NCBI RefSeq assembly: GCF_000003815.2
Contig: NC_049979.1
Location: 17,663,117 to 17,727,116, forward strand
Length of the DNA stretch: 64,000 nt
DNA from: Branchiostoma floridae
Lineage: Eukaryota; Chordata; Leptocardii; Amphioxiformes; Branchiostomatidae
Direction: 5' to 3'
Numbering within the stretch: the first letter of the stretch is position 1; each line of letters starts with the position of its first letter. The notes beneath the pieces are model-generated. The model worked only from the letters and a program-made list of their open reading frames with translations, had not been told where the DNA came from and did no database searches. Shown piece by piece: positions 1 through 64,000 of this stretch. The translations under genes were made by a program, and so were the position numbers.

Positions 1-3000
1 CAAGGGGAAGGTCGTGGACATGCTGGGGACGGACGCCGATGTTGTCTGTAGATGTCAGGTGAGGCGTGGGGACGAGGGGAGGGGAGGGCCAGAAAATTTA
101 TGGCGCTAAAACTTAATAACTAGAGATCGATACAGTTGTGAAGTACGATTTACTGCTCCAAACTTACATATCACGTGGCATGACCTATCCAGGAACATTT
201 CCTGTATGTTCGCATGGCATTATGCCAGCGGTCCGGCTCTGAGAGTCATCAGAAGAAAAAGTCGATCAACGTTTGATTAAATCTCTTCATGTGATAATTG
301 GACATTAGAGCTATATTTAGGGTCTTCATGCGTCTTTACCCCTCCAGTCTATCACCCTGCGTGTGAACGGAAACTGCGAACCGTGCTTGTGATTTTGAAA
401 TCAGTGTAACCTCAAACTGAGTCAAAGAGTACGGCAGTTAGTGCCCCCCTCCCATCTTTGACGTTTGTTATGAAAGCCATGCATAATTGTCATGTTCTAG
501 TGTATCTCAGTATGTGTTTGCATAACACGAAACCTGACCATCTGTATGGCTCTATTTGGGTCACCCAAAACAACCCAGATGTGATGTGTAGGTAGCATTA
601 AAGTAGACAGATATAGATGTTAAGGAAGGGAAACAATCCATATGTTTTTTTTACCTTTCTATGGTGGAGATGGCACGCATTGCATCGTGGTATCTATGCA
701 GTATCACTCACTCACTCATTCTCCGGTTTAACGTCTGTTGTTCCCCAGCCTGTGGGGGTTAGACGTATGATATTAATAAATAAATACCATATACACTAGT
801 CTACACACAGAAATACATCTACTAGTACAGAAGAAAGAAAGAACAGATGATCAAGCCAACTGTAACCAAGGAGGTTGCTGTAACTACAAACACAAGACAG
901 ACAACTAATCAGGACAACTGGAAGTGTTTAAGTTCCTGAGGATTTAATTTCGCGGTAGTAGTGGTTTTAAGTTCACGGTAGCACCATGCACTGTAGTCTC
1001 TTACTGTCATTGAAAAATGTTTGCAGTGGTTTTAAGTTTGCAGTGAAGCGGCCACCGCGAAAACCGCGAACATTGAATCACTTGAAAGTTTCTGCATTTA
1101 CAGTATTCTTCAAGCAGAAGTTGGGTCACAGAGATAGTAGTGGCCAAGATTTTTCCTGGCTTGCTCCCCTCACCTCTGCCTCAAAACATAACAGGGCTGG
1201 GCTCTCCTTTCAAAATATGTCTTTGGTACGCCGCCCTGTGTAGAATTAAAAATTGTTTTGCAAATCGCTTTATTGCACAGGATTATGCCCATCCAGTACA
1301 CTGGTCCGTGATGGCCCCATACTGCCCTCGCCACTGCCTTTCCACAAGTTTGACAGTGCATCATAATGACTTTGTTCACGTGATAATGAATATTTTTAGA
1401 GACATCAGAACATTGAATGGTTCTTAAGAATTACTCTGTGAGCTATGGTGAAAATGATGGAGCAGAAAACAGACTTGCAAGTGCATTTCTGTACACGCAT
1501 TCACTTGCTATTGTCAGACTGGAAGCTTATACAGTCGCGTGGGTAGAAACACCAAACTCCTGCCACAAACTTTCACCTAGTTACAAATTGGCTGTAATGT
1601 GTTAGAGATTTAGAGTGATTACACTTAAAGGCTTGATCTGTTCAATTTTGAGGCATAGGTGATGGGAGCGAGCCGGTAAAAATCCCTACGACTACTCCGC
1701 GGCCCATCCTCTGCTTGAAGAAAACAAATGCAAGACAGACATGCATACAACTTAGAGCAATACATGCATATTGGGGTAAATTCTGTTCTGTATACAAAGA
1801 TACTGCTCAGTTGTCAATGTATTGGCAAAGCACATTGTTTCTGTGCTTCAATTATCGAGCCAACACATCCACACACTCAGGAATCAGTCAGGATGCCTAA
1901 ATTCTATTGTTTCAGGGTGGTAACAATGCTGGCCATACTGTAGTTGTGGAGGGAACTGAGTATGACTTCCACCTGCTACCCAGTGGAATCATCAACGATA
2001 AAGCTATTTCAGTTATAGGTGAGTAGAAAAGAAGAACAACAGGAAATGTTCTGTATACTATGCTACGAGAAGACTGATGGATCATCTTATGTTGTACTAA
2101 GTAGATACAGTATTTGGTATGCAATGAGTATTTTGGAATGTCTTTCAGTGAACAGTTAAGGCACAGTTATGTCAATTATACAAGAGTATCAAAAGGGAAT
2201 AGCATCTGTGCTGTAATGACTACAGTACTTCAGTCTGTAATGTTAGTCTAAGTATAGATTGCTGTCAGGATTGCATTTGTGTATTTGTGCCCATATTCAC
2301 AGCAAAATTGAACAGTAACATTAAAATCTTCCAGTTTGTATTTGGGTCATCAGTTAAGCTGGCTGGTTTATTGCACATGACCCTGTATGTCAGCCATGAC
2401 CCTGTATGTCAGCCACAAATCCTTTCACTCCTGTCAGCCATTCCGACACAGCTATATTTGAGATCCCTCTGACGTCACTCAAGGTTTTAATTTCCATACG
2501 GAACCAATGAAAACATGCCACATTTCCAGGGGGGTGGCCATTTTGCTTTTCAAAATCAAATAACACTATGGTGATTCTCTGATTTTACACATACATATTT
2601 GAAATATCAATGCAAAAGACATTTTATTTTGTTATTTGCTATTGGATATGTGAATATTTCACAATCATTTCTCAGACTGTCACTATGATTTATAAAAGTA
2701 TAATTTTTGAAATCAAATAAGGTTTGTTGTACTTGAGGGTAAAGTTAGATAGTTGATGTATGAAATGATACATCAATTCTTATACAATTGAAACCACATT
2801 TACTGTCCTTAATATTTGTAGCCATGTTAAAGCTACAAAAGTATTCTGTGCCAATTATGCTAATAAACAAAATTATGCTGAAGTTTATTTTCAGGGTTAT
2901 GCCTGTTATACCAATGACATTAACAATTTTAACAAATTCCTTTGTATGTGAATGTGATTTAATCACCACCACTTTTAACTCCATCAGGAAATGGGGTGGT

Positions 3001-6000
3001 AATTCATCTTCCAGGACTGTTTGAAGAGGCTGGGAAAAATGAGGCCAAAGGTGAGACAACCAATTTGTTTATACAGGGGTCATCCTGTAGTTTTAGGGTT
3101 AGGATACAAACGTCCTACAGTTGTAGACGAAATTGTATGTGTTTTTTTACTTCCATGTTCTTCATTGTTCTGCTGTTAAATATGCTGTGTCTTATATTCC
3201 TGTGAAGATATCTTATTTTAGTCATACTCTTACTTAGTATCAGGCCTCTTCCTTACCATTGCTCTAAGACGTAACAAAGGATATTTGCCCAACAGCTGTT
3301 GAAACTATTCCAATCTCTGTCATATTGGTACACAGCACATTCTGGACTAAAATAGTTGTCAAGAAGTAGATCATAACATGTTCCAATAATATGGCTTCTA
3401 TGTCCTTGCCAGCAAGGGCAAACTGGTTCATAGGTCTACCATATTATTGTATATTTTTTCATGTCATCTTTTTTTTGCATTCCATTTTACAACTGTGTTT
3501 GTATCTAGCTAAGTTTTCTGCAGTCCTCCAAATTAAATTCAGAGATCTACTTAGTAAGTTTAGAAACCTTAGTTTTAGTAGTGCTAAATTTCTATGATAG
3601 TAAGAATATTAAGACTATTCAGTTTCATTCGACTTATGCCTGATTGATGTCTGAGTTATAACATGTATTAGTATTGGGGCAAACTTTTAAGCACATAACA
3701 AGCAATGAGACTCCAATGTTGTGAAAAGCATGGGATAAATTCTTCCCCAGTCACTGAACTGTTAGGTGTCATCTTATCACACAGCTTGTAACTTGTCAGT
3801 GGAATATGTCATGATTGATGTTCCGCTGCAGCTGCCCTGTATGTTTCTGAGAGCTGGTGACCTTTGAGCTGTGTGTTTGTGTGGGTGTGAAAAAGACTTT
3901 GGCTTATGCCTTTCTACATTTGATACCACAATATTTTGACATTTCATATTCAAAATATTTCATACTACCATGTAACATGTTCATGTGCTACACTGTATTT
4001 ATTAACTTGAGGCCAAGCAAGATTTACTTTCATGATCAGCAAATTCTGCTTTAGCCATTGTGAAACTTTTTCTAGAAAAAATCGATAGATAAAGCATTCA
4101 AGAACAAACAGTTAACACTGGATCTACATTTTCATGACTGTGTTGTACTACCTAAACATCAAAGGAATTATTGATGTAAGATTTCATGTCTAATTTTACT
4201 TTACTTTACTATACAAGAAACATGATTTTCCTATGCTCACCTAGCCTTTATCTTTATATGTAGATAGTGTACAGAATTTGATACCAATTGTATTTAATTG
4301 TGGGGGAGGGGGAGGGAGATCCAAATATACTGACTGATATTTTGACATCGTTACTTTCCTGTTGTTCCTCCAGGACTGATAGACTGGCAGGACCGTCTCA
4401 TCATCTCTGACAGGGCTCACCTTGGTAAGCCGACATTCCATTTCTTTAAAGATATACTTATATTCATTAATGATACAATATATCATACTTGTAAACAATG
4501 GAACATAATGAATTGTGTAGTTCTGTACTACTCAAAAAGTAGCGTAGGTTTGTTCATGTTCACTGTATGTGCCTTCCTTGCTTCTAATATGATACAACAT
4601 TGTGTATTTTCAGTTTTTGACTTCCACCAAGCTGTGGATGGACTTCAAGAGCTGGAGAAAGGAGGGAAAAGGTGATTAAATGAAGTAACTACTGGTCTGA
4701 GATTAAACTCACATATTAGATAGAAGACAACACCTGTTATCCTGTCACTGATTACTCCTCTTTGTTTCCTACAGCCTTGGCACTACCAAGAAAGGCATTG
4801 GTCCAACATACTCTTCCAAGGTAGGAATGTTTGTTGGCATCTTCATTGTTCAGACTTTGAATTCAAACAACTGTAGATCTATGTCCTTTTTTCACACCAT
4901 TGTACTATGATTTATCCTCTGATATTTTGACCATGGTAGTAGAACTACAACCTCATTACCACTATTCCCCATGTCCACAGGCAGCACGCAGTGGTCTCAG
5001 GGTCTGTGACTTGCTTGCTGACTTCAAGGTCTTCTCAGACAGGTAAAAGTGGCTAGCCTTTTACATGAAGAAAATAGAAAAGATATAAAACTTCATTCTT
5101 TCTTGAGGCTATACAGGACTCGAAATTCATTTTTGGGATTAGGTGCAATGGTGCACCCAGCTTAAAAAATTGGGTGCACCCAAAAAATTTTGGGTGCACC
5201 ACTTAAATTAAACTTTTTAAATTTGATTTAAAGTAATAATCTAATATCAAATTCTTAAACAAGTACCATGACAGATATTTTTATTATCTATCAAATGCTT
5301 AGATGTCAAGAATATGATGTATACTAGTATACATCATATAGTAGATATCTTTACATACATTAACCTAAGAAAATATTTGGGTGCACCCACAGAAAATAAT
5401 TGGGTGCACAGCTCCAATTTTGGGTGCACCTGGGTGCACATGCACCCAGTATTTCGAACCCTGCTATAGAATTTTAATTATGTCATGACTTGATTTGAAC
5501 CTTAATACAGGTAAGTAAATTTGATAATCAGTTGTATTTCTGTTCACAGGTTCAAGATGCTTGTGACGCAGTACGAGCGCATGTTTCCAAACCTTAAAGT
5601 GGACGTTGATAAGGAGCTGAAGCGTTATGAGGTGAAGAAATAGTCTGTGCCATCACTGCATTTTTGTTCATTCTTGTCCCATACCTCTGATTTTTGTTGG
5701 TTGAACATTGTTTGCAGTCACATATAATATAATGTCTATCTTCTAACTACGATATGCAATCTTTTGAACAACTGCAGGACCTGAAAGAAAGGGTCAGGCC
5801 CATGGTGAAGGATGTGGTGCACTTCCTGAACACACAGCTAGAGGGCCCACAAAAGAAACTTCTTGTGGAAGGAGCCAATGCAACCATGCTGGACATTGAC
5901 TTTGGTACAGACAGGATTGCTCAAGATTCATGATAATTGAATTTTCATAACCTTACTGAATCTGATAATGTCAATGTCTTGGACATGATTGTTGCCAGGG

Positions 6001-7683
6001 TGTTATGTCATTTTTAAGAAGGTTTGGACAATGCTTGGTGGTGTATTGTCCTGTAGGAACATATCCTTACGTGACATCATCCAACTGCACGGTGGGCGGA
6101 GTGCTGACAGGACTGGGCATCCCTCCCAGATGTATTGGAGAAGTGTATGGTGTGGCCAAGGCTTATACCACCAGGGTAGGAGATGGTGCCTTCCCAACGG
6201 AGCTGAACAATGTAAGAACTTGTGCTTCACTTTTATTTGCTCTTTTCTAGTTTGTTATTTCTATTTCCCTGCAAAGCAAAGCCAAACTTTTTTTTTGCAT
6301 ACCCCAAATGCTTTCACAAAGTAGAAAAATGTATATCAGCTTTGTCATTGTGTGTGTAGGAGCTAGGAGAGCTGCTACAAGAACGAGGCCATGAGTTTGG
6401 CGTGACCACCAAGAGGAAAAGAAGGTGTGGCTGGCTGGACCTGGTGCTGTTGAAATATGCTGACATGATAAATGGCTTCACAGCGTGAGTATGATCAACA
6501 CTTACCTTACCTAGTCCCAGTCTGATCAACACTGCAGGCTGGTTATAGTAAAACATTTACTTAAACTGCATGTTGTGGGATAGAATGAAGAACTGGAAGG
6601 GTTAGGTATGGTACCTGAAATATTTGAGTCTGTCAAGAACAATGATGGTGTAGTGCATATTTGTATTTGATGACTTCACCAAAAAAATACCAATTTTATT
6701 TTCATCATGGAGAAAGTTGAAGAGCCTTGATTGGTTCATATGTCCCAGTGATATACAAGATTGAGAAAAGAGCCAGATTGACAAGACTGTGTTAACAGAT
6801 GTTTGATGTTGTGCCCATAGTATTGCGCTAACCAAGCTGGACATTCTGGATGTCTTTGATGAACTCAAGATTGGTGTTGCCTACAAACTGGATGGCAAAA
6901 AGCTTCCCAACTTCCCAGGTGAGAACATATTCAAAATAAATAGCTTTCATTAAGCCTGTGTAACATTTAATAGTGTTCAAAGACAAACTCTTTTTGTGCT
7001 CGGTCAGCTTTAGAATGGCTAGATGCCTTCTAGGACATTTTTATTGAATGGACTAGTGGCTAAAAACAGGAATGATTGATTGGTCTTTAATTTTAAGGCA
7101 AACAGACGAGAGTCCATGCCATTCTGCCTGGTGATGACTTTTCAGTTGGTTGTTGTTGAGGTTTCCTACTGTTCTGTCCCCTCCAGCTAACCAGGAGATG
7201 CTGAAGCAGGTGGAGGTGGAGTACTGCACCATGCCGGGGTGGAAGACAAACACTGAGAACCTGCGCAGCTTCCATGACCTGCCTGAGAACGCACAGAAGT
7301 ATGTCAGGAAGATTGAAGAGGTTCTAGGAGTTCCAGGTCAGTATTCTCGCTTAGTCAATCTTCCTTATAGATGGTGTATGTAAGCTTGATAAAAGTAGAA
7401 ATAGGCTAAGGAATAGCTTTGCTTTCAATATTTTTATCTCAGAATATTGTTATTGATCACTATCCCATCCTTGTCAATAAACATTTGTATTGTCTTTGTC
7501 AGCAGCTTTGTAATACACACATGCTAGTTGGTCAGCCCTGGCTTTGTGCACTGAACAGCCAAACCCAATAAATAGATAATACATTTTTTATCAGATGAGA
7601 CACCGATTGATATCTTTTTTCCTTTTCCAGTGAGATGGATTGGTGTTGGCGCTGCCAGGGACTCCATCATCAAGATGTTTTAG
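1..7683 (+). CDS. ADSS: Adenylosuccinate synthetase, 3' part of gene (5' end outside window)
   Basis: Joins IMP and aspartate using GTP to make adenylosuccinate, the first committed step from IMP to AMP, in the cytosol. Fourteen coding exons are visible: <1-58, 1916-2018, 2988-3050, 4374-4424, 4614-4671, 4775-4820, 4981-5042, 5550-5631, 5778-5904, 6057-6211, 6360-6484, 6821-6918, 7187-7336, 7631-7683 (TAG). They give 409 residues; the family has about 430-460, so only the N-terminus with most of the P-loop is missing. The window opens inside the GDEGKGK loop (KGKVVDML). Family blocks seen in order: [100 protein letters not shown] and C-terminal [16 protein letters not shown]. All introns are GT..AG and phases agree throughout. 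Closest by eye to the vertebrate ADSS1/ADSS2 type; the single-copy invertebrate gene would be pro-orthologous to both. Confidence 0.97.
59..1915 (+). other. ADSS intron with MITE copy and simple repeats
   Basis: Intron between the P-loop exon and the GGNNAGHT exon. It holds an ACTC-rich stretch followed by a short AATA-tailed segment near 700-790, which could be the end of a short retroelement, and one copy of the ACTGTAAAT-ended MITE at about 917-1105. I see no coding exon here; the open frames of 60-95 codons have no family resemblance. Confidence 0.7.
917..1105 (-). mobile_element. MITE of the ACTGTAAAT family, copy 1
   Basis: The segment has GATTTAATTTCGCGGTAG near 940-958, ACCGCGAAAACCGCGAAC near 1052-1070 and ends in CTGCATTTACAGTA. 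Read in reverse it aligns with the second copy at 10740-10898 (shared terminal TACTGTAAATGCAGAAA and the CCGCGAA-TTAAAT core). The left end has diverged. No coding capacity; a non-autonomous element with imperfect terminal inverted repeats is the simplest reading. Confidence 0.6.
5114..5463. mobile_element. 350-bp MITE rich in GGGTGCACC, within ADSS intron
   Basis: Ends are CAGGACTCGAAAT on the left and ATTTCGAACCCTG on the right, i.e. imperfect terminal inverted repeats starting CAGG. It is flanked by a matching CTATA at 5109-5113 and 5464-5468, a likely 5-bp target duplication. Several GGGTGCACC/GGTGCACCC motifs sit just inside both ends, and a 28-bp perfect palindrome at 5312-5339 lies towards the right half. 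No ORF. The CAGGG-type end is hAT-like, but the apparent 5-bp rather than 8-bp duplication leaves the superfamily open. Confidence 0.75.
7440..7600 (+). repeat. Dispersed repeat with AATAAATAGATAA tail, copy 1 (retroelement 3' end)
   Basis: In the last ADSS intron. It shares with 27970-28140 an ordered series of blocks: AGAATATTGTTAT, CATTTGTATTGT, GTCAGCAG, AGCCCTGGCT, TGAACAGCCAAAC and the terminal CAATAAATAGATAA. Two copies ending in the same short A/T-rich tail point to the 3' end of a LINE (L2/CR1-like) or a SINE that uses it. Confidence 0.65.
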
Positions 7684-9620
7684 TAGGATTTGGGCCATGT
7701 CACGCTGCCTCTGCACCACAAGAACTTTACATGACTCATGCTGCTCCTCAGGAACTCTGGGATAGTTTGTGGTATAGCATAAATTGCAGTAGTCCAATGA
7801 AGAAGGATGGTGTTTTAGCCAAATGTAAGCAATTGCTGACAAGATGTAAACCTGATAATTCAAATTTAACCATGCCATAGAGTCACTTAACTACATGCAG
7901 AATCACTTCGGCACAGTCTTATGCCAGTATGATATCAATGGTATACGTCTTCAACTGTAAGGCAATGTAAGTCAATGAGAGTGTAATGCACTGTGATAAA
8001 AAATGTAGTTAGTGTAACATAGAAATATTGAAAACAGTAGTTGTCATCTGTAGTCCTTCCATTTGATATGCTTTTATAGATTGAAATGGAATCAGAAATA
8101 GAACACTGTACTTTCCTCTACACTTAAGGATTAAGGTTGAACTTGTGTACATGTAGGTCCCACACATGGAAACAGACACATGGTGTTGTGATGCTTCTAT
8201 TGTATCAGCCCTGCAAGTATAAGTGTGCTGTGAATTTGTTTAATACTTTACTTGTCTTCCTTATACACAAGTGGTGGTTAAGTGGCCAGGGAAATGAAAT
8301 TGCCCTCATGGTAAAAATGAAGGCTGGTCTTACTGCAGAGTACTGTATTTCAATGCAGAAATGGTGAACAGTGTATAAATCTCCTGCATAGGATAATGCC
8401 AGAAAGGTATCTATGGAAACACTAGTACAGGATTACGCTTTCCTCTCACTGAATAGCCCAAATTAGTTATTTCAAGAGGGAAACAGGTGGCTTGTGTGTT
8501 TTCTTCAGAATTCTCCTTCAAGAAAAGTTTTTTGGAAGTTTGATTGGTGGGTCATATTGCTACTTGGTACATCCGTAATGAAAAATTCAAATCTATTACT
8601 AAAATAAACAGGTAGTTATTGCATTATATTTGATGCCTTCTGGTAGCTGCTTTGGTCTACCTCAAGAGTTTGTGGTGTTTGGAATGTTGGAAAGAAGTAT
8701 TGTTTTAACTTGTGCCATATTGTATTGCTGTTCTCACTGCTGTGTTTGAAGGCAACTCCTGTGCAGAAAAACAATCAAAAATAGGCAAAGCAAAAGCCTA
8801 ATATTTTGAACAGATTGTTTGAAGTAAGTTCCTCAGCTTTTCTGGACAGAGAAAATTTAGGACAAAGACTAAGCAGCTTCCCTATATCCTTGCTGATAAC
8901 ATGCAAAAGTGATACAGATACCCTTAGTAACCATATAGCATGTAGATGTTTAAGATCTCTACCTGCAAGTTATACAGCTCATTTGGTGTTGCTGGATTTT
9001 GATACTTTCTTGCCATTGGCACAAAGAGTGTTGTTCTTTTAAGTACAATTTTGTGTCTTCTGTTCAAATGCAGCTATTTGTCTACATGATGACAACACCT
9101 TCCAGGTATGATAGGTTTCTGTTAACAACTGCTGTGGGAAGGGATGTATTGTCCTCAGCACTAAAAAATATGGCAGGAGTAATATTTAAGTTTTGTGTGT
9201 TGTGGAAGTTTAGCAGAACTTATTCCTGTTGTGCACCTGTCAATGTAAATAAACACAGATGGGAAGGATAGAATTGATATTCCACACAAGGGAAGCAAAT
9301 TAAGCCAAAGTGTTAAGAACAAGAACATTGCAAATTGAGTTCCATACAAACATCAACCTTTCTACAATCCCAAAGGTTATGATTTCACCTCGTGTTACAC
9401 ACTTTATAATCGGTCAGTGCAAATTTTAGTTTATGTCCTTATGGGTGGTTGTACACTGATAGGTGCATCAGTTGGGTAGTAAACAATAGTTTATACCAGA
9501 TGTAAACTAATGATGAGGATGATGTGTAAAATGTAAGGTGGTGTTGGTTTTACAATAGGTTAAAATATGTATCTTTTATCACAAGAATTACTATGGCAAA
9601 GCATGAAATAAATTTTGATT
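7684..9620 (+). other. ADSS: Probable ADSS 3' UTR
   Basis: Follows the ADSS stop codon without another recognisable gene. AATAAA hexamers occur at several points; the one at 9607-9612 is the last strong candidate before sequence character changes. Open frames here (76-90 codons) do not resemble known proteins. The true cleavage site cannot be told without transcript data. Confidence 0.45.
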
Positions 9621-11254
9621 TGAAAATGTCATATAGTCCAAGTCTGTACTTCAACCTAAGGAATGTGCCCATCATTTTGAGGCCTGGACTTGTCCACAGT
9701 CAAATAAGCCAAAATGCTGCAGCTATAAAATTTCCACTACATCATTATTTGTATAATTGAACACAGTGACCCATGCCCTTACATCCATAGCCCTACTGAC
9801 GAATAGATGGAATCCTCAAATATACCGGTAGGTTGTAAAGTTTCTTGTGGATTTATATGTTTTCATCATTAATTTTGTAAATTAACTGCACATTGGTATA
9901 AGATACATCTAATTTTGTTAATCATTATATTAGTTTTAAAAACAAGCCGTCAACCCTTGCTTTAGATACTCAACTTACGTTCCAACAAAACGGCCCAAAG
10001 CAGTTCCAAACGAGGCACTAGAGGGTCAAAATTTGTATTACTTATACCCTGCCCAAGAGCTAGCACAACCATTACCACTTCTGGAACATTAGAATAATGT
10101 CAAACTCAGAAGCCCTGCTGCAGTACCATGGGAAGCTGCTGAAAGGTCAAATTATAAATTGAGCTTCATCTACTTAACATATGAGGATCCATCAACAGCT
10201 TCTCGAGTTATATGTCAACAGCCATTCCATCATAGCACAACTGAAAACAACCTTGGAGAAGGTAATTTGTTCTATAATATGTTGCAATTCAGCTTTGGAA
10301 GATTCATCAACATGAATTTAAACGGCACTGCCATGGTGCATGAGTCTGCATATAGAAGATTCTACTTTTCTACTGCTTTGACTGGATATGCAGCTTTTCA
10401 TTCATTTTAAGACTTAGCAGCCTTCCCCAGTTTTATATAAAAAAATAAAAGATGTGTATCAACTTCTTTTTACAGCATTCTAATAAATCTGTGAACATTT
10501 CTCATTGCCAGCACCTAATTTTAAAAATTTGGCTAAACTCTAATATAAACAAAGTCAACATTGCTATGGAAGAAAAAGACTAAGAAAGTATGTAGTTGGG
10601 CTGACACCCACAATTTATTCATTATTCAGCATGATTTCTGTCCCCAGGTTTGATAGGATAAAGGTTAGAAATAAATGGTCCACTTATTCTAAAATTTTTC
10701 ACCTCATGTAATGTTAATACAATTTCAAACTGTAATGTATACTGTAAATGCAGAAATGTTCACGGTGGATTAATGTTTTTCTATTATGATATTAGATTGC
10801 AGTCTATGGTGTTACCGCGAACTTAAATCCACCGCGAAAAGTCCTTTTTCCCGCTACCGCGAAATTAAATCCCCGCGAACTTAAATACATTTACAGTATT
10901 CTACTTTTTAAGTACATATACATTTACTTGTGGGTAAAGCATTGATGTATTCTCTTGGTGTCTTGGTATGTCTGCATGTGTTTCTGCAATTCTCAATACA
11001 TGTATACACAATTCAGTGTTGAATGCCCTTGATATATCTACATATGCTCTACAAAAATAATAATGTACCTGCCACAATACCTTAAACAACATCAGCACCA
11101 GCTAGTCTACAAAATCAAACCAATCAGTGGTCAGAAGACATATGCAAAACATTTGTTGGGTATCATTTTCCATTCCATTGTAGTAAAGAAGATGAGATAA
11201 GCATAGTTTGGTCAATATTCAGAGGCAGATGTGTAAATGTGAACCATGTAGTCA
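9621..11254. other. Tail-to-tail intergenic region between ADSS and NAA40
   Basis: No coding exon is recognisable. It probably includes the NAA40 3' UTR on the minus strand: a reverse-strand AATAAA (TTTATT on plus) at 10614-10619 is a candidate poly(A) signal. If so, the MITE at 10740-10898 is transcribed as part of that UTR. Confidence 0.45.
10740..10898 (+). mobile_element. MITE of the ACTGTAAAT family, copy 2
   Basis: About 159 bp from TACTGTAAATGCAGAAAT to ATACATTTACAGTA, giving short terminal inverted repeats of the type TACTGTAAATG. The interior carries GTTACCGCGAACTTAAATCC and TACCGCGAAATTAAATCC blocks, and the reverse complement matches the copy at 917-1105. No ORF; non-autonomous DNA transposon. 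Confidence 0.7.
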
Positions 11255-14008
11255 TCAGTGGGGTTGGTTGCGTGAGCAGCCTGAGCCTGAGCAGCATTGG
11301 TCACCCTCCTGCTGTTTCTTGACTCCCAGAACTGTCTTCTTGCTGAGGATCTCATAGCAATACTCATCTGCCTCCATGGGGTCACACAGTCCGGGGTCTG
11401 TTTCATCCAGCTCAAACCTGTCAATCACAAAGCAAAAGTCACACTTAAAATAATTGTTGATGACTAAAACTCAAATTGCAGTTGTAAGACAGGATTGCGT
11501 TGTTCAGTATGACAAATATGGAGTATAGAAGTACATTTTAACTTCAATTCCACCAATCTTAAGAGACATTCATGCTTTTGTTGATTCTTCAAAGTATGTA
11601 ATTATAAAATTGGCTGGGTGGAATGAAGCCGACTATTACTCTGACTCTTTCAGATCAATACTGACTTTAGTGCCCTGAGGAAGAAGTCCCTGGATTCTGT
11701 GTTCATTTTGAAGACTGTGACCATCACCTTCAGCATTTGGGCCCTGAATAGCAAAAAGAAATAGTAAATATACACATACATCTAAAAGTATTTACATACA
11801 AAGAAGAAGAATGTTTTATATTGTGTAGTGAACAAAACTGCAAGTATTGTTATCTGCAAATTATGCCCAACTTACTTGTTAGCCAGGAGCTGTAAAATCT
11901 GCATCATGAACTTCCCAAGGCCTTTTCTTCGAGCTGTCTTGGTCAGCTGGATTTCATAGCTATCAAATAAAAATGGAAAAGCAGAATTATTACGGAGAAG
12001 GGAAGACATGTTTAAAATTCTATCTCAACTATAAGAATTGATATATGTTACATAACATTCTGTTTCACATCATCAATAAGGCTTTAGAAGGATGATAGCT
12101 GAGACATAATGATTTACAGGTTTTGACTTTTTCATTAAGTGGTGCTGTGATCANNNNNNNNNNNNNNNNNNNNNNNNNNNNNNNNNNNNNNNNNNNNNNN
12201 NNNNNNNNNNNNNNNNNNNNNNNNNNNNNNNNNNNNNNNNNNNNNNNNNNNNNTGAAGTGTGAGAAGGCAATGGGCTGGCCATCCTGGTCTCTGGCCACC
12301 AGGTACCAGGCCTTGTCTTCTGTCAGCTCCTCTTTTTTCAGACGATCATTCCAGCCCCAGTTACTCTCCTCATACCTGGCAAACACACACTTTGGTCACT
12401 GCTGTTATGTCATCATTACAACCATTATCATCAGAATCATCCTTTCTTCAATGTGTCTAAGTGTGCATATCTGTTAACTTTCAATGCAACTTTGGCTTTT
12501 ACTAGTACTTGGCAATACAAATAACATTTACATTTCAAGATATAAAAAAATTCAAAAAATTCTTGTGTCTGATGACCTACAATGTCTGCATGTTGTCCTT
12601 AGTAACGGAGAAGGCCCAGTCCACTGTGTCCTTGTCCAATTCAGCCACCTTTTTACACTCAATGGCCAGATTCAGCCTGTAAAACACCATTTGATTTTAA
12701 TTAGAACACAACATACTGAAATTACTTATACACATTTCTGGCCACACTAAATATCATGCAATTAAACAACGTAACAAGTTAGATCAAGGCCTATTCAAGG
12801 TAGAAGGTACAAATGTATAAAATACTTAACTGTACTGAGATACCTCCAGAGGTAAGTTCATTTTGAGTTCATGTATGTACTCACCCATTCCTTTCATATT
12901 TCTTGAATGGAGCCATTGTTGCCATTGGGTCTTCTTGCTACAAATGGAATGAAACAGCTTGCTCAGCTTAAGGACTTCCTACATTCAGAATCATGATTAA
13001 GGTCAAGCAAAAGCTAACCAATTGATTGAGTAATTCTAACAGCAATATAAACAAGAGAATTGGTCCAGTGAAACCCACTTCTGTCTTACCTTGTTTGCTG
13101 CCTCCACAAGAGTGAAGGAGGCTGCCAGCTTTGCCTGTTCCTGTAGAGAATTAAAAAAAAAATCAATTTCCAAAGGTATGTTATATGCGCAGAACTTTGT
13201 AATGTTACAAGATAACAAAAGCTCCTTTTTTTCTTTTTCATGCATTTAAAAACCTTGGCCTCAACAGAAGACATAGTAACTCTTGAACATGAAACTCACC
13301 TCCTTTCTCCTCTTCTTCTTTTCCTTTCCTTTATTTGATTTCCTCTGAAACAAAAAATAAATGTGAGTTTTAAACGTATTTGTGACTTGGTACTGTCTGT
13401 CCCTTTTACAAGCTAGAACAAACCTATCTTCAACCTCTTTTCTTCACCAGAAATAGTTCTTTTCAAAGGAAGATTAACCCTTCCATGTGTCTATAATATC
13501 CATATATAATATTGCAATTTCACCATATTTGATATCAATAATTGTGACCGACTTTGTTCAAGGCCTTTAACGTTACACATTGATCTATGACAGGGGCTAA
13601 TGGAAGGCTAGCCTGTCATTAAGAATCTTTCCCGCAATTAATAACAAGCTAATAATTAATTTGGTTTATAATAAACCAACTGGAAGTGTAAGTTGGTGAA
13701 GTCAACGTCAGCTCAAGGGAGGTTAACCTCATAATTTGATACCTACGTTAGTCAATAGTTCAATAAACGTTAGAGTTGTTTATAAACACACTGGTAAAGT
13801 GAAAGAAAATCTGTATTGAGCTTTTTCAGAACTCGATCGTGAAATTTTTATCATCTCTGATCCTGTGCCCCCCCCCCTCCCTCTGCCTGCCTCTTACTCG
13901 TCTGAACTGTACAAGAACACAACACCATTAAAGAAAAACCGCGACCAAATGAGAATCAGAATATAACAAACTGTTTCTTTGATATCACTATCGGAAACTT
14001 ACCCCCAT
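11255..14008 (-). CDS. NAA40: N-alpha-acetyltransferase 40 (histone H4/H2A N-terminal acetyltransferase), one exon partly in gap
   Basis: NatD enzyme: acetylates the N-terminal Ser of histones H4 and H2A using acetyl-CoA. Coding exons on the minus strand: 14003-14008, 13300-13344, 13090-13140, 12885-12937, 12581-12676, 12375 into the N gap (visible to 12254), 11876-11959, 11666-11743, 11255-11417 (TGA). The first exon encodes only Met-Gly; the next gives a lysine-rich stretch ([15 protein letters not shown]). MGRKS at the start fits the family and a possible myristoylated Gly2. Then come [49 protein letters not shown], the acetyl-CoA-binding loop RRKGLG with [18 protein letters not shown] and [12 protein letters not shown]. 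About 30 residues of the GNAT fold before CYEIQL lie in or next to the gap. The tail is Cys-rich ([13 protein letters not shown]). Head to head with CATSPERG. Confidence 0.95.
12154..12253. other. Assembly gap (100 N) inside NAA40
   Basis: Exactly 100 N, the usual placeholder for a gap of unknown size. It cuts the exon that ends in IAFSHF and hides the splice site and the segment linking it to the CYEIQL exon. Confidence 0.95.
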
Positions 14009-14073
14009 TTTCGATCAGATATGAGCGTGGAAGACCTGCAAACTGGTTCGACCAGATACCAGGAGCACCTTTC

Positions 14074-14085
14074 TTTCCCGCGAAA
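14074..14085 (+). promoter_or_regulatory. E2F-type site TTTCCCGCGAAA
   Basis: A perfect palindromic-like E2F consensus (TTTCCCGC plus GCGAAA) 66 bp upstream of the NAA40 start codon and about 330 bp upstream of the CATSPERG one. E2F sites are known in S-phase genes and, bound by E2F6, in germline genes silenced in soma; either use would fit this pair. Function is inferred only. Confidence 0.55.
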
Positions 14086-14102
14086 AGTCTCAAATTGTTC
14101 AA

Positions 14103-14112
14103 TCTCGCGAGA
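14103..14112. promoter_or_regulatory. TCTCGCGAGA palindrome
   Basis: Perfect 10-bp palindrome. This motif is known as a core element of CpG-rich, often bidirectional, TATA-less promoters in animals. It lies about 100 bp from the NAA40 start codon and 304 bp from the CATSPERG start codon. Confidence 0.7.
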
Positions 14113-14416
14113 TTTCACGAGGTTATGTTCCGACGGCATAGTTCATATTCCGAGATTGGGAGGTGATTTTATTGATGAATAAATGCCTTAATACCAACAA
14201 TAGAAAATAGTTGGAGTTAAATAGATAAACATGTGCTTAAAATAATATAGTTTTTCAATAATGAACTATAAAAACATGAATCAATTTTGCAAATGAACTT
14301 AAACAATAAACCTATTACCATATGAGAATCCCCCTCAGTGTAGTGTAAAGTTCCAGAAGTAGGGTTACTCGTGAAGGCTTATGGGATTGAATCTTCAGCC
14401 AGGCGGGAAGTTAAAA

Positions 14417-17400
14417 ATGTCAAGCATGTTCCGAACGTTTGCCCTATGTTATTTTGTGTGCAACATTGTTTGTAGAACCATTTGTGCCTCAGACTTTAAG
14501 AAACTTCAATGGTGGGTAGATGAAATCCGATATAGTCACTTAGCGGAGAGCGTGGCTGTGCAGTCAAGTTCGCCTTTAGTTCCTGTTGGGAATGTTTGGA
14601 AAGACCTCGGTGTTCAAAATGTTGTCAGTGAACTTCAGGTAAGGCTAAGGTAAAATGGCACGGATAAAGTGTCGTTTTTGTAAGTGAAGAAAGGACAGGA
14701 TCTTAAAGCAAGCTGATTAGAATATCTAAATTGAGTCTTAATAGTTTTTGTTGGAGTTTCTCGATTAGGGTTGACATTTTTTTGCTGTATTATATTTTGT
14801 TTACTATCTAACTAATTTTCACATTTCATTCGTAATGATGATTTTTTTCTCATGCAGGATGACTATTCCTCATTTCCATATTGGTTGAGGATACAAGTGA
14901 AGCAGAATAACAAGGTAATCGTAATAACACTGAAGTGTTCCACGTCTCATCGGAAATGTACAAATATAATCTATGTAGTGATATATGAGGGTCTGCATGG
15001 GCAGTCTCGGCAACGATTTACGCTGAATTCAGAAGAACCCCCTACGTATTACGCTATAATGAAGATAAAAGACATAATGTGTTCCTGCGGTTCGTCATCT
15101 GAAACTGTTGCTCACTATCTGCCACACTGTCCTCTGTACCATTTTCCAACTTGCCCTTCCTTTCCGCAACTGCCCTTCCTTTCCTTGCCCTTCCTTCCTA
15201 CAAACTTACCAGAAATCACAAAATTCCATCCACAATGTCTCCAATTATATGCTATTGACCTACATATAGACCCATCACCCTATGGAATAACCAAAAAGAT
15301 AACCTTGGCAAAGGCAATAAATCTAAAAAATGTGAGTCTTAGCCTAGGTATTGGATAGCTGCAACAGTTGTAAGTTTACATAGAAACTGCAAAATCCTGA
15401 GTTTAACCAAATAAAGATACTGCCTTTATCCAATCAAACTGTTATTTTACTATTATAGAGGCTTACATGTGTATGACAACTAACTGTATGACAAAGTATT
15501 TCAATACCTGCACCCTCCATCTTGACAGGTTTCTCACAGTGCAGCTAGGTATCTTGCTCTACGTGGCATTACTCCAGTTGTAAGGTTCCTGCCCAGAGCA
15601 AGCCCCAGGGTGGACAACAGTTTACCCTCCGGCAGTATGGAGCTACATGGTGCACTCATTGATCAGGCTGGTATGACAGGAATGCAATTCATTGCTTCTA
15701 GATGTCACCACAGCATCTCATGTTTAGTGTCTTTCTGAAACTGTCATAGTAAGATTAATGTCCCATAAAAGCCATGTAACATGGATGCATATCTCTTTAC
15801 TTCACATCATTTTATGGTGAATATCATGTATCACTTAAGTGCCAAGGTACCAACAAAAAGCTAGACTGCCCTCCATACTGTTGTCAATCTGACCTTTCGA
15901 AAGACTGGGAAATTTGGGACCAACGATGTTGGGGGTATTTCTGGTATTGCTGCAATACAGGATGTTCTGTGATCAATCATCTCATCATGTTGGCCTATAT
16001 TATTGTTGCTTGTGTCATACAATGAACAACATAATTATTGTACTCGACACATTAGTTTGGACTTCAGTAGCTCTGCTTGAAATTTTATCCTCTAACTTTG
16101 TGTTTGTAACATCCTACTTTGATTTACCTCTCAGACTGGAAGGTGGACCATGATAACAGCAGCTGCTACTTTCTCTGTGAGCCAGCCTGGCTGGTGCCGT
16201 TACCTATGGACAACTATACCAGCTTACCAAGGGTGGAGGTGTTGGGCGGTGGAGATGCTGTTCTTATGAAAATGTTAAGGTAGTAGCACAACAACAAATT
16301 TAGCTTCAGTAAATCTAGAAAGTATCCAATAACTGACTGTCTCAACTCTTCGGGTGATCATTATATGATATTAATTCATCCTGTGACTGCAGAGCTATTT
16401 CTAAATTCTAGCTTCTAAAAACCCAGATGTCACAGTCTCTCTGTTATTTTGAACAGGTCAAAGATTCTACAACGTCATGCGACACTTTCTACTTTCAATT
16501 TCTCCCTTTTAAATTTATGTTTCTATTATATGTAGTTAATGGTGTGGAATATTTTTTGTTCTTGATCTAACTGGGTATAAATTACTTTTTTGATTATCTA
16601 CCCCACCTTCCATTATCCTTCCTTATTCACCCCTAATGAGCAACATGTTTCCTCAGTGAAGGTGTCCACATCCACCACTTCCACTCCCAGCTCCTGGAGT
16701 TTCCAGATGCCCTAGGAAACAAATCTGACCTGAGTGTCAGTGACCTTGCTACCTGGGATCCCTATCATGCTGTACACATCCCATTGTTGTCACCATCTAT
16801 CATAATGACAGGGTTTAGCAACTCAACCCTGGGTGTCTTCACATCAGATCAATTTGAAACACACAATGTCATCCAGGTACTGGTTATATAATCTACATGT
16901 ATGTTGATCTTGTTTTACTTTCCTTTGCAAAGATTCACAGATGCTGGAATGTGTTTGCATGTTGTCATTTTGACTATAACACAGAAGGAAATTTACATTT
17001 TCATATGACAGCAACACATTTTAATATGATTTTACAAATTTAATAGATCAGCTCCATTGGTATCTGATAGACTCTTTACTATCCAGTTTAGGATCCCAAG
17101 TAGACAAGAGACAAATCTGTGCTCAGGCTGGACTTCTGCACCACCTACCATCTTCAGTAACCTGATGTTTCCAGGCAGTTTCCTTCTGGCCACCTCTGCT
17201 GGGGTTGTTCAGTATCCTCTGGGGGAGTATGCTAACACAACTAAGTGTGTAAGTAAGCTGATTGGTCCAAGTGATCCTCTATCTGGAAGGTTCCAAGTGA
17301 TTGGGATTGGAGGTGAACCTGATAAAGGAGATGTTTTGGTGGCAGACATGACTGATTCCAAGTACCAGGCAATAGACTTTGTGGAATTAGTTGACCATAG

Positions 17401-20400
17401 GAACTTGTCTTACTGTGCTGTATTGGACAGGACTGGTGACTATTCAGCATGTACTTTAGTTGATGCTGCCATCAGTCCAGTGACCAACCAAACATTCCTT
17501 TTCTTGGTTCTAACAAATGACATGAATGCAGACAAACATTACCACGTAATGCAGTTCATTGGTGAGCCTGGTCAAGGCACATGGGAGGAACTGTCTGTTA
17601 TATCAGATAAGCTGCCACCTAAGTCACAGTTTGACCATTTCACATGGTTAACAAGTGATGTTCAGGACCAAGGACAGGACCAACTTACACTGACGGGCAT
17701 GTCCTTCTTGGGGATGGTGTCACAAGGCCTGTACCTGTGGGGCAGTGCTGTTTTGTACAGGTAAATCTACATGTTTATTGAAAATACTCAGTCTGTTTTA
17801 TTGTATATTACAGTGCACGATTGGTGCCTCAAATCAATGACACTATCACATTTGTGTGTTAGCCTGGGTATCAACCTCTTTAGCTACTATTGGCTTTATC
17901 TTTTTGCTTCTTTAGTGGGAAAGCAAGAAAAAGAGAATGCCAGTAGTAACTACGGAGAATGGCTAATGGGTGTGTCAAATGAGATCCTTGTTCTTGTCTC
18001 TCTCAGTGAAGATGCAGGAAGGACCTTGTGGTGGCTTCACACCTTCATGTCTAACTCTACTGTCACCCAGCTTGTACCGTCTGGAGATGGGGCTTTTGCC
18101 TTCCTCACCGATTCACAGGAGGTTATAGGTTTTATTACCTTTGTACAAGGCTAAATTTTAGCAGGGTGTTTCTTTGTGCACTTCATGTAGGTAATAGCAA
18201 CACAGTATTATCTTGAATGTTGATTCCCATGATTGTATATTTCTAAGATTGTAATTAAGACTGAAATATGCACTATATTGCTGATATTTATAATGTATGT
18301 CCAAATTTTGAAGTAAGAAAGTACAATATTTGTACTTTGAAATTTTTTTTCTCGTAAAATAAAGATTACAGAACGTTTGTATGTTACTTTACAACACCAC
18401 AACATAAAGACCCTTTTGATTATATTTCTATGCTGAGTTGAAAGAAGCCATATTTTCCTGACGAGCCTGTCTACCTGCTGTTGGCTTCTGTCCTTTCAGT
18501 TATGGTATGGGATGGCTGGCACCACTCGGCTCGTGAAGCTGAGACCCAGTGAGGGTTGGTCTTTGGCAGAGAGTTTTGGTGACCTGCAGATTCGCTGTCA
18601 CAACACCAGCACACTTGCCATATTCATGGATATCAATAGTGAACTCAGGGAGGTCTGTACTTCTTCTTTCTTAGATCATTTTTACATATAAATTTTTAGA
18701 TACGTGGACCAGTCTAAAAAATCATGAGAAACATTGTCAGCTCTTGGTTTTTTTTTGCAGTGTCAGTTTGCCCATAGCCTTTGTTTGAAGGTTAAGAGAA
18801 CCAGTTCACAAAGGCTTACTAGTGCCTGTTTCTCATGCAAACTAATGCATTGATAGAGGAGGCTGTTATTTGTTTTCTGTAAGGTCAGATGTATGTTAAA
18901 CACCATGTCTCCCTGCAGGTCCTGACCATAGTTACCAACAATAGTGTTCAGATATCCAGTCAGACCATCCCAGTCATAGACATTTTGCAGCATCAAACTT
19001 ACTTAACTGGAATTCAGAAAATGCGGACAGCTTTGGCAGGGTATGGATTCAATCAGAATATTAATTTAGAGGAGTTAATTTCTTTGGTTTATTTTTTGGA
19101 ATGTTTTATTCCCTGTCAGGATCAAAACAAGGGTCTCCTGTTTTTATACTGCTTCTCTTGGGATGACAATAATGTAATGGTTATTTTATTGCAGGCTAGA
19201 AAGTCAAGTTACTGAAAACCTTTGAAAGTTTCTGTTCAACAAAGCTTCATCACAAATTTTGAACTAACAGCTAACAATGTTCTGCCCCTGCTTCATGTAA
19301 TCCTGGATTCCATTGTTGACTTTCATGTTACGTTCTGTTTTTAACTTTGTCATAGAGCAAAGCAACATGGCAGGTTTTTGAATTGTGGATGCCAGGTTTT
19401 AACTACATGTATTATCATTTGCTAACATTTGGAAATCCTTGGCAACATACCTTGCAGAACGACAGATGTGGACAACTTCCCCGTCACCATTCCCCGCAGT
19501 TGCCCCTACTCCTTCATGCAGTTGGAAATACCAGACATCCAACACAACAGTGACATGAAAAAGTTTAACATCCGACCAGCACATATAAGTTATTCCCGAC
19601 CTGTTCATACGTCAGACTCCCTGGCTGTGTACTCTGGGATGGTACACTACATGACCCACTACAAACCACCTCAAGAATGGGTTAGTATGGAGGTACAATG
19701 TATTGGAATGGGCTGGAATTAATGATATATGGTATCAGCATACCAGGAGCATGATATCATGTCTTGCACGTCCAGTTTGTTTAATTATAGTTTTGGATTT
19801 CATACTCAAGTGCTTTTTTTAGCAGTACACAAATACACTAATTGTTCACGAATCATTTTCTATTTTGGAAAAAAAATGACGCAATTGTAACTCCTCCTCT
19901 GCTTCTGTGCATTAATTGCAGGCATACAGTCTTGCTGCTATTAATAATTTCCAGAACCTGCTGGCTGCTCATGAGAATGTGCAGGTATTAGTTCTTTCTT
20001 TTGTTGTTTAAACTGCAAGTGCTTTCAATACAAAAATTTTACTATGGCATAGTGTTACCTTTATTATGGCATTGTATTATAAACACATAATGTATAATTT
20101 GTTGGCAGGTCATTCAGAAAACAGACAGTATTTAGTTAACTTACCAGTTTTTGTTGCTGCTTGGTTCCTCATTAAGTGTAGGAAATTTAAACATTTATTT
20201 TGATGCATTACCATGTTCCTCTCTCCAGGATTACTATACATACATGTACTCAACACGGAACATAAAAGATGTGTTTCTCAGCCTGGAGGATTACCAGGAA
20301 GTAAGTGTTTGTTTTTTGCGCTATTGACTTAGTTTTGAGTGCTTAGATTCAATACATTTGTTTTTAAAATGTTGGAACACTTGCTATAGGAATCTTTTTA

Positions 20401-23400
20401 TTAATCTTAACCCTACAGCCGCACAGCAATGCCAGTGCCACACAATTTCCGCAGCATGTCTTCCTGGACACCAAAGCCTCCTTCATAGTCTACATCAGAA
20501 TGAATCTGCACCCTGCTCACCCCAAAGGTAATCAGTCTGTATTCTCTATACATGTACATCATCTATCATGTTGAACTTTACTTAAAAATGGACCCAATAG
20601 TCTTGTTTGATATGTTTTCCTGCTTGTTGCAGACACGGAGACATACGAGCACACATCCATGGATCATCTCCAGTTGTCAGTCTGGGTGTCTGAACCCACA
20701 CTCCTGGATGTCACCTCCAACAAGACAGTTTTCTACCATAACTCCTCTGTGCTCTATCAGGTAAGAAGGGGTTGAAGAACATTATTTGTCAAACTACAAA
20801 TACAAATTTATGCGTTCTTGATGTTGATGTTTCTGATCTGGGGACAAAAGACATTGCCCTGGTGAATGTTAGTTTAGTGCCTAAGACCATATCACAAATT
20901 AAAAAAGAATCTCCAATACACAGTTTCATGCAATATCCTGGCAAAGGAGTTTTTACAACAGCCATTAAAATATAGGACAAATGCTCAGCTGCCCCAGAAC
21001 ATTGGTAAATCTGTGTTGTAAATTCAAGATGCTGTCCGGTATGGTTACTACTTAAGTTATCGGGTAGCACTATTGATCAATCGTGTTTCAGTAAATAGAA
21101 CTGATGTGTCCTCCAGATTACTGTTGCAGACACAGGTGTGTACAAGCAGCAGCATCCTCCTGGAGAGAAGTTACAGGCTGTGTCTCTCCAAATGCAGGTT
21201 TGTTCACCAACCCAAGGCAGTGTTACATGCTGTGCTGTATGTAGTTGGCAAAATGCCCCATGTGTAGGCCCATTGCTGCACTACAGGGACAGTTCTGTTA
21301 ACTTGTGTGTGTTTTCAGCACCAAGGACAGGTATTGACAAAATGATTATTGCGGGAAGCCATCTTTTATTTCATCTTTGCATATTGTATCAGTTGACTTT
21401 TACATTACTGTTTACCATCTTGTCATTTACCTTCTTGTCATTACCTTCTTGTCATTCAAAATGGATACGACATTTCTTCCAATGTTGATCATTATGACAA
21501 CTTAGTTAAGTTTTCACACATGTTGTCTACAGCCTTGGAATGCACCCCTGAACTGTTTTCACCAGGAGAAAACACAGGTAACACACTGGAGAGGCAGCAT
21601 TATTAGCAATAAGCTATGTTCAAAGTGTGAAATTCTATGTTTGATAAGAGGTGTAAGTAAGTCATTTGTACAATTTATATTTGTTTATTATTATCATCAG
21701 TATTGCAAGGTAAATTACACCAGTTGAACTATATGGATGTAAGTTGATTTTATGTACCAGCATTTTGTATTTCTATTGCCAGTATAACTTGATATATTGA
21801 TATACATGTATTTGTTGTTTAGGGAGTGTTATCAACCAGAGTGATGCTGGGATGTCCCTTGTCAGTGAAGGTCCTGTTTGACTCAGCCACTTCCCTCCCA
21901 TACTCCATTACTAAGTACAGCTGTCGGCAGACTGATCCTGACATTCCCTGCTTCTACTTGAACAAAGGTGCATAAGCCATAGTTGATATCTATGGCACAT
22001 TAGCACCACACTACTGTTTTACCCTGATCTTATATAATGTATATGTAGAATACCAGTAATCTGTAAGCCATATGTTCTTTGAATGAGCTGTGTTGATTTG
22101 GCATCACCTGTTGATACTACAGACTGTTGATTTATCAGTGAACCCATCATTTTAAGAGCATACATTTACAGACCATATGATGAGCATCTATCATATTCAA
22201 CCAGGAGTAAGGATTAGATATAATCATCAGAAGTTTTAATGTTTGACATCTTTTTTTTTTTAGCCTTCAGACCATTCTTTAAGGTGAATGACCTTGTGAC
22301 AAGGACATCTGTTGAGTACAAGGGAAACTACACCCTACTGCTGATTGGTGGAGGATGGAATTCTCTCAGTAATGTTGAGATGTGGAGTCAGGAACAGGTT
22401 GAATTGTACAACCCTCACTTCAGGTAGATTCTGTGCTGTTAGGTTAGCTACTAATTAGTGTCAGCAATGAAAAGGCTTTAGAAACTTTACCGTGACTTTT
22501 ATTGGCCATTTTGGCATATCTAGAAAGTCATTATTATTCCTTTGTTGACAGGGAAGATGCTCCAGCCATGTGGTGGCCAGGGTCCAGTGTGCTAGCAACT
22601 GACAGGATTTTTAGCCAGAACCAAAATGTCATCAGGTCAGTTATTTTCCAATGAACCTTGTATTCCCTAGCTGTGGACTATACTATGTGCACAAAGGAAT
22701 ATCTATCCATTTTATGACAATGTGTTTGTGTGTAATTTTCTTGTTACAAATGCTTATAGAGTCTCTCCGTGGTGCTGAACTGTTGTCGCTACCAGGTTGC
22801 TGTGAGCCCAAATGTCAGGTCCAAACACTACCTATAAATAATGTATTGTGATTTGTTTGCATGATTTTACAATGTTTATCTTTGCCTCGATTATATTTGT
22901 TGTTCTCGTTTGGCAGCTGGATCTGGCCAATGGACTCTCCTTGGTGTCAACTGGTCCCAAACCTGGGAGCCGTACCTGAATACTACCTACTCTTCCGTTT
23001 TTCAAACAAGTATCCATATGCCCATTCTTATACATTGTTTCATCCCATGTTTGTTTTTTTCGTATATAATCATCATTCATATGGACCTGGATCATTACAA
23101 TTGTAGTTTAGTTATACCTGATTCTCACAATGTATTCCTAGATTATTGATGTACTCAAACTGAGTCAAAGTAGTATAGTAGCATAGCATATGGATATATT
23201 CAGTTTACTTCTATAGGCTGATTCTAACCTTTACCACACAACACTACCTCATGGAATTGCAGAACAGAGTACAAGTTAATTCTTTTCCTAATTTTAGTAC
23301 CTTGTATCAAAGTTTATGCTAATTGTGTGCAGTATTGCTTTGTGTATCATGCTTGATCTCTTTATTATTTATACAGGGGAGTTGACAGCTCCACCAACTG

Positions 23401-25274
23401 TGAGCACACCCTTCAGTTTTACATTCGTGTGTATGGAAATCCCGTCCACTACAGCTTCAAGATAGCCCTACTTTTTGTATGCTTTTTTCTTTCTTGTTCA
23501 CACATTTGATCAATATTATCTGTCACTTACCCTCTGCTTCAGAATTTATTTGGACCACTTATTTTTATGTATCTTTACTGTAATGCAAAACTGATGTATG
23601 GCCAATGTGTAATGTCCTAGTTACCCATAGTACACCACATGTTACCCATAGTATGCCACACAATGATTAACAGTCAAAAACTGCAGTAGCTAGTACATTT
23701 TTAATCGTTTTGTTCCTTGGGGTTAGGTTCTATTGACAGATTTCCATGTTTCTTCAAGAATCAGTATGGATAGATTATCTATGGCCTCTGTGCATTAATA
23801 ATTAGCTCTGTTATTGTTTCATACAGGCTACATTTGTATTTGGACTGCTGGCTGCAATTACATACTACCTCTGCCATCGCAATGATGCCAAGCTCTGGAA
23901 TAAGGTGGTACGACCAGTGACTGACAGGATGTACAATACCAAGACATACTTAAAGAGAAGATTAAGCATGGGTAAGAAGGGAAAATTGGTGCCTCCAACT
24001 GTCCAAGGAGGCTATATGAACCTCTTGGTGCCTCATTTTTTCCTAATTGACTTTTTTAATGCCATACCAATTTAATTATTGGTTCTCAGACTTTAAAAAA
24101 ATGGAGTGACAAGGTGAAAAAAAGAATCAACACATTTTGCAAAAAGTCTGGAGTGAAGATAATGGCTTTTATAACATAAAGTATGATAAGCCTTCAGCTT
24201 GAAAAAGTAAACAATCTGTAGCAGACAACCAACTTATCCCGGCACTTCTATCATGCAGATCATATAGCTATAGGAGGTGTAGCTGTTTGTTGGAACTTAT
24301 TAAAGTAAAGTATGTCACATTCACAGAAGCTTATAAAGCCACTTAAGCCAACTTGGTATACTGGAAAATCGAAAATTGTTTAGTGGCTTCAAAGTCGAAT
24401 TTTTGTCAGTTCAAAAAAAATAGTAGAGGGCAATTCAGAGAACCTAATCGATTTGGTATGGAATTAAAGAAGAAATTTACAAAAACTTACTGAGGAAAAA
24501 GGCTTTTAAAGTTTTGTTTGTAATAGTCTAATCTCCATGCTTTATTTGAATAAATAATCCACTGGTTGCAATGTGAAGTCTTTTTAATTCTCGCAATGTT
24601 ATGCAGTACTTGCACCACCAACATTTAATGCAGACAAAGCAGAGGGAGTGGAGAAGGAGGATGGGTTCCAATGGAGAGCTGATGAAGACCTGGACACATC
24701 AGAAGGTGGAGTGGAAGGTACAAGTTGTAAAAGTGTCTCTCAACACTGCAAACTGATCATACTCTGTCTAAGGCCATGTACATTGTACAGTATGTATTGT
24801 AGTATAAGAGCAATCAAAACGTAAGGACAAAGTCACTGTTTGGTAATTTTTCTACAATATAAGTTGAATCTCATCATTACACAGTACGGTGATATTCATA
24901 ACGCATAAATGTAACGTTGTTGAGTCAAGAGCATCTTGAAATATGCCTGCCATACTCAACGCTGGAAATGTGAAAAAATTATGCAAATGTGTCCATGATT
25001 TACTGTCAATCTGAATGGAGATTTTTAGATTCGGAATATTTGCATTTTTGACAGGAAAATTCCACAATACATTGAACCTTTCGGATTTTTAGCTGACTTT
25101 GATGGAGAGAGATGTTACCCTTTGCCAATTCTCTCTCGCCCTACAGAGCCTTTTACTACCCCAGTGGTGCCCATGCCTAACATCATAATCCAGTCCGGCA
25201 GTACAATGGATATGGAGCTGAGCCGTCGCCACAGGTTGGAACCACTGGACTTTACTCATCAGCACAAGACTTGA
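14417..25274 (+). CDS. CATSPERG: CatSper channel auxiliary subunit gamma
   Basis: Single-pass glycoprotein of the sperm-flagellum CatSper Ca2+ channel; its large ectodomain helps form the canopy over the pore. Exons: 14417-14638, 14858-14914, 15529-15670, 16135-16279, 16657-16876, 17087-17760, 17884-18121 (acceptor uncertain), 18500-18652, 18919-19040, 19458-19680, 19922-19984, 20229-20300, 20419-20527, 20633-20760, 21117-21197, 21533-21577, 21823-21967, 22264-22423, 22552-22635, 22917-23009, 23377-23476, 23827-23971, 24607-24717, 25093-25274. Total 1237 residues, versus about 1160 in human. I start at Met 14417 because MSSMFRTFALCYFVCNIVC is a signal peptide; an in-frame ATG lies at 14381. 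Seen: many NxS/T sequons and cysteines, FPYWLRIQVK, GITPVVRF, the near-membrane FSNKGVDSSTNCEH block, a membrane helix around residues 1084-1107 (KIALLF then ATFVFGLLAAITYYLC) and a tail of about 130 residues. Assignment to gamma over beta/delta/epsilon rests on length and the remembered GVDxSTxC signature. Confidence 0.84.
14990..15415 (+). mobile_element. Decayed LINE 3' fragment in CATSPERG intron
   Basis: An open stretch here encodes CSCGSSSETVAHYLPHCPLY, the Cys-Cys-His-Cys knuckle typical of the C-terminus of LINE reverse-transcriptase proteins (CxCG..E..xHxLxxCPxY). It ends near ATAAAGATACTGCCTTT, a possible short 3' tail. No RT catalytic part remains, so it is a 5'-truncated relic. 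It overlaps no coding exon. Confidence 0.65.
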
Positions 25275-25518
25275 GACATTGTAAACTCTTTCATATTCTC
25301 TTTCTTCTACTGAACTACCTTTCTGCACTTTTTAAGTGCATTTTTGTACATAGACCTAATAGCCAAGAGGTTGCCATTATTTCTATAGATTAAGACAAAA
25401 ACCTGTAGAGGATTAAAGCTAATTTTATTGAGTGAGTAGAATAGCTCAATATTAATGGTCATAGTATGTTGTAAACTTGTATGTCAGGACATGTGAGTTC
25501 CATAGTGTGTAGCAGTTG
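25275..25518. terminator. Convergent 3' ends of CATSPERG and CATSPER1
   Basis: Just 244 bp between the two stop codons. A plus-strand ATTAAA at 25412-25417 can serve CATSPERG, and a minus-strand AATAAA (TTTATT at 25424-25429) can serve CATSPER1. If both are used the two mRNAs overlap by a few tens of bases. A stronger plus AATAAA at 25726-25731 would give a longer CATSPERG UTR antisense to CATSPER1 exons. Confidence 0.6.
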
Positions 25519-28500
25519 TTACATGTCCTCCTCAACCTGCAATCAAAAAAACGCAGGATATAGTAGTATGTACAATATGTACAAAGTCATGTTAAGGTTT
25601 GTTATCTTTATCAATGAATAGTCTGGTAGTAATCAGTTGATTGGGCTTTTTGAATAATTGACCAAGTGTAAATGTATCATATTTGATAATTTTTGGGGCA
25701 TGGGGTTTGAAATGAAATAAAGCTAAGCCATGTATATACATTATGCATTAAAACATTCCCAGAGTTGTTTCAAATGTCAAAAGGTGAATTAAACTACATG
25801 AAAAACTAGGATCCATATGCAAGTCTACATGTTTTCTCATCAGGTGTTCTACCAGGCATGTATAGAGACAGTTAACTCACCACAAGCTCAATAAAGTTGT
25901 CCACAACGGTCATTTGGTTCTGCAGAATGTGGTTATTGTACTCTAAAGAGGCCAGCAGCTGGAAGGACCGAGTCATCAGTTCCTTCTCCCTGACAGTGCA
26001 AATACATACACATACTTTAGGATAGGACCTCTTACATTTACCAATGAAAAAGTAGATTCAAATTAACAAATCATACAACTCAGCAATAGATGTAGAAGCC
26101 TCTGAGAGGACAGCAAGAAATTATGAAAGTTCCTAACACGTTTACAATGAAGAATAATTTCTGGTGTGCAAAAGTAATGAAAGATTAGGTTGCCTGTACC
26201 TGGTTGTATAGCCTTCAGGATAATAGTTGTTGATTGTCTTTTTCTTGTGCAGATGCAGTACATCTTCCTCCTCACTTTCATCTGTATATATGGCAAACAT
26301 TCACTAGTGTCTACTCAACCTTAATTTAGGAGCATAACTATTGATTCCAGTATGAGACACAATCACATTTTACAATGCCTCCCGGTCATAATACCTGAAC
26401 GTTAACACATTTAATTCTTGCCTTACTGGTTATAGGCCACACTTCCATAACANNNNNNNNNNNNNNNNNNNNNNNNNNNNNNNNNNNNNNNNNNNNNNNN
26501 NNNNNNNNNNNNNNNNNNNNNNNNNNNNNNNNNNNNNNNNNNNNNNNNNNNNNNNNNNNNNNNNNNNNNNNNNNNNNNNNNNNNNNNNNNNNNNNNNNNN
26601 NNNNNNNNNNNNNNNNNNNNNNNNNNNNNNNNNNNNCCTACCATAACTTGATGACTCGTAGTCATCATACCAGTCGTCATCAGAGTCGTCATCATCAGCA
26701 GCACGCTGAAAGTGAAGTGGACCAGTGAGCAGCAGAGAAAAAAAATCATATGTAATTAGGACAACATAACATAGATGTAATTCTTGGGGTCATTTTAAAC
26801 TTATTTCTAATCAGATTCAATAATAGCTTGATCTTGCCAACTGACTACAACTATTGGTTGTAAGGGTATTCTGTACCCCTTACCTTATGTTTCTTCTTGT
26901 GCTTCCTCGCCTCTGCATGATCCTTAAGGGTCAGCTGAAAGTTGTCCACTAGCACAGCAACAAATAAGCTAAAAACAAACATTAGAAACAGTTTTACAAT
27001 ACATGATACAATACTCAGAAACAGATAGCCTAAAGCTCTGCATCGCTATGTTCCCCCTAGAAAAGCCCGTTTTAACAACCTTCTATCTTTTAAGTTTCAG
27101 AAAGGAGAAAAAGAATCTATGATGTACCTACTTGAGGAAGATGAAGTACTCCATGATGATGTAGAGGAACAGGTAGAGAAAGATGTGCCATTGCCCTGCA
27201 ATGTGAAAAATGCATTAACGTCGATATTGCAAAGGCACTCAATGCCTTTTTATCCATCAAATGTAAAGGAAAGCATTCTATGGCACACAATCACGCAGGC
27301 CAGCAGCCCGTATGAGATTCGAAGGGCGCCCGCCTGCCGCCCCGAGCCTTAGTAGGGCGCTAGGTCACTGCCGTAAAGTAGTCGTGGTGCGTCCGTGGGC
27401 GATGTCCTTGGTGCTGAACTTGGTGATTAAAAGATGGAGTTCATTTTATTATTTGCATTTTGGGGAAATTGTTAATATGTTGCCTTTCTAGATTTATTTT
27501 ATTTAGATGGCACCAAGGCATGCGCAGTTTACAGAGGGCATTCCAGGCACCAATGCTGATGTTGGTTGCCATAGTGCATACATATATTATACGGTGAAGT
27601 TGTACATCATTCACGGTTTACTGAAACGCTTACAATAGCGAAATCAGTCCATGATTCAACACGTTGTCGCAGCATGTTGCTGATATCGAACAATATGTGT
27701 ACTCTCCAAACCTGGGTCGTTGCTGACTGCATCACTGTAAATGTAGTACCAATCGTCCAACGTCAGCAGCTGGAATAGCGTGAACATGGCAATTGCCAAG
27801 TTGTCGAACCGACCATTCTCACGGTAAATGCCCGCGTACAGTCCCCGTCCAATCACTGCAAACATGTCTGGATTTGGGTCAAGTTAACAGTATGCAAGTC
27901 GGCACATAAAACAATTGCTAGATCAGCAAGTTATAATTATGTCTGGAAGATAGATTCTTTTTGTACTTTTTTTGTAGTTAGAATATTGTTATCGATAAGT
28001 GTCCTGTCATTGTCCAATTCCATTTGTATTGTGTCTATTTTCGTCAGCAGGGCTAGCCCTTTGTAATAGCCACAGGCTTGTTGGGTAGCCCTGGCTGTGC
28101 GTGCTGAACAGCCAAACCAATAAATAGATAAATAGAATATAGATATAGCGTCGTTAGTCTTTCACTATATTTATAAGCTAGCACGTACGGGTCAAGGAAA
28201 ATGTTAAGCCCTCCGAATTTATCTGACCTTAACATTTATTAGTTTACTTTATGGCACTGTGGAAACTTTGAAAGGATACACAAGAAGAGGGACATGAGGA
28301 GGAAGATGGCGCCCATGGACTGGATGGACTGTAAACATGTTGTCATGATCACTTGCAGGTTGCCCAGAAATCTAAAGACAAATTAAATTGTCCAACTTAA
28401 ACACAGTTACATGAAATATATTAATTCATTGTAGAACAATTGTTTATGATTTGTAGAGATTGAACCCTTGGATTCAGTTATAGTAATTCCAGTGCAAATC

Positions 28501-29599
28501 TAATGCTGATTTTGTCGAGGTTGAAATGTACCTGATAGCTCTCAGTGCCCTGAGCGCTCGGAAGATGCGGAAAAGACGGAAGATTTCCGCTGACTCTGTA
28601 CCTGATGTGGCACTGGATGGTGCACCACCTGTGTACAGATCCATGATGACGTCAATCAGGTTGAACATCACTATGATGAAATCTGTTGGAGGGAATTAAG
28701 ATAAAAGAAGAATCAGTAACAAGTCATTGAGAGTTGCTGTTATGCTGGTCTAGCCCGAGATGGCTAGAATTTATATGAGTATGTAAACTATCAATTCTTC
28801 ACAGACATCACGTCAAGAGTGCATTGTGCTAAAATGAAACGATGATTACGTGTTGTATCGACATAAATCCTTTTATTTTACTAACCTAAGTCATTCCAGC
28901 CTTCTTTGAAGTACGACCCTCGAAAGGCGTATAACTTCATGACGCACTCTATCATGTAGATACCGCTGAACAGCTGGTCCAGCACCATCAAAAAGGACCC
29001 TGCATGTACAAATTGTTGGTTAACCAGATACAAAATGTACGTATTCTACATGCTATGCTAGAATATGCTAGCGTGCATAATCTTTAAAACAGCTGACATA
29101 AAGTAACAATATGACAATACATGTATCACCAACCTGCGCCAACTTCTATCTCTTCAAAGGTCTGCACCACAAGCATAGTGGTGTTGAGAAGGATCACTAC
29201 AAGGATCATCCCGCCGAAGAAGTTCGAGTCCACCATGTCGTACACAGCTCTGCGGAGAGGGCTCGCATTCTTAAGCAGTTCTTCCTTCACCTTGTTCACC
29301 TTCTTGGCGGCACTCTTGGCCGATACCCCCGTGGTCTTACTATCTTCTTTCGTGACGACTTCCTGTACATGTAGCCGATTGGCGTGGTCTTGGGAATGCA
29401 CGCTGACACGTGTATCCATTTGGCTACCGAGGAACCGTTTAGCAGCACCAGGCCGAGAGATGGCTTCCGAGCTTGGTGCAAGGTCTGCAGTATGAGATGA
29501 GTGTTTCGATTTTGATGGGCCCCAATTAGGATCTGGTTGGGCCACGGATTTTCGTCTCTTTTTCTTCCGTTTGGGAAGGCTGGTTGATGATTCGTCCAT
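25519..29599 (-). CDS. CATSPER1: CatSper channel pore-forming subunit 1
   Basis: Alpha subunit of the sperm CatSper Ca2+ channel: six helices, one voltage sensor, one quarter of the pore. Exons: 29134-29599, 28886-28999, 28532-28682, 28280-28371, 27712-27855, 27132-27195, 26884-26968, 26642-26705, 26200-26281, 25881-25986 (or 25990), 25519-25536 (TAA); 461 residues with these junctions. Seen: basic N-terminus of about 125 residues; S1 with VVILLNTTMLVVQTFEEIEV; S2 with GIYMIECVMKLYAF; S4 with regularly spaced Arg (FRLFRIFRALRALRAIRFLG); pore AMFTLFQLLTLDDWYYIYSD with the CatSper TxDxW filter; S6 with FLYIIMEYFIFLN then LFVAVLVDNFQ; a C-terminal coiled segment (SFQLLASLEYNN..). TLDDW and the S1-S2 block match CatSper1 rather than CatSper2-4. 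Odd: no His-rich N-terminus as in mammals, and an Asp-rich exon after S6. An N gap follows that exon, and the exon 9/10 junction needs the 25986 acceptor to stay in frame. Confidence 0.92.
26453..26636. other. Assembly gap (184 N) inside CATSPER1
   Basis: A run of 184 N lies in the intron between the acidic exon (26642-26705) and the next exon (26200-26281). Those exons join in phase without it, so the gap need not hide coding sequence, but a small exon cannot be excluded. Confidence 0.9.
27970..28145 (+). repeat. Dispersed repeat with AATAAATAGATAA tail, copy 2
   Basis: Lies in a CATSPER1 intron, antisense to the gene. Shares the block order and the terminal CAATAAATAGATAA with 7440-7600, but has a short insertion (GGGCTAGCCC..ATAGCCACAG) lacking in copy 1. 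Likely 3' end of a LINE or dependent SINE. Confidence 0.65.
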
Positions 29600-29854
29600 A
29601 TCAGTAGTCTCTATAGCTTTTGAAACACCTGACAGTGTTGATGATCTTCACCTGACCCTGGTACCGAGGACGACAAGAAAGGATTAAGTCAATGGAGTGG
29701 CATCGTAATACAGTCATGGAAAAGGTGTAAACATGTGTGTATCCCGTTACTATAGAACGACAATGTAGGTCATTGTCATTACGACAATGTCAATGACCCT
29801 GGTGATTCACTAAACCCAATATTTTGTTCTAGAACATGACAAACATTTGTACAT

Positions 29855-30445
29855 ATGGTTGATGGCGATGGAGAAAACCAAACAACTAACAGTCACATGC
29901 AGAAAGCCAGCACGAGTCTGAAGAAGAAATGCAGCACATGGGGGTCAAGAACGACTCAGATCTCCATAAACCAACTCGTGAGTGGTCACACGGAACTAAA
30001 CGCCTACAAAAACTGGATTGATCCCACGGAGACACCAAACTGTAGCACATGCGGTACAAGGGAAAATATAGACCATTACATGTATGAATGCCCAAAGTAC
30101 GAGAGCACCAGACAACATCTAATGAAAGAAATTGACAACATATATGAAGACTACGAAATCCCTCAACAAGAAAGAACAATGGATGTTGTATCCCTAGCAG
30201 GAATGCGAAGCGACCTGACAAACGAAGCAAACAAGAGGATGTATTTGGCGTTCGCCAAATACATAGAAGGCACGAGAAGGTTTGCCGAGCAGGTCTAAAA
30301 CATCCCAAACACGCATATGCAAAGTACCAGAGTACAAGCACCAGCGAGGTCAACAAATCTAAGAGCACCCAGCAGAAAAAGCACCGAGAGACCATGTCTA
30401 GCGGAGAAATAGACGTTGAACAAGGACAACAACAACAACAACATT
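29855..30445 (+). mobile_element. LINE 3' fragment with (CAA)n tail
   Basis: An open frame to 30298 encodes the C-terminus of a LINE ORF2 protein: CSTCGTRENIDHYMYECPKY is the CxxCxxxxxxxHxxxxC knuckle after the RT/RNase H part. About 125 bp of 3' UTR follow and then (CAA)n at 30427-30443. There is no RT domain, so this is a 5'-truncated copy; its frame is still intact, suggesting a fairly recent insertion. It sits just upstream of CATSPER1. The plus-strand ORF is oriented away from CATSPER1. Confidence 0.8.
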
Positions 30446-31174
30446 GATGATAACGTTAGTAAACATACTACATATTCTTGTCCAGTGTATTGAAGAGCAT
30501 TAAACACATCGATGTCCACTTTGTTGTTAAAAGGAAGCCAAAGTGAAGCTTTTCAGCCTTATTTTCATGTTATTCAACTGCTAATCGCGAGCTCAGTCCA
30601 CCATTGCAAGGATCGTTACTAACGTTATACACCACAGTCTAGCCGTTACGACATTTATCCAACTGCATTACTATCGCAAATCACATACATAGTGTCTATA
30701 CTGCTGAAAAATATGTTCTTTAAAGATGTAACTGTACTCAAAATCTATGGAGTGATTGGGTGAAGTAAATGCATGGCATAATCAACACTTGATACCATGG
30801 CGAAACTCACACGTACAACTTTAACGTTACAACAAATATAGCCAGGAAGCAAACGAAATCTAGAATATCTAGTAGATAGACTTATTGAATGTAATGTTCG
30901 TCAACGATCTATCTTGAGGCCACTTTACGATCCATGCAAATGGTTTCCCAAAGGCTTTTCTTCATTTTCAAGTTTGTCTTTTTGGATGCCGCACAGGCCG
31001 GTGTCAAGAGTTTGAAGTGTGGCTTTCCATATACATGGACCAACTTGATGTTTCGTACAAGAATCCGAGGCTGTACTGTTAATCCTTGCGCGCCTGTGGA
31101 GTGATACAACCATTAGGAGCTAGTGACCGCTGTTTTGTCGTCTGCTAATATAAATACCCCGGTGCATGCTGGTC

Positions 31175-31194
31175 AGGACATGACGTCATGTCCT
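31175..31194. promoter_or_regulatory. 20-bp perfect palindrome around a full CRE
   Basis: AGGACATGACGTCATGTCCT is its own reverse complement, centred on TGACGTCA (31181-31188), the full CREB/CREM site. It lies about 156 bp upstream of the NAPA start codon and 1.6 kb from CATSPER1. CREM drives many testis genes in mammals, but proximity favours NAPA. Confidence 0.7.
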
Positions 31195-31349
31195 CAGGTC
31201 AGGTGATTAGCTGAACTTTCATGGCGGACGACCTGACGTGTGCGCACTGAGAATATCACTGCAGAAATCAGAGATTCTCTATCTCCCACTCAACTTTCTG
31301 TCAAATCTCACACTTCTAAACGTATTGGTAAACCCTTGGGACGAATAAA

Positions 31350-34300
31350 ATGGCAGCAAAAGAAGAAGAAGCCCAACAGCTGATGATCCAGGCCGAGAAG
31401 AAAGTGAAGTCGTCCCAGGGATTTTTCGGCTCCCTGTTTGGAGGGTGAGTTGGGATCGATCCTTGCTTTGGTGCATAGTGGGCGTGATCATTGCCTTCTG
31501 TTGTGTATTTGGCTTCATTTTAACAGCTAGGCTTCGGAGGTTTAGATTCTGCTAATGTGCGTTCTTTGTTTTGTATAGTGGCTCTTCCAAGCTGGAGGAC
31601 GCAGCTGACATGTACGTGCGGGCTGCCAACATGTTCAAAATGGCCAAGAAATGGAGCGGTGAGGTTCATGACAACGAAGCCTTCTCCCTCAATCAGTCAT
31701 GAAAGATTCATCTAAATTCATTTAAAATGTCACGATTTAATGAATACAGAGGTCATCTGACTGGTTATATCCTATATATAATCAGTCTAAGATCCTTTGG
31801 CATGCGAGGTTAGGTAGCAGAGAATTATGTCTGCTTTGTTTACCTCTAAATGACATGATGCTGTACAATCATGTACAGTCCTCCATACTCTAGTAAATTG
31901 ATTTGATGGCATACAGCAAGTATTGTCCTTTGACAGCAAAATTAATTACTTATGCAAAGTCTACCAAGTAGGGATTGGTTGCACAGGGTAGAAAATAATG
32001 ATGATATTAAGTTATGTCAAGGAACAAATAGCCATTCATTGTCGGTACAATGTAACGTTACATATAATATGATGTGGAATATCTGTTTTTGTCATGCATG
32101 AATGTAACTCCAGCCTATCAATGCACTCACTAATCAACAATGATATTTTCTTTCAATGTCAGCTGCTGGCAATGCCTTTTGCGAGGCAGCCAAACTTCAG
32201 ACCCAACTGAACAGCAAGCACGAGGCAGCCACATGTTTTGTGGATGCAGGGAACTGCTTCAAAAAGGCAGATCCTCAAGGTATGGAGAATTTTAAGTCTT
32301 ACATGTCTCTTACACGTGTTTGGTAGACTGGCTTTCAACTGAAGTTGAATTATATATAACCAACCATAATGGGGTGTGTACCTTGGTTTTTATTGTTAAC
32401 CTCACTGTCATTCCCTTCATTTCATATTATAGAGGCTGTCAACTGCATTTCCAGAGCTGTGGAAATATTTACTGACATGGTGAGTAAAGTGTTTTTGTAC
32501 CAGATTGGTGAAAATGATACTTCTGTTCCCTAAACTTCTAGGCTAACATTGGTGGTCTTTTTATAGCCACATGCACTGTTGTTTACATTTTGAGAATTTT
32601 TGTGGATGAATAACAACATTAGGAGCTTTTGGTAACTTCTAAATGTCACTTCATTACTATTTTTATGTCCAGGGTCGATTCACTATTGCTGCCAAGCACC
32701 ACATATCCATAGCTGAGATTTATGAGACAGAGATTGTGGATATTGACAAGGTTTGTGGCATTGATTTAATTGCTAATGAAGTTGTAACACTTTTAGAATG
32801 ATCTGTACACTGTGATCATATAGCAGACAGAATCCATTGATTTAATGGCTTTATTTGTTTAGTATCTGTTGTAATGTACAGTTCATCATACTTTGTGTCT
32901 CAAACATAAAGCAATTCTAACATACCTATAAAATGCTAATGACATTGGTAGTTGTAATCAGCAGTGATTGAAGGACATTTCATGGTGCTCTAATCTAATC
33001 CCTTCAAATCGATTTTCTAGTCTCAGACTCTTAGTACAGGAAACAGTCGTCATACCGTACCATACTTAAATTTGCAATGAGAAATTTTTCATTCACAATG
33101 TTGAAGTATCAAGTACTAGTATGCTTTGTAGCTGTAACAATCATCAGGTTAATTTCTTGTATCTTGAATTTGCTTGATTGTGAGCAAGGACGTTCTATAT
33201 AATGTCCTTGGTGGACACTTGCGAATGATGCTGGTAGGGATTCAAATACTTACAAGAAATTAAAAAGATGCCAAACAATCAGTTTTTCTTCTTTATTCCA
33301 GGCAATCTCCAACTATGAACAGGCGGCCGACTACTATAAGGGAGAAGAATCATCAAGGTGGGCCACAGATAATTTGTCCTTTAACATAACACTTTTTACA
33401 TAAGCATTTTTATCATAAACCAACTGACAACTTGCAAATTTAAATTAAAGCATGGTTCACTTGGCTGCAGATGTCATTCATATAGAATTTCCTAAACAAT
33501 AGTGTATTCAAATTTCGTAGTTAGGCAGCATGGCACATAGAAGGCACATCTCTCATGTATCTTTGATGGTAACTAAAGAGGATTAAAATAAGGACAGCAC
33601 CATAGGTGAATACTTTTTGTGATCCATTCTGACTCAAAACTCTAATGCAGGTAAAAGATAATCTCATAAGTTATAACATTACAGGTAAGTATATGCCAGG
33701 TATTTATTCCTGGTGAAATGTTGCATCATCCAAGTTCTGGTTTAATTTTTTATAGTGCAGCACTGTCGATGGAACATGACATTTCCCTTTCTTTGTTTTT
33801 CCATTTTCCCTCCTACTATCTTTCGAGGATTTCCTGACAAGAACTTGGAAGTTTGCATAAAGTAAACTGTATATAGCACCAAAGTGGTCATTAATAACTG
33901 AAAACACATCTGTTTCTGTTACCTCTGTCCATGCCATAACATCACATTTCATACATGGCTGTTTGTGTCATCTGTTCTTGCTACTGGTGTTCTGTAGTGA
34001 GTAGAACTGTTTACTGTGTTGTTTCCCCTGCTGTTCAATGGCTTCCGAAGACGAAGGTAATGAAAATGTTTTCGTCAGCAACCCTTCCATTTCTCATCAA
34101 TATTTAATCTGTAATGAAGGCTATAACTTTTAAACCACTAGAGTGTCTGGTATTGTCATACCAGAAAATATTTTATTCATGACCACTTTGTGAACAGATG
34201 TCATAGAGTCACTAATCCAGATCTCATGCAGTTTTCTCCTCGATTTATTTTGATTATGATCATCACTTACATGAAGTACATTTCAGTAGTTAGCTAAGAT

Positions 34301-36028
34301 GTGGAAGTTTCATTGCACATGACAAGTAATGAGAAAGCAAGGATAACACTCTGAACACAATGTTACCAACCGACTGTTCAACCATGAACTCGATGTTACC
34401 AACTAACAAAGAATAAACACTCAGACTGCATGTAACTCCTCTTCCTAATGACTATGTATATGTTAACTTTAGTCTTAAATACAGTGCTTTTATCTTTGTT
34501 TGTTCTAGGAGCTCCTTGATTTGTTGTGTTTATTGAAGTCACTCCCACTGAATATTGATACTGCACTACTGTTTTGATTTTGCCCTGGTCTAGGTACTAG
34601 TACTAGTATATATAAAGTGCTAGTGCGTTGTGATCCACACAATGCACAGTGAAGGCGTAGCATATGTTAAAAAGGAGGAGGATACTATTAATCAGAATTA
34701 AGTATTAGGCCAGAGACCTGAGTATTGTGCCTAAAGTACAAATATGCTGCCATTGTTACAATGATAGAAAGAGAAAGGCAGACAATGACAATCCTGTAAA
34801 TGTTCTTGTGTTTTAGCTCTGCGAACAAGTGTTTGTTGAAGGTGGCTCAGTATGCAGCCCAGCTTGAGCAATATCCCAAAGCCATAGAGATCTATGAACA
34901 GGTATGTTACATTGTGAGATTTGGTACATGGTAAGATCTAGAGTGATCTCTAATGTGTTATATCCTCATTGTACTAGACCAAGACCAAGCTTCACTTTGT
35001 CATTGTAGTACACCTGTAAATATTTCTTTCCTTTTTGTCAGTATGTATGCAGTTCAACTGTTTCCTGATTCAGGACTCTTAAGAAGATACAGCAAAACAT
35101 CCAGTGTGTAGACAGATTTTGAAACAAGAATTCAAGATACAAGCTAGTTCTTATTGCACATAATGAGTATTCCCCTTTCTTCAAAGGTTGCAGTGACAGC
35201 CATGGACAACAGCCTTCTCAAGTACAGTGCTAAGGAGTACTTCTTCAAGGCAGCTCTATGTCACTTGTGTGTTGACCTGCTTAATGCTCAGGTATGTACT
35301 TTATTGTAGTTAGGTGATAACATTGATATTATTGATATTCATTGGTTGAGTATGTCGGTTTCATAAGGTATTCAAGAACATGTTAATGCAAGTAGTTCTC
35401 AGGCATTGTTTGACTACTGCAGATTTTTCAGGTTTTATTACTCTGAAGGAACATGTTTTTGTTGTCTGTTTTTACAGCAAGCTGTACAGAAGTATGAAGA
35501 GATGTTTGCAGCTTTCTCAGATACTCGGGAATGTAAACTTCTAAAGGTAGGACAGTAATTTTGTCCCAAATAATATGTCTTTATTTACATATCTTCAGCA
35601 TTTATTAACATAATGTAGTAAAAACTGTTAAGTTGTGATTTTAAACTCTCTCTTCCTCTTGTTCTTGTAGACTTTGATGACAGCTCTGGAGGAGCAGAAT
35701 GCAGACATGTACACAGATGCTGTGAGTACAGCTTGTATCTTATTATCATTGTGAATCTTACAAACATTTAAGTGGGCAACTCCAGTACTATTCTGACTTG
35801 TCACTTTATTACATTTGAAAGGCTATGAATATACATGATGTGTGTGACATGTATGCAGTACATTTGTTGAGCACTTTCAAGAGAAACAAATAGCATACTC
35901 ACTGTACATATGTGCACCTCTTGCAGGTTAAGGACTATGACTCTATTTCTCGGCTGGACCAATGGCTGACAACAATGCTACTGAGGATCAAGAGAACTAT
36001 CTCAGGGGAGATGGAGGATTTACGATAA
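31350..36028 (+). CDS. NAPA: Alpha/beta-SNAP, NSF attachment protein
   Basis: Adaptor that recruits NSF to SNARE complexes so that NSF can take them apart after membrane fusion; cytosolic, binds Golgi and vesicle membranes. Exons: 31350-31444, 31579-31658, 32163-32279, 32433-32479, 32673-32750, 33302-33357, 34817-34901, 35187-35291, 35478-35546, 35671-35721, 35927-36028 (TAA); 294 residues against 295 in human alpha-SNAP. Seen: N-terminal membrane loop [12 protein letters not shown] with the paired Phe; TPR-like helical repeats ([79 protein letters not shown]); and the C-terminal [18 protein letters not shown] ending in DLR, keeping the penultimate Leu that stimulates NSF. Alpha versus beta cannot be separated; an invertebrate copy would be co-orthologous to NAPA and NAPB. 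Confidence 0.97.
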
Positions 36029-39000
36029 TTACTTCCTCATACGCAGATGTCATACTGCCCAAGGACACATTTGCTAGCAATATATAGCATATTTACCAAT
36101 ATGATCTGCCATCAGTTTTATGGATTGTAGCATCATCACGTTACATGTACTTTTTGTCCTGCAAGGAACAAATGGACAGATTGTCCATTATGTTCCATTG
36201 AAATACACATATATGTGCTTATGCAGAACTGTTGATCTTTCCATCCAGACAGGATTATTTCTTGCTGAAAATTAGCATGATAGATTAGTTTCAGATACAT
36301 GTAGGTAAATGTAAAATGTACTCAAGACGTAGTGCTATGACCATTACACATCCTTGTATATTGTCCTTACTATGTTTAGAATTGTTTTAATCAGTTTAAG
36401 ATAAATTTTGAATTTCTATCTTCAGAACTATTTATTTGGCCATCTGTCTTGCTCTTTGGTCAATGTACAACTGAAGTGTTGGTAAGGATTTTCACTTTTG
36501 TACATTTAATGTTCATTTCACAAGGATGATGTGATGAAAAATAAGTCACTTATTTTTTTTTAAGCTTCAGTAAGCTAAAATGGCTTCAGTAATTCCATAG
36601 ACCTGGCAAACATCCAACTGCATTTGGTTTTGTTGATTTCAAATTGAGTTTTGTAGATGTGATTTTATGGTTATCCAACATTTTCACTTTTTGTTTCGTC
36701 AGGCATATCTAATTCTAAGAAAATACTAATGCAACACCACTGCTTGAAGCCAATACCTAAACAGAAAATGTTTAGAATGCAGAAATTGTGGTATGTAATT
36801 GTAATTGTAGATGTTTAGCTTAGAGAATGAGAAAGCTGGCTCAAAAATATACTTGCTTCTCTAGAAAGGCGTTCAACAAGTACTGCTAAGGTACAGTAGC
36901 TTGCTGTTAGCTGTAGTTTGATACAGATGAATGTTGAACAAGGATTAATAGGCACAAAATCGATTGTTTACGTCACATCTAGTACTTGTAAGATATTGTA
37001 TTGTTGTTGTGTTTGTGCTGTAATGTTGTCTACTTGTATTACAAACCCTGTATTCTAAAAACCATGACTTGGGATATACTGGAAATTGCTCTCATTATAC
37101 CACAGAACTTAAAACCTTAGACAAGTAGTTAATTCAAAATTGTATTGAACTTCCTGTATAAACTATAGTAGAAGTAACTCGAGATATATTGTAAAGACAT
37201 TGTACAGAAAGAATCTGTCATGATACAAGATTATTGATGTTACAAATAAAGTGTTTGGAATATGGAGGTCTTTAGGGATGAGGCGTGACCATATTTCGGG
37301 CAAAATTATATGATGTCTTTTGAATATCCACCTAAATTTCAACTACATGTGGTTTATTACTTTGCAGGCAACACCCAATATTGTTGTTAGGTAAGAGAGA
37401 AGGACAAAACATGGACAATTGAGCTGTGACCTGTGTGGGGGCCAACTTGCCCTGCTAAAAGTCAATTCTTTCTGATAGGTTCTGATAGGATACGATCCTC
37501 AACAAACATTTTGACCATGTCTGAAGATTTCATGGCATGAGGAACATGACCCACACAGTACAGATCACAGTTCACCCTTGCTTTTCTTGCCACTCACCTT
37601 CTGTGTTACAAAAGAATGATTGGAATTTAGTCACCACAATGACTGATATGTTGGTGAATATTGATGAAAGGCTTCGTATCATGTAATTGTGCCCCAGAAT
37701 TTGATTTATATTGATTACCCCTTCTACACACTTGACTACAAAAAATGATTTCATGGATCTGTTTGCTTCCAAAATTTTTCTCATTATGATATAGTATTGC
37801 TTTGTTGGATGTAGCACAAGTTGTTTTTATTTGTCACCAGTTTTGGTATTACTGAATTGCTACGATGCATTACAATACATATCTGAGGGCTTGCACAGTA
37901 CGCTTATGTGTCGTAATAAAACTGTCCATTCCTGATTACATTTTTGTACCTATTGTTGACAATAGACAAGTGCTATAACTTTTCTGGACCTGAAATTCTT
38001 TAGAATTTATGTCATAAAAACTTACTTTAAGAGCAAATTTAATTGACTTTCTTATCATATGGGAATTTCTCATTTCATGTGTAACCCACTTCAAGTATCG
38101 GACTTGAAAGATTTTTCCCTTTGTCCCCGATGAAAACTCGCAAATTTAGATTTGATTTGATCAAATTTAAATATTCTATATGAACATCGATATACAAGTA
38201 TGCTGATTTTGTGTGTCATCTGTTTCTCAAGATGACAGAATATCTATATTAGACGTGTCCTCCATACTCCAACATGACAATCAGGTATGGGTTTATTTAC
38301 AGTCAACGGGACAATAAATTCTGAGGGAATCTTGAGCCAGGTGGAACTATCAGGACAGTAACATTTCCAGGAAAATATCCTGATTTCTACATAACAGATT
38401 GTTATGTAAATCTCAGGATGTTGATTGACAGACATAACAGATTGTTTATTGCTAACAAACAAATGTCCTCTACATCCTTTTACAGAAACACTTTATTTCA
38501 AGATTGCAAGGTACATGTAAATGGTGATAGCTAAGCAGCATAACTAGTAACCTTGCGGAGAAGCAACTATGTACATGTATTACATGTTCAGATACATATT
38601 ATCAATATTGGAGACTGCTGTTCAATGTTCATGTGTATTCAGTGTAGTCAAGAAGTAAGCTGATGTTGCAGGCCTTGCAGTACTGTAACTACGCATCTCA
38701 TGAGAACAGCACTTAAACGTGTAACAATGTTGCTATATGACTTGCTTTGTGAATGGTAGGAAATGCCTCCTGGAGACAGATCCCCTATTTAGATTAGCTT
38801 ACAGTTATTTACACTGTACTGACTATATAATATTTACATGTACAATTTGCATGTTACAGTCCGGACATGATAACGATTTTCTCTGTTTACCCTAAAACCC
38901 CACTTGCTTTATTAACATAATGAAGCACATGCTCCAAAGCATAAATACTTAATTACAAAGCATCTGATGAGGCCACCAACAAATATACCACACAAAAGAG

Positions 39001-39622
39001 TGAGCCATTGGCATGTGTAATCAGCGATTCCATGATGACATGTTGAATAAACCTCTTTCCAATCAGTGTCCAGTTGGGCAAATAAACAAGTCCTTGGTCT
39101 GTCCCCTTACATACTTGTGTGCTATTGATCACCACACACAAACACTGCTTTTATACATCAAAAAGAGAGCTTAGCTTAAGAAAGCATACCATGGCCTAGT
39201 GTTGGCAGTGGCAACACCTGTCTTACTCATGTAGCTACAAGAAATGTAATATGACAATAACTGCACATACTGTGGTTGATGATATACACATACATGTATT
39301 TCCCACATGTGACATCACACTGCCAAGCACTTTTTACATGACTGGAATATATTGTAATATGCAAGTGGCTCATTTTCTGTTATTTTCCACACTACATAAT
39401 AATTATACTTAAATCTATCATGGACCAATATTAGAACATGTCTGGACACCTTGGATCATTGCACATTATTGAGATGTACAATATTTGTTGCTTTGTTTCC
39501 CAGGTTTATCTTCACTCATTATTGACACATATCATTTCCAGATATACTTTTATATGTGAGTAATTTATATAAAATCCAGCTTGATGTGTATATCTAATAC
39601 AGGATAGCAGACAAGTCTTTTT
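36029..39622. other. Convergent 3' flanks of NAPA and GOLGA5
   Basis: The NAPA 3' UTR likely runs to the AATAAA at 37245-37250 (TTACAAATAAAGTG). Beyond it the DNA is AT-rich with no recognisable exon; the distal half may be GOLGA5 3' UTR on the minus strand, with TTTATT (minus AATAAA) at 38492-38497 and 38908-38913. No mobile element stood out. Confidence 0.45.
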
Positions 39623-42600
39623 TTATGGCTGGTCAGGGTGAGGCTGCTTTAAGTCTGAGTGGAACTGTTCACCTGTGTGGATCTCAGGTGTGTAGGTCAG
39701 CAGTACTATCATCACCCACAGGTGCAGCAACACCTGAGAAAAGGGCAACAGGTCATTCAAGAATTGTTCAAAGGTTCCTGGAAAAGTTTATTTTCAAAAG
39801 TTCTTTAAAAAATGGTCACTACATTCCTAGCATAATGTTTGGACAACACAATAAATGTTTACTGTGAAGGAGAAAGTAAAAACTCACCATGTACAAGATG
39901 ACAAAGAGCCTTGCTGTGGGATATCTTCTCAGGAAGACTCCAAGACGAATACTGCAGAGAGAGCAACAAAATTATACTAACAATTAACATGAAGGTAATG
40001 ACAACTGTCATTTTGTCTCTTGAGGTTCAAGAACATACACACGCTTCTGTGCCTACTTGTATATCTTCAAAGGATAGACTTACTATTACATTTTTCTATT
40101 GAATGATGAAAATTGTGTGGCATTATGTCATTCCAACCCAAGCAACTCCCAGTGAAGCTCTAACCTGAATTTGTCTATACTGTTGGCAGCCCTTTTGACT
40201 CTGTTGATGGGACTTGTGCCTGACGGGTCCACTTGTAAGAAAGGGGCAGAGCGGACTCGGGCACCTGCAAGAGGAACAGTGGCTACAACAAACAGTCTGA
40301 GTTATTTGCCCTAACTTTGGGATGGACCAATTCAAAACACAACTGAAAAGGCATTTGTTCCATCTGCCATCAGCACAAAAGGAAAGACAAGATTCTGGAG
40401 TGTTATATCTTAAAAGCACTTAAGCTAGTTCTTCAGCATACATATTTAACTGAAACATCAAGTAATTTCATAAGATGTAATAACCAAGAGCTGCTAAGTC
40501 ATGCTATGTTTCATATCGTTCTTTTCCTTTTCAAAAAAATTAAAATGTCAAAATAATGCAGAATACTTCTCACCATCCTCCTCATCCATCCCACCAACGA
40601 CAGTGTGGCCAGGATGTTTGCCTGCCAGAGGCTGGGCTGCTCGGTATTGTTGCTGCAGGAAAGATGATTGGTACATAATGTTGAGCATACCTGTAAGCTG
40701 TCTCACTTATCAGTTATCACTTCATGTGATACTCTAAGCAGAGGTATTTTTTCCATTGTGTCAACACCTGCCACTTCTAACCATCTTCACAACGACTCTC
40801 CAGCATTTTGTTGGTAAAAAAAGGTAGATGTAAATCTCTTGACAACTGACCTCTAGCCTTTCTAGCTGTAGCACCAGGGAATTCTTCTCTGTACTGAGGG
40901 CTTCCAGCATGGTCTGTTTCTGAATGAGGCTCTCCGTGAGGGAGTGCAGCCGCCCCTCCAGCTCACTCTGGGTTGTAGTGCTCATTGCCTTGGTTGTCAT
41001 CTGGTTCCTTAGCTTCTGAATCTCTTCTTCTCGGTCCTATTTTACAGTTGAAAAGAAGTGTTAAGTGGAACTGTCCCGAACTGAAGGTATGCTTAATGAT
41101 AATGTTCAGATGAAGCTATAAAAAGGAGTCACTATCAAAGTAACTTGATACCTTCAGTCTTGTTTGGAAGGTTGTTTTTTGTTTCACCATTTCTTCTTGG
41201 ATGTAACGCATTTCCTGTGTGAGGAAGCAAAGAAAAATGTTCAACAGCTGGTAATAGAGTACAAATGTGGTGGATATGCATCAGCATCAAAACAAATTAT
41301 TTATGCTAAACCTAACTCTTCATTGAGCATATCACAACACTTCAGAATGACACAACCTGGCAGGAATCCAGGTTAAGGTAAGTTGGCAAATGTCCTCTTA
41401 CTGTAAATAATGTACATGTAGTGAATAGTGCTAGACGTGATGCTACTGAAAGGTAGAGGAACTGCAAATCTGTAGTCCACACACCTGCTTCAGGCTGGCA
41501 AGTTCTGTCTCAGCATCTTCCCTCAGCTGTTTCTCCTGAGACATGTGGTCCTCAAGTTCTCTGATCTGGTGACGTGACATATCAATCTCTGACTGGAGCT
41601 GGGACTCTTGTTCCTAGGAGGTAAATATTTCTTAAGAGTCAGTAAATGCCTATAGTTGGGCAAAAAAAGGTAGCTTTCATACATGTAATAAACTTCAGAT
41701 GAACATAAAAAATTACATTAGAATTTCTTATGGCAATCACTGTTACTTTCTCACTGCTCCTTACCCCTCAGGTTTGAAGAAGCCAGACTTAACCAATCTC
41801 TACCCAGCAGAAGCATGACTATTAGTTATTGTACACTATCACACCTGTAGTTCCAGCCTGGCCTGGTCCAGCTGCATACTGAGGTGTTGGATATCTTCTC
41901 TCTGTAGGTCCCTCTCATGTCTCAGCTCCTCCAACTCCAGCCCCACACTAGCCCCTGCTCCTGCAGCTCCAGAATCCACTTCACTACCGCCTTGACGAAG
42001 ACTATTGATCAGCTTCTCCTTCGACTGGTGCAGAACCAAGGTTTCATATGTTTCAATGTTACTCTTACACTGACTCACCAATGCTAATATAAAATGTGCT
42101 GAAAGCATAACATTTTCACATATAAATAAGTGTCCAAGCTCTGAAAAACAAGAAACTGCTGCCCGTTAATCAACAAATTTTGCACATGCTCACTTACATT
42201 ATCACTGACTTTCCACTTGACCTTTAGCACACTATAGTTGCCATTTTCCCAATTCTCTATTGATTATGACTTTAGTCAGCAGGGAGAAGGGTAATCAGTG
42301 CTTTTTTAAGGAAAGTGCAGTGTATATCAATACAACTCTAACCTGTAGAATCCGTGTTGCCTTCTGCTTGTAATCTGACAGCTCCTGTCTGGCTGACTCT
42401 GCCGTGGCCTTAGCCTTCTCCATGTGTACAGTCAGATCTGATATCCTCTCTACAAGGTAATATGGCTCAGGAAAACTACATCTCATATATACATGACATA
42501 CTCAATATGTTGAGTTGGCTGTACTTTGTAGCATTATGTAACATGCTGTTAATCACATTCCTTATGCTGCAGGTCCTATAGCTACTGCATACAGACACAA

Positions 42601-45600
42601 TGAACTCCAGTGGGTTGCTTTACTGACTTCCTGTTTGAGCTCTAAATATCAAACTGTGATCAATGTAAGAAGGATACTCTTGTCGTCCTGGACCTGTTTC
42701 TGTGCAGATGTGAGAGACTCAGCCATACTGTGTCTGTCTGCCTCCAGCTTGTGTTGTCTTTCCATGGCCTCATTCTGGACAAGAAGCAAAGGTAAGTTGT
42801 CATACCTTAGAGCAGCTTACTGGGAAATTTGAAAATGTCTCTATCCTTGATACATCTGTTCAATGTAGGGGTATTTCTAGACTAAGCAAAACTCAGGAAT
42901 TCATCATGCTATATTAGACAGCAATCTACCTTACCACCTTAAACAGTTCTGACATTTGCATATAGTTAGTGCCTTCATAGCTACAAAGATCTGAGCAATC
43001 TGGGAAAACTCAGTAACACTACAAAAAAAGTTTTGCCAGACCTGAGCTATTTTGTAAGACTCCTGTTCTCTCTTCAGGGCAGCCTCTGCCTCATGCAGCT
43101 TCTCCCTCAGACTGTCCAATGCCTGGCTGTGGATCCCACTGGAATCACTATGGTCTCTCAGGATCCTACATTTAAGTGTGGGAAAGAACCATTCTTATTG
43201 TGCAACAGATTACAGCAAAGGAATCAATATAAACAGCAGATGCAAGTTCACCCTATATACTAAGTATAGTCACATACTGGTAGCTGACGCTAGATCATAC
43301 AAAGGTAACTTCTCACTGAATGAAACACAGCTACAGGAGTTGTATAAAGGCTGTCTGATGATAGCTACATGGTACATGAGCTACTCTCACCTGTCCTTCT
43401 CACTCTGCAGCTCTTCCACCATGGTCCTCTTGGCCTTGAGTTCCTGGTCAGCCTCGTCCAGCCTGACCTTCAGTACGGCCAGCTGGGCATCCTTGGTGGT
43501 GATGGCCTCCGTCAGGTCCTCCTCTCGTGACCGCAGCTCACGGATAATCCTGTCTGTCTGGGACGCCCCTGACGACATGGTGTCCAGTCGCTGTTTGGTA
43601 CGTGTCACTTCTGAAATGTTCAGCGGAAGTGATATATCTCACAACTTCAACATGTATTTATTCAATTATTTATCAAAATTCCCAACAATATGTACATTTT
43701 GTATAGTTGCTATATTACTAACCTCCATAATGTTGGACCAAATAGAAGTTATATTTGGATAATCCTTTTTTCTGTATTTTCCTCTTTAGTTTTATGATCA
43801 ATGACATTTTTAACGTCAACAAAAGGACAACAAAATCCAACCATCTTCACCTGCTTTCAATTGGAATTTTTTCCCCTTTCAATACAAAACCCTTCCCTTT
43901 AGTCATCACATTGTGTGATAAAGGTAACATGTGATGGTAGAAGGGAGACTACCACCCACCTTCCTGGGCAGCCTTGCACCTCTGGATGAGGGAGGTCATC
44001 TCCTGGTTCAGGGAGGCCACCTCTGACCTTAGCAGGTTGTTCTCCAGTGTCAAGGAGGATACCTGTACAGCGTGGCATACACATCTAAATCTGACCAACT
44101 GAAACAAGATTCTTGAACTAGTTTAACTGTAATATCAAACACAAAAATTGGAATCACCCAAATTTGTGACTGAACAGGTGAGTCCAATTTTTGTGTTGGA
44201 TATTACAATTGAACTATTTCAAGAATGACTTCTACCAACACAGATGAACTTTCAAGCTAAGATATAGCATTGCTTGCCACCCTTAAGCTTGTGGATACCA
44301 CACTAGAGTATTCTTGTGTCATAGTTTTCATCAACAAGGGAGAGAATAGTCCCTTTGAATCCTACCCGGTAACAGAGCTCAATGCCAACTTCAATATGCT
44401 GGGAACAAAAGTCCCACTATAGAAGCTATAATGTTGGTACCTGTTGTCTGAGAGGCTGGTCATCACTGGACTCACTGCTGGTTGGCAAGCCATCACTGCC
44501 ATCAGAACTACCATTTGTTGTAGGTTCGCTGGATGGGGGCTCACTGATGTCTGTCACAGTCTGGGACATTTCCCCTGAGTTTGCATGAGACAAGATTTAT
44601 GTGATGTTGTGCAATGCTAGTGTGTTTGTCTGCTCCTATTTGCACAGAAATGTTCTTTGTAATCAAGCACAACTCTTTTAGTGACAGACTAGTCACTAGT
44701 CACTAGCTCTTTAACCTTCTTTAATTTCAATCATTAGTTTACCACTAGCAAATACGATAATTTCATTTACCTTCAAAGTTGTTAAAACAGTTAAAGATGT
44801 TCCAATCTTAATGTAATACAATCCAATCTAGAATTTCTGCAGGTTGAGTTCAAAGTAAAGTGTTGAAAGTACACAAAGTTATATCAAGCCTTACACAGGG
44901 TCAGTTGGGGAAAACAGCTTTTTCAATAAAAATTTCACATCAATATAATGTTTATCACATACTTTCTGTACAGTTCATTTATTTGACTTCATTTAATAAG
45001 CAAAAGTTAACTAGGTGTTTATATTTTGTTCCATGTTGGAAAAAAGTACATGCAAATTTTTAAATGCTACTGTTCAGTACCAAATAAAATACTTTTGTAT
45101 ACACATCACAAATTGGAACATTTTGATTTAAAAGTTTTAAGTTAAGATTAATTCAAAAGTAACTTGTCGTAGCTTTTCATGTCCATTCCTTCTTTTACTT
45201 ATGCAAGTGGCAAAAAAATTGTTCTCTTTAAAGTTGACAATAACAATATTAGTGTAGTAACCTGGCATTTTGCTCTGCAACATTTGTGTGTAGATAGTTC
45301 TGACAAAAAGTTGCAATATTAAGTGTCTGTGATTAGTAAGAAGAAGCCTGCCACCATGCAACCTTGTCACCCAGGACTGCAAGAATGTCACACCTACCAC
45401 TCCCAGTCTGCTGCACAGAGGGGGTAGGCATCACATTCTCTGCAACAAAACCACATGGTTGGGCCATGGTGTGGGCATGGTTAGATTGCAGGAGAAGATT
45501 GCATTGCATTTAGATCTTTTAATGAGAGCAATGTTACTTATTTCTTTTAATCTGCAGCACAAGCAGTATAATAAAAAAAGTAGGTAGATTTGTATTTCTC

Positions 45601-46577
45601 CGTTTTTTGCTAGACATATGCAAGCGGTATCTATTTTTGTGCTAACAGTTCTACTGCATTTTGTATTTATTCAAATTTGTTATTTTAACTTAGTGATGTA
45701 TATAATCTCTGAACACATGGCAAAATCAAAATTTTCAAACTGGTTTAATCCTTGTTTATGAAGAGCAAACAAATATTCCCACAGCCTATTGCTAATTGGG
45801 GCATTAAGGTTGCTAAATGTGTAATGTTAGGCATCCCCAGGACGTGCTGAATCCTGTCTTCTTTGTATTGTGCACTGATATCTTTTTTATTTTCTTTAGC
45901 AAAACACCATGTTATGTTAGATTTGTACTGTATCTGTGTTGTAGTTTATGATTAGCAGATGAAAAGATATGTCTGTTCCACAGATGTCAAAGCCTTTGAT
46001 TTACTTCCAAAGGCAAAAAGATAAGATACCCACCCTTTGCCTCCACTGCCATGGAGCTGTACGATGTACTGCCTTCTGTGTATGCTGACACTGAGGAGGA
46101 ATCACTGGATTGTCTGGAGTGCTTCCCACCTGTGGAACTGGGCTCAGCGGCCCTTGTGACATCCCTTTTCTTCTCCGCTGCTGGAAAGGTGTTTGGGCTA
46201 TTAAGGAATTCAAAAAGTTTCTCATCTTCGTCCCTAGGTTTCTTCCTCCCATAAGCCCTCTGTGGGGAGCCCTGGGAGATTGTCCCTAGGCTGGGGACGC
46301 GGGGAATCCCGCTGGCTGTCCGAGGGCTGGACAGGCTCACCATACTTGCTGAGGTGTGCAGAGCCTGTGTCTCCATCCGGGGTGGTTCAGGAGGTCCGGG
46401 CCTCTCATACCTGGCCGTCTCCACATGGTGGCTCCTCTGCACCCCTGGGGCTGGCTGGCTGGGCACGGACTTCCCCGTCTCTCCCTCCCCCTCAGCCTGC
46501 AGGGCCTGGGCAGCAGTCTGGTCAACCTTATTCAGGAGTGCCTCAGCTTTACCAGCAAAGTCTGATATCCAAGACAT
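39623..46577 (-). CDS. GOLGA5: Golgin-84 (Golgin subfamily A member 5)
   Basis: C-terminally anchored coiled-coil tether of the Golgi rim, binding Rab1 and COG and helping intra-Golgi retrograde transport. Exons: 46034-46577, 45398-45439, 44441-44574, 43960-44062, 43391-43610, 43042-43165, 42678-42774, 42343-42449, 41845-42024, 41485-41613, 41152-41214, 40851-41036, 40574-40652, 40165-40264, 39888-39951, 39623-39733 (TAA); 760 residues, human 731. Seen: amphipathic N-terminus MSWISDFAGKAEALLNKVDQ; a Ser/Pro-rich part with the conserved LFEFLNS; a coiled coil from about residue 240 (LENNLLRSEVASLNQEMTSL, TTKDAQLAVLKVRLDEAD, LDSLREKLHEAEAALKREQE, LSDYKQKATRILQ, LTESLIQKQTMLEALSTEKN); VKRAANSIDKFSIRLGVFLR before the tail anchor; and membrane segment LFVILYMVLLHLWVMIVLL. 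An acceptor at 46597 just upstream of the ATG suggests a separate 5' UTR exon, possibly ending at 47101. Confidence 0.97.
44110..44225. mobile_element. 116-bp hairpin element in GOLGA5 intron
   Basis: Two arms of about 43 bp, 44110-44152 and 44183-44225, are reverse complements with roughly five mismatches, around a 30-bp loop. The shared part includes AACACAAAAATTGGA and TTCTTGAA. It lies between exons of GOLGA5, so the transcript could fold there. Either a very small MITE or a hairpin-forming remnant. Confidence 0.7.
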
Positions 46578-47361
46578 GGCTGAGACTTCACCTCACCCTG
46601 CAATCAGAAATCACAATCAAGGCTCTGCAAGAGGATATACAGAATTAATGGAGTTCATTGGACAGGTTAAAAGAAACTTAGAAAATCCTTTGCTATCTGG
46701 TCTTGCGCCTACCCTATCCCCGCCCACCACAAATAGCTGAATCTGATGTAATCTAAGGTTATTTACTTCTTCTCACAGCACATAACGGGGGGTGCTGTAA
46801 ATAAATACTACCTATAATTTTGTAAACAATCACGTCCTTCTAGATCTTTGATTCTCCGAGCTTCTCTTCCTGTCACCAACAGAAAATTCTTAAATTTCAG
46901 ACATCCAAGAACAAGCTCATATCTAACATGATAATACCCAAACGACAACGAAAATACACGAAAACATCCAAAATATTTTGTCGAAAATCGAAAAGTGCGA
47001 ATCAGGAAGCCAGCTGGAGATTTATTTTCAGTCAGTGTGATAAAAGACGGCCAAGCCACGAAAAATGTATATCATCTTAATATCAAGATAAAAAATCTAC
47101 CTTGTACCTTTCAGTTGGTAATCAGCTACAGGGTTTTTAACACCTAGAAAGGGAAAGTTTGCTCGTACTTGGACTCTCCAGCGGACGAAAACATGGCGAC
47201 GTGTAAATCGTGACGTCAGAGTGAACTTCGAGCTTTCACCTTTGACATCAGCATGGCCGTCGACGAAAGACAGCGTGAAAGTTTGAAGAAGATATAAATT
47301 CTTGCCAGTCTACAGTCAATTTTACCCCCAATACCCACAAAAAAGAAAGGCATAGATAATA
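46578..47361. promoter_or_regulatory. Bidirectional promoter region between GOLGA5 and DPH6
   Basis: The start codons are 784 bp apart and point away from each other. On the minus strand a donor (AAG|GTAGA, exon end at 47101) and an acceptor (46597) suggest a GOLGA5 5' UTR exon at about 47101-47200. The segment 47170-47270 has AACATGGCGAC (YY1-like), a full CRE at 47211-47218 and more CpG than its flanks, so it is the likely shared core promoter. Confidence 0.6.
47211..47218. promoter_or_regulatory. CRE TGACGTCA in GOLGA5/DPH6 promoter
   Basis: Full palindromic CREB/ATF consensus, 144 bp upstream of the DPH6 start codon and within about 15 bp of the AACATGGCGAC motif. Confidence 0.6.
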
Positions 47362-50300
47362 ATGAGAGTCGTGGCATTGATCAGGTAAGTGCATGACTGT
47401 TATGAACGTTTTTTAAGGAAGGAGAAGGCAAAGCCCGCCTTTTTTGTGTGAAAAATCTGGTCTTAATCAAGAGCGCTTAATTAATCTGGTCTTAATTTAC
47501 GTTTACATCCAGGTTGTCAAAGATCCGAAGGATCCTAAAAGAACAGTGTAGCTTAGTTTTAATGGTTCAGAGATTTAAAGACAGTTTCTAAGACATTATG
47601 TTGACAAGTCCACGTGGAAGTTGACTGACAAAAGGTGGTGATTTGTTGTTGATTGTTACCCAGAAGACAAGCTGTAAATATTCTCATTCCGACCTTTATG
47701 CTATTTTCATGAACTTACAGTGGAGGTAAAGACAGCTGCTACAACATGATGCAGTGTGTAGCAGAAGGGCACCAGATAGTTGCTTTGGCAAACCTTCGGC
47801 CCCAGGGGAAAGGTGAGGTTGGCTCAGATTTTACTTCCAAATTATATTCATATGTTCACTGAATTCAAGAATTGAGTACTAGTAGTGGCTCTGGTAATTT
47901 TCAGTACAGCTACTCTTTAGCTACTACTACTGATACTTCAAATTGTAGAAGAGGCGAGGAAAAACAATCTTCTGGCTCCAAGGATTCAAAGCCGCACCAA
48001 CCCCAGACTGCCAGTGCCAGGTCACAAACCCAACGCCGCTAACCACTGTAACAGTGGGGTTCAAGCACCGCCAACCGACCATGCCAAATGCCTCTCAGGC
48101 TTTTGGCCGAATCGGTTGCGTGCTTTGTTTTGTGGGCTTGGATGCCCGGGTCCGGCGCGATAGGTGGCGGGTTCGAGCTTGGAGTAAGAACTGCTCTACT
48201 CGCCTCTAGCTCTAGTGCTCCACTAGTTCCCATCGCCGGCCCTGTGAGTAACAGGAGAGAGATGTGACACACAGGGATATCAAACTCGGAGGTTCGAGGA
48301 CAAATCTTGAAAAGAAAGGAGGAGTAGTGTAACAGTGGGGATCAAGTGCTGCCAAACAGACCACGGCAACAGCTCTGAGCTTTTGGCGTTGTGGTTTGCA
48401 CGTTGCATTTGTGATCTGGCTGCCCGGGTTCAGCGCAGATTCGAATCCCGGGAGTTGGGATATTGTTTTTTTCTGTAATTCTACTCCCTTGTTGTTTCAC
48501 AACTAGGCCAAAAGGTTGGACCATTTCGCATGGTCAGTTTGTTGGCAGTTGAACCCCACTGTTACAAAATCCACAATAATCTAACATGTACAAAGGACTT
48601 AAAATCTTACAACCCAAACTATAATTATTAAGAACTTGTTAGTTTATTATGTTATAGGCATGTCTGATGTCCTATTTTTGTTGAGAACACCTTTGATATT
48701 TGCTACATGTGAACTGAGAATCTCTGTCTCTTTTGCAGATGAGCTGGACAGCTACATGTTCCAGACAGTAGGCCATGATGCCATTGACCTGTATGCAGAG
48801 GCCATGAGCCTCCCCCTGTTCAGGCGTACCATCCAGGGAGGGTCCGTGCAGGTGGGTATGGACTACACTCCTACTGATGCAGATGAGGTGGAGGATCTAT
48901 TTCTCCTGCTTCAAGAAATAAAGGTTTGTTCTAGTATGTTTGGTAAGTTGTTGTTGTAGACTTATAGAAACCTTTGTTTTAGACATAAGAAACTTGATAA
49001 GAAAACCCTACTTGGAATTTTAATTCAAATAGTCTGTTATAAGTATAACTATTCTTATATTGGGGATGCCTGAATTTCAGTTATGATTTATATTGCTTTT
49101 GAATTTTAGTTTTGTATTGTTATGGTTTACATTGAAATCTTTGGTTATCATTTGAGTTTTATAATTCTCTTGGATGATTCCCCAAGTTTGTATTTTTTGT
49201 TTATAAATTTGAAAAACCCAATAAAAAGATTCTGAAAAAGAATTTGGAAACACACACACACACACATACAGACACAATAGTATGATATATAAGAGCTTGA
49301 AGCAACATTATACTTAAAAATGCAAATTACAGTTGATTGTATTTCTGCTTATTGCCATGGGTCAATGTAATGATAGTAGTATAATTATATGTACTAGATT
49401 TCCATTTCCAAATGAAAGCTCATCTGTGTTGGTAGAATCTATGTACTAGCTATGTACTAGGTTTAAAGTGAATATGCACCATAATCAATAAAGCATTTCT
49501 TATCATAAAAAGAAGCTTTAGATATGTTGTTACTTTGTTACAATAAAAAATCTGACTGCTGAGATGTTGTATGATGAGAACCAGTAGGTGATGATGCATG
49601 CAGTTTGAGATGGATAGCAGGGCCTCCTATCTACTCATTTAAGTATTGCAACAGCAGCACTGACAATATGATGTTTGCATGCATGGCCTGTTTACAGACC
49701 ATCAGTATAGGTCATATCTAATCTCACCTAATCTGCGCCATTTCTCTCTAGGAGGAAGTTGAGATTGAAGCTGTCTCTGTTGGAGCCATTCTGTCTGATT
49801 ACCAGAGAGTCAGGGTGGAGAATGTGTAAGATATGATCAAAACTGGTATTTCTGCAACTTGAATAGAATTTTTGATTTGATTAATTGTAGATTGTGGGAC
49901 TGGCATTTGGCCAGGCTTTTAAATCATTATGATAAATAAAAGGATTGATAGCCTTAAATCTTCACATTTAGCATCTTGTTCAGGATGACGTTTTGGTTTG
50001 TCATTAAAATGCGAAGATGTACCAGGGTTAAATAAAGGTTGAAAGAAAATAATGTACTGGTAACAGTATTATTCAATGAACAAAGACATTTGTATAACTT
50101 ATACATGCTTCTGATGTTGTTGAAAATCGAACTTGCAAATCATACCTCCAGTTTTGATTCCTGTCGCAAGGTAATCAAGCTAATATGTGCTTATGACATC
50201 ATAGTAAATATAGCAGCCAGTTCTGAACCTGGCGCTGTAGCTTGCCAAAAAAGTTCTTTTGAGAAGCAGAAAGTCAAACTTTAAGAAAACTTGCAACTGT

Positions 50301-53300
50301 GTGTACAGTACTTAAAGGGGCATTCCACTCCACACGGGAGTGTTATTTTCCGATAAATATTAATTTTAGGAAGTGATAACTGCATACTACTTCACATCAT
50401 ACGATAAAGTACCCAGTTGCTCCACATGCCTCAAAAGCATTCAGTCTTCTACTAAACTCCCCAAGTACCCTCTAATTGAATTAATCCTATGGCTGAATAC
50501 AATGCAAAACTTTTAGGTAAGGTTACAAAACTAATTTCAGGTTTGCTAAGAAATCTCGTCTTGTTCTTGTATTCTTTGCTATCTTATGAGCAATTTGCCT
50601 TCTCGGTGTGCTTAGTGTACCTCATTTCTTCCGAAAATACGTACGATAAACACAGTGTCTATGCGTATAGGGAATGTATGGGTAGGGTCTGCATGGGTTT
50701 AGTGAGTGTCATTATTGTACACATCACGTAATTCATCCCAAGGTGAATTCCACAAAATTCGGCTGATTATGTATTCATTGCCACATTATCTAGTGGAAAA
50801 CAAGACTCCCTTCTGGAGTGGAATGCCCCTTTAATGATGATTATGCTCTGTTTGCTTCATAAAAGAATTTTTGTAAGTGGCAGTACAAGGTTCTGAACTG
50901 GCTGTAGTGTTAGCCATGACGTTAGAGGCGGAAATTATCTTTATGTTATGGTGGCAGGAATCAAGAACCAGAAGTATGATTTATAAGATTCAATGTTCAA
51001 TAACATCAGAAGAGTGTATACTTTCTAGTGTTTTTTTTTCATTGGAATAACAATAATCATATATACTTTTTATCAGGAATTGTTGAATTTTTACTTTGAT
51101 TTTAGTGCCATTGGTGACATTAGCACTATATGTATACGATTAGTGTTGGTGATGAACTCCACAGCTGTGATCTCTCAGTTACTAAAAATTAAGATATTTC
51201 AAGAGCACTTAAACCCTATACACCCTTCTGCTTGATATATGTTTACATGTACATGTACACCATATTTGATACAGTGCTTTGTTCACTGAATGCACCTGTG
51301 TAACTTGTACAGCTGCTCCAGACTAGGCCTTACATCCCTTGGGTATTTATGGCGCAGAGATCAACAAGAGCTCCTTCAGGAGATGATTGATTCTCAGGTC
51401 CATGCAATCCTCATCAAGGTAGCAGCCCTTGGTAAGTAAATACATGGGCACTATTACTTAACCCATACCCTTTTATCCTCTGGTTCTCTAAATTGCTTGG
51501 TCCTATTTAGCTTCCTAATCAAGGCCACAATGTTGTGGACAATTGCCCCCTCCTGCACAGTATCAGATTCCATTTTGCTAACTTTTTCAGGTGTATAGTG
51601 AACTTTCCAGGAGTCCTTTTGATTGAAAGCGCTAGTAGTTGTGATATATAGTTTTGTCTGAATATTCTGACTGGGGGACCCAATAGAGTTTCTGAAACAA
51701 AGAGCAACAAGAAAGGAAATACAATAGAAAGGTATTGCCATTGGGATGATTGAGTGGGTATATGTGAATGGTGTGTGTAATATGGTTCAGAGGAACCTCT
51801 TGATACATGTACTTGAATGTGTTTTTTGTTTTATGCAGGACTGGACCCAGACAAGCATCTGGGGCTAACATTGCAGCAGATATATCCACACATGTTAAAG
51901 ATGGTGAGGGAGATGTCAAATGGTTATTTACTTGTATAGTTAAATAAAATGTGAAACAACTCCATTATCTGTTCATTTTGTAAGCCCGTTCCTTTAATTT
52001 TTGACTTTTTAAATTTCTATATCATGCCATATGTATTTATGGGTGGATAAAAATTGGTTTTGCTATAATGTGCTTGGTTATTCATTATGATATAATTCGA
52101 TGGTATTTGTAAATGACAAGATTGGAATTGAGACCACAAAATTTCTGTTCCCTCCAGAATAATGCAAGCAATATTTCCAGTGCTTGGTCAACTCCTTTCA
52201 GTCTTGGCAGAATTATGTTCTTTGATATAATTCATACATTTGGATGTATATTATCGTTAGACGATAGCTATCAGATGAATGCCATTATTTCCTTGGAGAC
52301 TGAAAGGCAGCATATATTTACATTACGTTGAACTTTTTCATTCCCAAATATCTCGATGGGCCCTCAGTGGATGCTGAAACAGGAAATTAAAGCAATCAAG
52401 ACAATCCTCTAGATGGCCTTTAACACTGTCAGATATGTCTGACTCAAGTAGCCATTAAAATGAGGCACGCAATTCCTCCATATTCACATTCTCAGAAGAC
52501 ATTTTGTTCTGAAACAAATTTGGGTCTAAGAGCTTGCATGCAATTGTGATTCATTAAACCTTCTAACAGAAAGTAGAGCTGCAGAACAAGCACTTTGTGA
52601 AATATTGATGATGTTAATTCATGATCGTACCAAAGGAATTCCAGTCATATGTCCCCCTCTTTTGACAAGAAGTTTGAGAAAAATCTGAAACAATTCCAGG
52701 CACTTTTATGACACAGGCATGGTGTGAAATCAATGAATTTGTGTGTGATTTTAAGCTGTTAAAGACATATCGTTTGGACCATTCCACTTCCAATGGAATT
52801 TGCAGCTCAAATTCTGCTGTGATTCAATGTATGTCAGATCAAATTTGCCTGTCTTAATTGGTCAGGCCTCAGATTTGGCACATTAACCTTTTCATAATGT
52901 ACATTACATTGTTATGGTCTTGGTAAATCATCCAGGTTCCAGGGCCAGGGAACCTCCAACATCTTCATTTGTACTTGGACAGAAAAAGGTCCAGGTACTG
53001 AATTTGGAATGACATGTTTTCACACAATGATGGGTTAACTCAGTCCTGACATACTTTGCAAAAGTGGTTTCAACACAGGACATTTGAGCATGTGTTCTTA
53101 TCTCAGTTTTTGTAATCTGAACTTCTAGAATGAAAAATATGGACTGAACATCTGTGGTGAGGGAGGAGAGTATGAGACATTCACCCTGGACTGTCCACTC
53201 TTCAGGAAGAAAATTGTCATGTAAGTAGACAAGACTTTTACTGAAAATACTATTAGATTCTTTCAAAGATTTCAACAGTCAAAGTTGATACTTTCTGTTA

Positions 53301-56300
53301 AAACATTCTTGTTTGTAGAGCGACTATGATTAATCGCCAGCCTCAGTCAGGCAGGCAGCACTAATTAGATGATACATCAGCAAAATTTAATCTTGTTAAG
53401 CATGTTCTTGTCATTATGGCATTTATGCAGGGAAATATTTCAATAGACAAGGAAGTTGTTCTTTACTTTTGGACTACATGAAAGTAGTATAACTTATTTC
53501 ACAGAGATTAACTAATTTTTGTGTTTGTGAAATGTGTTCCAGAGACTGTTCTGAGAAGGTGGTCCACTCAGCAGATCCTTTTGCCCCTGTTGCATACCTC
53601 AAATTTCCCAAGATGCATTTAGAAGAGAAGATCCAGGTAAAGGACTTTGATGGTCCAAGTTCAGTGTCATGGAGTCCTCACGTCTTACCATCGTGCACTC
53701 TGCTGGTCCAGTTCTGATTTGTCATTTTATGATGATTTGTCCATCCTTGGGGTGAGGAAATATACCCAAAGTCGATCAGGTTCTTGAGTCATTTGGAAGT
53801 CTTCCAACATTGGGTTGAACAAAAGGAACGAATTTAGATTCAGCCAAGGATGAAATAATGAGTCTCTTATATGTCAAGAGGTGCATTTGTTCAATAAAGA
53901 AAGCAATAACAGGGAAAGAAGTGTTACTCCTAATGGACACCATTCTAACACAATCTTTCGAAATGCATGCATGGCTATTATCTGCTGCTACAATAGCCTG
54001 GCAGCATTCAGACAGGATATGTCATGCATAAATGTAGGAACTTTGGGACTACTCAAAACTCTGCCAACTTCTCATGCAAAAGTGAATGTAATTTTCTGAT
54101 TGAGTATCGACAAATTGTTCTTTTATCTATTTATAAACTGCTTTGATGCCTTTTATGTTGAAAACTAGTCTTGACTTACTATAATATATGCCTCACTCAC
54201 TCAGGAAAACCCTGGAGAAATTTCCTCCAGTTTAACTGGTGTGTCAATAAGGACTGGGGAGGTGATGGTACAACAGGCCATCAGTGCAGTAAAGTTACAT
54301 GTTGATATAACAAGAAGGAATCAGCAAGAAACTACATGTACAAGACTAAGACCCTCCAATAAGAGAGGTTAGTTGTGTGGATCAAAATTCTAATTTTTTT
54401 GGCATGTGGTAAATGTAATGAAAGTCACATTTCTTTTGCATCTGTGAAGGCATTAGCTCTTTGATAGTATGGTTGCACAATGCTTCAGTGGTGTCAGTTT
54501 ATCAAGTACCCTTTGTGGAGTTCTGCACTTATAAATAATGTTTTTATACAATTCTTGTGCCTAACAATGTTTAGGATCCATATTACATTTCCTGTGATGG
54601 TTTTGAATGCATTTGACTTTAACTTGCCTGTCCTTCCCTATTCCACAGGTGTCCCCATGCAGGACATAGTTACTCTGAAGAAGACACATGGAGCCTATAC
54701 CTGGTTGTCTGTAGCTGTGTACAAGCCACAGGACATAAACAACAAGAGAACTACAGAGGACACAGCACAAGTCGCCATGGATACGATCAAAGGTTTTATA
54801 TTTCATTGTGCAATTCTTCGCTAGACATGGAGAGTTACAATGAGAGTTACTATGATACAATAACCGTATGTTGTTCTTTCAGATTCTTATTGTCTTATTT
54901 TTCTTTTTCTTTCAGACACTCTGGCTGGTAGTGGACTGTGTATGGCTGATATTGCACATGTACAGTTATATGTGGCAGACATGGCAGAGTTTGGCAAAGT
55001 CAACTCAAGATATAAACAATATTTTTCCATCAACCCACCCTCCAGGTGAGATTTAAAAAAAACTATATTATTGCACTTTTTGTCAATAAGAAGTGCTTAA
55101 GGGTGTTTTAGCGACATGTGACCTCAGTTTTGCATTCATATATTGTACTGTGCACAGTAAATCTATTGCACCCCCAGGTTGATTCAAGCCAGTTGATTGG
55201 TCAACACTCTGAGTGAGTAATTCTCCAGTAAATCCCAGTTAAAGTGTTGTGGGTAGAAGATGGGTCATTAAGCACCTTCTATGGTGGATTTTCAGATGGA
55301 CTCTTATTTCTTCAGATGGAACAGAGAAGTATAAACTATGGATGCAAATTACTAGTAGTTACCATTTACTTTCTAGTAGTAATAATTTATTATCATGTAT
55401 TTGTTTCTGTAAAACATTTGTTATGATGAACTGTCTGTGCACTTGAGAAATTAAAACACAGTATGCCATTATGCATACCATGCTGAAAACATTTCTTACA
55501 TAGAAATGAATCCTTGGTGCACAAGCACCAGTTTTCAGCCTTGGTTGTTGAATTTTGATGATCTAGGGAAGAATGATTCTAGAAGACATAATCATATATT
55601 ACTTGGTATTGAGGTTGATAGAACTGTCATCCCTGATTGTAACATGTGGTAGATATAAGGTGTCTGTACCCCACTTCTTCAAATAAAATGGCCATACAGG
55701 AGGATACAGTCCCATATTGACTACCCATTAAGGCTTAAGACTGATAGTTTCGGCTGCTTATGCCTTTTTCATTTCTCGCTTGCCCTTTTAGTACTTAAAG
55801 ACATGGCATTAAAGGATCAAAGGGCATTGCCACTCTCTGTTAAGCTGTTTCTACTGATGGATGATTTTGTTCCGGGTTTTGTCACTTCTATTCCATAAAA
55901 TTTGCTCTCACTCAACATGATGACATGTTAAAGAAATGCCATCAATCCCAGTAAGTCCAGCTGGGTTCAGAACCAGTGCTGTCTAATGATCAAAATGTGT
56001 CAGCTTTTATATCCATGCCTAACATCAAACTGTGAAGAGCACTTTTGGTGTAACAAATTGTGAGCTGTTAGAAATGGCCATTAACAGATATGTAGGTTGC
56101 TGGTGTTATATATCTTAAAAGCTTGCTTCCAGGCAAGGCTGGCATGTGGTAATGGTTAATCTGTTGTGGGTATTGGAAATACAAATGTGGGTAGTTCAGG
56201 GATCAAAAGTGGGTCCCCAGGCCTACCATTAGTCTTAAATGACAGGACAGTAGACAATCAAGCTGTAAAGAAGATTGGGCTTATAGTTTAGGAAGATTTG

Positions 56301-57127
56301 AAAAAATAACTTGCAAACGAACAGGATTAGTATTTTCATAGTATTTCAATCCATACACAGTATGTATTGAAATACTAGTACATTTTTTTGTTGCGTCTCT
56401 CACAGTGGTGCCTTGTTGTCAATAGGACTTCATCAACATCTTATGCATATACCACTTCAAAAATGATTTATTTTAGAATTTTTGGCCATTTTCAGACTAA
56501 TAATGTACATTTTTGGCTGATATGCCCTTGTGTGACCTAAAATTTGGTATGAGGGTGCATATGGCATGTGCCCACAGGACGTCATTCACACGTATGGTGT
56601 ATATCACTTCAAAATTGTTAAATTCGAATTTATGCCTTTGTTAGACTATACATGTATACGTGTGTGTATATGGAAATGAAAATGTGGTAACCTGCAAGAG
56701 TCCATTGTGCATAGGGTGTTCTCGGAGATTCCATTCTTATATGGGGTACAAATTAAAAAAGATTGTACATTGTATTTTGAAATGGATGATGATGCTTTGA
56801 TGGTCCATTTCTACAAAAGGTCGATATGGAAAAGTCCAATTTTGCATGGGGATGGAGGTGGATTGAAATATTTTGTATTTGCTTGTGAGCAGATGTCAGC
56901 TTTTCTAGTTTTACAGTATCTTTTGTTTTTTCATACCTGACCACAAACTTTTCTTCTTTACTAGGGTTTGTGTGGAAGGAGCGTTCCATGCATCAGGGAA
57001 ACTGGTCCAGTTGGACTGCTGTGTATGGAGGCAACAGACGGGAGGAGGGGAGAGAAGAACCATGCATGTTCAGGGTCTGTCCCACTGGGCTCCTGCTAAC
57101 ATTGGACCTTACAGCCAAGCTTCACAG
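47362..57127 (+). CDS. DPH6: Diphthine-ammonia ligase with C-terminal RidA domains, 3' end not seen
   Basis: Last enzyme of diphthamide synthesis: ATP-dependent amidation of diphthine on eEF2. Exons: 47362-47384, 47721-47812, 48739-48923, 49752-49825, 51313-51431, 51839-51903, 53129-53220, 53543-53636, 54205-54367, 54649-54792, 54916-55045, 56965-57127; 448 residues, ending in phase 0 at a GT donor, so more exons follow downstream. Domain 1 (about residues 1-240): N-type ATP pyrophosphatase with PP-loop SGGKDS at 8-13, [20 protein letters not shown], and the family block [20 protein letters not shown]. Domain 2 (about 265-390): RidA/YjgF-like ([43 protein letters not shown]). A second RidA unit opens with [20 protein letters not shown] and is cut off. 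Yeast and many invertebrates have this three-part form; vertebrate DPH6 (about 267 residues) keeps only domain 1. Head to head with GOLGA5. Confidence 0.94.
47970..48565. mobile_element. Composite of tRNA-derived SINE modules bounded by inverted repeats
   Basis: Three tRNA-like modules lie in a DPH6 intron. One on the minus strand (about 47975-48046) reads GTGGTTAGCGGCGTTGGG as an A box. Two on the plus strand are related: 48048-48328 with GCGGGTTCGAGCTT, and 48329-48565 with TGGTTTGCACGTTGC and CAGATTCGAATCCCGGG, a near-perfect Pol III B box. Both plus modules begin GTAACAGTGGGG, and the unit ends in GGCAGTTGAACCCCACTGTTAC (48544-48565), inverted to that start. SINE heads and DNA-transposon-like ends are thus combined. 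Confidence 0.65.
50316..50830. mobile_element. 515-bp TTAA-flanked (piggyBac-like) MITE in DPH6 intron
   Basis: The left end AGGGGCATTCCACTCCA and right end TGGAGTGGAATGCCCCT are perfect inverted repeats of 17 bp, extending imperfectly to about 25. TTAA at 50312-50315 and 50831-50834 flank it exactly, as expected for piggyBac target duplication. The interior is AT-rich; an 80-codon open frame at 50489-50731 resembles no transposase. Confidence 0.85.
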
Positions 57128-57363
57128 GTCAGAACTCACAACTGGTGGTAATAAAAGAAATAACTCAGCTCCTTCCATTTTTTTAGCACTACTGTTCTTA
57201 GTACTATAAGGCTATCTATGCAATAATTACTTTTGATGCTAGCAGGCCGCCCACGCTGTAATCACCTTTGTCCTTGGTACTAAAAGGCCATCCATGCTGT
57301 GATCACCTTTGTCCTTGGTACTAGAAGGCCATCCATGCTGTGGTCACCCTTGTCCTTGATCAT

Positions 57364-57989
57364 GGGAGCCTAAGCATTTACACGAACCCTTTGAAATTCG
57401 TACGAATATTATGTGATACGCACGAATCACTATGCGAAAGCGCACGAACCTCATGGAATCCGCACGAATCACTATGCGAAAACTCACGAATATTATGAGA
57501 TTCGCACAAATAACTATGTGATACACACGAACCTTATCAGATTTGCACGAACCTTATGCGAAATTGCCCAACCACTGCCGGGGTCACGTGATAGGAGGAG
57601 CGGGATTTTCAAGATGGCGGCTTCGATCGGCAGAGACGGAAAATACGATGTTACACGCCGAAATGAAGCAAAACAGTAGCTCACAGGCTATCAAATACGT
57701 CTTTGTTACGGTAAATGTCCATTCCATGCCTTGAATTTAAATATCACGGGTAGAAACGCTCAAAATCATACCTTCTCCCCGGCCGCCCTTTTTGCATAAG
57801 GTTCGTGCAAATCTCATAAGGTTCGTGTGTATCACATAGTGATTCGTGCGAATTTCATAATATTTGTGCGTTTTTGCATAGTGATTTGTGTGATTTTCAT
57901 GAGGTTCGTGTGTTTTCGCATAGTGATTCGTGTGTATCACATAATATTCGTACGAATTTCATAGGGTTCGTGCAAATGTTTAGGCACCC
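57364..57989. mobile_element. 626-bp foldback element with tandem 20-22 bp units in both arms
   Basis: The left arm (57364-57566) and right arm (about 57790-57989) are long imperfect inverted repeats starting GGGAGCCTAA / GGGTGCCTAA. Each arm is a string of about nine units opening ACGAA; in the left arm they start at 57382, 57402, 57422, 57444, 57464, 57486, 57506, 57527 and 57547. The middle (57567-57789) is unrelated, CpG-richer DNA. The element splits the 41-bp minisatellite, so it inserted into it or the array grew around it. No transposase is encoded. Confidence 0.85.
57567..57789 (+). promoter_or_regulatory. Promoter-like core inside the foldback element
   Basis: This holds TCACGTGA (E-box, 57584-57591) and CAAGATGGCGGC (perfect YY1-type start motif, 57610-57621). 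The ATG in that motif opens a 21-codon frame (MAASIGRDGKYDVTRRNEAK then Q, stop); a GT donor-like GTAAATG follows at 57711. It looks like a housekeeping-gene promoter with first exon, captured or native to the element. Transcription is not shown. Confidence 0.4.
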
Positions 57990-60900
57990 TTGTTGATGCT
58001 AGGGGGCCTTCCATGCTGTGATCACATTTGTCCTTGGTACTAGAAGGCTATCCATGCTGTGATCACATTTGTCCTTGGTGCTAGAAGGCCATCCATGCTG
58101 TGATCACCTTTGTCCTTGGTACTAGAAGGCCTTCCATACTGTGATCACATTTGTCCTTGGTGCTAGAAGGCCTTCCATACTGTGATCACCTTTGTCCTTG
58201 GTACTAGAAGGCCACCTATGCTGTGATCACCTTTGTCCTTGGTGCTAAGGCCATCCATGCTGTGATCACCTTTGCCCTTGGTGCTAGAAGGCCATCCATA
58301 CTGTGATCACCTTTGTCATTGGTGGTAGAAGGCCTTCCGTGCTGTGATCACCTTTGCCCTTGGTGGTAGAAGGCCTTCCATGCTGTGATCACCTTTGCCC
58401 TTGGTGCTAGATGGCCTTCCATGCTGTGATCACATTTGTCTTTGATGCTAGAAGGCTATCCATGCTGTGATCACCTTTGTCCTTGGTGCTAGAAGGCGGT
58501 CCATGCTGTGCTCACCATGCCCTTCATGATAGGAGGCCATCTATGCTGTGATCACATTTGTCTTTGATGCTAGAAGGCTATCCATGCTGTGATCACCTTT
58601 GTCCTTGGTGCTAGAAGGCGGTCCATGCTGTGCTCACCATGCCCTTCATGATAGGAGGCCATCTATGTAAAGATTATCCATCCATACAGTGGTCATTCTT
58701 GTCCTTGGTGCTAGATGATCATCTATCTTTAAAAATTCTCGTCCTTGGTGCTAAAAGGCCTTCCATGCTGTGATGGCCCATGCCCTTGGTGCTAGTAGGC
58801 CTTTCAATGCTGTAATGACCCATGTCCTTGGTGCTAGAAGGCCTTCCATGCTGTGATGGCCCATGTCCTTGGTGCTAGAGGGCCTTCAATGCTGTGATGA
58901 CCCATGTCCTTGGTGCTAGAGGGCCTTCCATGCTGTGATGGTCCATGTCCTTGGTGCTAGAGGGCCTTCAATGCTGTGATGATCCATGTCCTTGGTGCTA
59001 GAGGGCCTTCAATGCTGTGATGACCCATATCCTTGGTGCTAGAGGGCCTTCCATGCTGCTATGACCCATGTCCTTGGTGCTACAAGGCCATTGATGCTGT
59101 GCTCACCATTTTTGTCAGTGGCTATGATGCCTTCCATCATAGTACACTGTATCTCCCTTGTTCTCTCATCATGTCTCAGGTGTTCTTTAATAATGGTCCA
59201 GCTGTAAGGTATTTCACACCACTGTGTAGGGAACAGTGTTCAATACATACTTTATGGAGGTACATTTGTCAGTGGCTAAGCTGCCATTTGCCAGCCCAAC
59301 AACATTTAGTACTTTTAGACTGCCCACAAAAATGCTGTCTTGGCTGGAATGGGTATTGCATTTCATGGGCTTTCAAGGAACATGTCTTTTCTTTTGCCCT
59401 ACAAGTCATCATCTATATAGAGTCTGCATCTAAGGATATCAATTGGTTTAACATTTTCTTCATTCAAATGGAAAATTTTCTTTATGATGCCCATGGCTAA
59501 TATTTCTCTTAGCACTACATGATTTCTTATCACCCACACATTTTCAAATATTTTTTTATTCATGTTGTTTTATCAACAGTTTAATCAAATCACTTTTCCC
59601 ATAGGTTGAAGAATGTCATTATGTCCTTGTCCATAGTGCTAGAATGGTGTATCCACTCTTTGCCTTAATGTTACAAGGCCTTATATTTCATGATTACTAT
59701 AATTGTTAGTTACAGTAGGCAATCTATGATGTGATCAATCTTGATATAAATGCTAAAAGGCCACATGTGTTGTGAGCACCCATGGCCTTTGTGCCTAAAT
59801 GCCACAACTGTTATAATTACTTTTATCCTTAGTGTGCGTGTGTATGCATGTGTGTGCAGATGTATGGATGGGTTTCTGACCTACATATTAAAGGGGGTAA
59901 AGTCTGTGCATAGTCTTTGCTGTGCATAGTCGGAATTTAAATACTAGATTCATAGATTATCACTGATTACTGTTTTTACCACTGGTGCTCAGCAGCTAGT
60001 AAAGAAATATGCTCTTATTTTCTCATTTCGTGGTGATGTCATGTGGAGTCAATAACACAAGTTTCTTAATGTATTTGCCTGTGAGGAGAAAACCTCTCGG
60101 GGTCCTCTGACTTTGGTTAGTTGTAAACCTGCCTTGAGGGTAGAGAATATTGCCATCTGCATGTGTATAATAGAGTTCATCTAAAAAACAATCTGTCGGG
60201 AATAAGCCATTTGCGAATCATTTTCCTGTAAACCACCTCTCAACATAGAAATAATGTTACATGTCTACAGGGGATGATATGTAAATGCCTTTGTTATCTA
60301 ACGTATGGTCTTCCTATAGGCAATTTCATGGGTCATGTTGTAGCATGGCCAAAGTGATGGTAGCTCAGCTGGTGGGCATGTCATGGCAGTGAGGAGGAAC
60401 AAGAAGCAGTGTGAACACTGCATGCCGAACCAAGCCACTTACTACAGGGAACATTCATCAGGGTTCAGACTGTGGTCTCAGCCTGATAACATTTTAGTGC
60501 TTTAGGGAAGACCCACTAAAAGGGTGTGTCACAGCTAGGATGGGCTTCAAGCTTCAGTGGTTTCCTCTTATATCTGTCATTAGGGAATATGCAGCAAATA
60601 AATGCACTTTCTTGACTCATGGTTTTAGATACAAGAACAGCAAACTTCGAAGTTTTGATGCGTTTCAAAAGGACTCACTGGTCATGATTTGTCAGGCTTC
60701 ATGAATGTACAGATAGTGTAGAGTGTACTTGTCATGAACATAATGTCACCTCATGGTTGGCCTGTACTGACCTGGAATCAAATGATGCTCCATGCTTTGC
60801 TATCTTTAAATTCACTATATGGCTAGCAACATTATCTCTGGAGTGACCTAGTCAGTTAATCAGCTAATAGCTACTCCCATCCATTATTAGGATGTATCTG

Positions 60901-62459
60901 TTTCACTTCATGGCTTTCAGATTTTTCTGGATCCAATATCAAAAACGAAGCCCACTATGGTAGAGTAACTACATTGTTAAGATGGCTGACTAAAAATGAC
61001 TTAATTGTATACAAAAGTTAGAATTACAAACATTGTGGCTATTCCAGGTAACATTGCATGCAGTTCACTTTTGAAATGTATATCACGCACTATCATATTT
61101 CCCCCAGATTCACACCTAAGCCAGGTTCAATTCATGGTCCTTGTTGTTGTTGTTGTATAACAATCCATGACATTTTTTATTATAGCTTACAGGAGTAATG
61201 ATAAAAGCCAAAGCCAGGACCAGTTAAGTGACTTTGCACTACCTTAGGCCAGAATCCAATATGTAACGGGCAAGACTTACCATTCAGATAGGAGTAATCA
61301 GTGATTGATGGAGCTGTAAAGAGTTAATGGAACGTGAGAGTGTCACGTATACACACTGATGGACCACTGATGGTATTACCTGAGAGAGGTCAAGTTCCTA
61401 ATGGGTAATTTCAAACCAACATAGTCAGGCCGTTCTCAGGTAACTACTTGGACTATGTGTGAAGAAGGAAGAAAAAACGAAGAAGGAAGGTCATAAGAGT
61501 AATGAGAGAAATCTAACACTTCCCAAATCAATTCTATATGCTTAAGTCACTTTAAAAGTGTGACATACTAACCTACTTTTCCTGGCATAAGCATAATCCT
61601 TCAAACATTGTAATTAAAGTGACAAAGCCTTTGAGTGCTGAAGTAATCTGGACTGGTGTTTTTGATGTGATGAAAGAAATCAATACAAGACACACATGTA
61701 ATTTGTGTTTCGTGATTTTGCAATTTCTGTTTTGGGAATCTCCCAGTTTTTCGACTAAATAAGATATAGTTATGTTACACATTATCAAAGCAATAACAAT
61801 GTTTTTTTCAAAGCCTGATTTGTTTAAAGCATTGTCTTACACTGTATTTTATCTACAAAATTTTATGATGCATTTGATCTGGCTCAATACTGTGTTCTAG
61901 CACTAGCAGTAGTTATGTTTATTGGTTTTACAAACTCTATGCAACATGTTATTAGCAAATCTGTGCTTATTGCCTGGGGCTTGTGGTCTGAATGACCTAG
62001 TTGACCAGACGAAAAAAGAGATGCAAAGGAGGATTATTTCTACTACTATTACCAGCCTCTATATACAGACTGCAGTGTTAACATATGATCCCTGCCAGAT
62101 TACCATTTCCTATGTAATCAGTGACCTTAAGTTTAACTAGGGACCATGTAACCTGGGCCATGTAACCCAGGGATGCCTTTCCCTCTCAGTCATAGTGACA
62201 CCAGATTGCTGGTCACTGAACATTGTGCACCTCTCAAACTGCTGCTTCACAGCTGTAACATCATAGGTGATTTAGAACTTTTAGACCAACTTATACTTCA
62301 GAATATGAATACTGGTAAAAGATGTATGGATAGGAACCCACTGAAAAACACCATGCTGTCAATCCTTGATTTGTAGATGCCATACATTTAGTTCTGTTAT
62401 GACCATTTCCCTCATAAAAAGACCCTGAGAGATAGAGAAACTCATCCTATACTTCTTTC

Positions 62460-62860
62460 AGATTGTGTTGTTGTTGACAATCTTACTTACATACATTACA
62501 TCTTCCCCAAGTAGGCTTTAGATTAGGGCCTGTCAGTTGAGAGCATCGTCTCTTCCACTCTTCTCGATCATGGAAGATCCCCTCCTCTTCCAGTCTAACT
62601 AGTCTGCCCAGTCTGTACTTTGTCAGTATCTCCTGTATGTTGTCCCTCCATCTCTTTCTGGGTCTACCTAAGGGGCGCTTGCCCTTTGGTTTGTACTGGA
62701 GAGCTATCTTTGGGATTCTTCCCTCGTCAATTCTTTCCACATGTCCTAGCCATCTTAGGGCTGCTCTTTCTATGTCTTGTTCTATTGACGTTATGCCTAA
62801 GGTTTCTCTGTTGACAATCTGTTTGCAGAATATTTCTTGTTTCTGCTTAGTGTTGTCCAA
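62460..62860 (-). mobile_element. LINE ORF2 3' fragment with (CAA)n tail
   Basis: On the minus strand an intact 125-codon frame reads LRWLGHVERIDEGRIPKIAL followed by KGKRPLGRPRKRWRDNI, the C-terminal block common in CR1/RTE/Jockey-type LINE proteins and copies derived from them. Short CAACAACAACA at the 3' end (plus GTTGTTGTTG at 62468-62478) parallels the (CAA)n tail of the 29855 element. The RT core is absent: a 5'-truncated copy. Confidence 0.8.
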
Positions 62861-64000
62861 TTATTTGTCTGATGTATAATGATTTACTTCATAATCATGT
62901 GTCTATGAAATGAATTCCAAAGCTTGATGAATGTACACTCAACAATGTTCCACTGTATGATTTTATCTCATGTAATATTTACTGTATAAAGACACATTTT
63001 ATACTGCCATCACTCAACTTTAGCAGCAGTTATGCCAGCAGCATTTTATGACTGCCTTGAAGGGCATTGAAGGTTATGAAAGTTATTCTGGTCAAACACT
63101 TGTCTCCTAAATTACATTAGATTATGATCTATGGGTAGGGCAGATTGAAACATCCTCCATCCATTATCCCACACTAAAGATGCACAGCTATCCTATAGGA
63201 TTGTCCCTGTTGTGTTGAACTTGCCTGGGAGCCATTTAGATGAGTGCTCCATCCAATGGTATTCTCACTAGCTTGTCAGATATCAACTATCAGAGCAGAC
63301 AGGAAAGTTACAAAGACAGAACCCAGGCTGGTGCTGAAGCAACTAATTAACAGGTTTATTTGGAGAGCCAGCAGGTTATATGTCACCTCTGAGACCATTA
63401 TAATCATATTATCTTAATCTGGGCATTGTTTCATGATTGGTTCAACATATTTGATGTTCAGGATTTCTTTCTGCAGTATTGTACCAGGTATACAAAACTG
63501 TAAATAAAACTAGACTATAAGTATACTGTTGATAGAGTTAGGTGTAATTTACCCTCAAAGAATTTAAAAAATTGTAACATGAATACCTCTTGTTACTTGA
63601 TTGATGACACACTAGCTATGTCCTTTGAATTTTTTGTTGTATTGGGAGATTAAACCATTGTCAGTATAGCGCTGATGTATGGTGGCCACTAAAGCAAGTA
63701 CCACAGTAATTACTTATGGCCCACATTCATTTCTCCAACTTTCAATGAAAGGTCACTTGAGGTCATCCCAGACAAGGATAACTGATGAGTAGCAGGCCTG
63801 TCCCTTGGGATGAATTGGTCCTTGTTGCCAGCTAAGATCATATGTCAATGTCCTTGGAATGTCCTCAGTACCTGCATGTCACATCATGCAGCAGATAAGA
63901 GTACAGGGTTCTGAAATGCACATGCAAGGACAAAACCTTTGAGAACTGATTGGAGCTAGCTGTGGTATGTTATGTTATGATTATTATCACCCCAAAACCG

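Follow-up and report, generated by a model that had tools for sequence, protein, structure and literature searches.

Tail-to-tail CATSPERG and CATSPER1 genes in Branchiostoma floridae and their probable linkage on one ancestral chromosome

A convergent CatSper gene pair

Two genes for subunits of the sperm channel CatSper, CATSPERG and CATSPER1, are direct neighbours in the amphioxus genome. Their linkage is probably ancestral at the level of the chromosome, and the human regions 11q13.1 and 19q13.2 would then be relics of one chromosome that predates the two vertebrate genome duplications (2R) and was sorted by reciprocal loss. The window, i.e. the whole stretch of 64,000 nucleotides that was analyzed, corresponds to C1:17663117-17727116 of an assembly of 513,431,437 bp. 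Both genes were modelled from ATG to stop codon, CATSPERG on the forward strand (ATG at 14417, TGA at 25272-25274) and CATSPER1 on the reverse strand (ATG at 29599, TAA at 25519-25521), so that they converge tail to tail (Table 1). The initial annotation had placed 244 bp between the stops, free of any gap, and one gap inside CATSPER1; this layout was recovered in full, and the run of 184 N is the only one within either gene. CATSPERG is an auxiliary gamma subunit, whose ectodomain (NTD, beta-propeller, Ig-like and C-terminal domains) is followed by one predicted transmembrane helix, and CATSPER1 is one of four six-helix pore subunits. By homology to the mouse complex, the two amphioxus proteins are expected to come together in the sperm flagellum, where the gamma ectodomain would form part of the canopy above the pore. 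Among the papers listed in literature searches, none was found to describe this adjacency.

Table 1. Modelled genes, exons and other features of the window (window coordinates)
Feature	Position	Strand	Evidence
ADSS (adenylosuccinate synthetase), begins about 150 bp upstream of window, 3' end approximate	1..7824	+	Pfam PF00709 2.6e-56, 6.9e-75 (two model pieces)
NAA40, approximate ends, first exon unmodelled, 100-N gap 12154-12253 inside	11640..13344	-	PDB N-alpha-acetyltransferase 40, 2.7e-71, hand-joined query, X at gap
CATSPERG gene, 24 modelled exons	14417..25274	+	gene model, GT..AG introns; Pfam and PDB matches
CATSPERG exons 1-12	14417-14638, 14858-14914, 15529-15670, 16135-16248, 16662-16876, 17087-17760, 18007-18121, 18500-18652, 18919-19040, 19458-19692, 19922-19984, 20229-20300	+	gene model
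CATSPERG exons 13-24	20419-20527, 20633-20760, 21117-21197, 21533-21577, 21823-21967, 22264-22423, 22552-22635, 22917-23009, 23377-23476, 23827-23971, 24607-24820, 25055-25274	+	gene model; last two uncertain in frame
CATSPERG transmembrane exon	23827..23971	+	hydrophobic segment where CatSper gamma match ends; helix judged by eye
Spacer between both modelled stop codons	25275..25518	.	244 bp, 0 N
ATTAAA, possible CATSPERG poly(A) signal	25412..25417	+	consensus match only
AATAAA, possible CATSPER1 poly(A) signal	25424..25429	-	consensus match only
CATSPER1 gene, 10 modelled exons	25519..29599	-	gene model; Pfam Ion_trans 1.8e-42; 7eeb_A 169.4 bits
CATSPER1 exons	29599-29134, 28999-28886, 28682-28532, 28371-28280, 27867-27712, 27195-27132, 26968-26884, 26705-26671, 25989-25881, 25536-25519	-	gene model
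Assembly gap of 184 N, in CATSPER1 intron or over hidden exon	26453..26636	.	N run
CATSPER1 pore exon carrying TLDDW	27712..27867	-	gene model
CATSPER1 exon carrying S3/S4, six S4 arginines spaced three residues	28532..28682	-	gene model
Alpha/beta-SNAP (NAPA/NAPB), first ten modelled exons	31350..35721	+	Pfam SNAP 1.7e-101
GOLGA5 (golgin-84), approximate ends	39623..46592	-	Pfam Golgin_A5 6.3e-114 for 39623-42486; N-terminal part near 46 kb by eye
DPH6, may extend beyond window to about 73.6 kb	47362..64000	+	Pfam Diphthami_syn_2 8.5e-29

Identity of the two genes

Pfam and PDB searches of the gene models bore out the identities proposed in the initial annotation and, judged from sequence, the genes are the amphioxus orthologues of CATSPERG and CATSPER1. 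When ten single open reading frames were submitted to Pfam, CATSPERG_C was returned once and Ion_trans twice, the others giving nothing or chance names. For the assembled CATSPERG protein, all four family domains scored above cut-off: NTD (5.1e-8), beta-propeller (1.7e-14), Ig-like (4.5e-16) and C-terminal (5.9e-27). Their order is that of mouse CatSper gamma 2 (PDB 7eeb, 9ubw), with which the model also shares a hydrophobic segment near the C-terminus. Five PDB matches up to E 1 were obtained, led by mouse CatSper gamma 2 (2.6e-54) and a second gamma sequence (5e-54) and followed by two neurexin constructs (0.034 and 0.035) and one ligase (0.9). None of the five is a beta, delta or epsilon subunit, and as gamma is the sole CatSper subunit matched, the reading as a different auxiliary subunit was dropped. 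In phmmer, the N-terminal part reaches just 2.3 bits against the mouse protein, yet its NTD scores above cut-off in Pfam, and one propeller exon alone gave no match in the PDB search. The junction 16248/16662 has a poor donor. The modelled cytoplasmic tail is longer than that of mouse CatSper gamma 2 and its exons are uncertain; because segment 24720-24820 is without coding signal (-0.6), the frame of the last exon is not firm, and an alternative frame would end at a stop near 25092, about 426 bp from the CATSPER1 stop.

The channel gene shows the features of CatSper1 (PDB 7eeb chain A, 9ubw chain A), namely one six-helix domain, an arginine-rich S4, a TLDDW pore and a tail in line with the C-terminus. 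We take TLDDW to be the CatSper1 selectivity filter motif (TxDxW type). The alignment to mouse CatSper1 (7eeb_A) extends over one single stretch. Cav matches total up to 265 bits, spread over 4-6 stretches, and the best single stretch among three alignments has 76 bits; as CatSper1 is the best one-stretch match, a Cav or Nav fragment was rejected. CatSper2-4 were absent from the best 60 of 161 PDB matches. The five histidines in the 113 residues of the N-terminus do not make it histidine-rich, in contrast to mammalian CatSper1; the histidine-rich N-terminus is a mammalian trait and does not define the family. When the genome was searched exon by exon, no further locus turned up for CATSPERG or for CATSPER1.

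Assembly and layout of the pair

The gap in CATSPER1 and the 100-N gap in NAA40 raise the question of an assembly error. When S6 and the tail were searched together against the PDB, CatSper1 (7eeb_A) ranked first, and the exons past the gap align in order with the CatSper1 C-terminus, at just 2.0 bits by themselves; the tail alone had no PDB match. Because CATSPER1-like exons flank the gap on both sides, albeit weakly for the tail, a false join there appears unlikely. NAA40 is matched along its full length across its own gap and, as no N lies between the stops, it is highly improbable that the adjacency is an artefact of assembly.

Two candidate poly(A) signals lie within the spacer and could possibly bring both 3' UTRs into contact or slight overlap; on the forward strand, the AATAAA closest to the end of CATSPERG is at 25716. 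The short spacer with its possibly touching 3' ends, together with the established fact that both products act in one complex, would suit an ancient two-gene CatSper unit whose adjacency was kept because it is useful, either through co-inheritance of coadapted subunits or through a shared testis chromatin domain. This is unlikely. The convergent layout leaves the pair without a common promoter, the 5' ends face NAA40 on the CATSPERG side and the SNAP gene on the CATSPER1 side, a CATSPERB and a CATSPER3-like gene are on other amphioxus chromosomes, and human CATSPER1 and CATSPERG are on separate chromosomes (PMC5558725). The same layout leaves the suggestion of a secondary gain favouring co-expression without support.

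Genes have mostly been reshuffled within their linkage groups (PMC7269912), and for this reason a kept adjacency would be exceptional. The reshuffling speaks for a local inversion in the amphioxus lineage that accidentally joined two genes of the same chromosome that were not neighbours before, and we give this account slightly better than an even chance. On a chromosome with an assumed 1000-2000 genes, adjacency of a named pair has a probability of 0.001-0.002; this is a small prior for exactly this pair, but unremarkable across many complexes. If 8 to 12 CatSper genes among 25,000 genes are assumed, 0.0022 to 0.0053 adjacent CatSper pairs are expected by chance. The adjacency is thus unusual for the CatSper complex, but many complexes could yield such a pair. 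Direct adjacency may be ancient or a local accident of gene-order shuffling, and either is compatible with ancestral linkage at the chromosome level.

Chromosome C1 and the 2R paralogon

Chromosome-level linkage is supported by the gene content of C1. RYR, PROX and EHD, the three families asked for in the genome search, were all located on C1, each as the sole locus found, and as C1 makes up 6.9% of the genome, the chance of this is about 3e-4. RYR is presumably a member of the same paralogon as the other two. PROX and EHD, to which RYR was added, are two of the 15 neighbouring families listed in PMC6298421 for the CHRM1/3/5 2R paralogon, whose first member is on human chromosome 11 and whose fourth is on human chromosome 19; amphioxus PROX and EHD thus share a chromosome with the pair, whereas CATSPER genes are not in that list. 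Overlapping SSTR1/4/6 regions are described mainly on human chromosomes 14 and 20, and less extensively on 11 and 19 (PMC3560075). B. floridae has 19 chromosomes, of which BFL1 corresponds 1:1 to a single ancestral chordate linkage group (PMC7269912), and we infer that C1 is BFL1. C1 probably corresponds to the ancestral chromosome behind both human regions. The assignment of the two human genes to different chromosomes was correct, with CATSPER1 at 11q13.1 and CATSPERG at 19q13.2 (PMC5558725 Table 1; PMC7648871). Because human chromosome 19 also carries other paralogons, CHRM2/4 (PMC6298421) and SSTR2/3/5 (PMC3560075), the placement of CATSPERG in this one leans on assumed bands.

The genes surrounding the pair are listed in Table 1. 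No Pfam match was obtained for the NAA40 model, and a downstream piece of DPH6 matched Ribonuc_L-PSP at 20.1 bits, under the cut-off of 27.3. An SLC8 gene is also among the neighbours. We take the human orthologues to be at 1q44/14q32 (ADSS), 11q13 (NAA40), 19q13/20p11 (SNAP), 14q32 (GOLGA5), 15q14 (DPH6) and 2p22/14q24/19q13 (SLC8). The upstream flank holds cyclic-nucleotide-gated-type channels, a nucleoside hydrolase and a short-chain dehydrogenase, which were left out of the paralogon argument; human CNG genes are presumably outside its bands. The Rfam search of the window gave no match at the gathering score.

Other CatSper genes in the genome

The ancestral linkage that had been offered as one reading of the pair is supported for the chromosome by the positions of RYR, PROX and EHD (PMC6298421), and does not extend to a wider cluster among the CatSper genes mapped. 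CATSPERB was located on C8 (L021) and a CATSPER3-like gene on C3, so that a single chromosome for all mapped CatSper genes was rejected and no wider cluster was seen on C1 among them. As human CATSPERB maps to 14q32.12, the amphioxus gene had been predicted to lie on C1, and its actual position counts against the paralogon reading. The channel matches listed are spread over 17 contigs in the numbering range C1 to C19, and the candidate loci L016-L020, L022 and L023 resemble, by eye, other channels or exchangers. PF15020 (CATSPERD propeller) had no genome match, which carries little weight as exons were searched singly and without a positive control. A bolder proposal, that the pair is a selectively kept micro-unit that predates chordates and was broken only by the vertebrate duplications, with CATSPER2 and CATSPERE as further members of the ancestral chromosome, is quite doubtful; human CATSPER2 is at 15q15.3, and CATSPERE is taken to be at 1q44.

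Implications

The favoured explanation, linkage on one ancestral chromosome, would proceed as follows. Linkage in amphioxus would reflect the origin of the pair's chromosome from a single chromosome of the chordate ancestor, of which the two vertebrate genome duplications would have produced several copies. One copy would have retained CATSPER1 (now at human 11q13) and another CATSPERG (now at 19q13), with reciprocal loss removing the counterpart gene from each. This offers a simple and testable account of the separation, from one ancestral chromosome through two duplications to reciprocal loss. For two subunits of an obligate complex whose genes are unlinked in human, the pair also provides a concrete state from before the duplications. 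Should outgroups share the direct adjacency, it would be a case of deep microsynteny, involving a sperm channel which has itself been lost in several animal lineages.

Identity and structure of the two genes

Gene models were obtained with a small exon-chaining gene finder and corrected by hand from the sequence. In the protein of the gamma-like gene, four Pfam domains of CATSPERG follow one another in order, all scoring past the curated threshold (NTD, 5.1e-8; beta-propeller, 1.7e-14; Ig-like, 4.5e-16; C-terminal, 5.9e-27). The top matches in the PDB are mouse CatSper gamma 2 (2.6e-54 and 5e-54). No CatSper subunit besides gamma is among the matches up to E 1, the remaining three being a pair of neurexin constructs (0.03) and one ligase (0.9). 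For the last CATSPERG exon the reading frame is weakly supported, because a coding signal is absent from 24720-24820 (-0.6); in an alternative frame the stop would lie near 25092. In an exon-by-exon genome search, CATSPERG_C was found at one locus, that of the window (one match among six candidates).

The CATSPER1 protein contains an Ion_trans domain (Pfam, 1.8e-42), six evenly spaced arginines in S4 and the pore motif TLDDW. Cav channels top the best 60 of 161 PDB matches, with totals summed over 4 to 6 stretches; CatSper1 is matched with 169.4 bits in one stretch, and the highest single stretch to Cav in the three alignments shown reaches 76 bits. The initial annotation was correct and read the sequence well in recognising two orthologues. 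The assembly gap within CATSPER1 may conceal an exon. A false join at this site appears unlikely, since CatSper1 is the top PDB match of a query with the S6 segment and the exons past the gap align in the correct sequence with the CatSper1 chain, at residues 909-947 of 955, albeit weakly (2.0 bits); the tail without S6 gave no PDB match. Searched exon by exon, the CATSPER1 protein has 14 matches in the genome, seven of which are its own exons in the window and seven stretches of 26-39% identity on contigs C2, C4, C17 and C19. Such exon-wise searches could overlook a diverged second copy of either gene.

Features of the CATSPERG-CATSPER1 region and other CatSper loci (window positions unless a contig is named)
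Feature	Position	Strand	Remark
CATSPERG	14417-25274	+	modelled, 24 exons
CATSPER1	29599 down to 25519	-	modelled, ten exons
Assembly gap, 184 N	26453-26636		within CATSPER1
Assembly gap, 100 N	12154-12253		in NAA40 coding region
ATTAAA	25412	+	poly(A)-type consensus only
AATAAA	25424-25429	-	poly(A)-type consensus only
CATSPERB (L021)	C8:15546000-15555999	+	sole CATSPERB_C locus found
CATSPER3-like gene (L015)	C3:8750000-8759999	+	

Gene layout

The modelled stop codons (25272-25274, + and 25519-25521, -) are separated by the 244 bases first reported, without a single N; with the last CATSPERG exon in the other frame, the spacing would be about 426 bp. Judged by consensus, the tabulated ATTAAA and AATAAA would place the 3' ends in contact or slight overlap, and the nearest plus-strand AATAAA (25716), if used, would increase that overlap. 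Since the start codons sit at the two outer ends of the pair, separated by about 15 kb, a shared promoter cannot account for the layout.

From left to right the order is ADSS (+), NAA40 (-), CATSPERG (+), CATSPER1 (-), alpha/beta-SNAP (+), GOLGA5 (-) and DPH6 (+), followed beyond the window by an SLC8-type Na/Ca exchanger (-). Strands alternate strictly across these eight identified genes (-148 to 94327). NAA40 faces the 5' end of CATSPERG (about 1.07 kb to the first exon modelled for NAA40) and the SNAP gene that of CATSPER1 (1.75 kb). Farther upstream are a nucleoside hydrolase, a short-chain dehydrogenase and two cyclic-nucleotide-gated-type channels in tandem (L005-L010, about -42154 to -6700), one with Ion_trans and cNMP_binding in Pfam. 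A large minisatellite occupies 57244-59107 (unit about 41 bp, alternatively read as 123 bp), with 16.6 copies across 57993-58667 and a further 8.8 across 58741-59101. Open frames at 29840-30298 (+), which has no Pfam match, and 62483-62860 (-) resemble by eye pieces of non-LTR retrotransposon proteins.

Other CatSper genes and direct adjacency

The assembly searched comprises 513,431,437 bases in 431 contigs; the window, which is animal DNA, maps to C1:17663117-17727116 (+), and the channel matches listed are spread over 17 contigs with numbers from the range C1 to C19. All four CATSPERB_C matches lie within one gene. For the CATSPER3-like gene, CatSper3 is the best CatSper match (120 bits in one stretch versus 56 for CatSper2); T-type Cav totals, at 144 bits, exceed the CatSper3 score. 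CatSper genes are spread over at least three chromosomes in this mapping, which covered CATSPERG, CATSPER1, CATSPERB and the CATSPER3-like gene; CATSPERG-CATSPER1 is the only adjacent pair among those mapped. The CATSPER1 matches also include a minus-strand locus (L016, C4:6017500-6027499) with an exchanger-like part, a voltage sensor and an apparent cyclic-nucleotide site, resembling by eye SLC9C1, a Na+/H+ exchanger of sperm that has been proposed to partner CatSper.

For B. floridae, PMC2572835 reports four pore genes of CatSper and a single CatSper beta, with a synteny analysis among vertebrates. Literature searches found no published description of the pair. Direct adjacency may be old. 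Assuming 8 to 12 CatSper genes in a total of 25,000, the expected number of adjacent CatSper pairs is 0.0022 to 0.0053; for this pair, given a shared chromosome assumed to hold 1000 to 2000 genes, the probability is 0.001 to 0.002. These chances are low for a pre-chosen pair, yet this pair emerged from inspection, and a similar story could have come from many complexes. Adjacency may also have arisen by chance through rearrangement within C1, gene order inside ancestral linkage groups being described as mostly scrambled in PMC7269912. The tight adjacency is of interest, though it may reflect nothing more than chance.

Chromosomal linkage and separation in human

As initially annotated, the human genes are apart, with CATSPER1 at 11q13.1 and CATSPERG at 19q13.2 in published tables (PMC5558725; PMC7648871). 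According to PMC6298421, two vertebrate genome duplications produced the CHRM1/3/5 paralogon, which has 15 families as neighbours. Human chromosome 11 carries the first member of this paralogon (gar counterpart named with LTBP3, PROX and SPTBN2) and chromosome 19 the fourth (EHD2, PLD3, SPTBN4 and TGFB1 named). A B. floridae assembly with 19 chromosomes is described in PMC7269912, where BFL1 has a single ancestral chordate linkage group as its 1:1 counterpart. C1 is probably BFL1.

If the pair lies on the single amphioxus counterpart of the paralogon, further paralogon families are expected on C1. RYR, a neighbour of CATSPERG in human, was searched together with PROX and EHD, and one locus was found for each, all on C1 (27.63, 10.05 and 15.26 Mb, respectively); as C1 makes up 6.9% of the assembly, the probability that all three lie there by chance is about 3e-4. 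In human, the orthologues of the six identified neighbour genes (ADSS, NAA40, SNAP, GOLGA5, DPH6 and SLC8) lie within the same set of regions. Against this, PROX and EHD cover only two of the 15 families listed in PMC6298421. The CHRM2/4 (PMC6298421) and SSTR2/3/5 (PMC3560075) paralogons also have members on human chromosome 19, and the assignment of CATSPERG to the CHRM1/3/5 paralogon therefore depends on chromosome band positions. Moreover, CATSPERB is on C8, although its human position, 14q32.12, would also have been assigned to this paralogon.

In the simplest account, one ancestral chromosome would have carried both genes and been duplicated twice in vertebrates, with CATSPER1 retained on one duplicate and CATSPERG on another. 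The BFL1 correspondence and the scrambled gene order described in PMC7269912 support this framework. Chromosome-level linkage of CATSPERG and CATSPER1 is probably ancestral, and such linkage would account for their separation in human.
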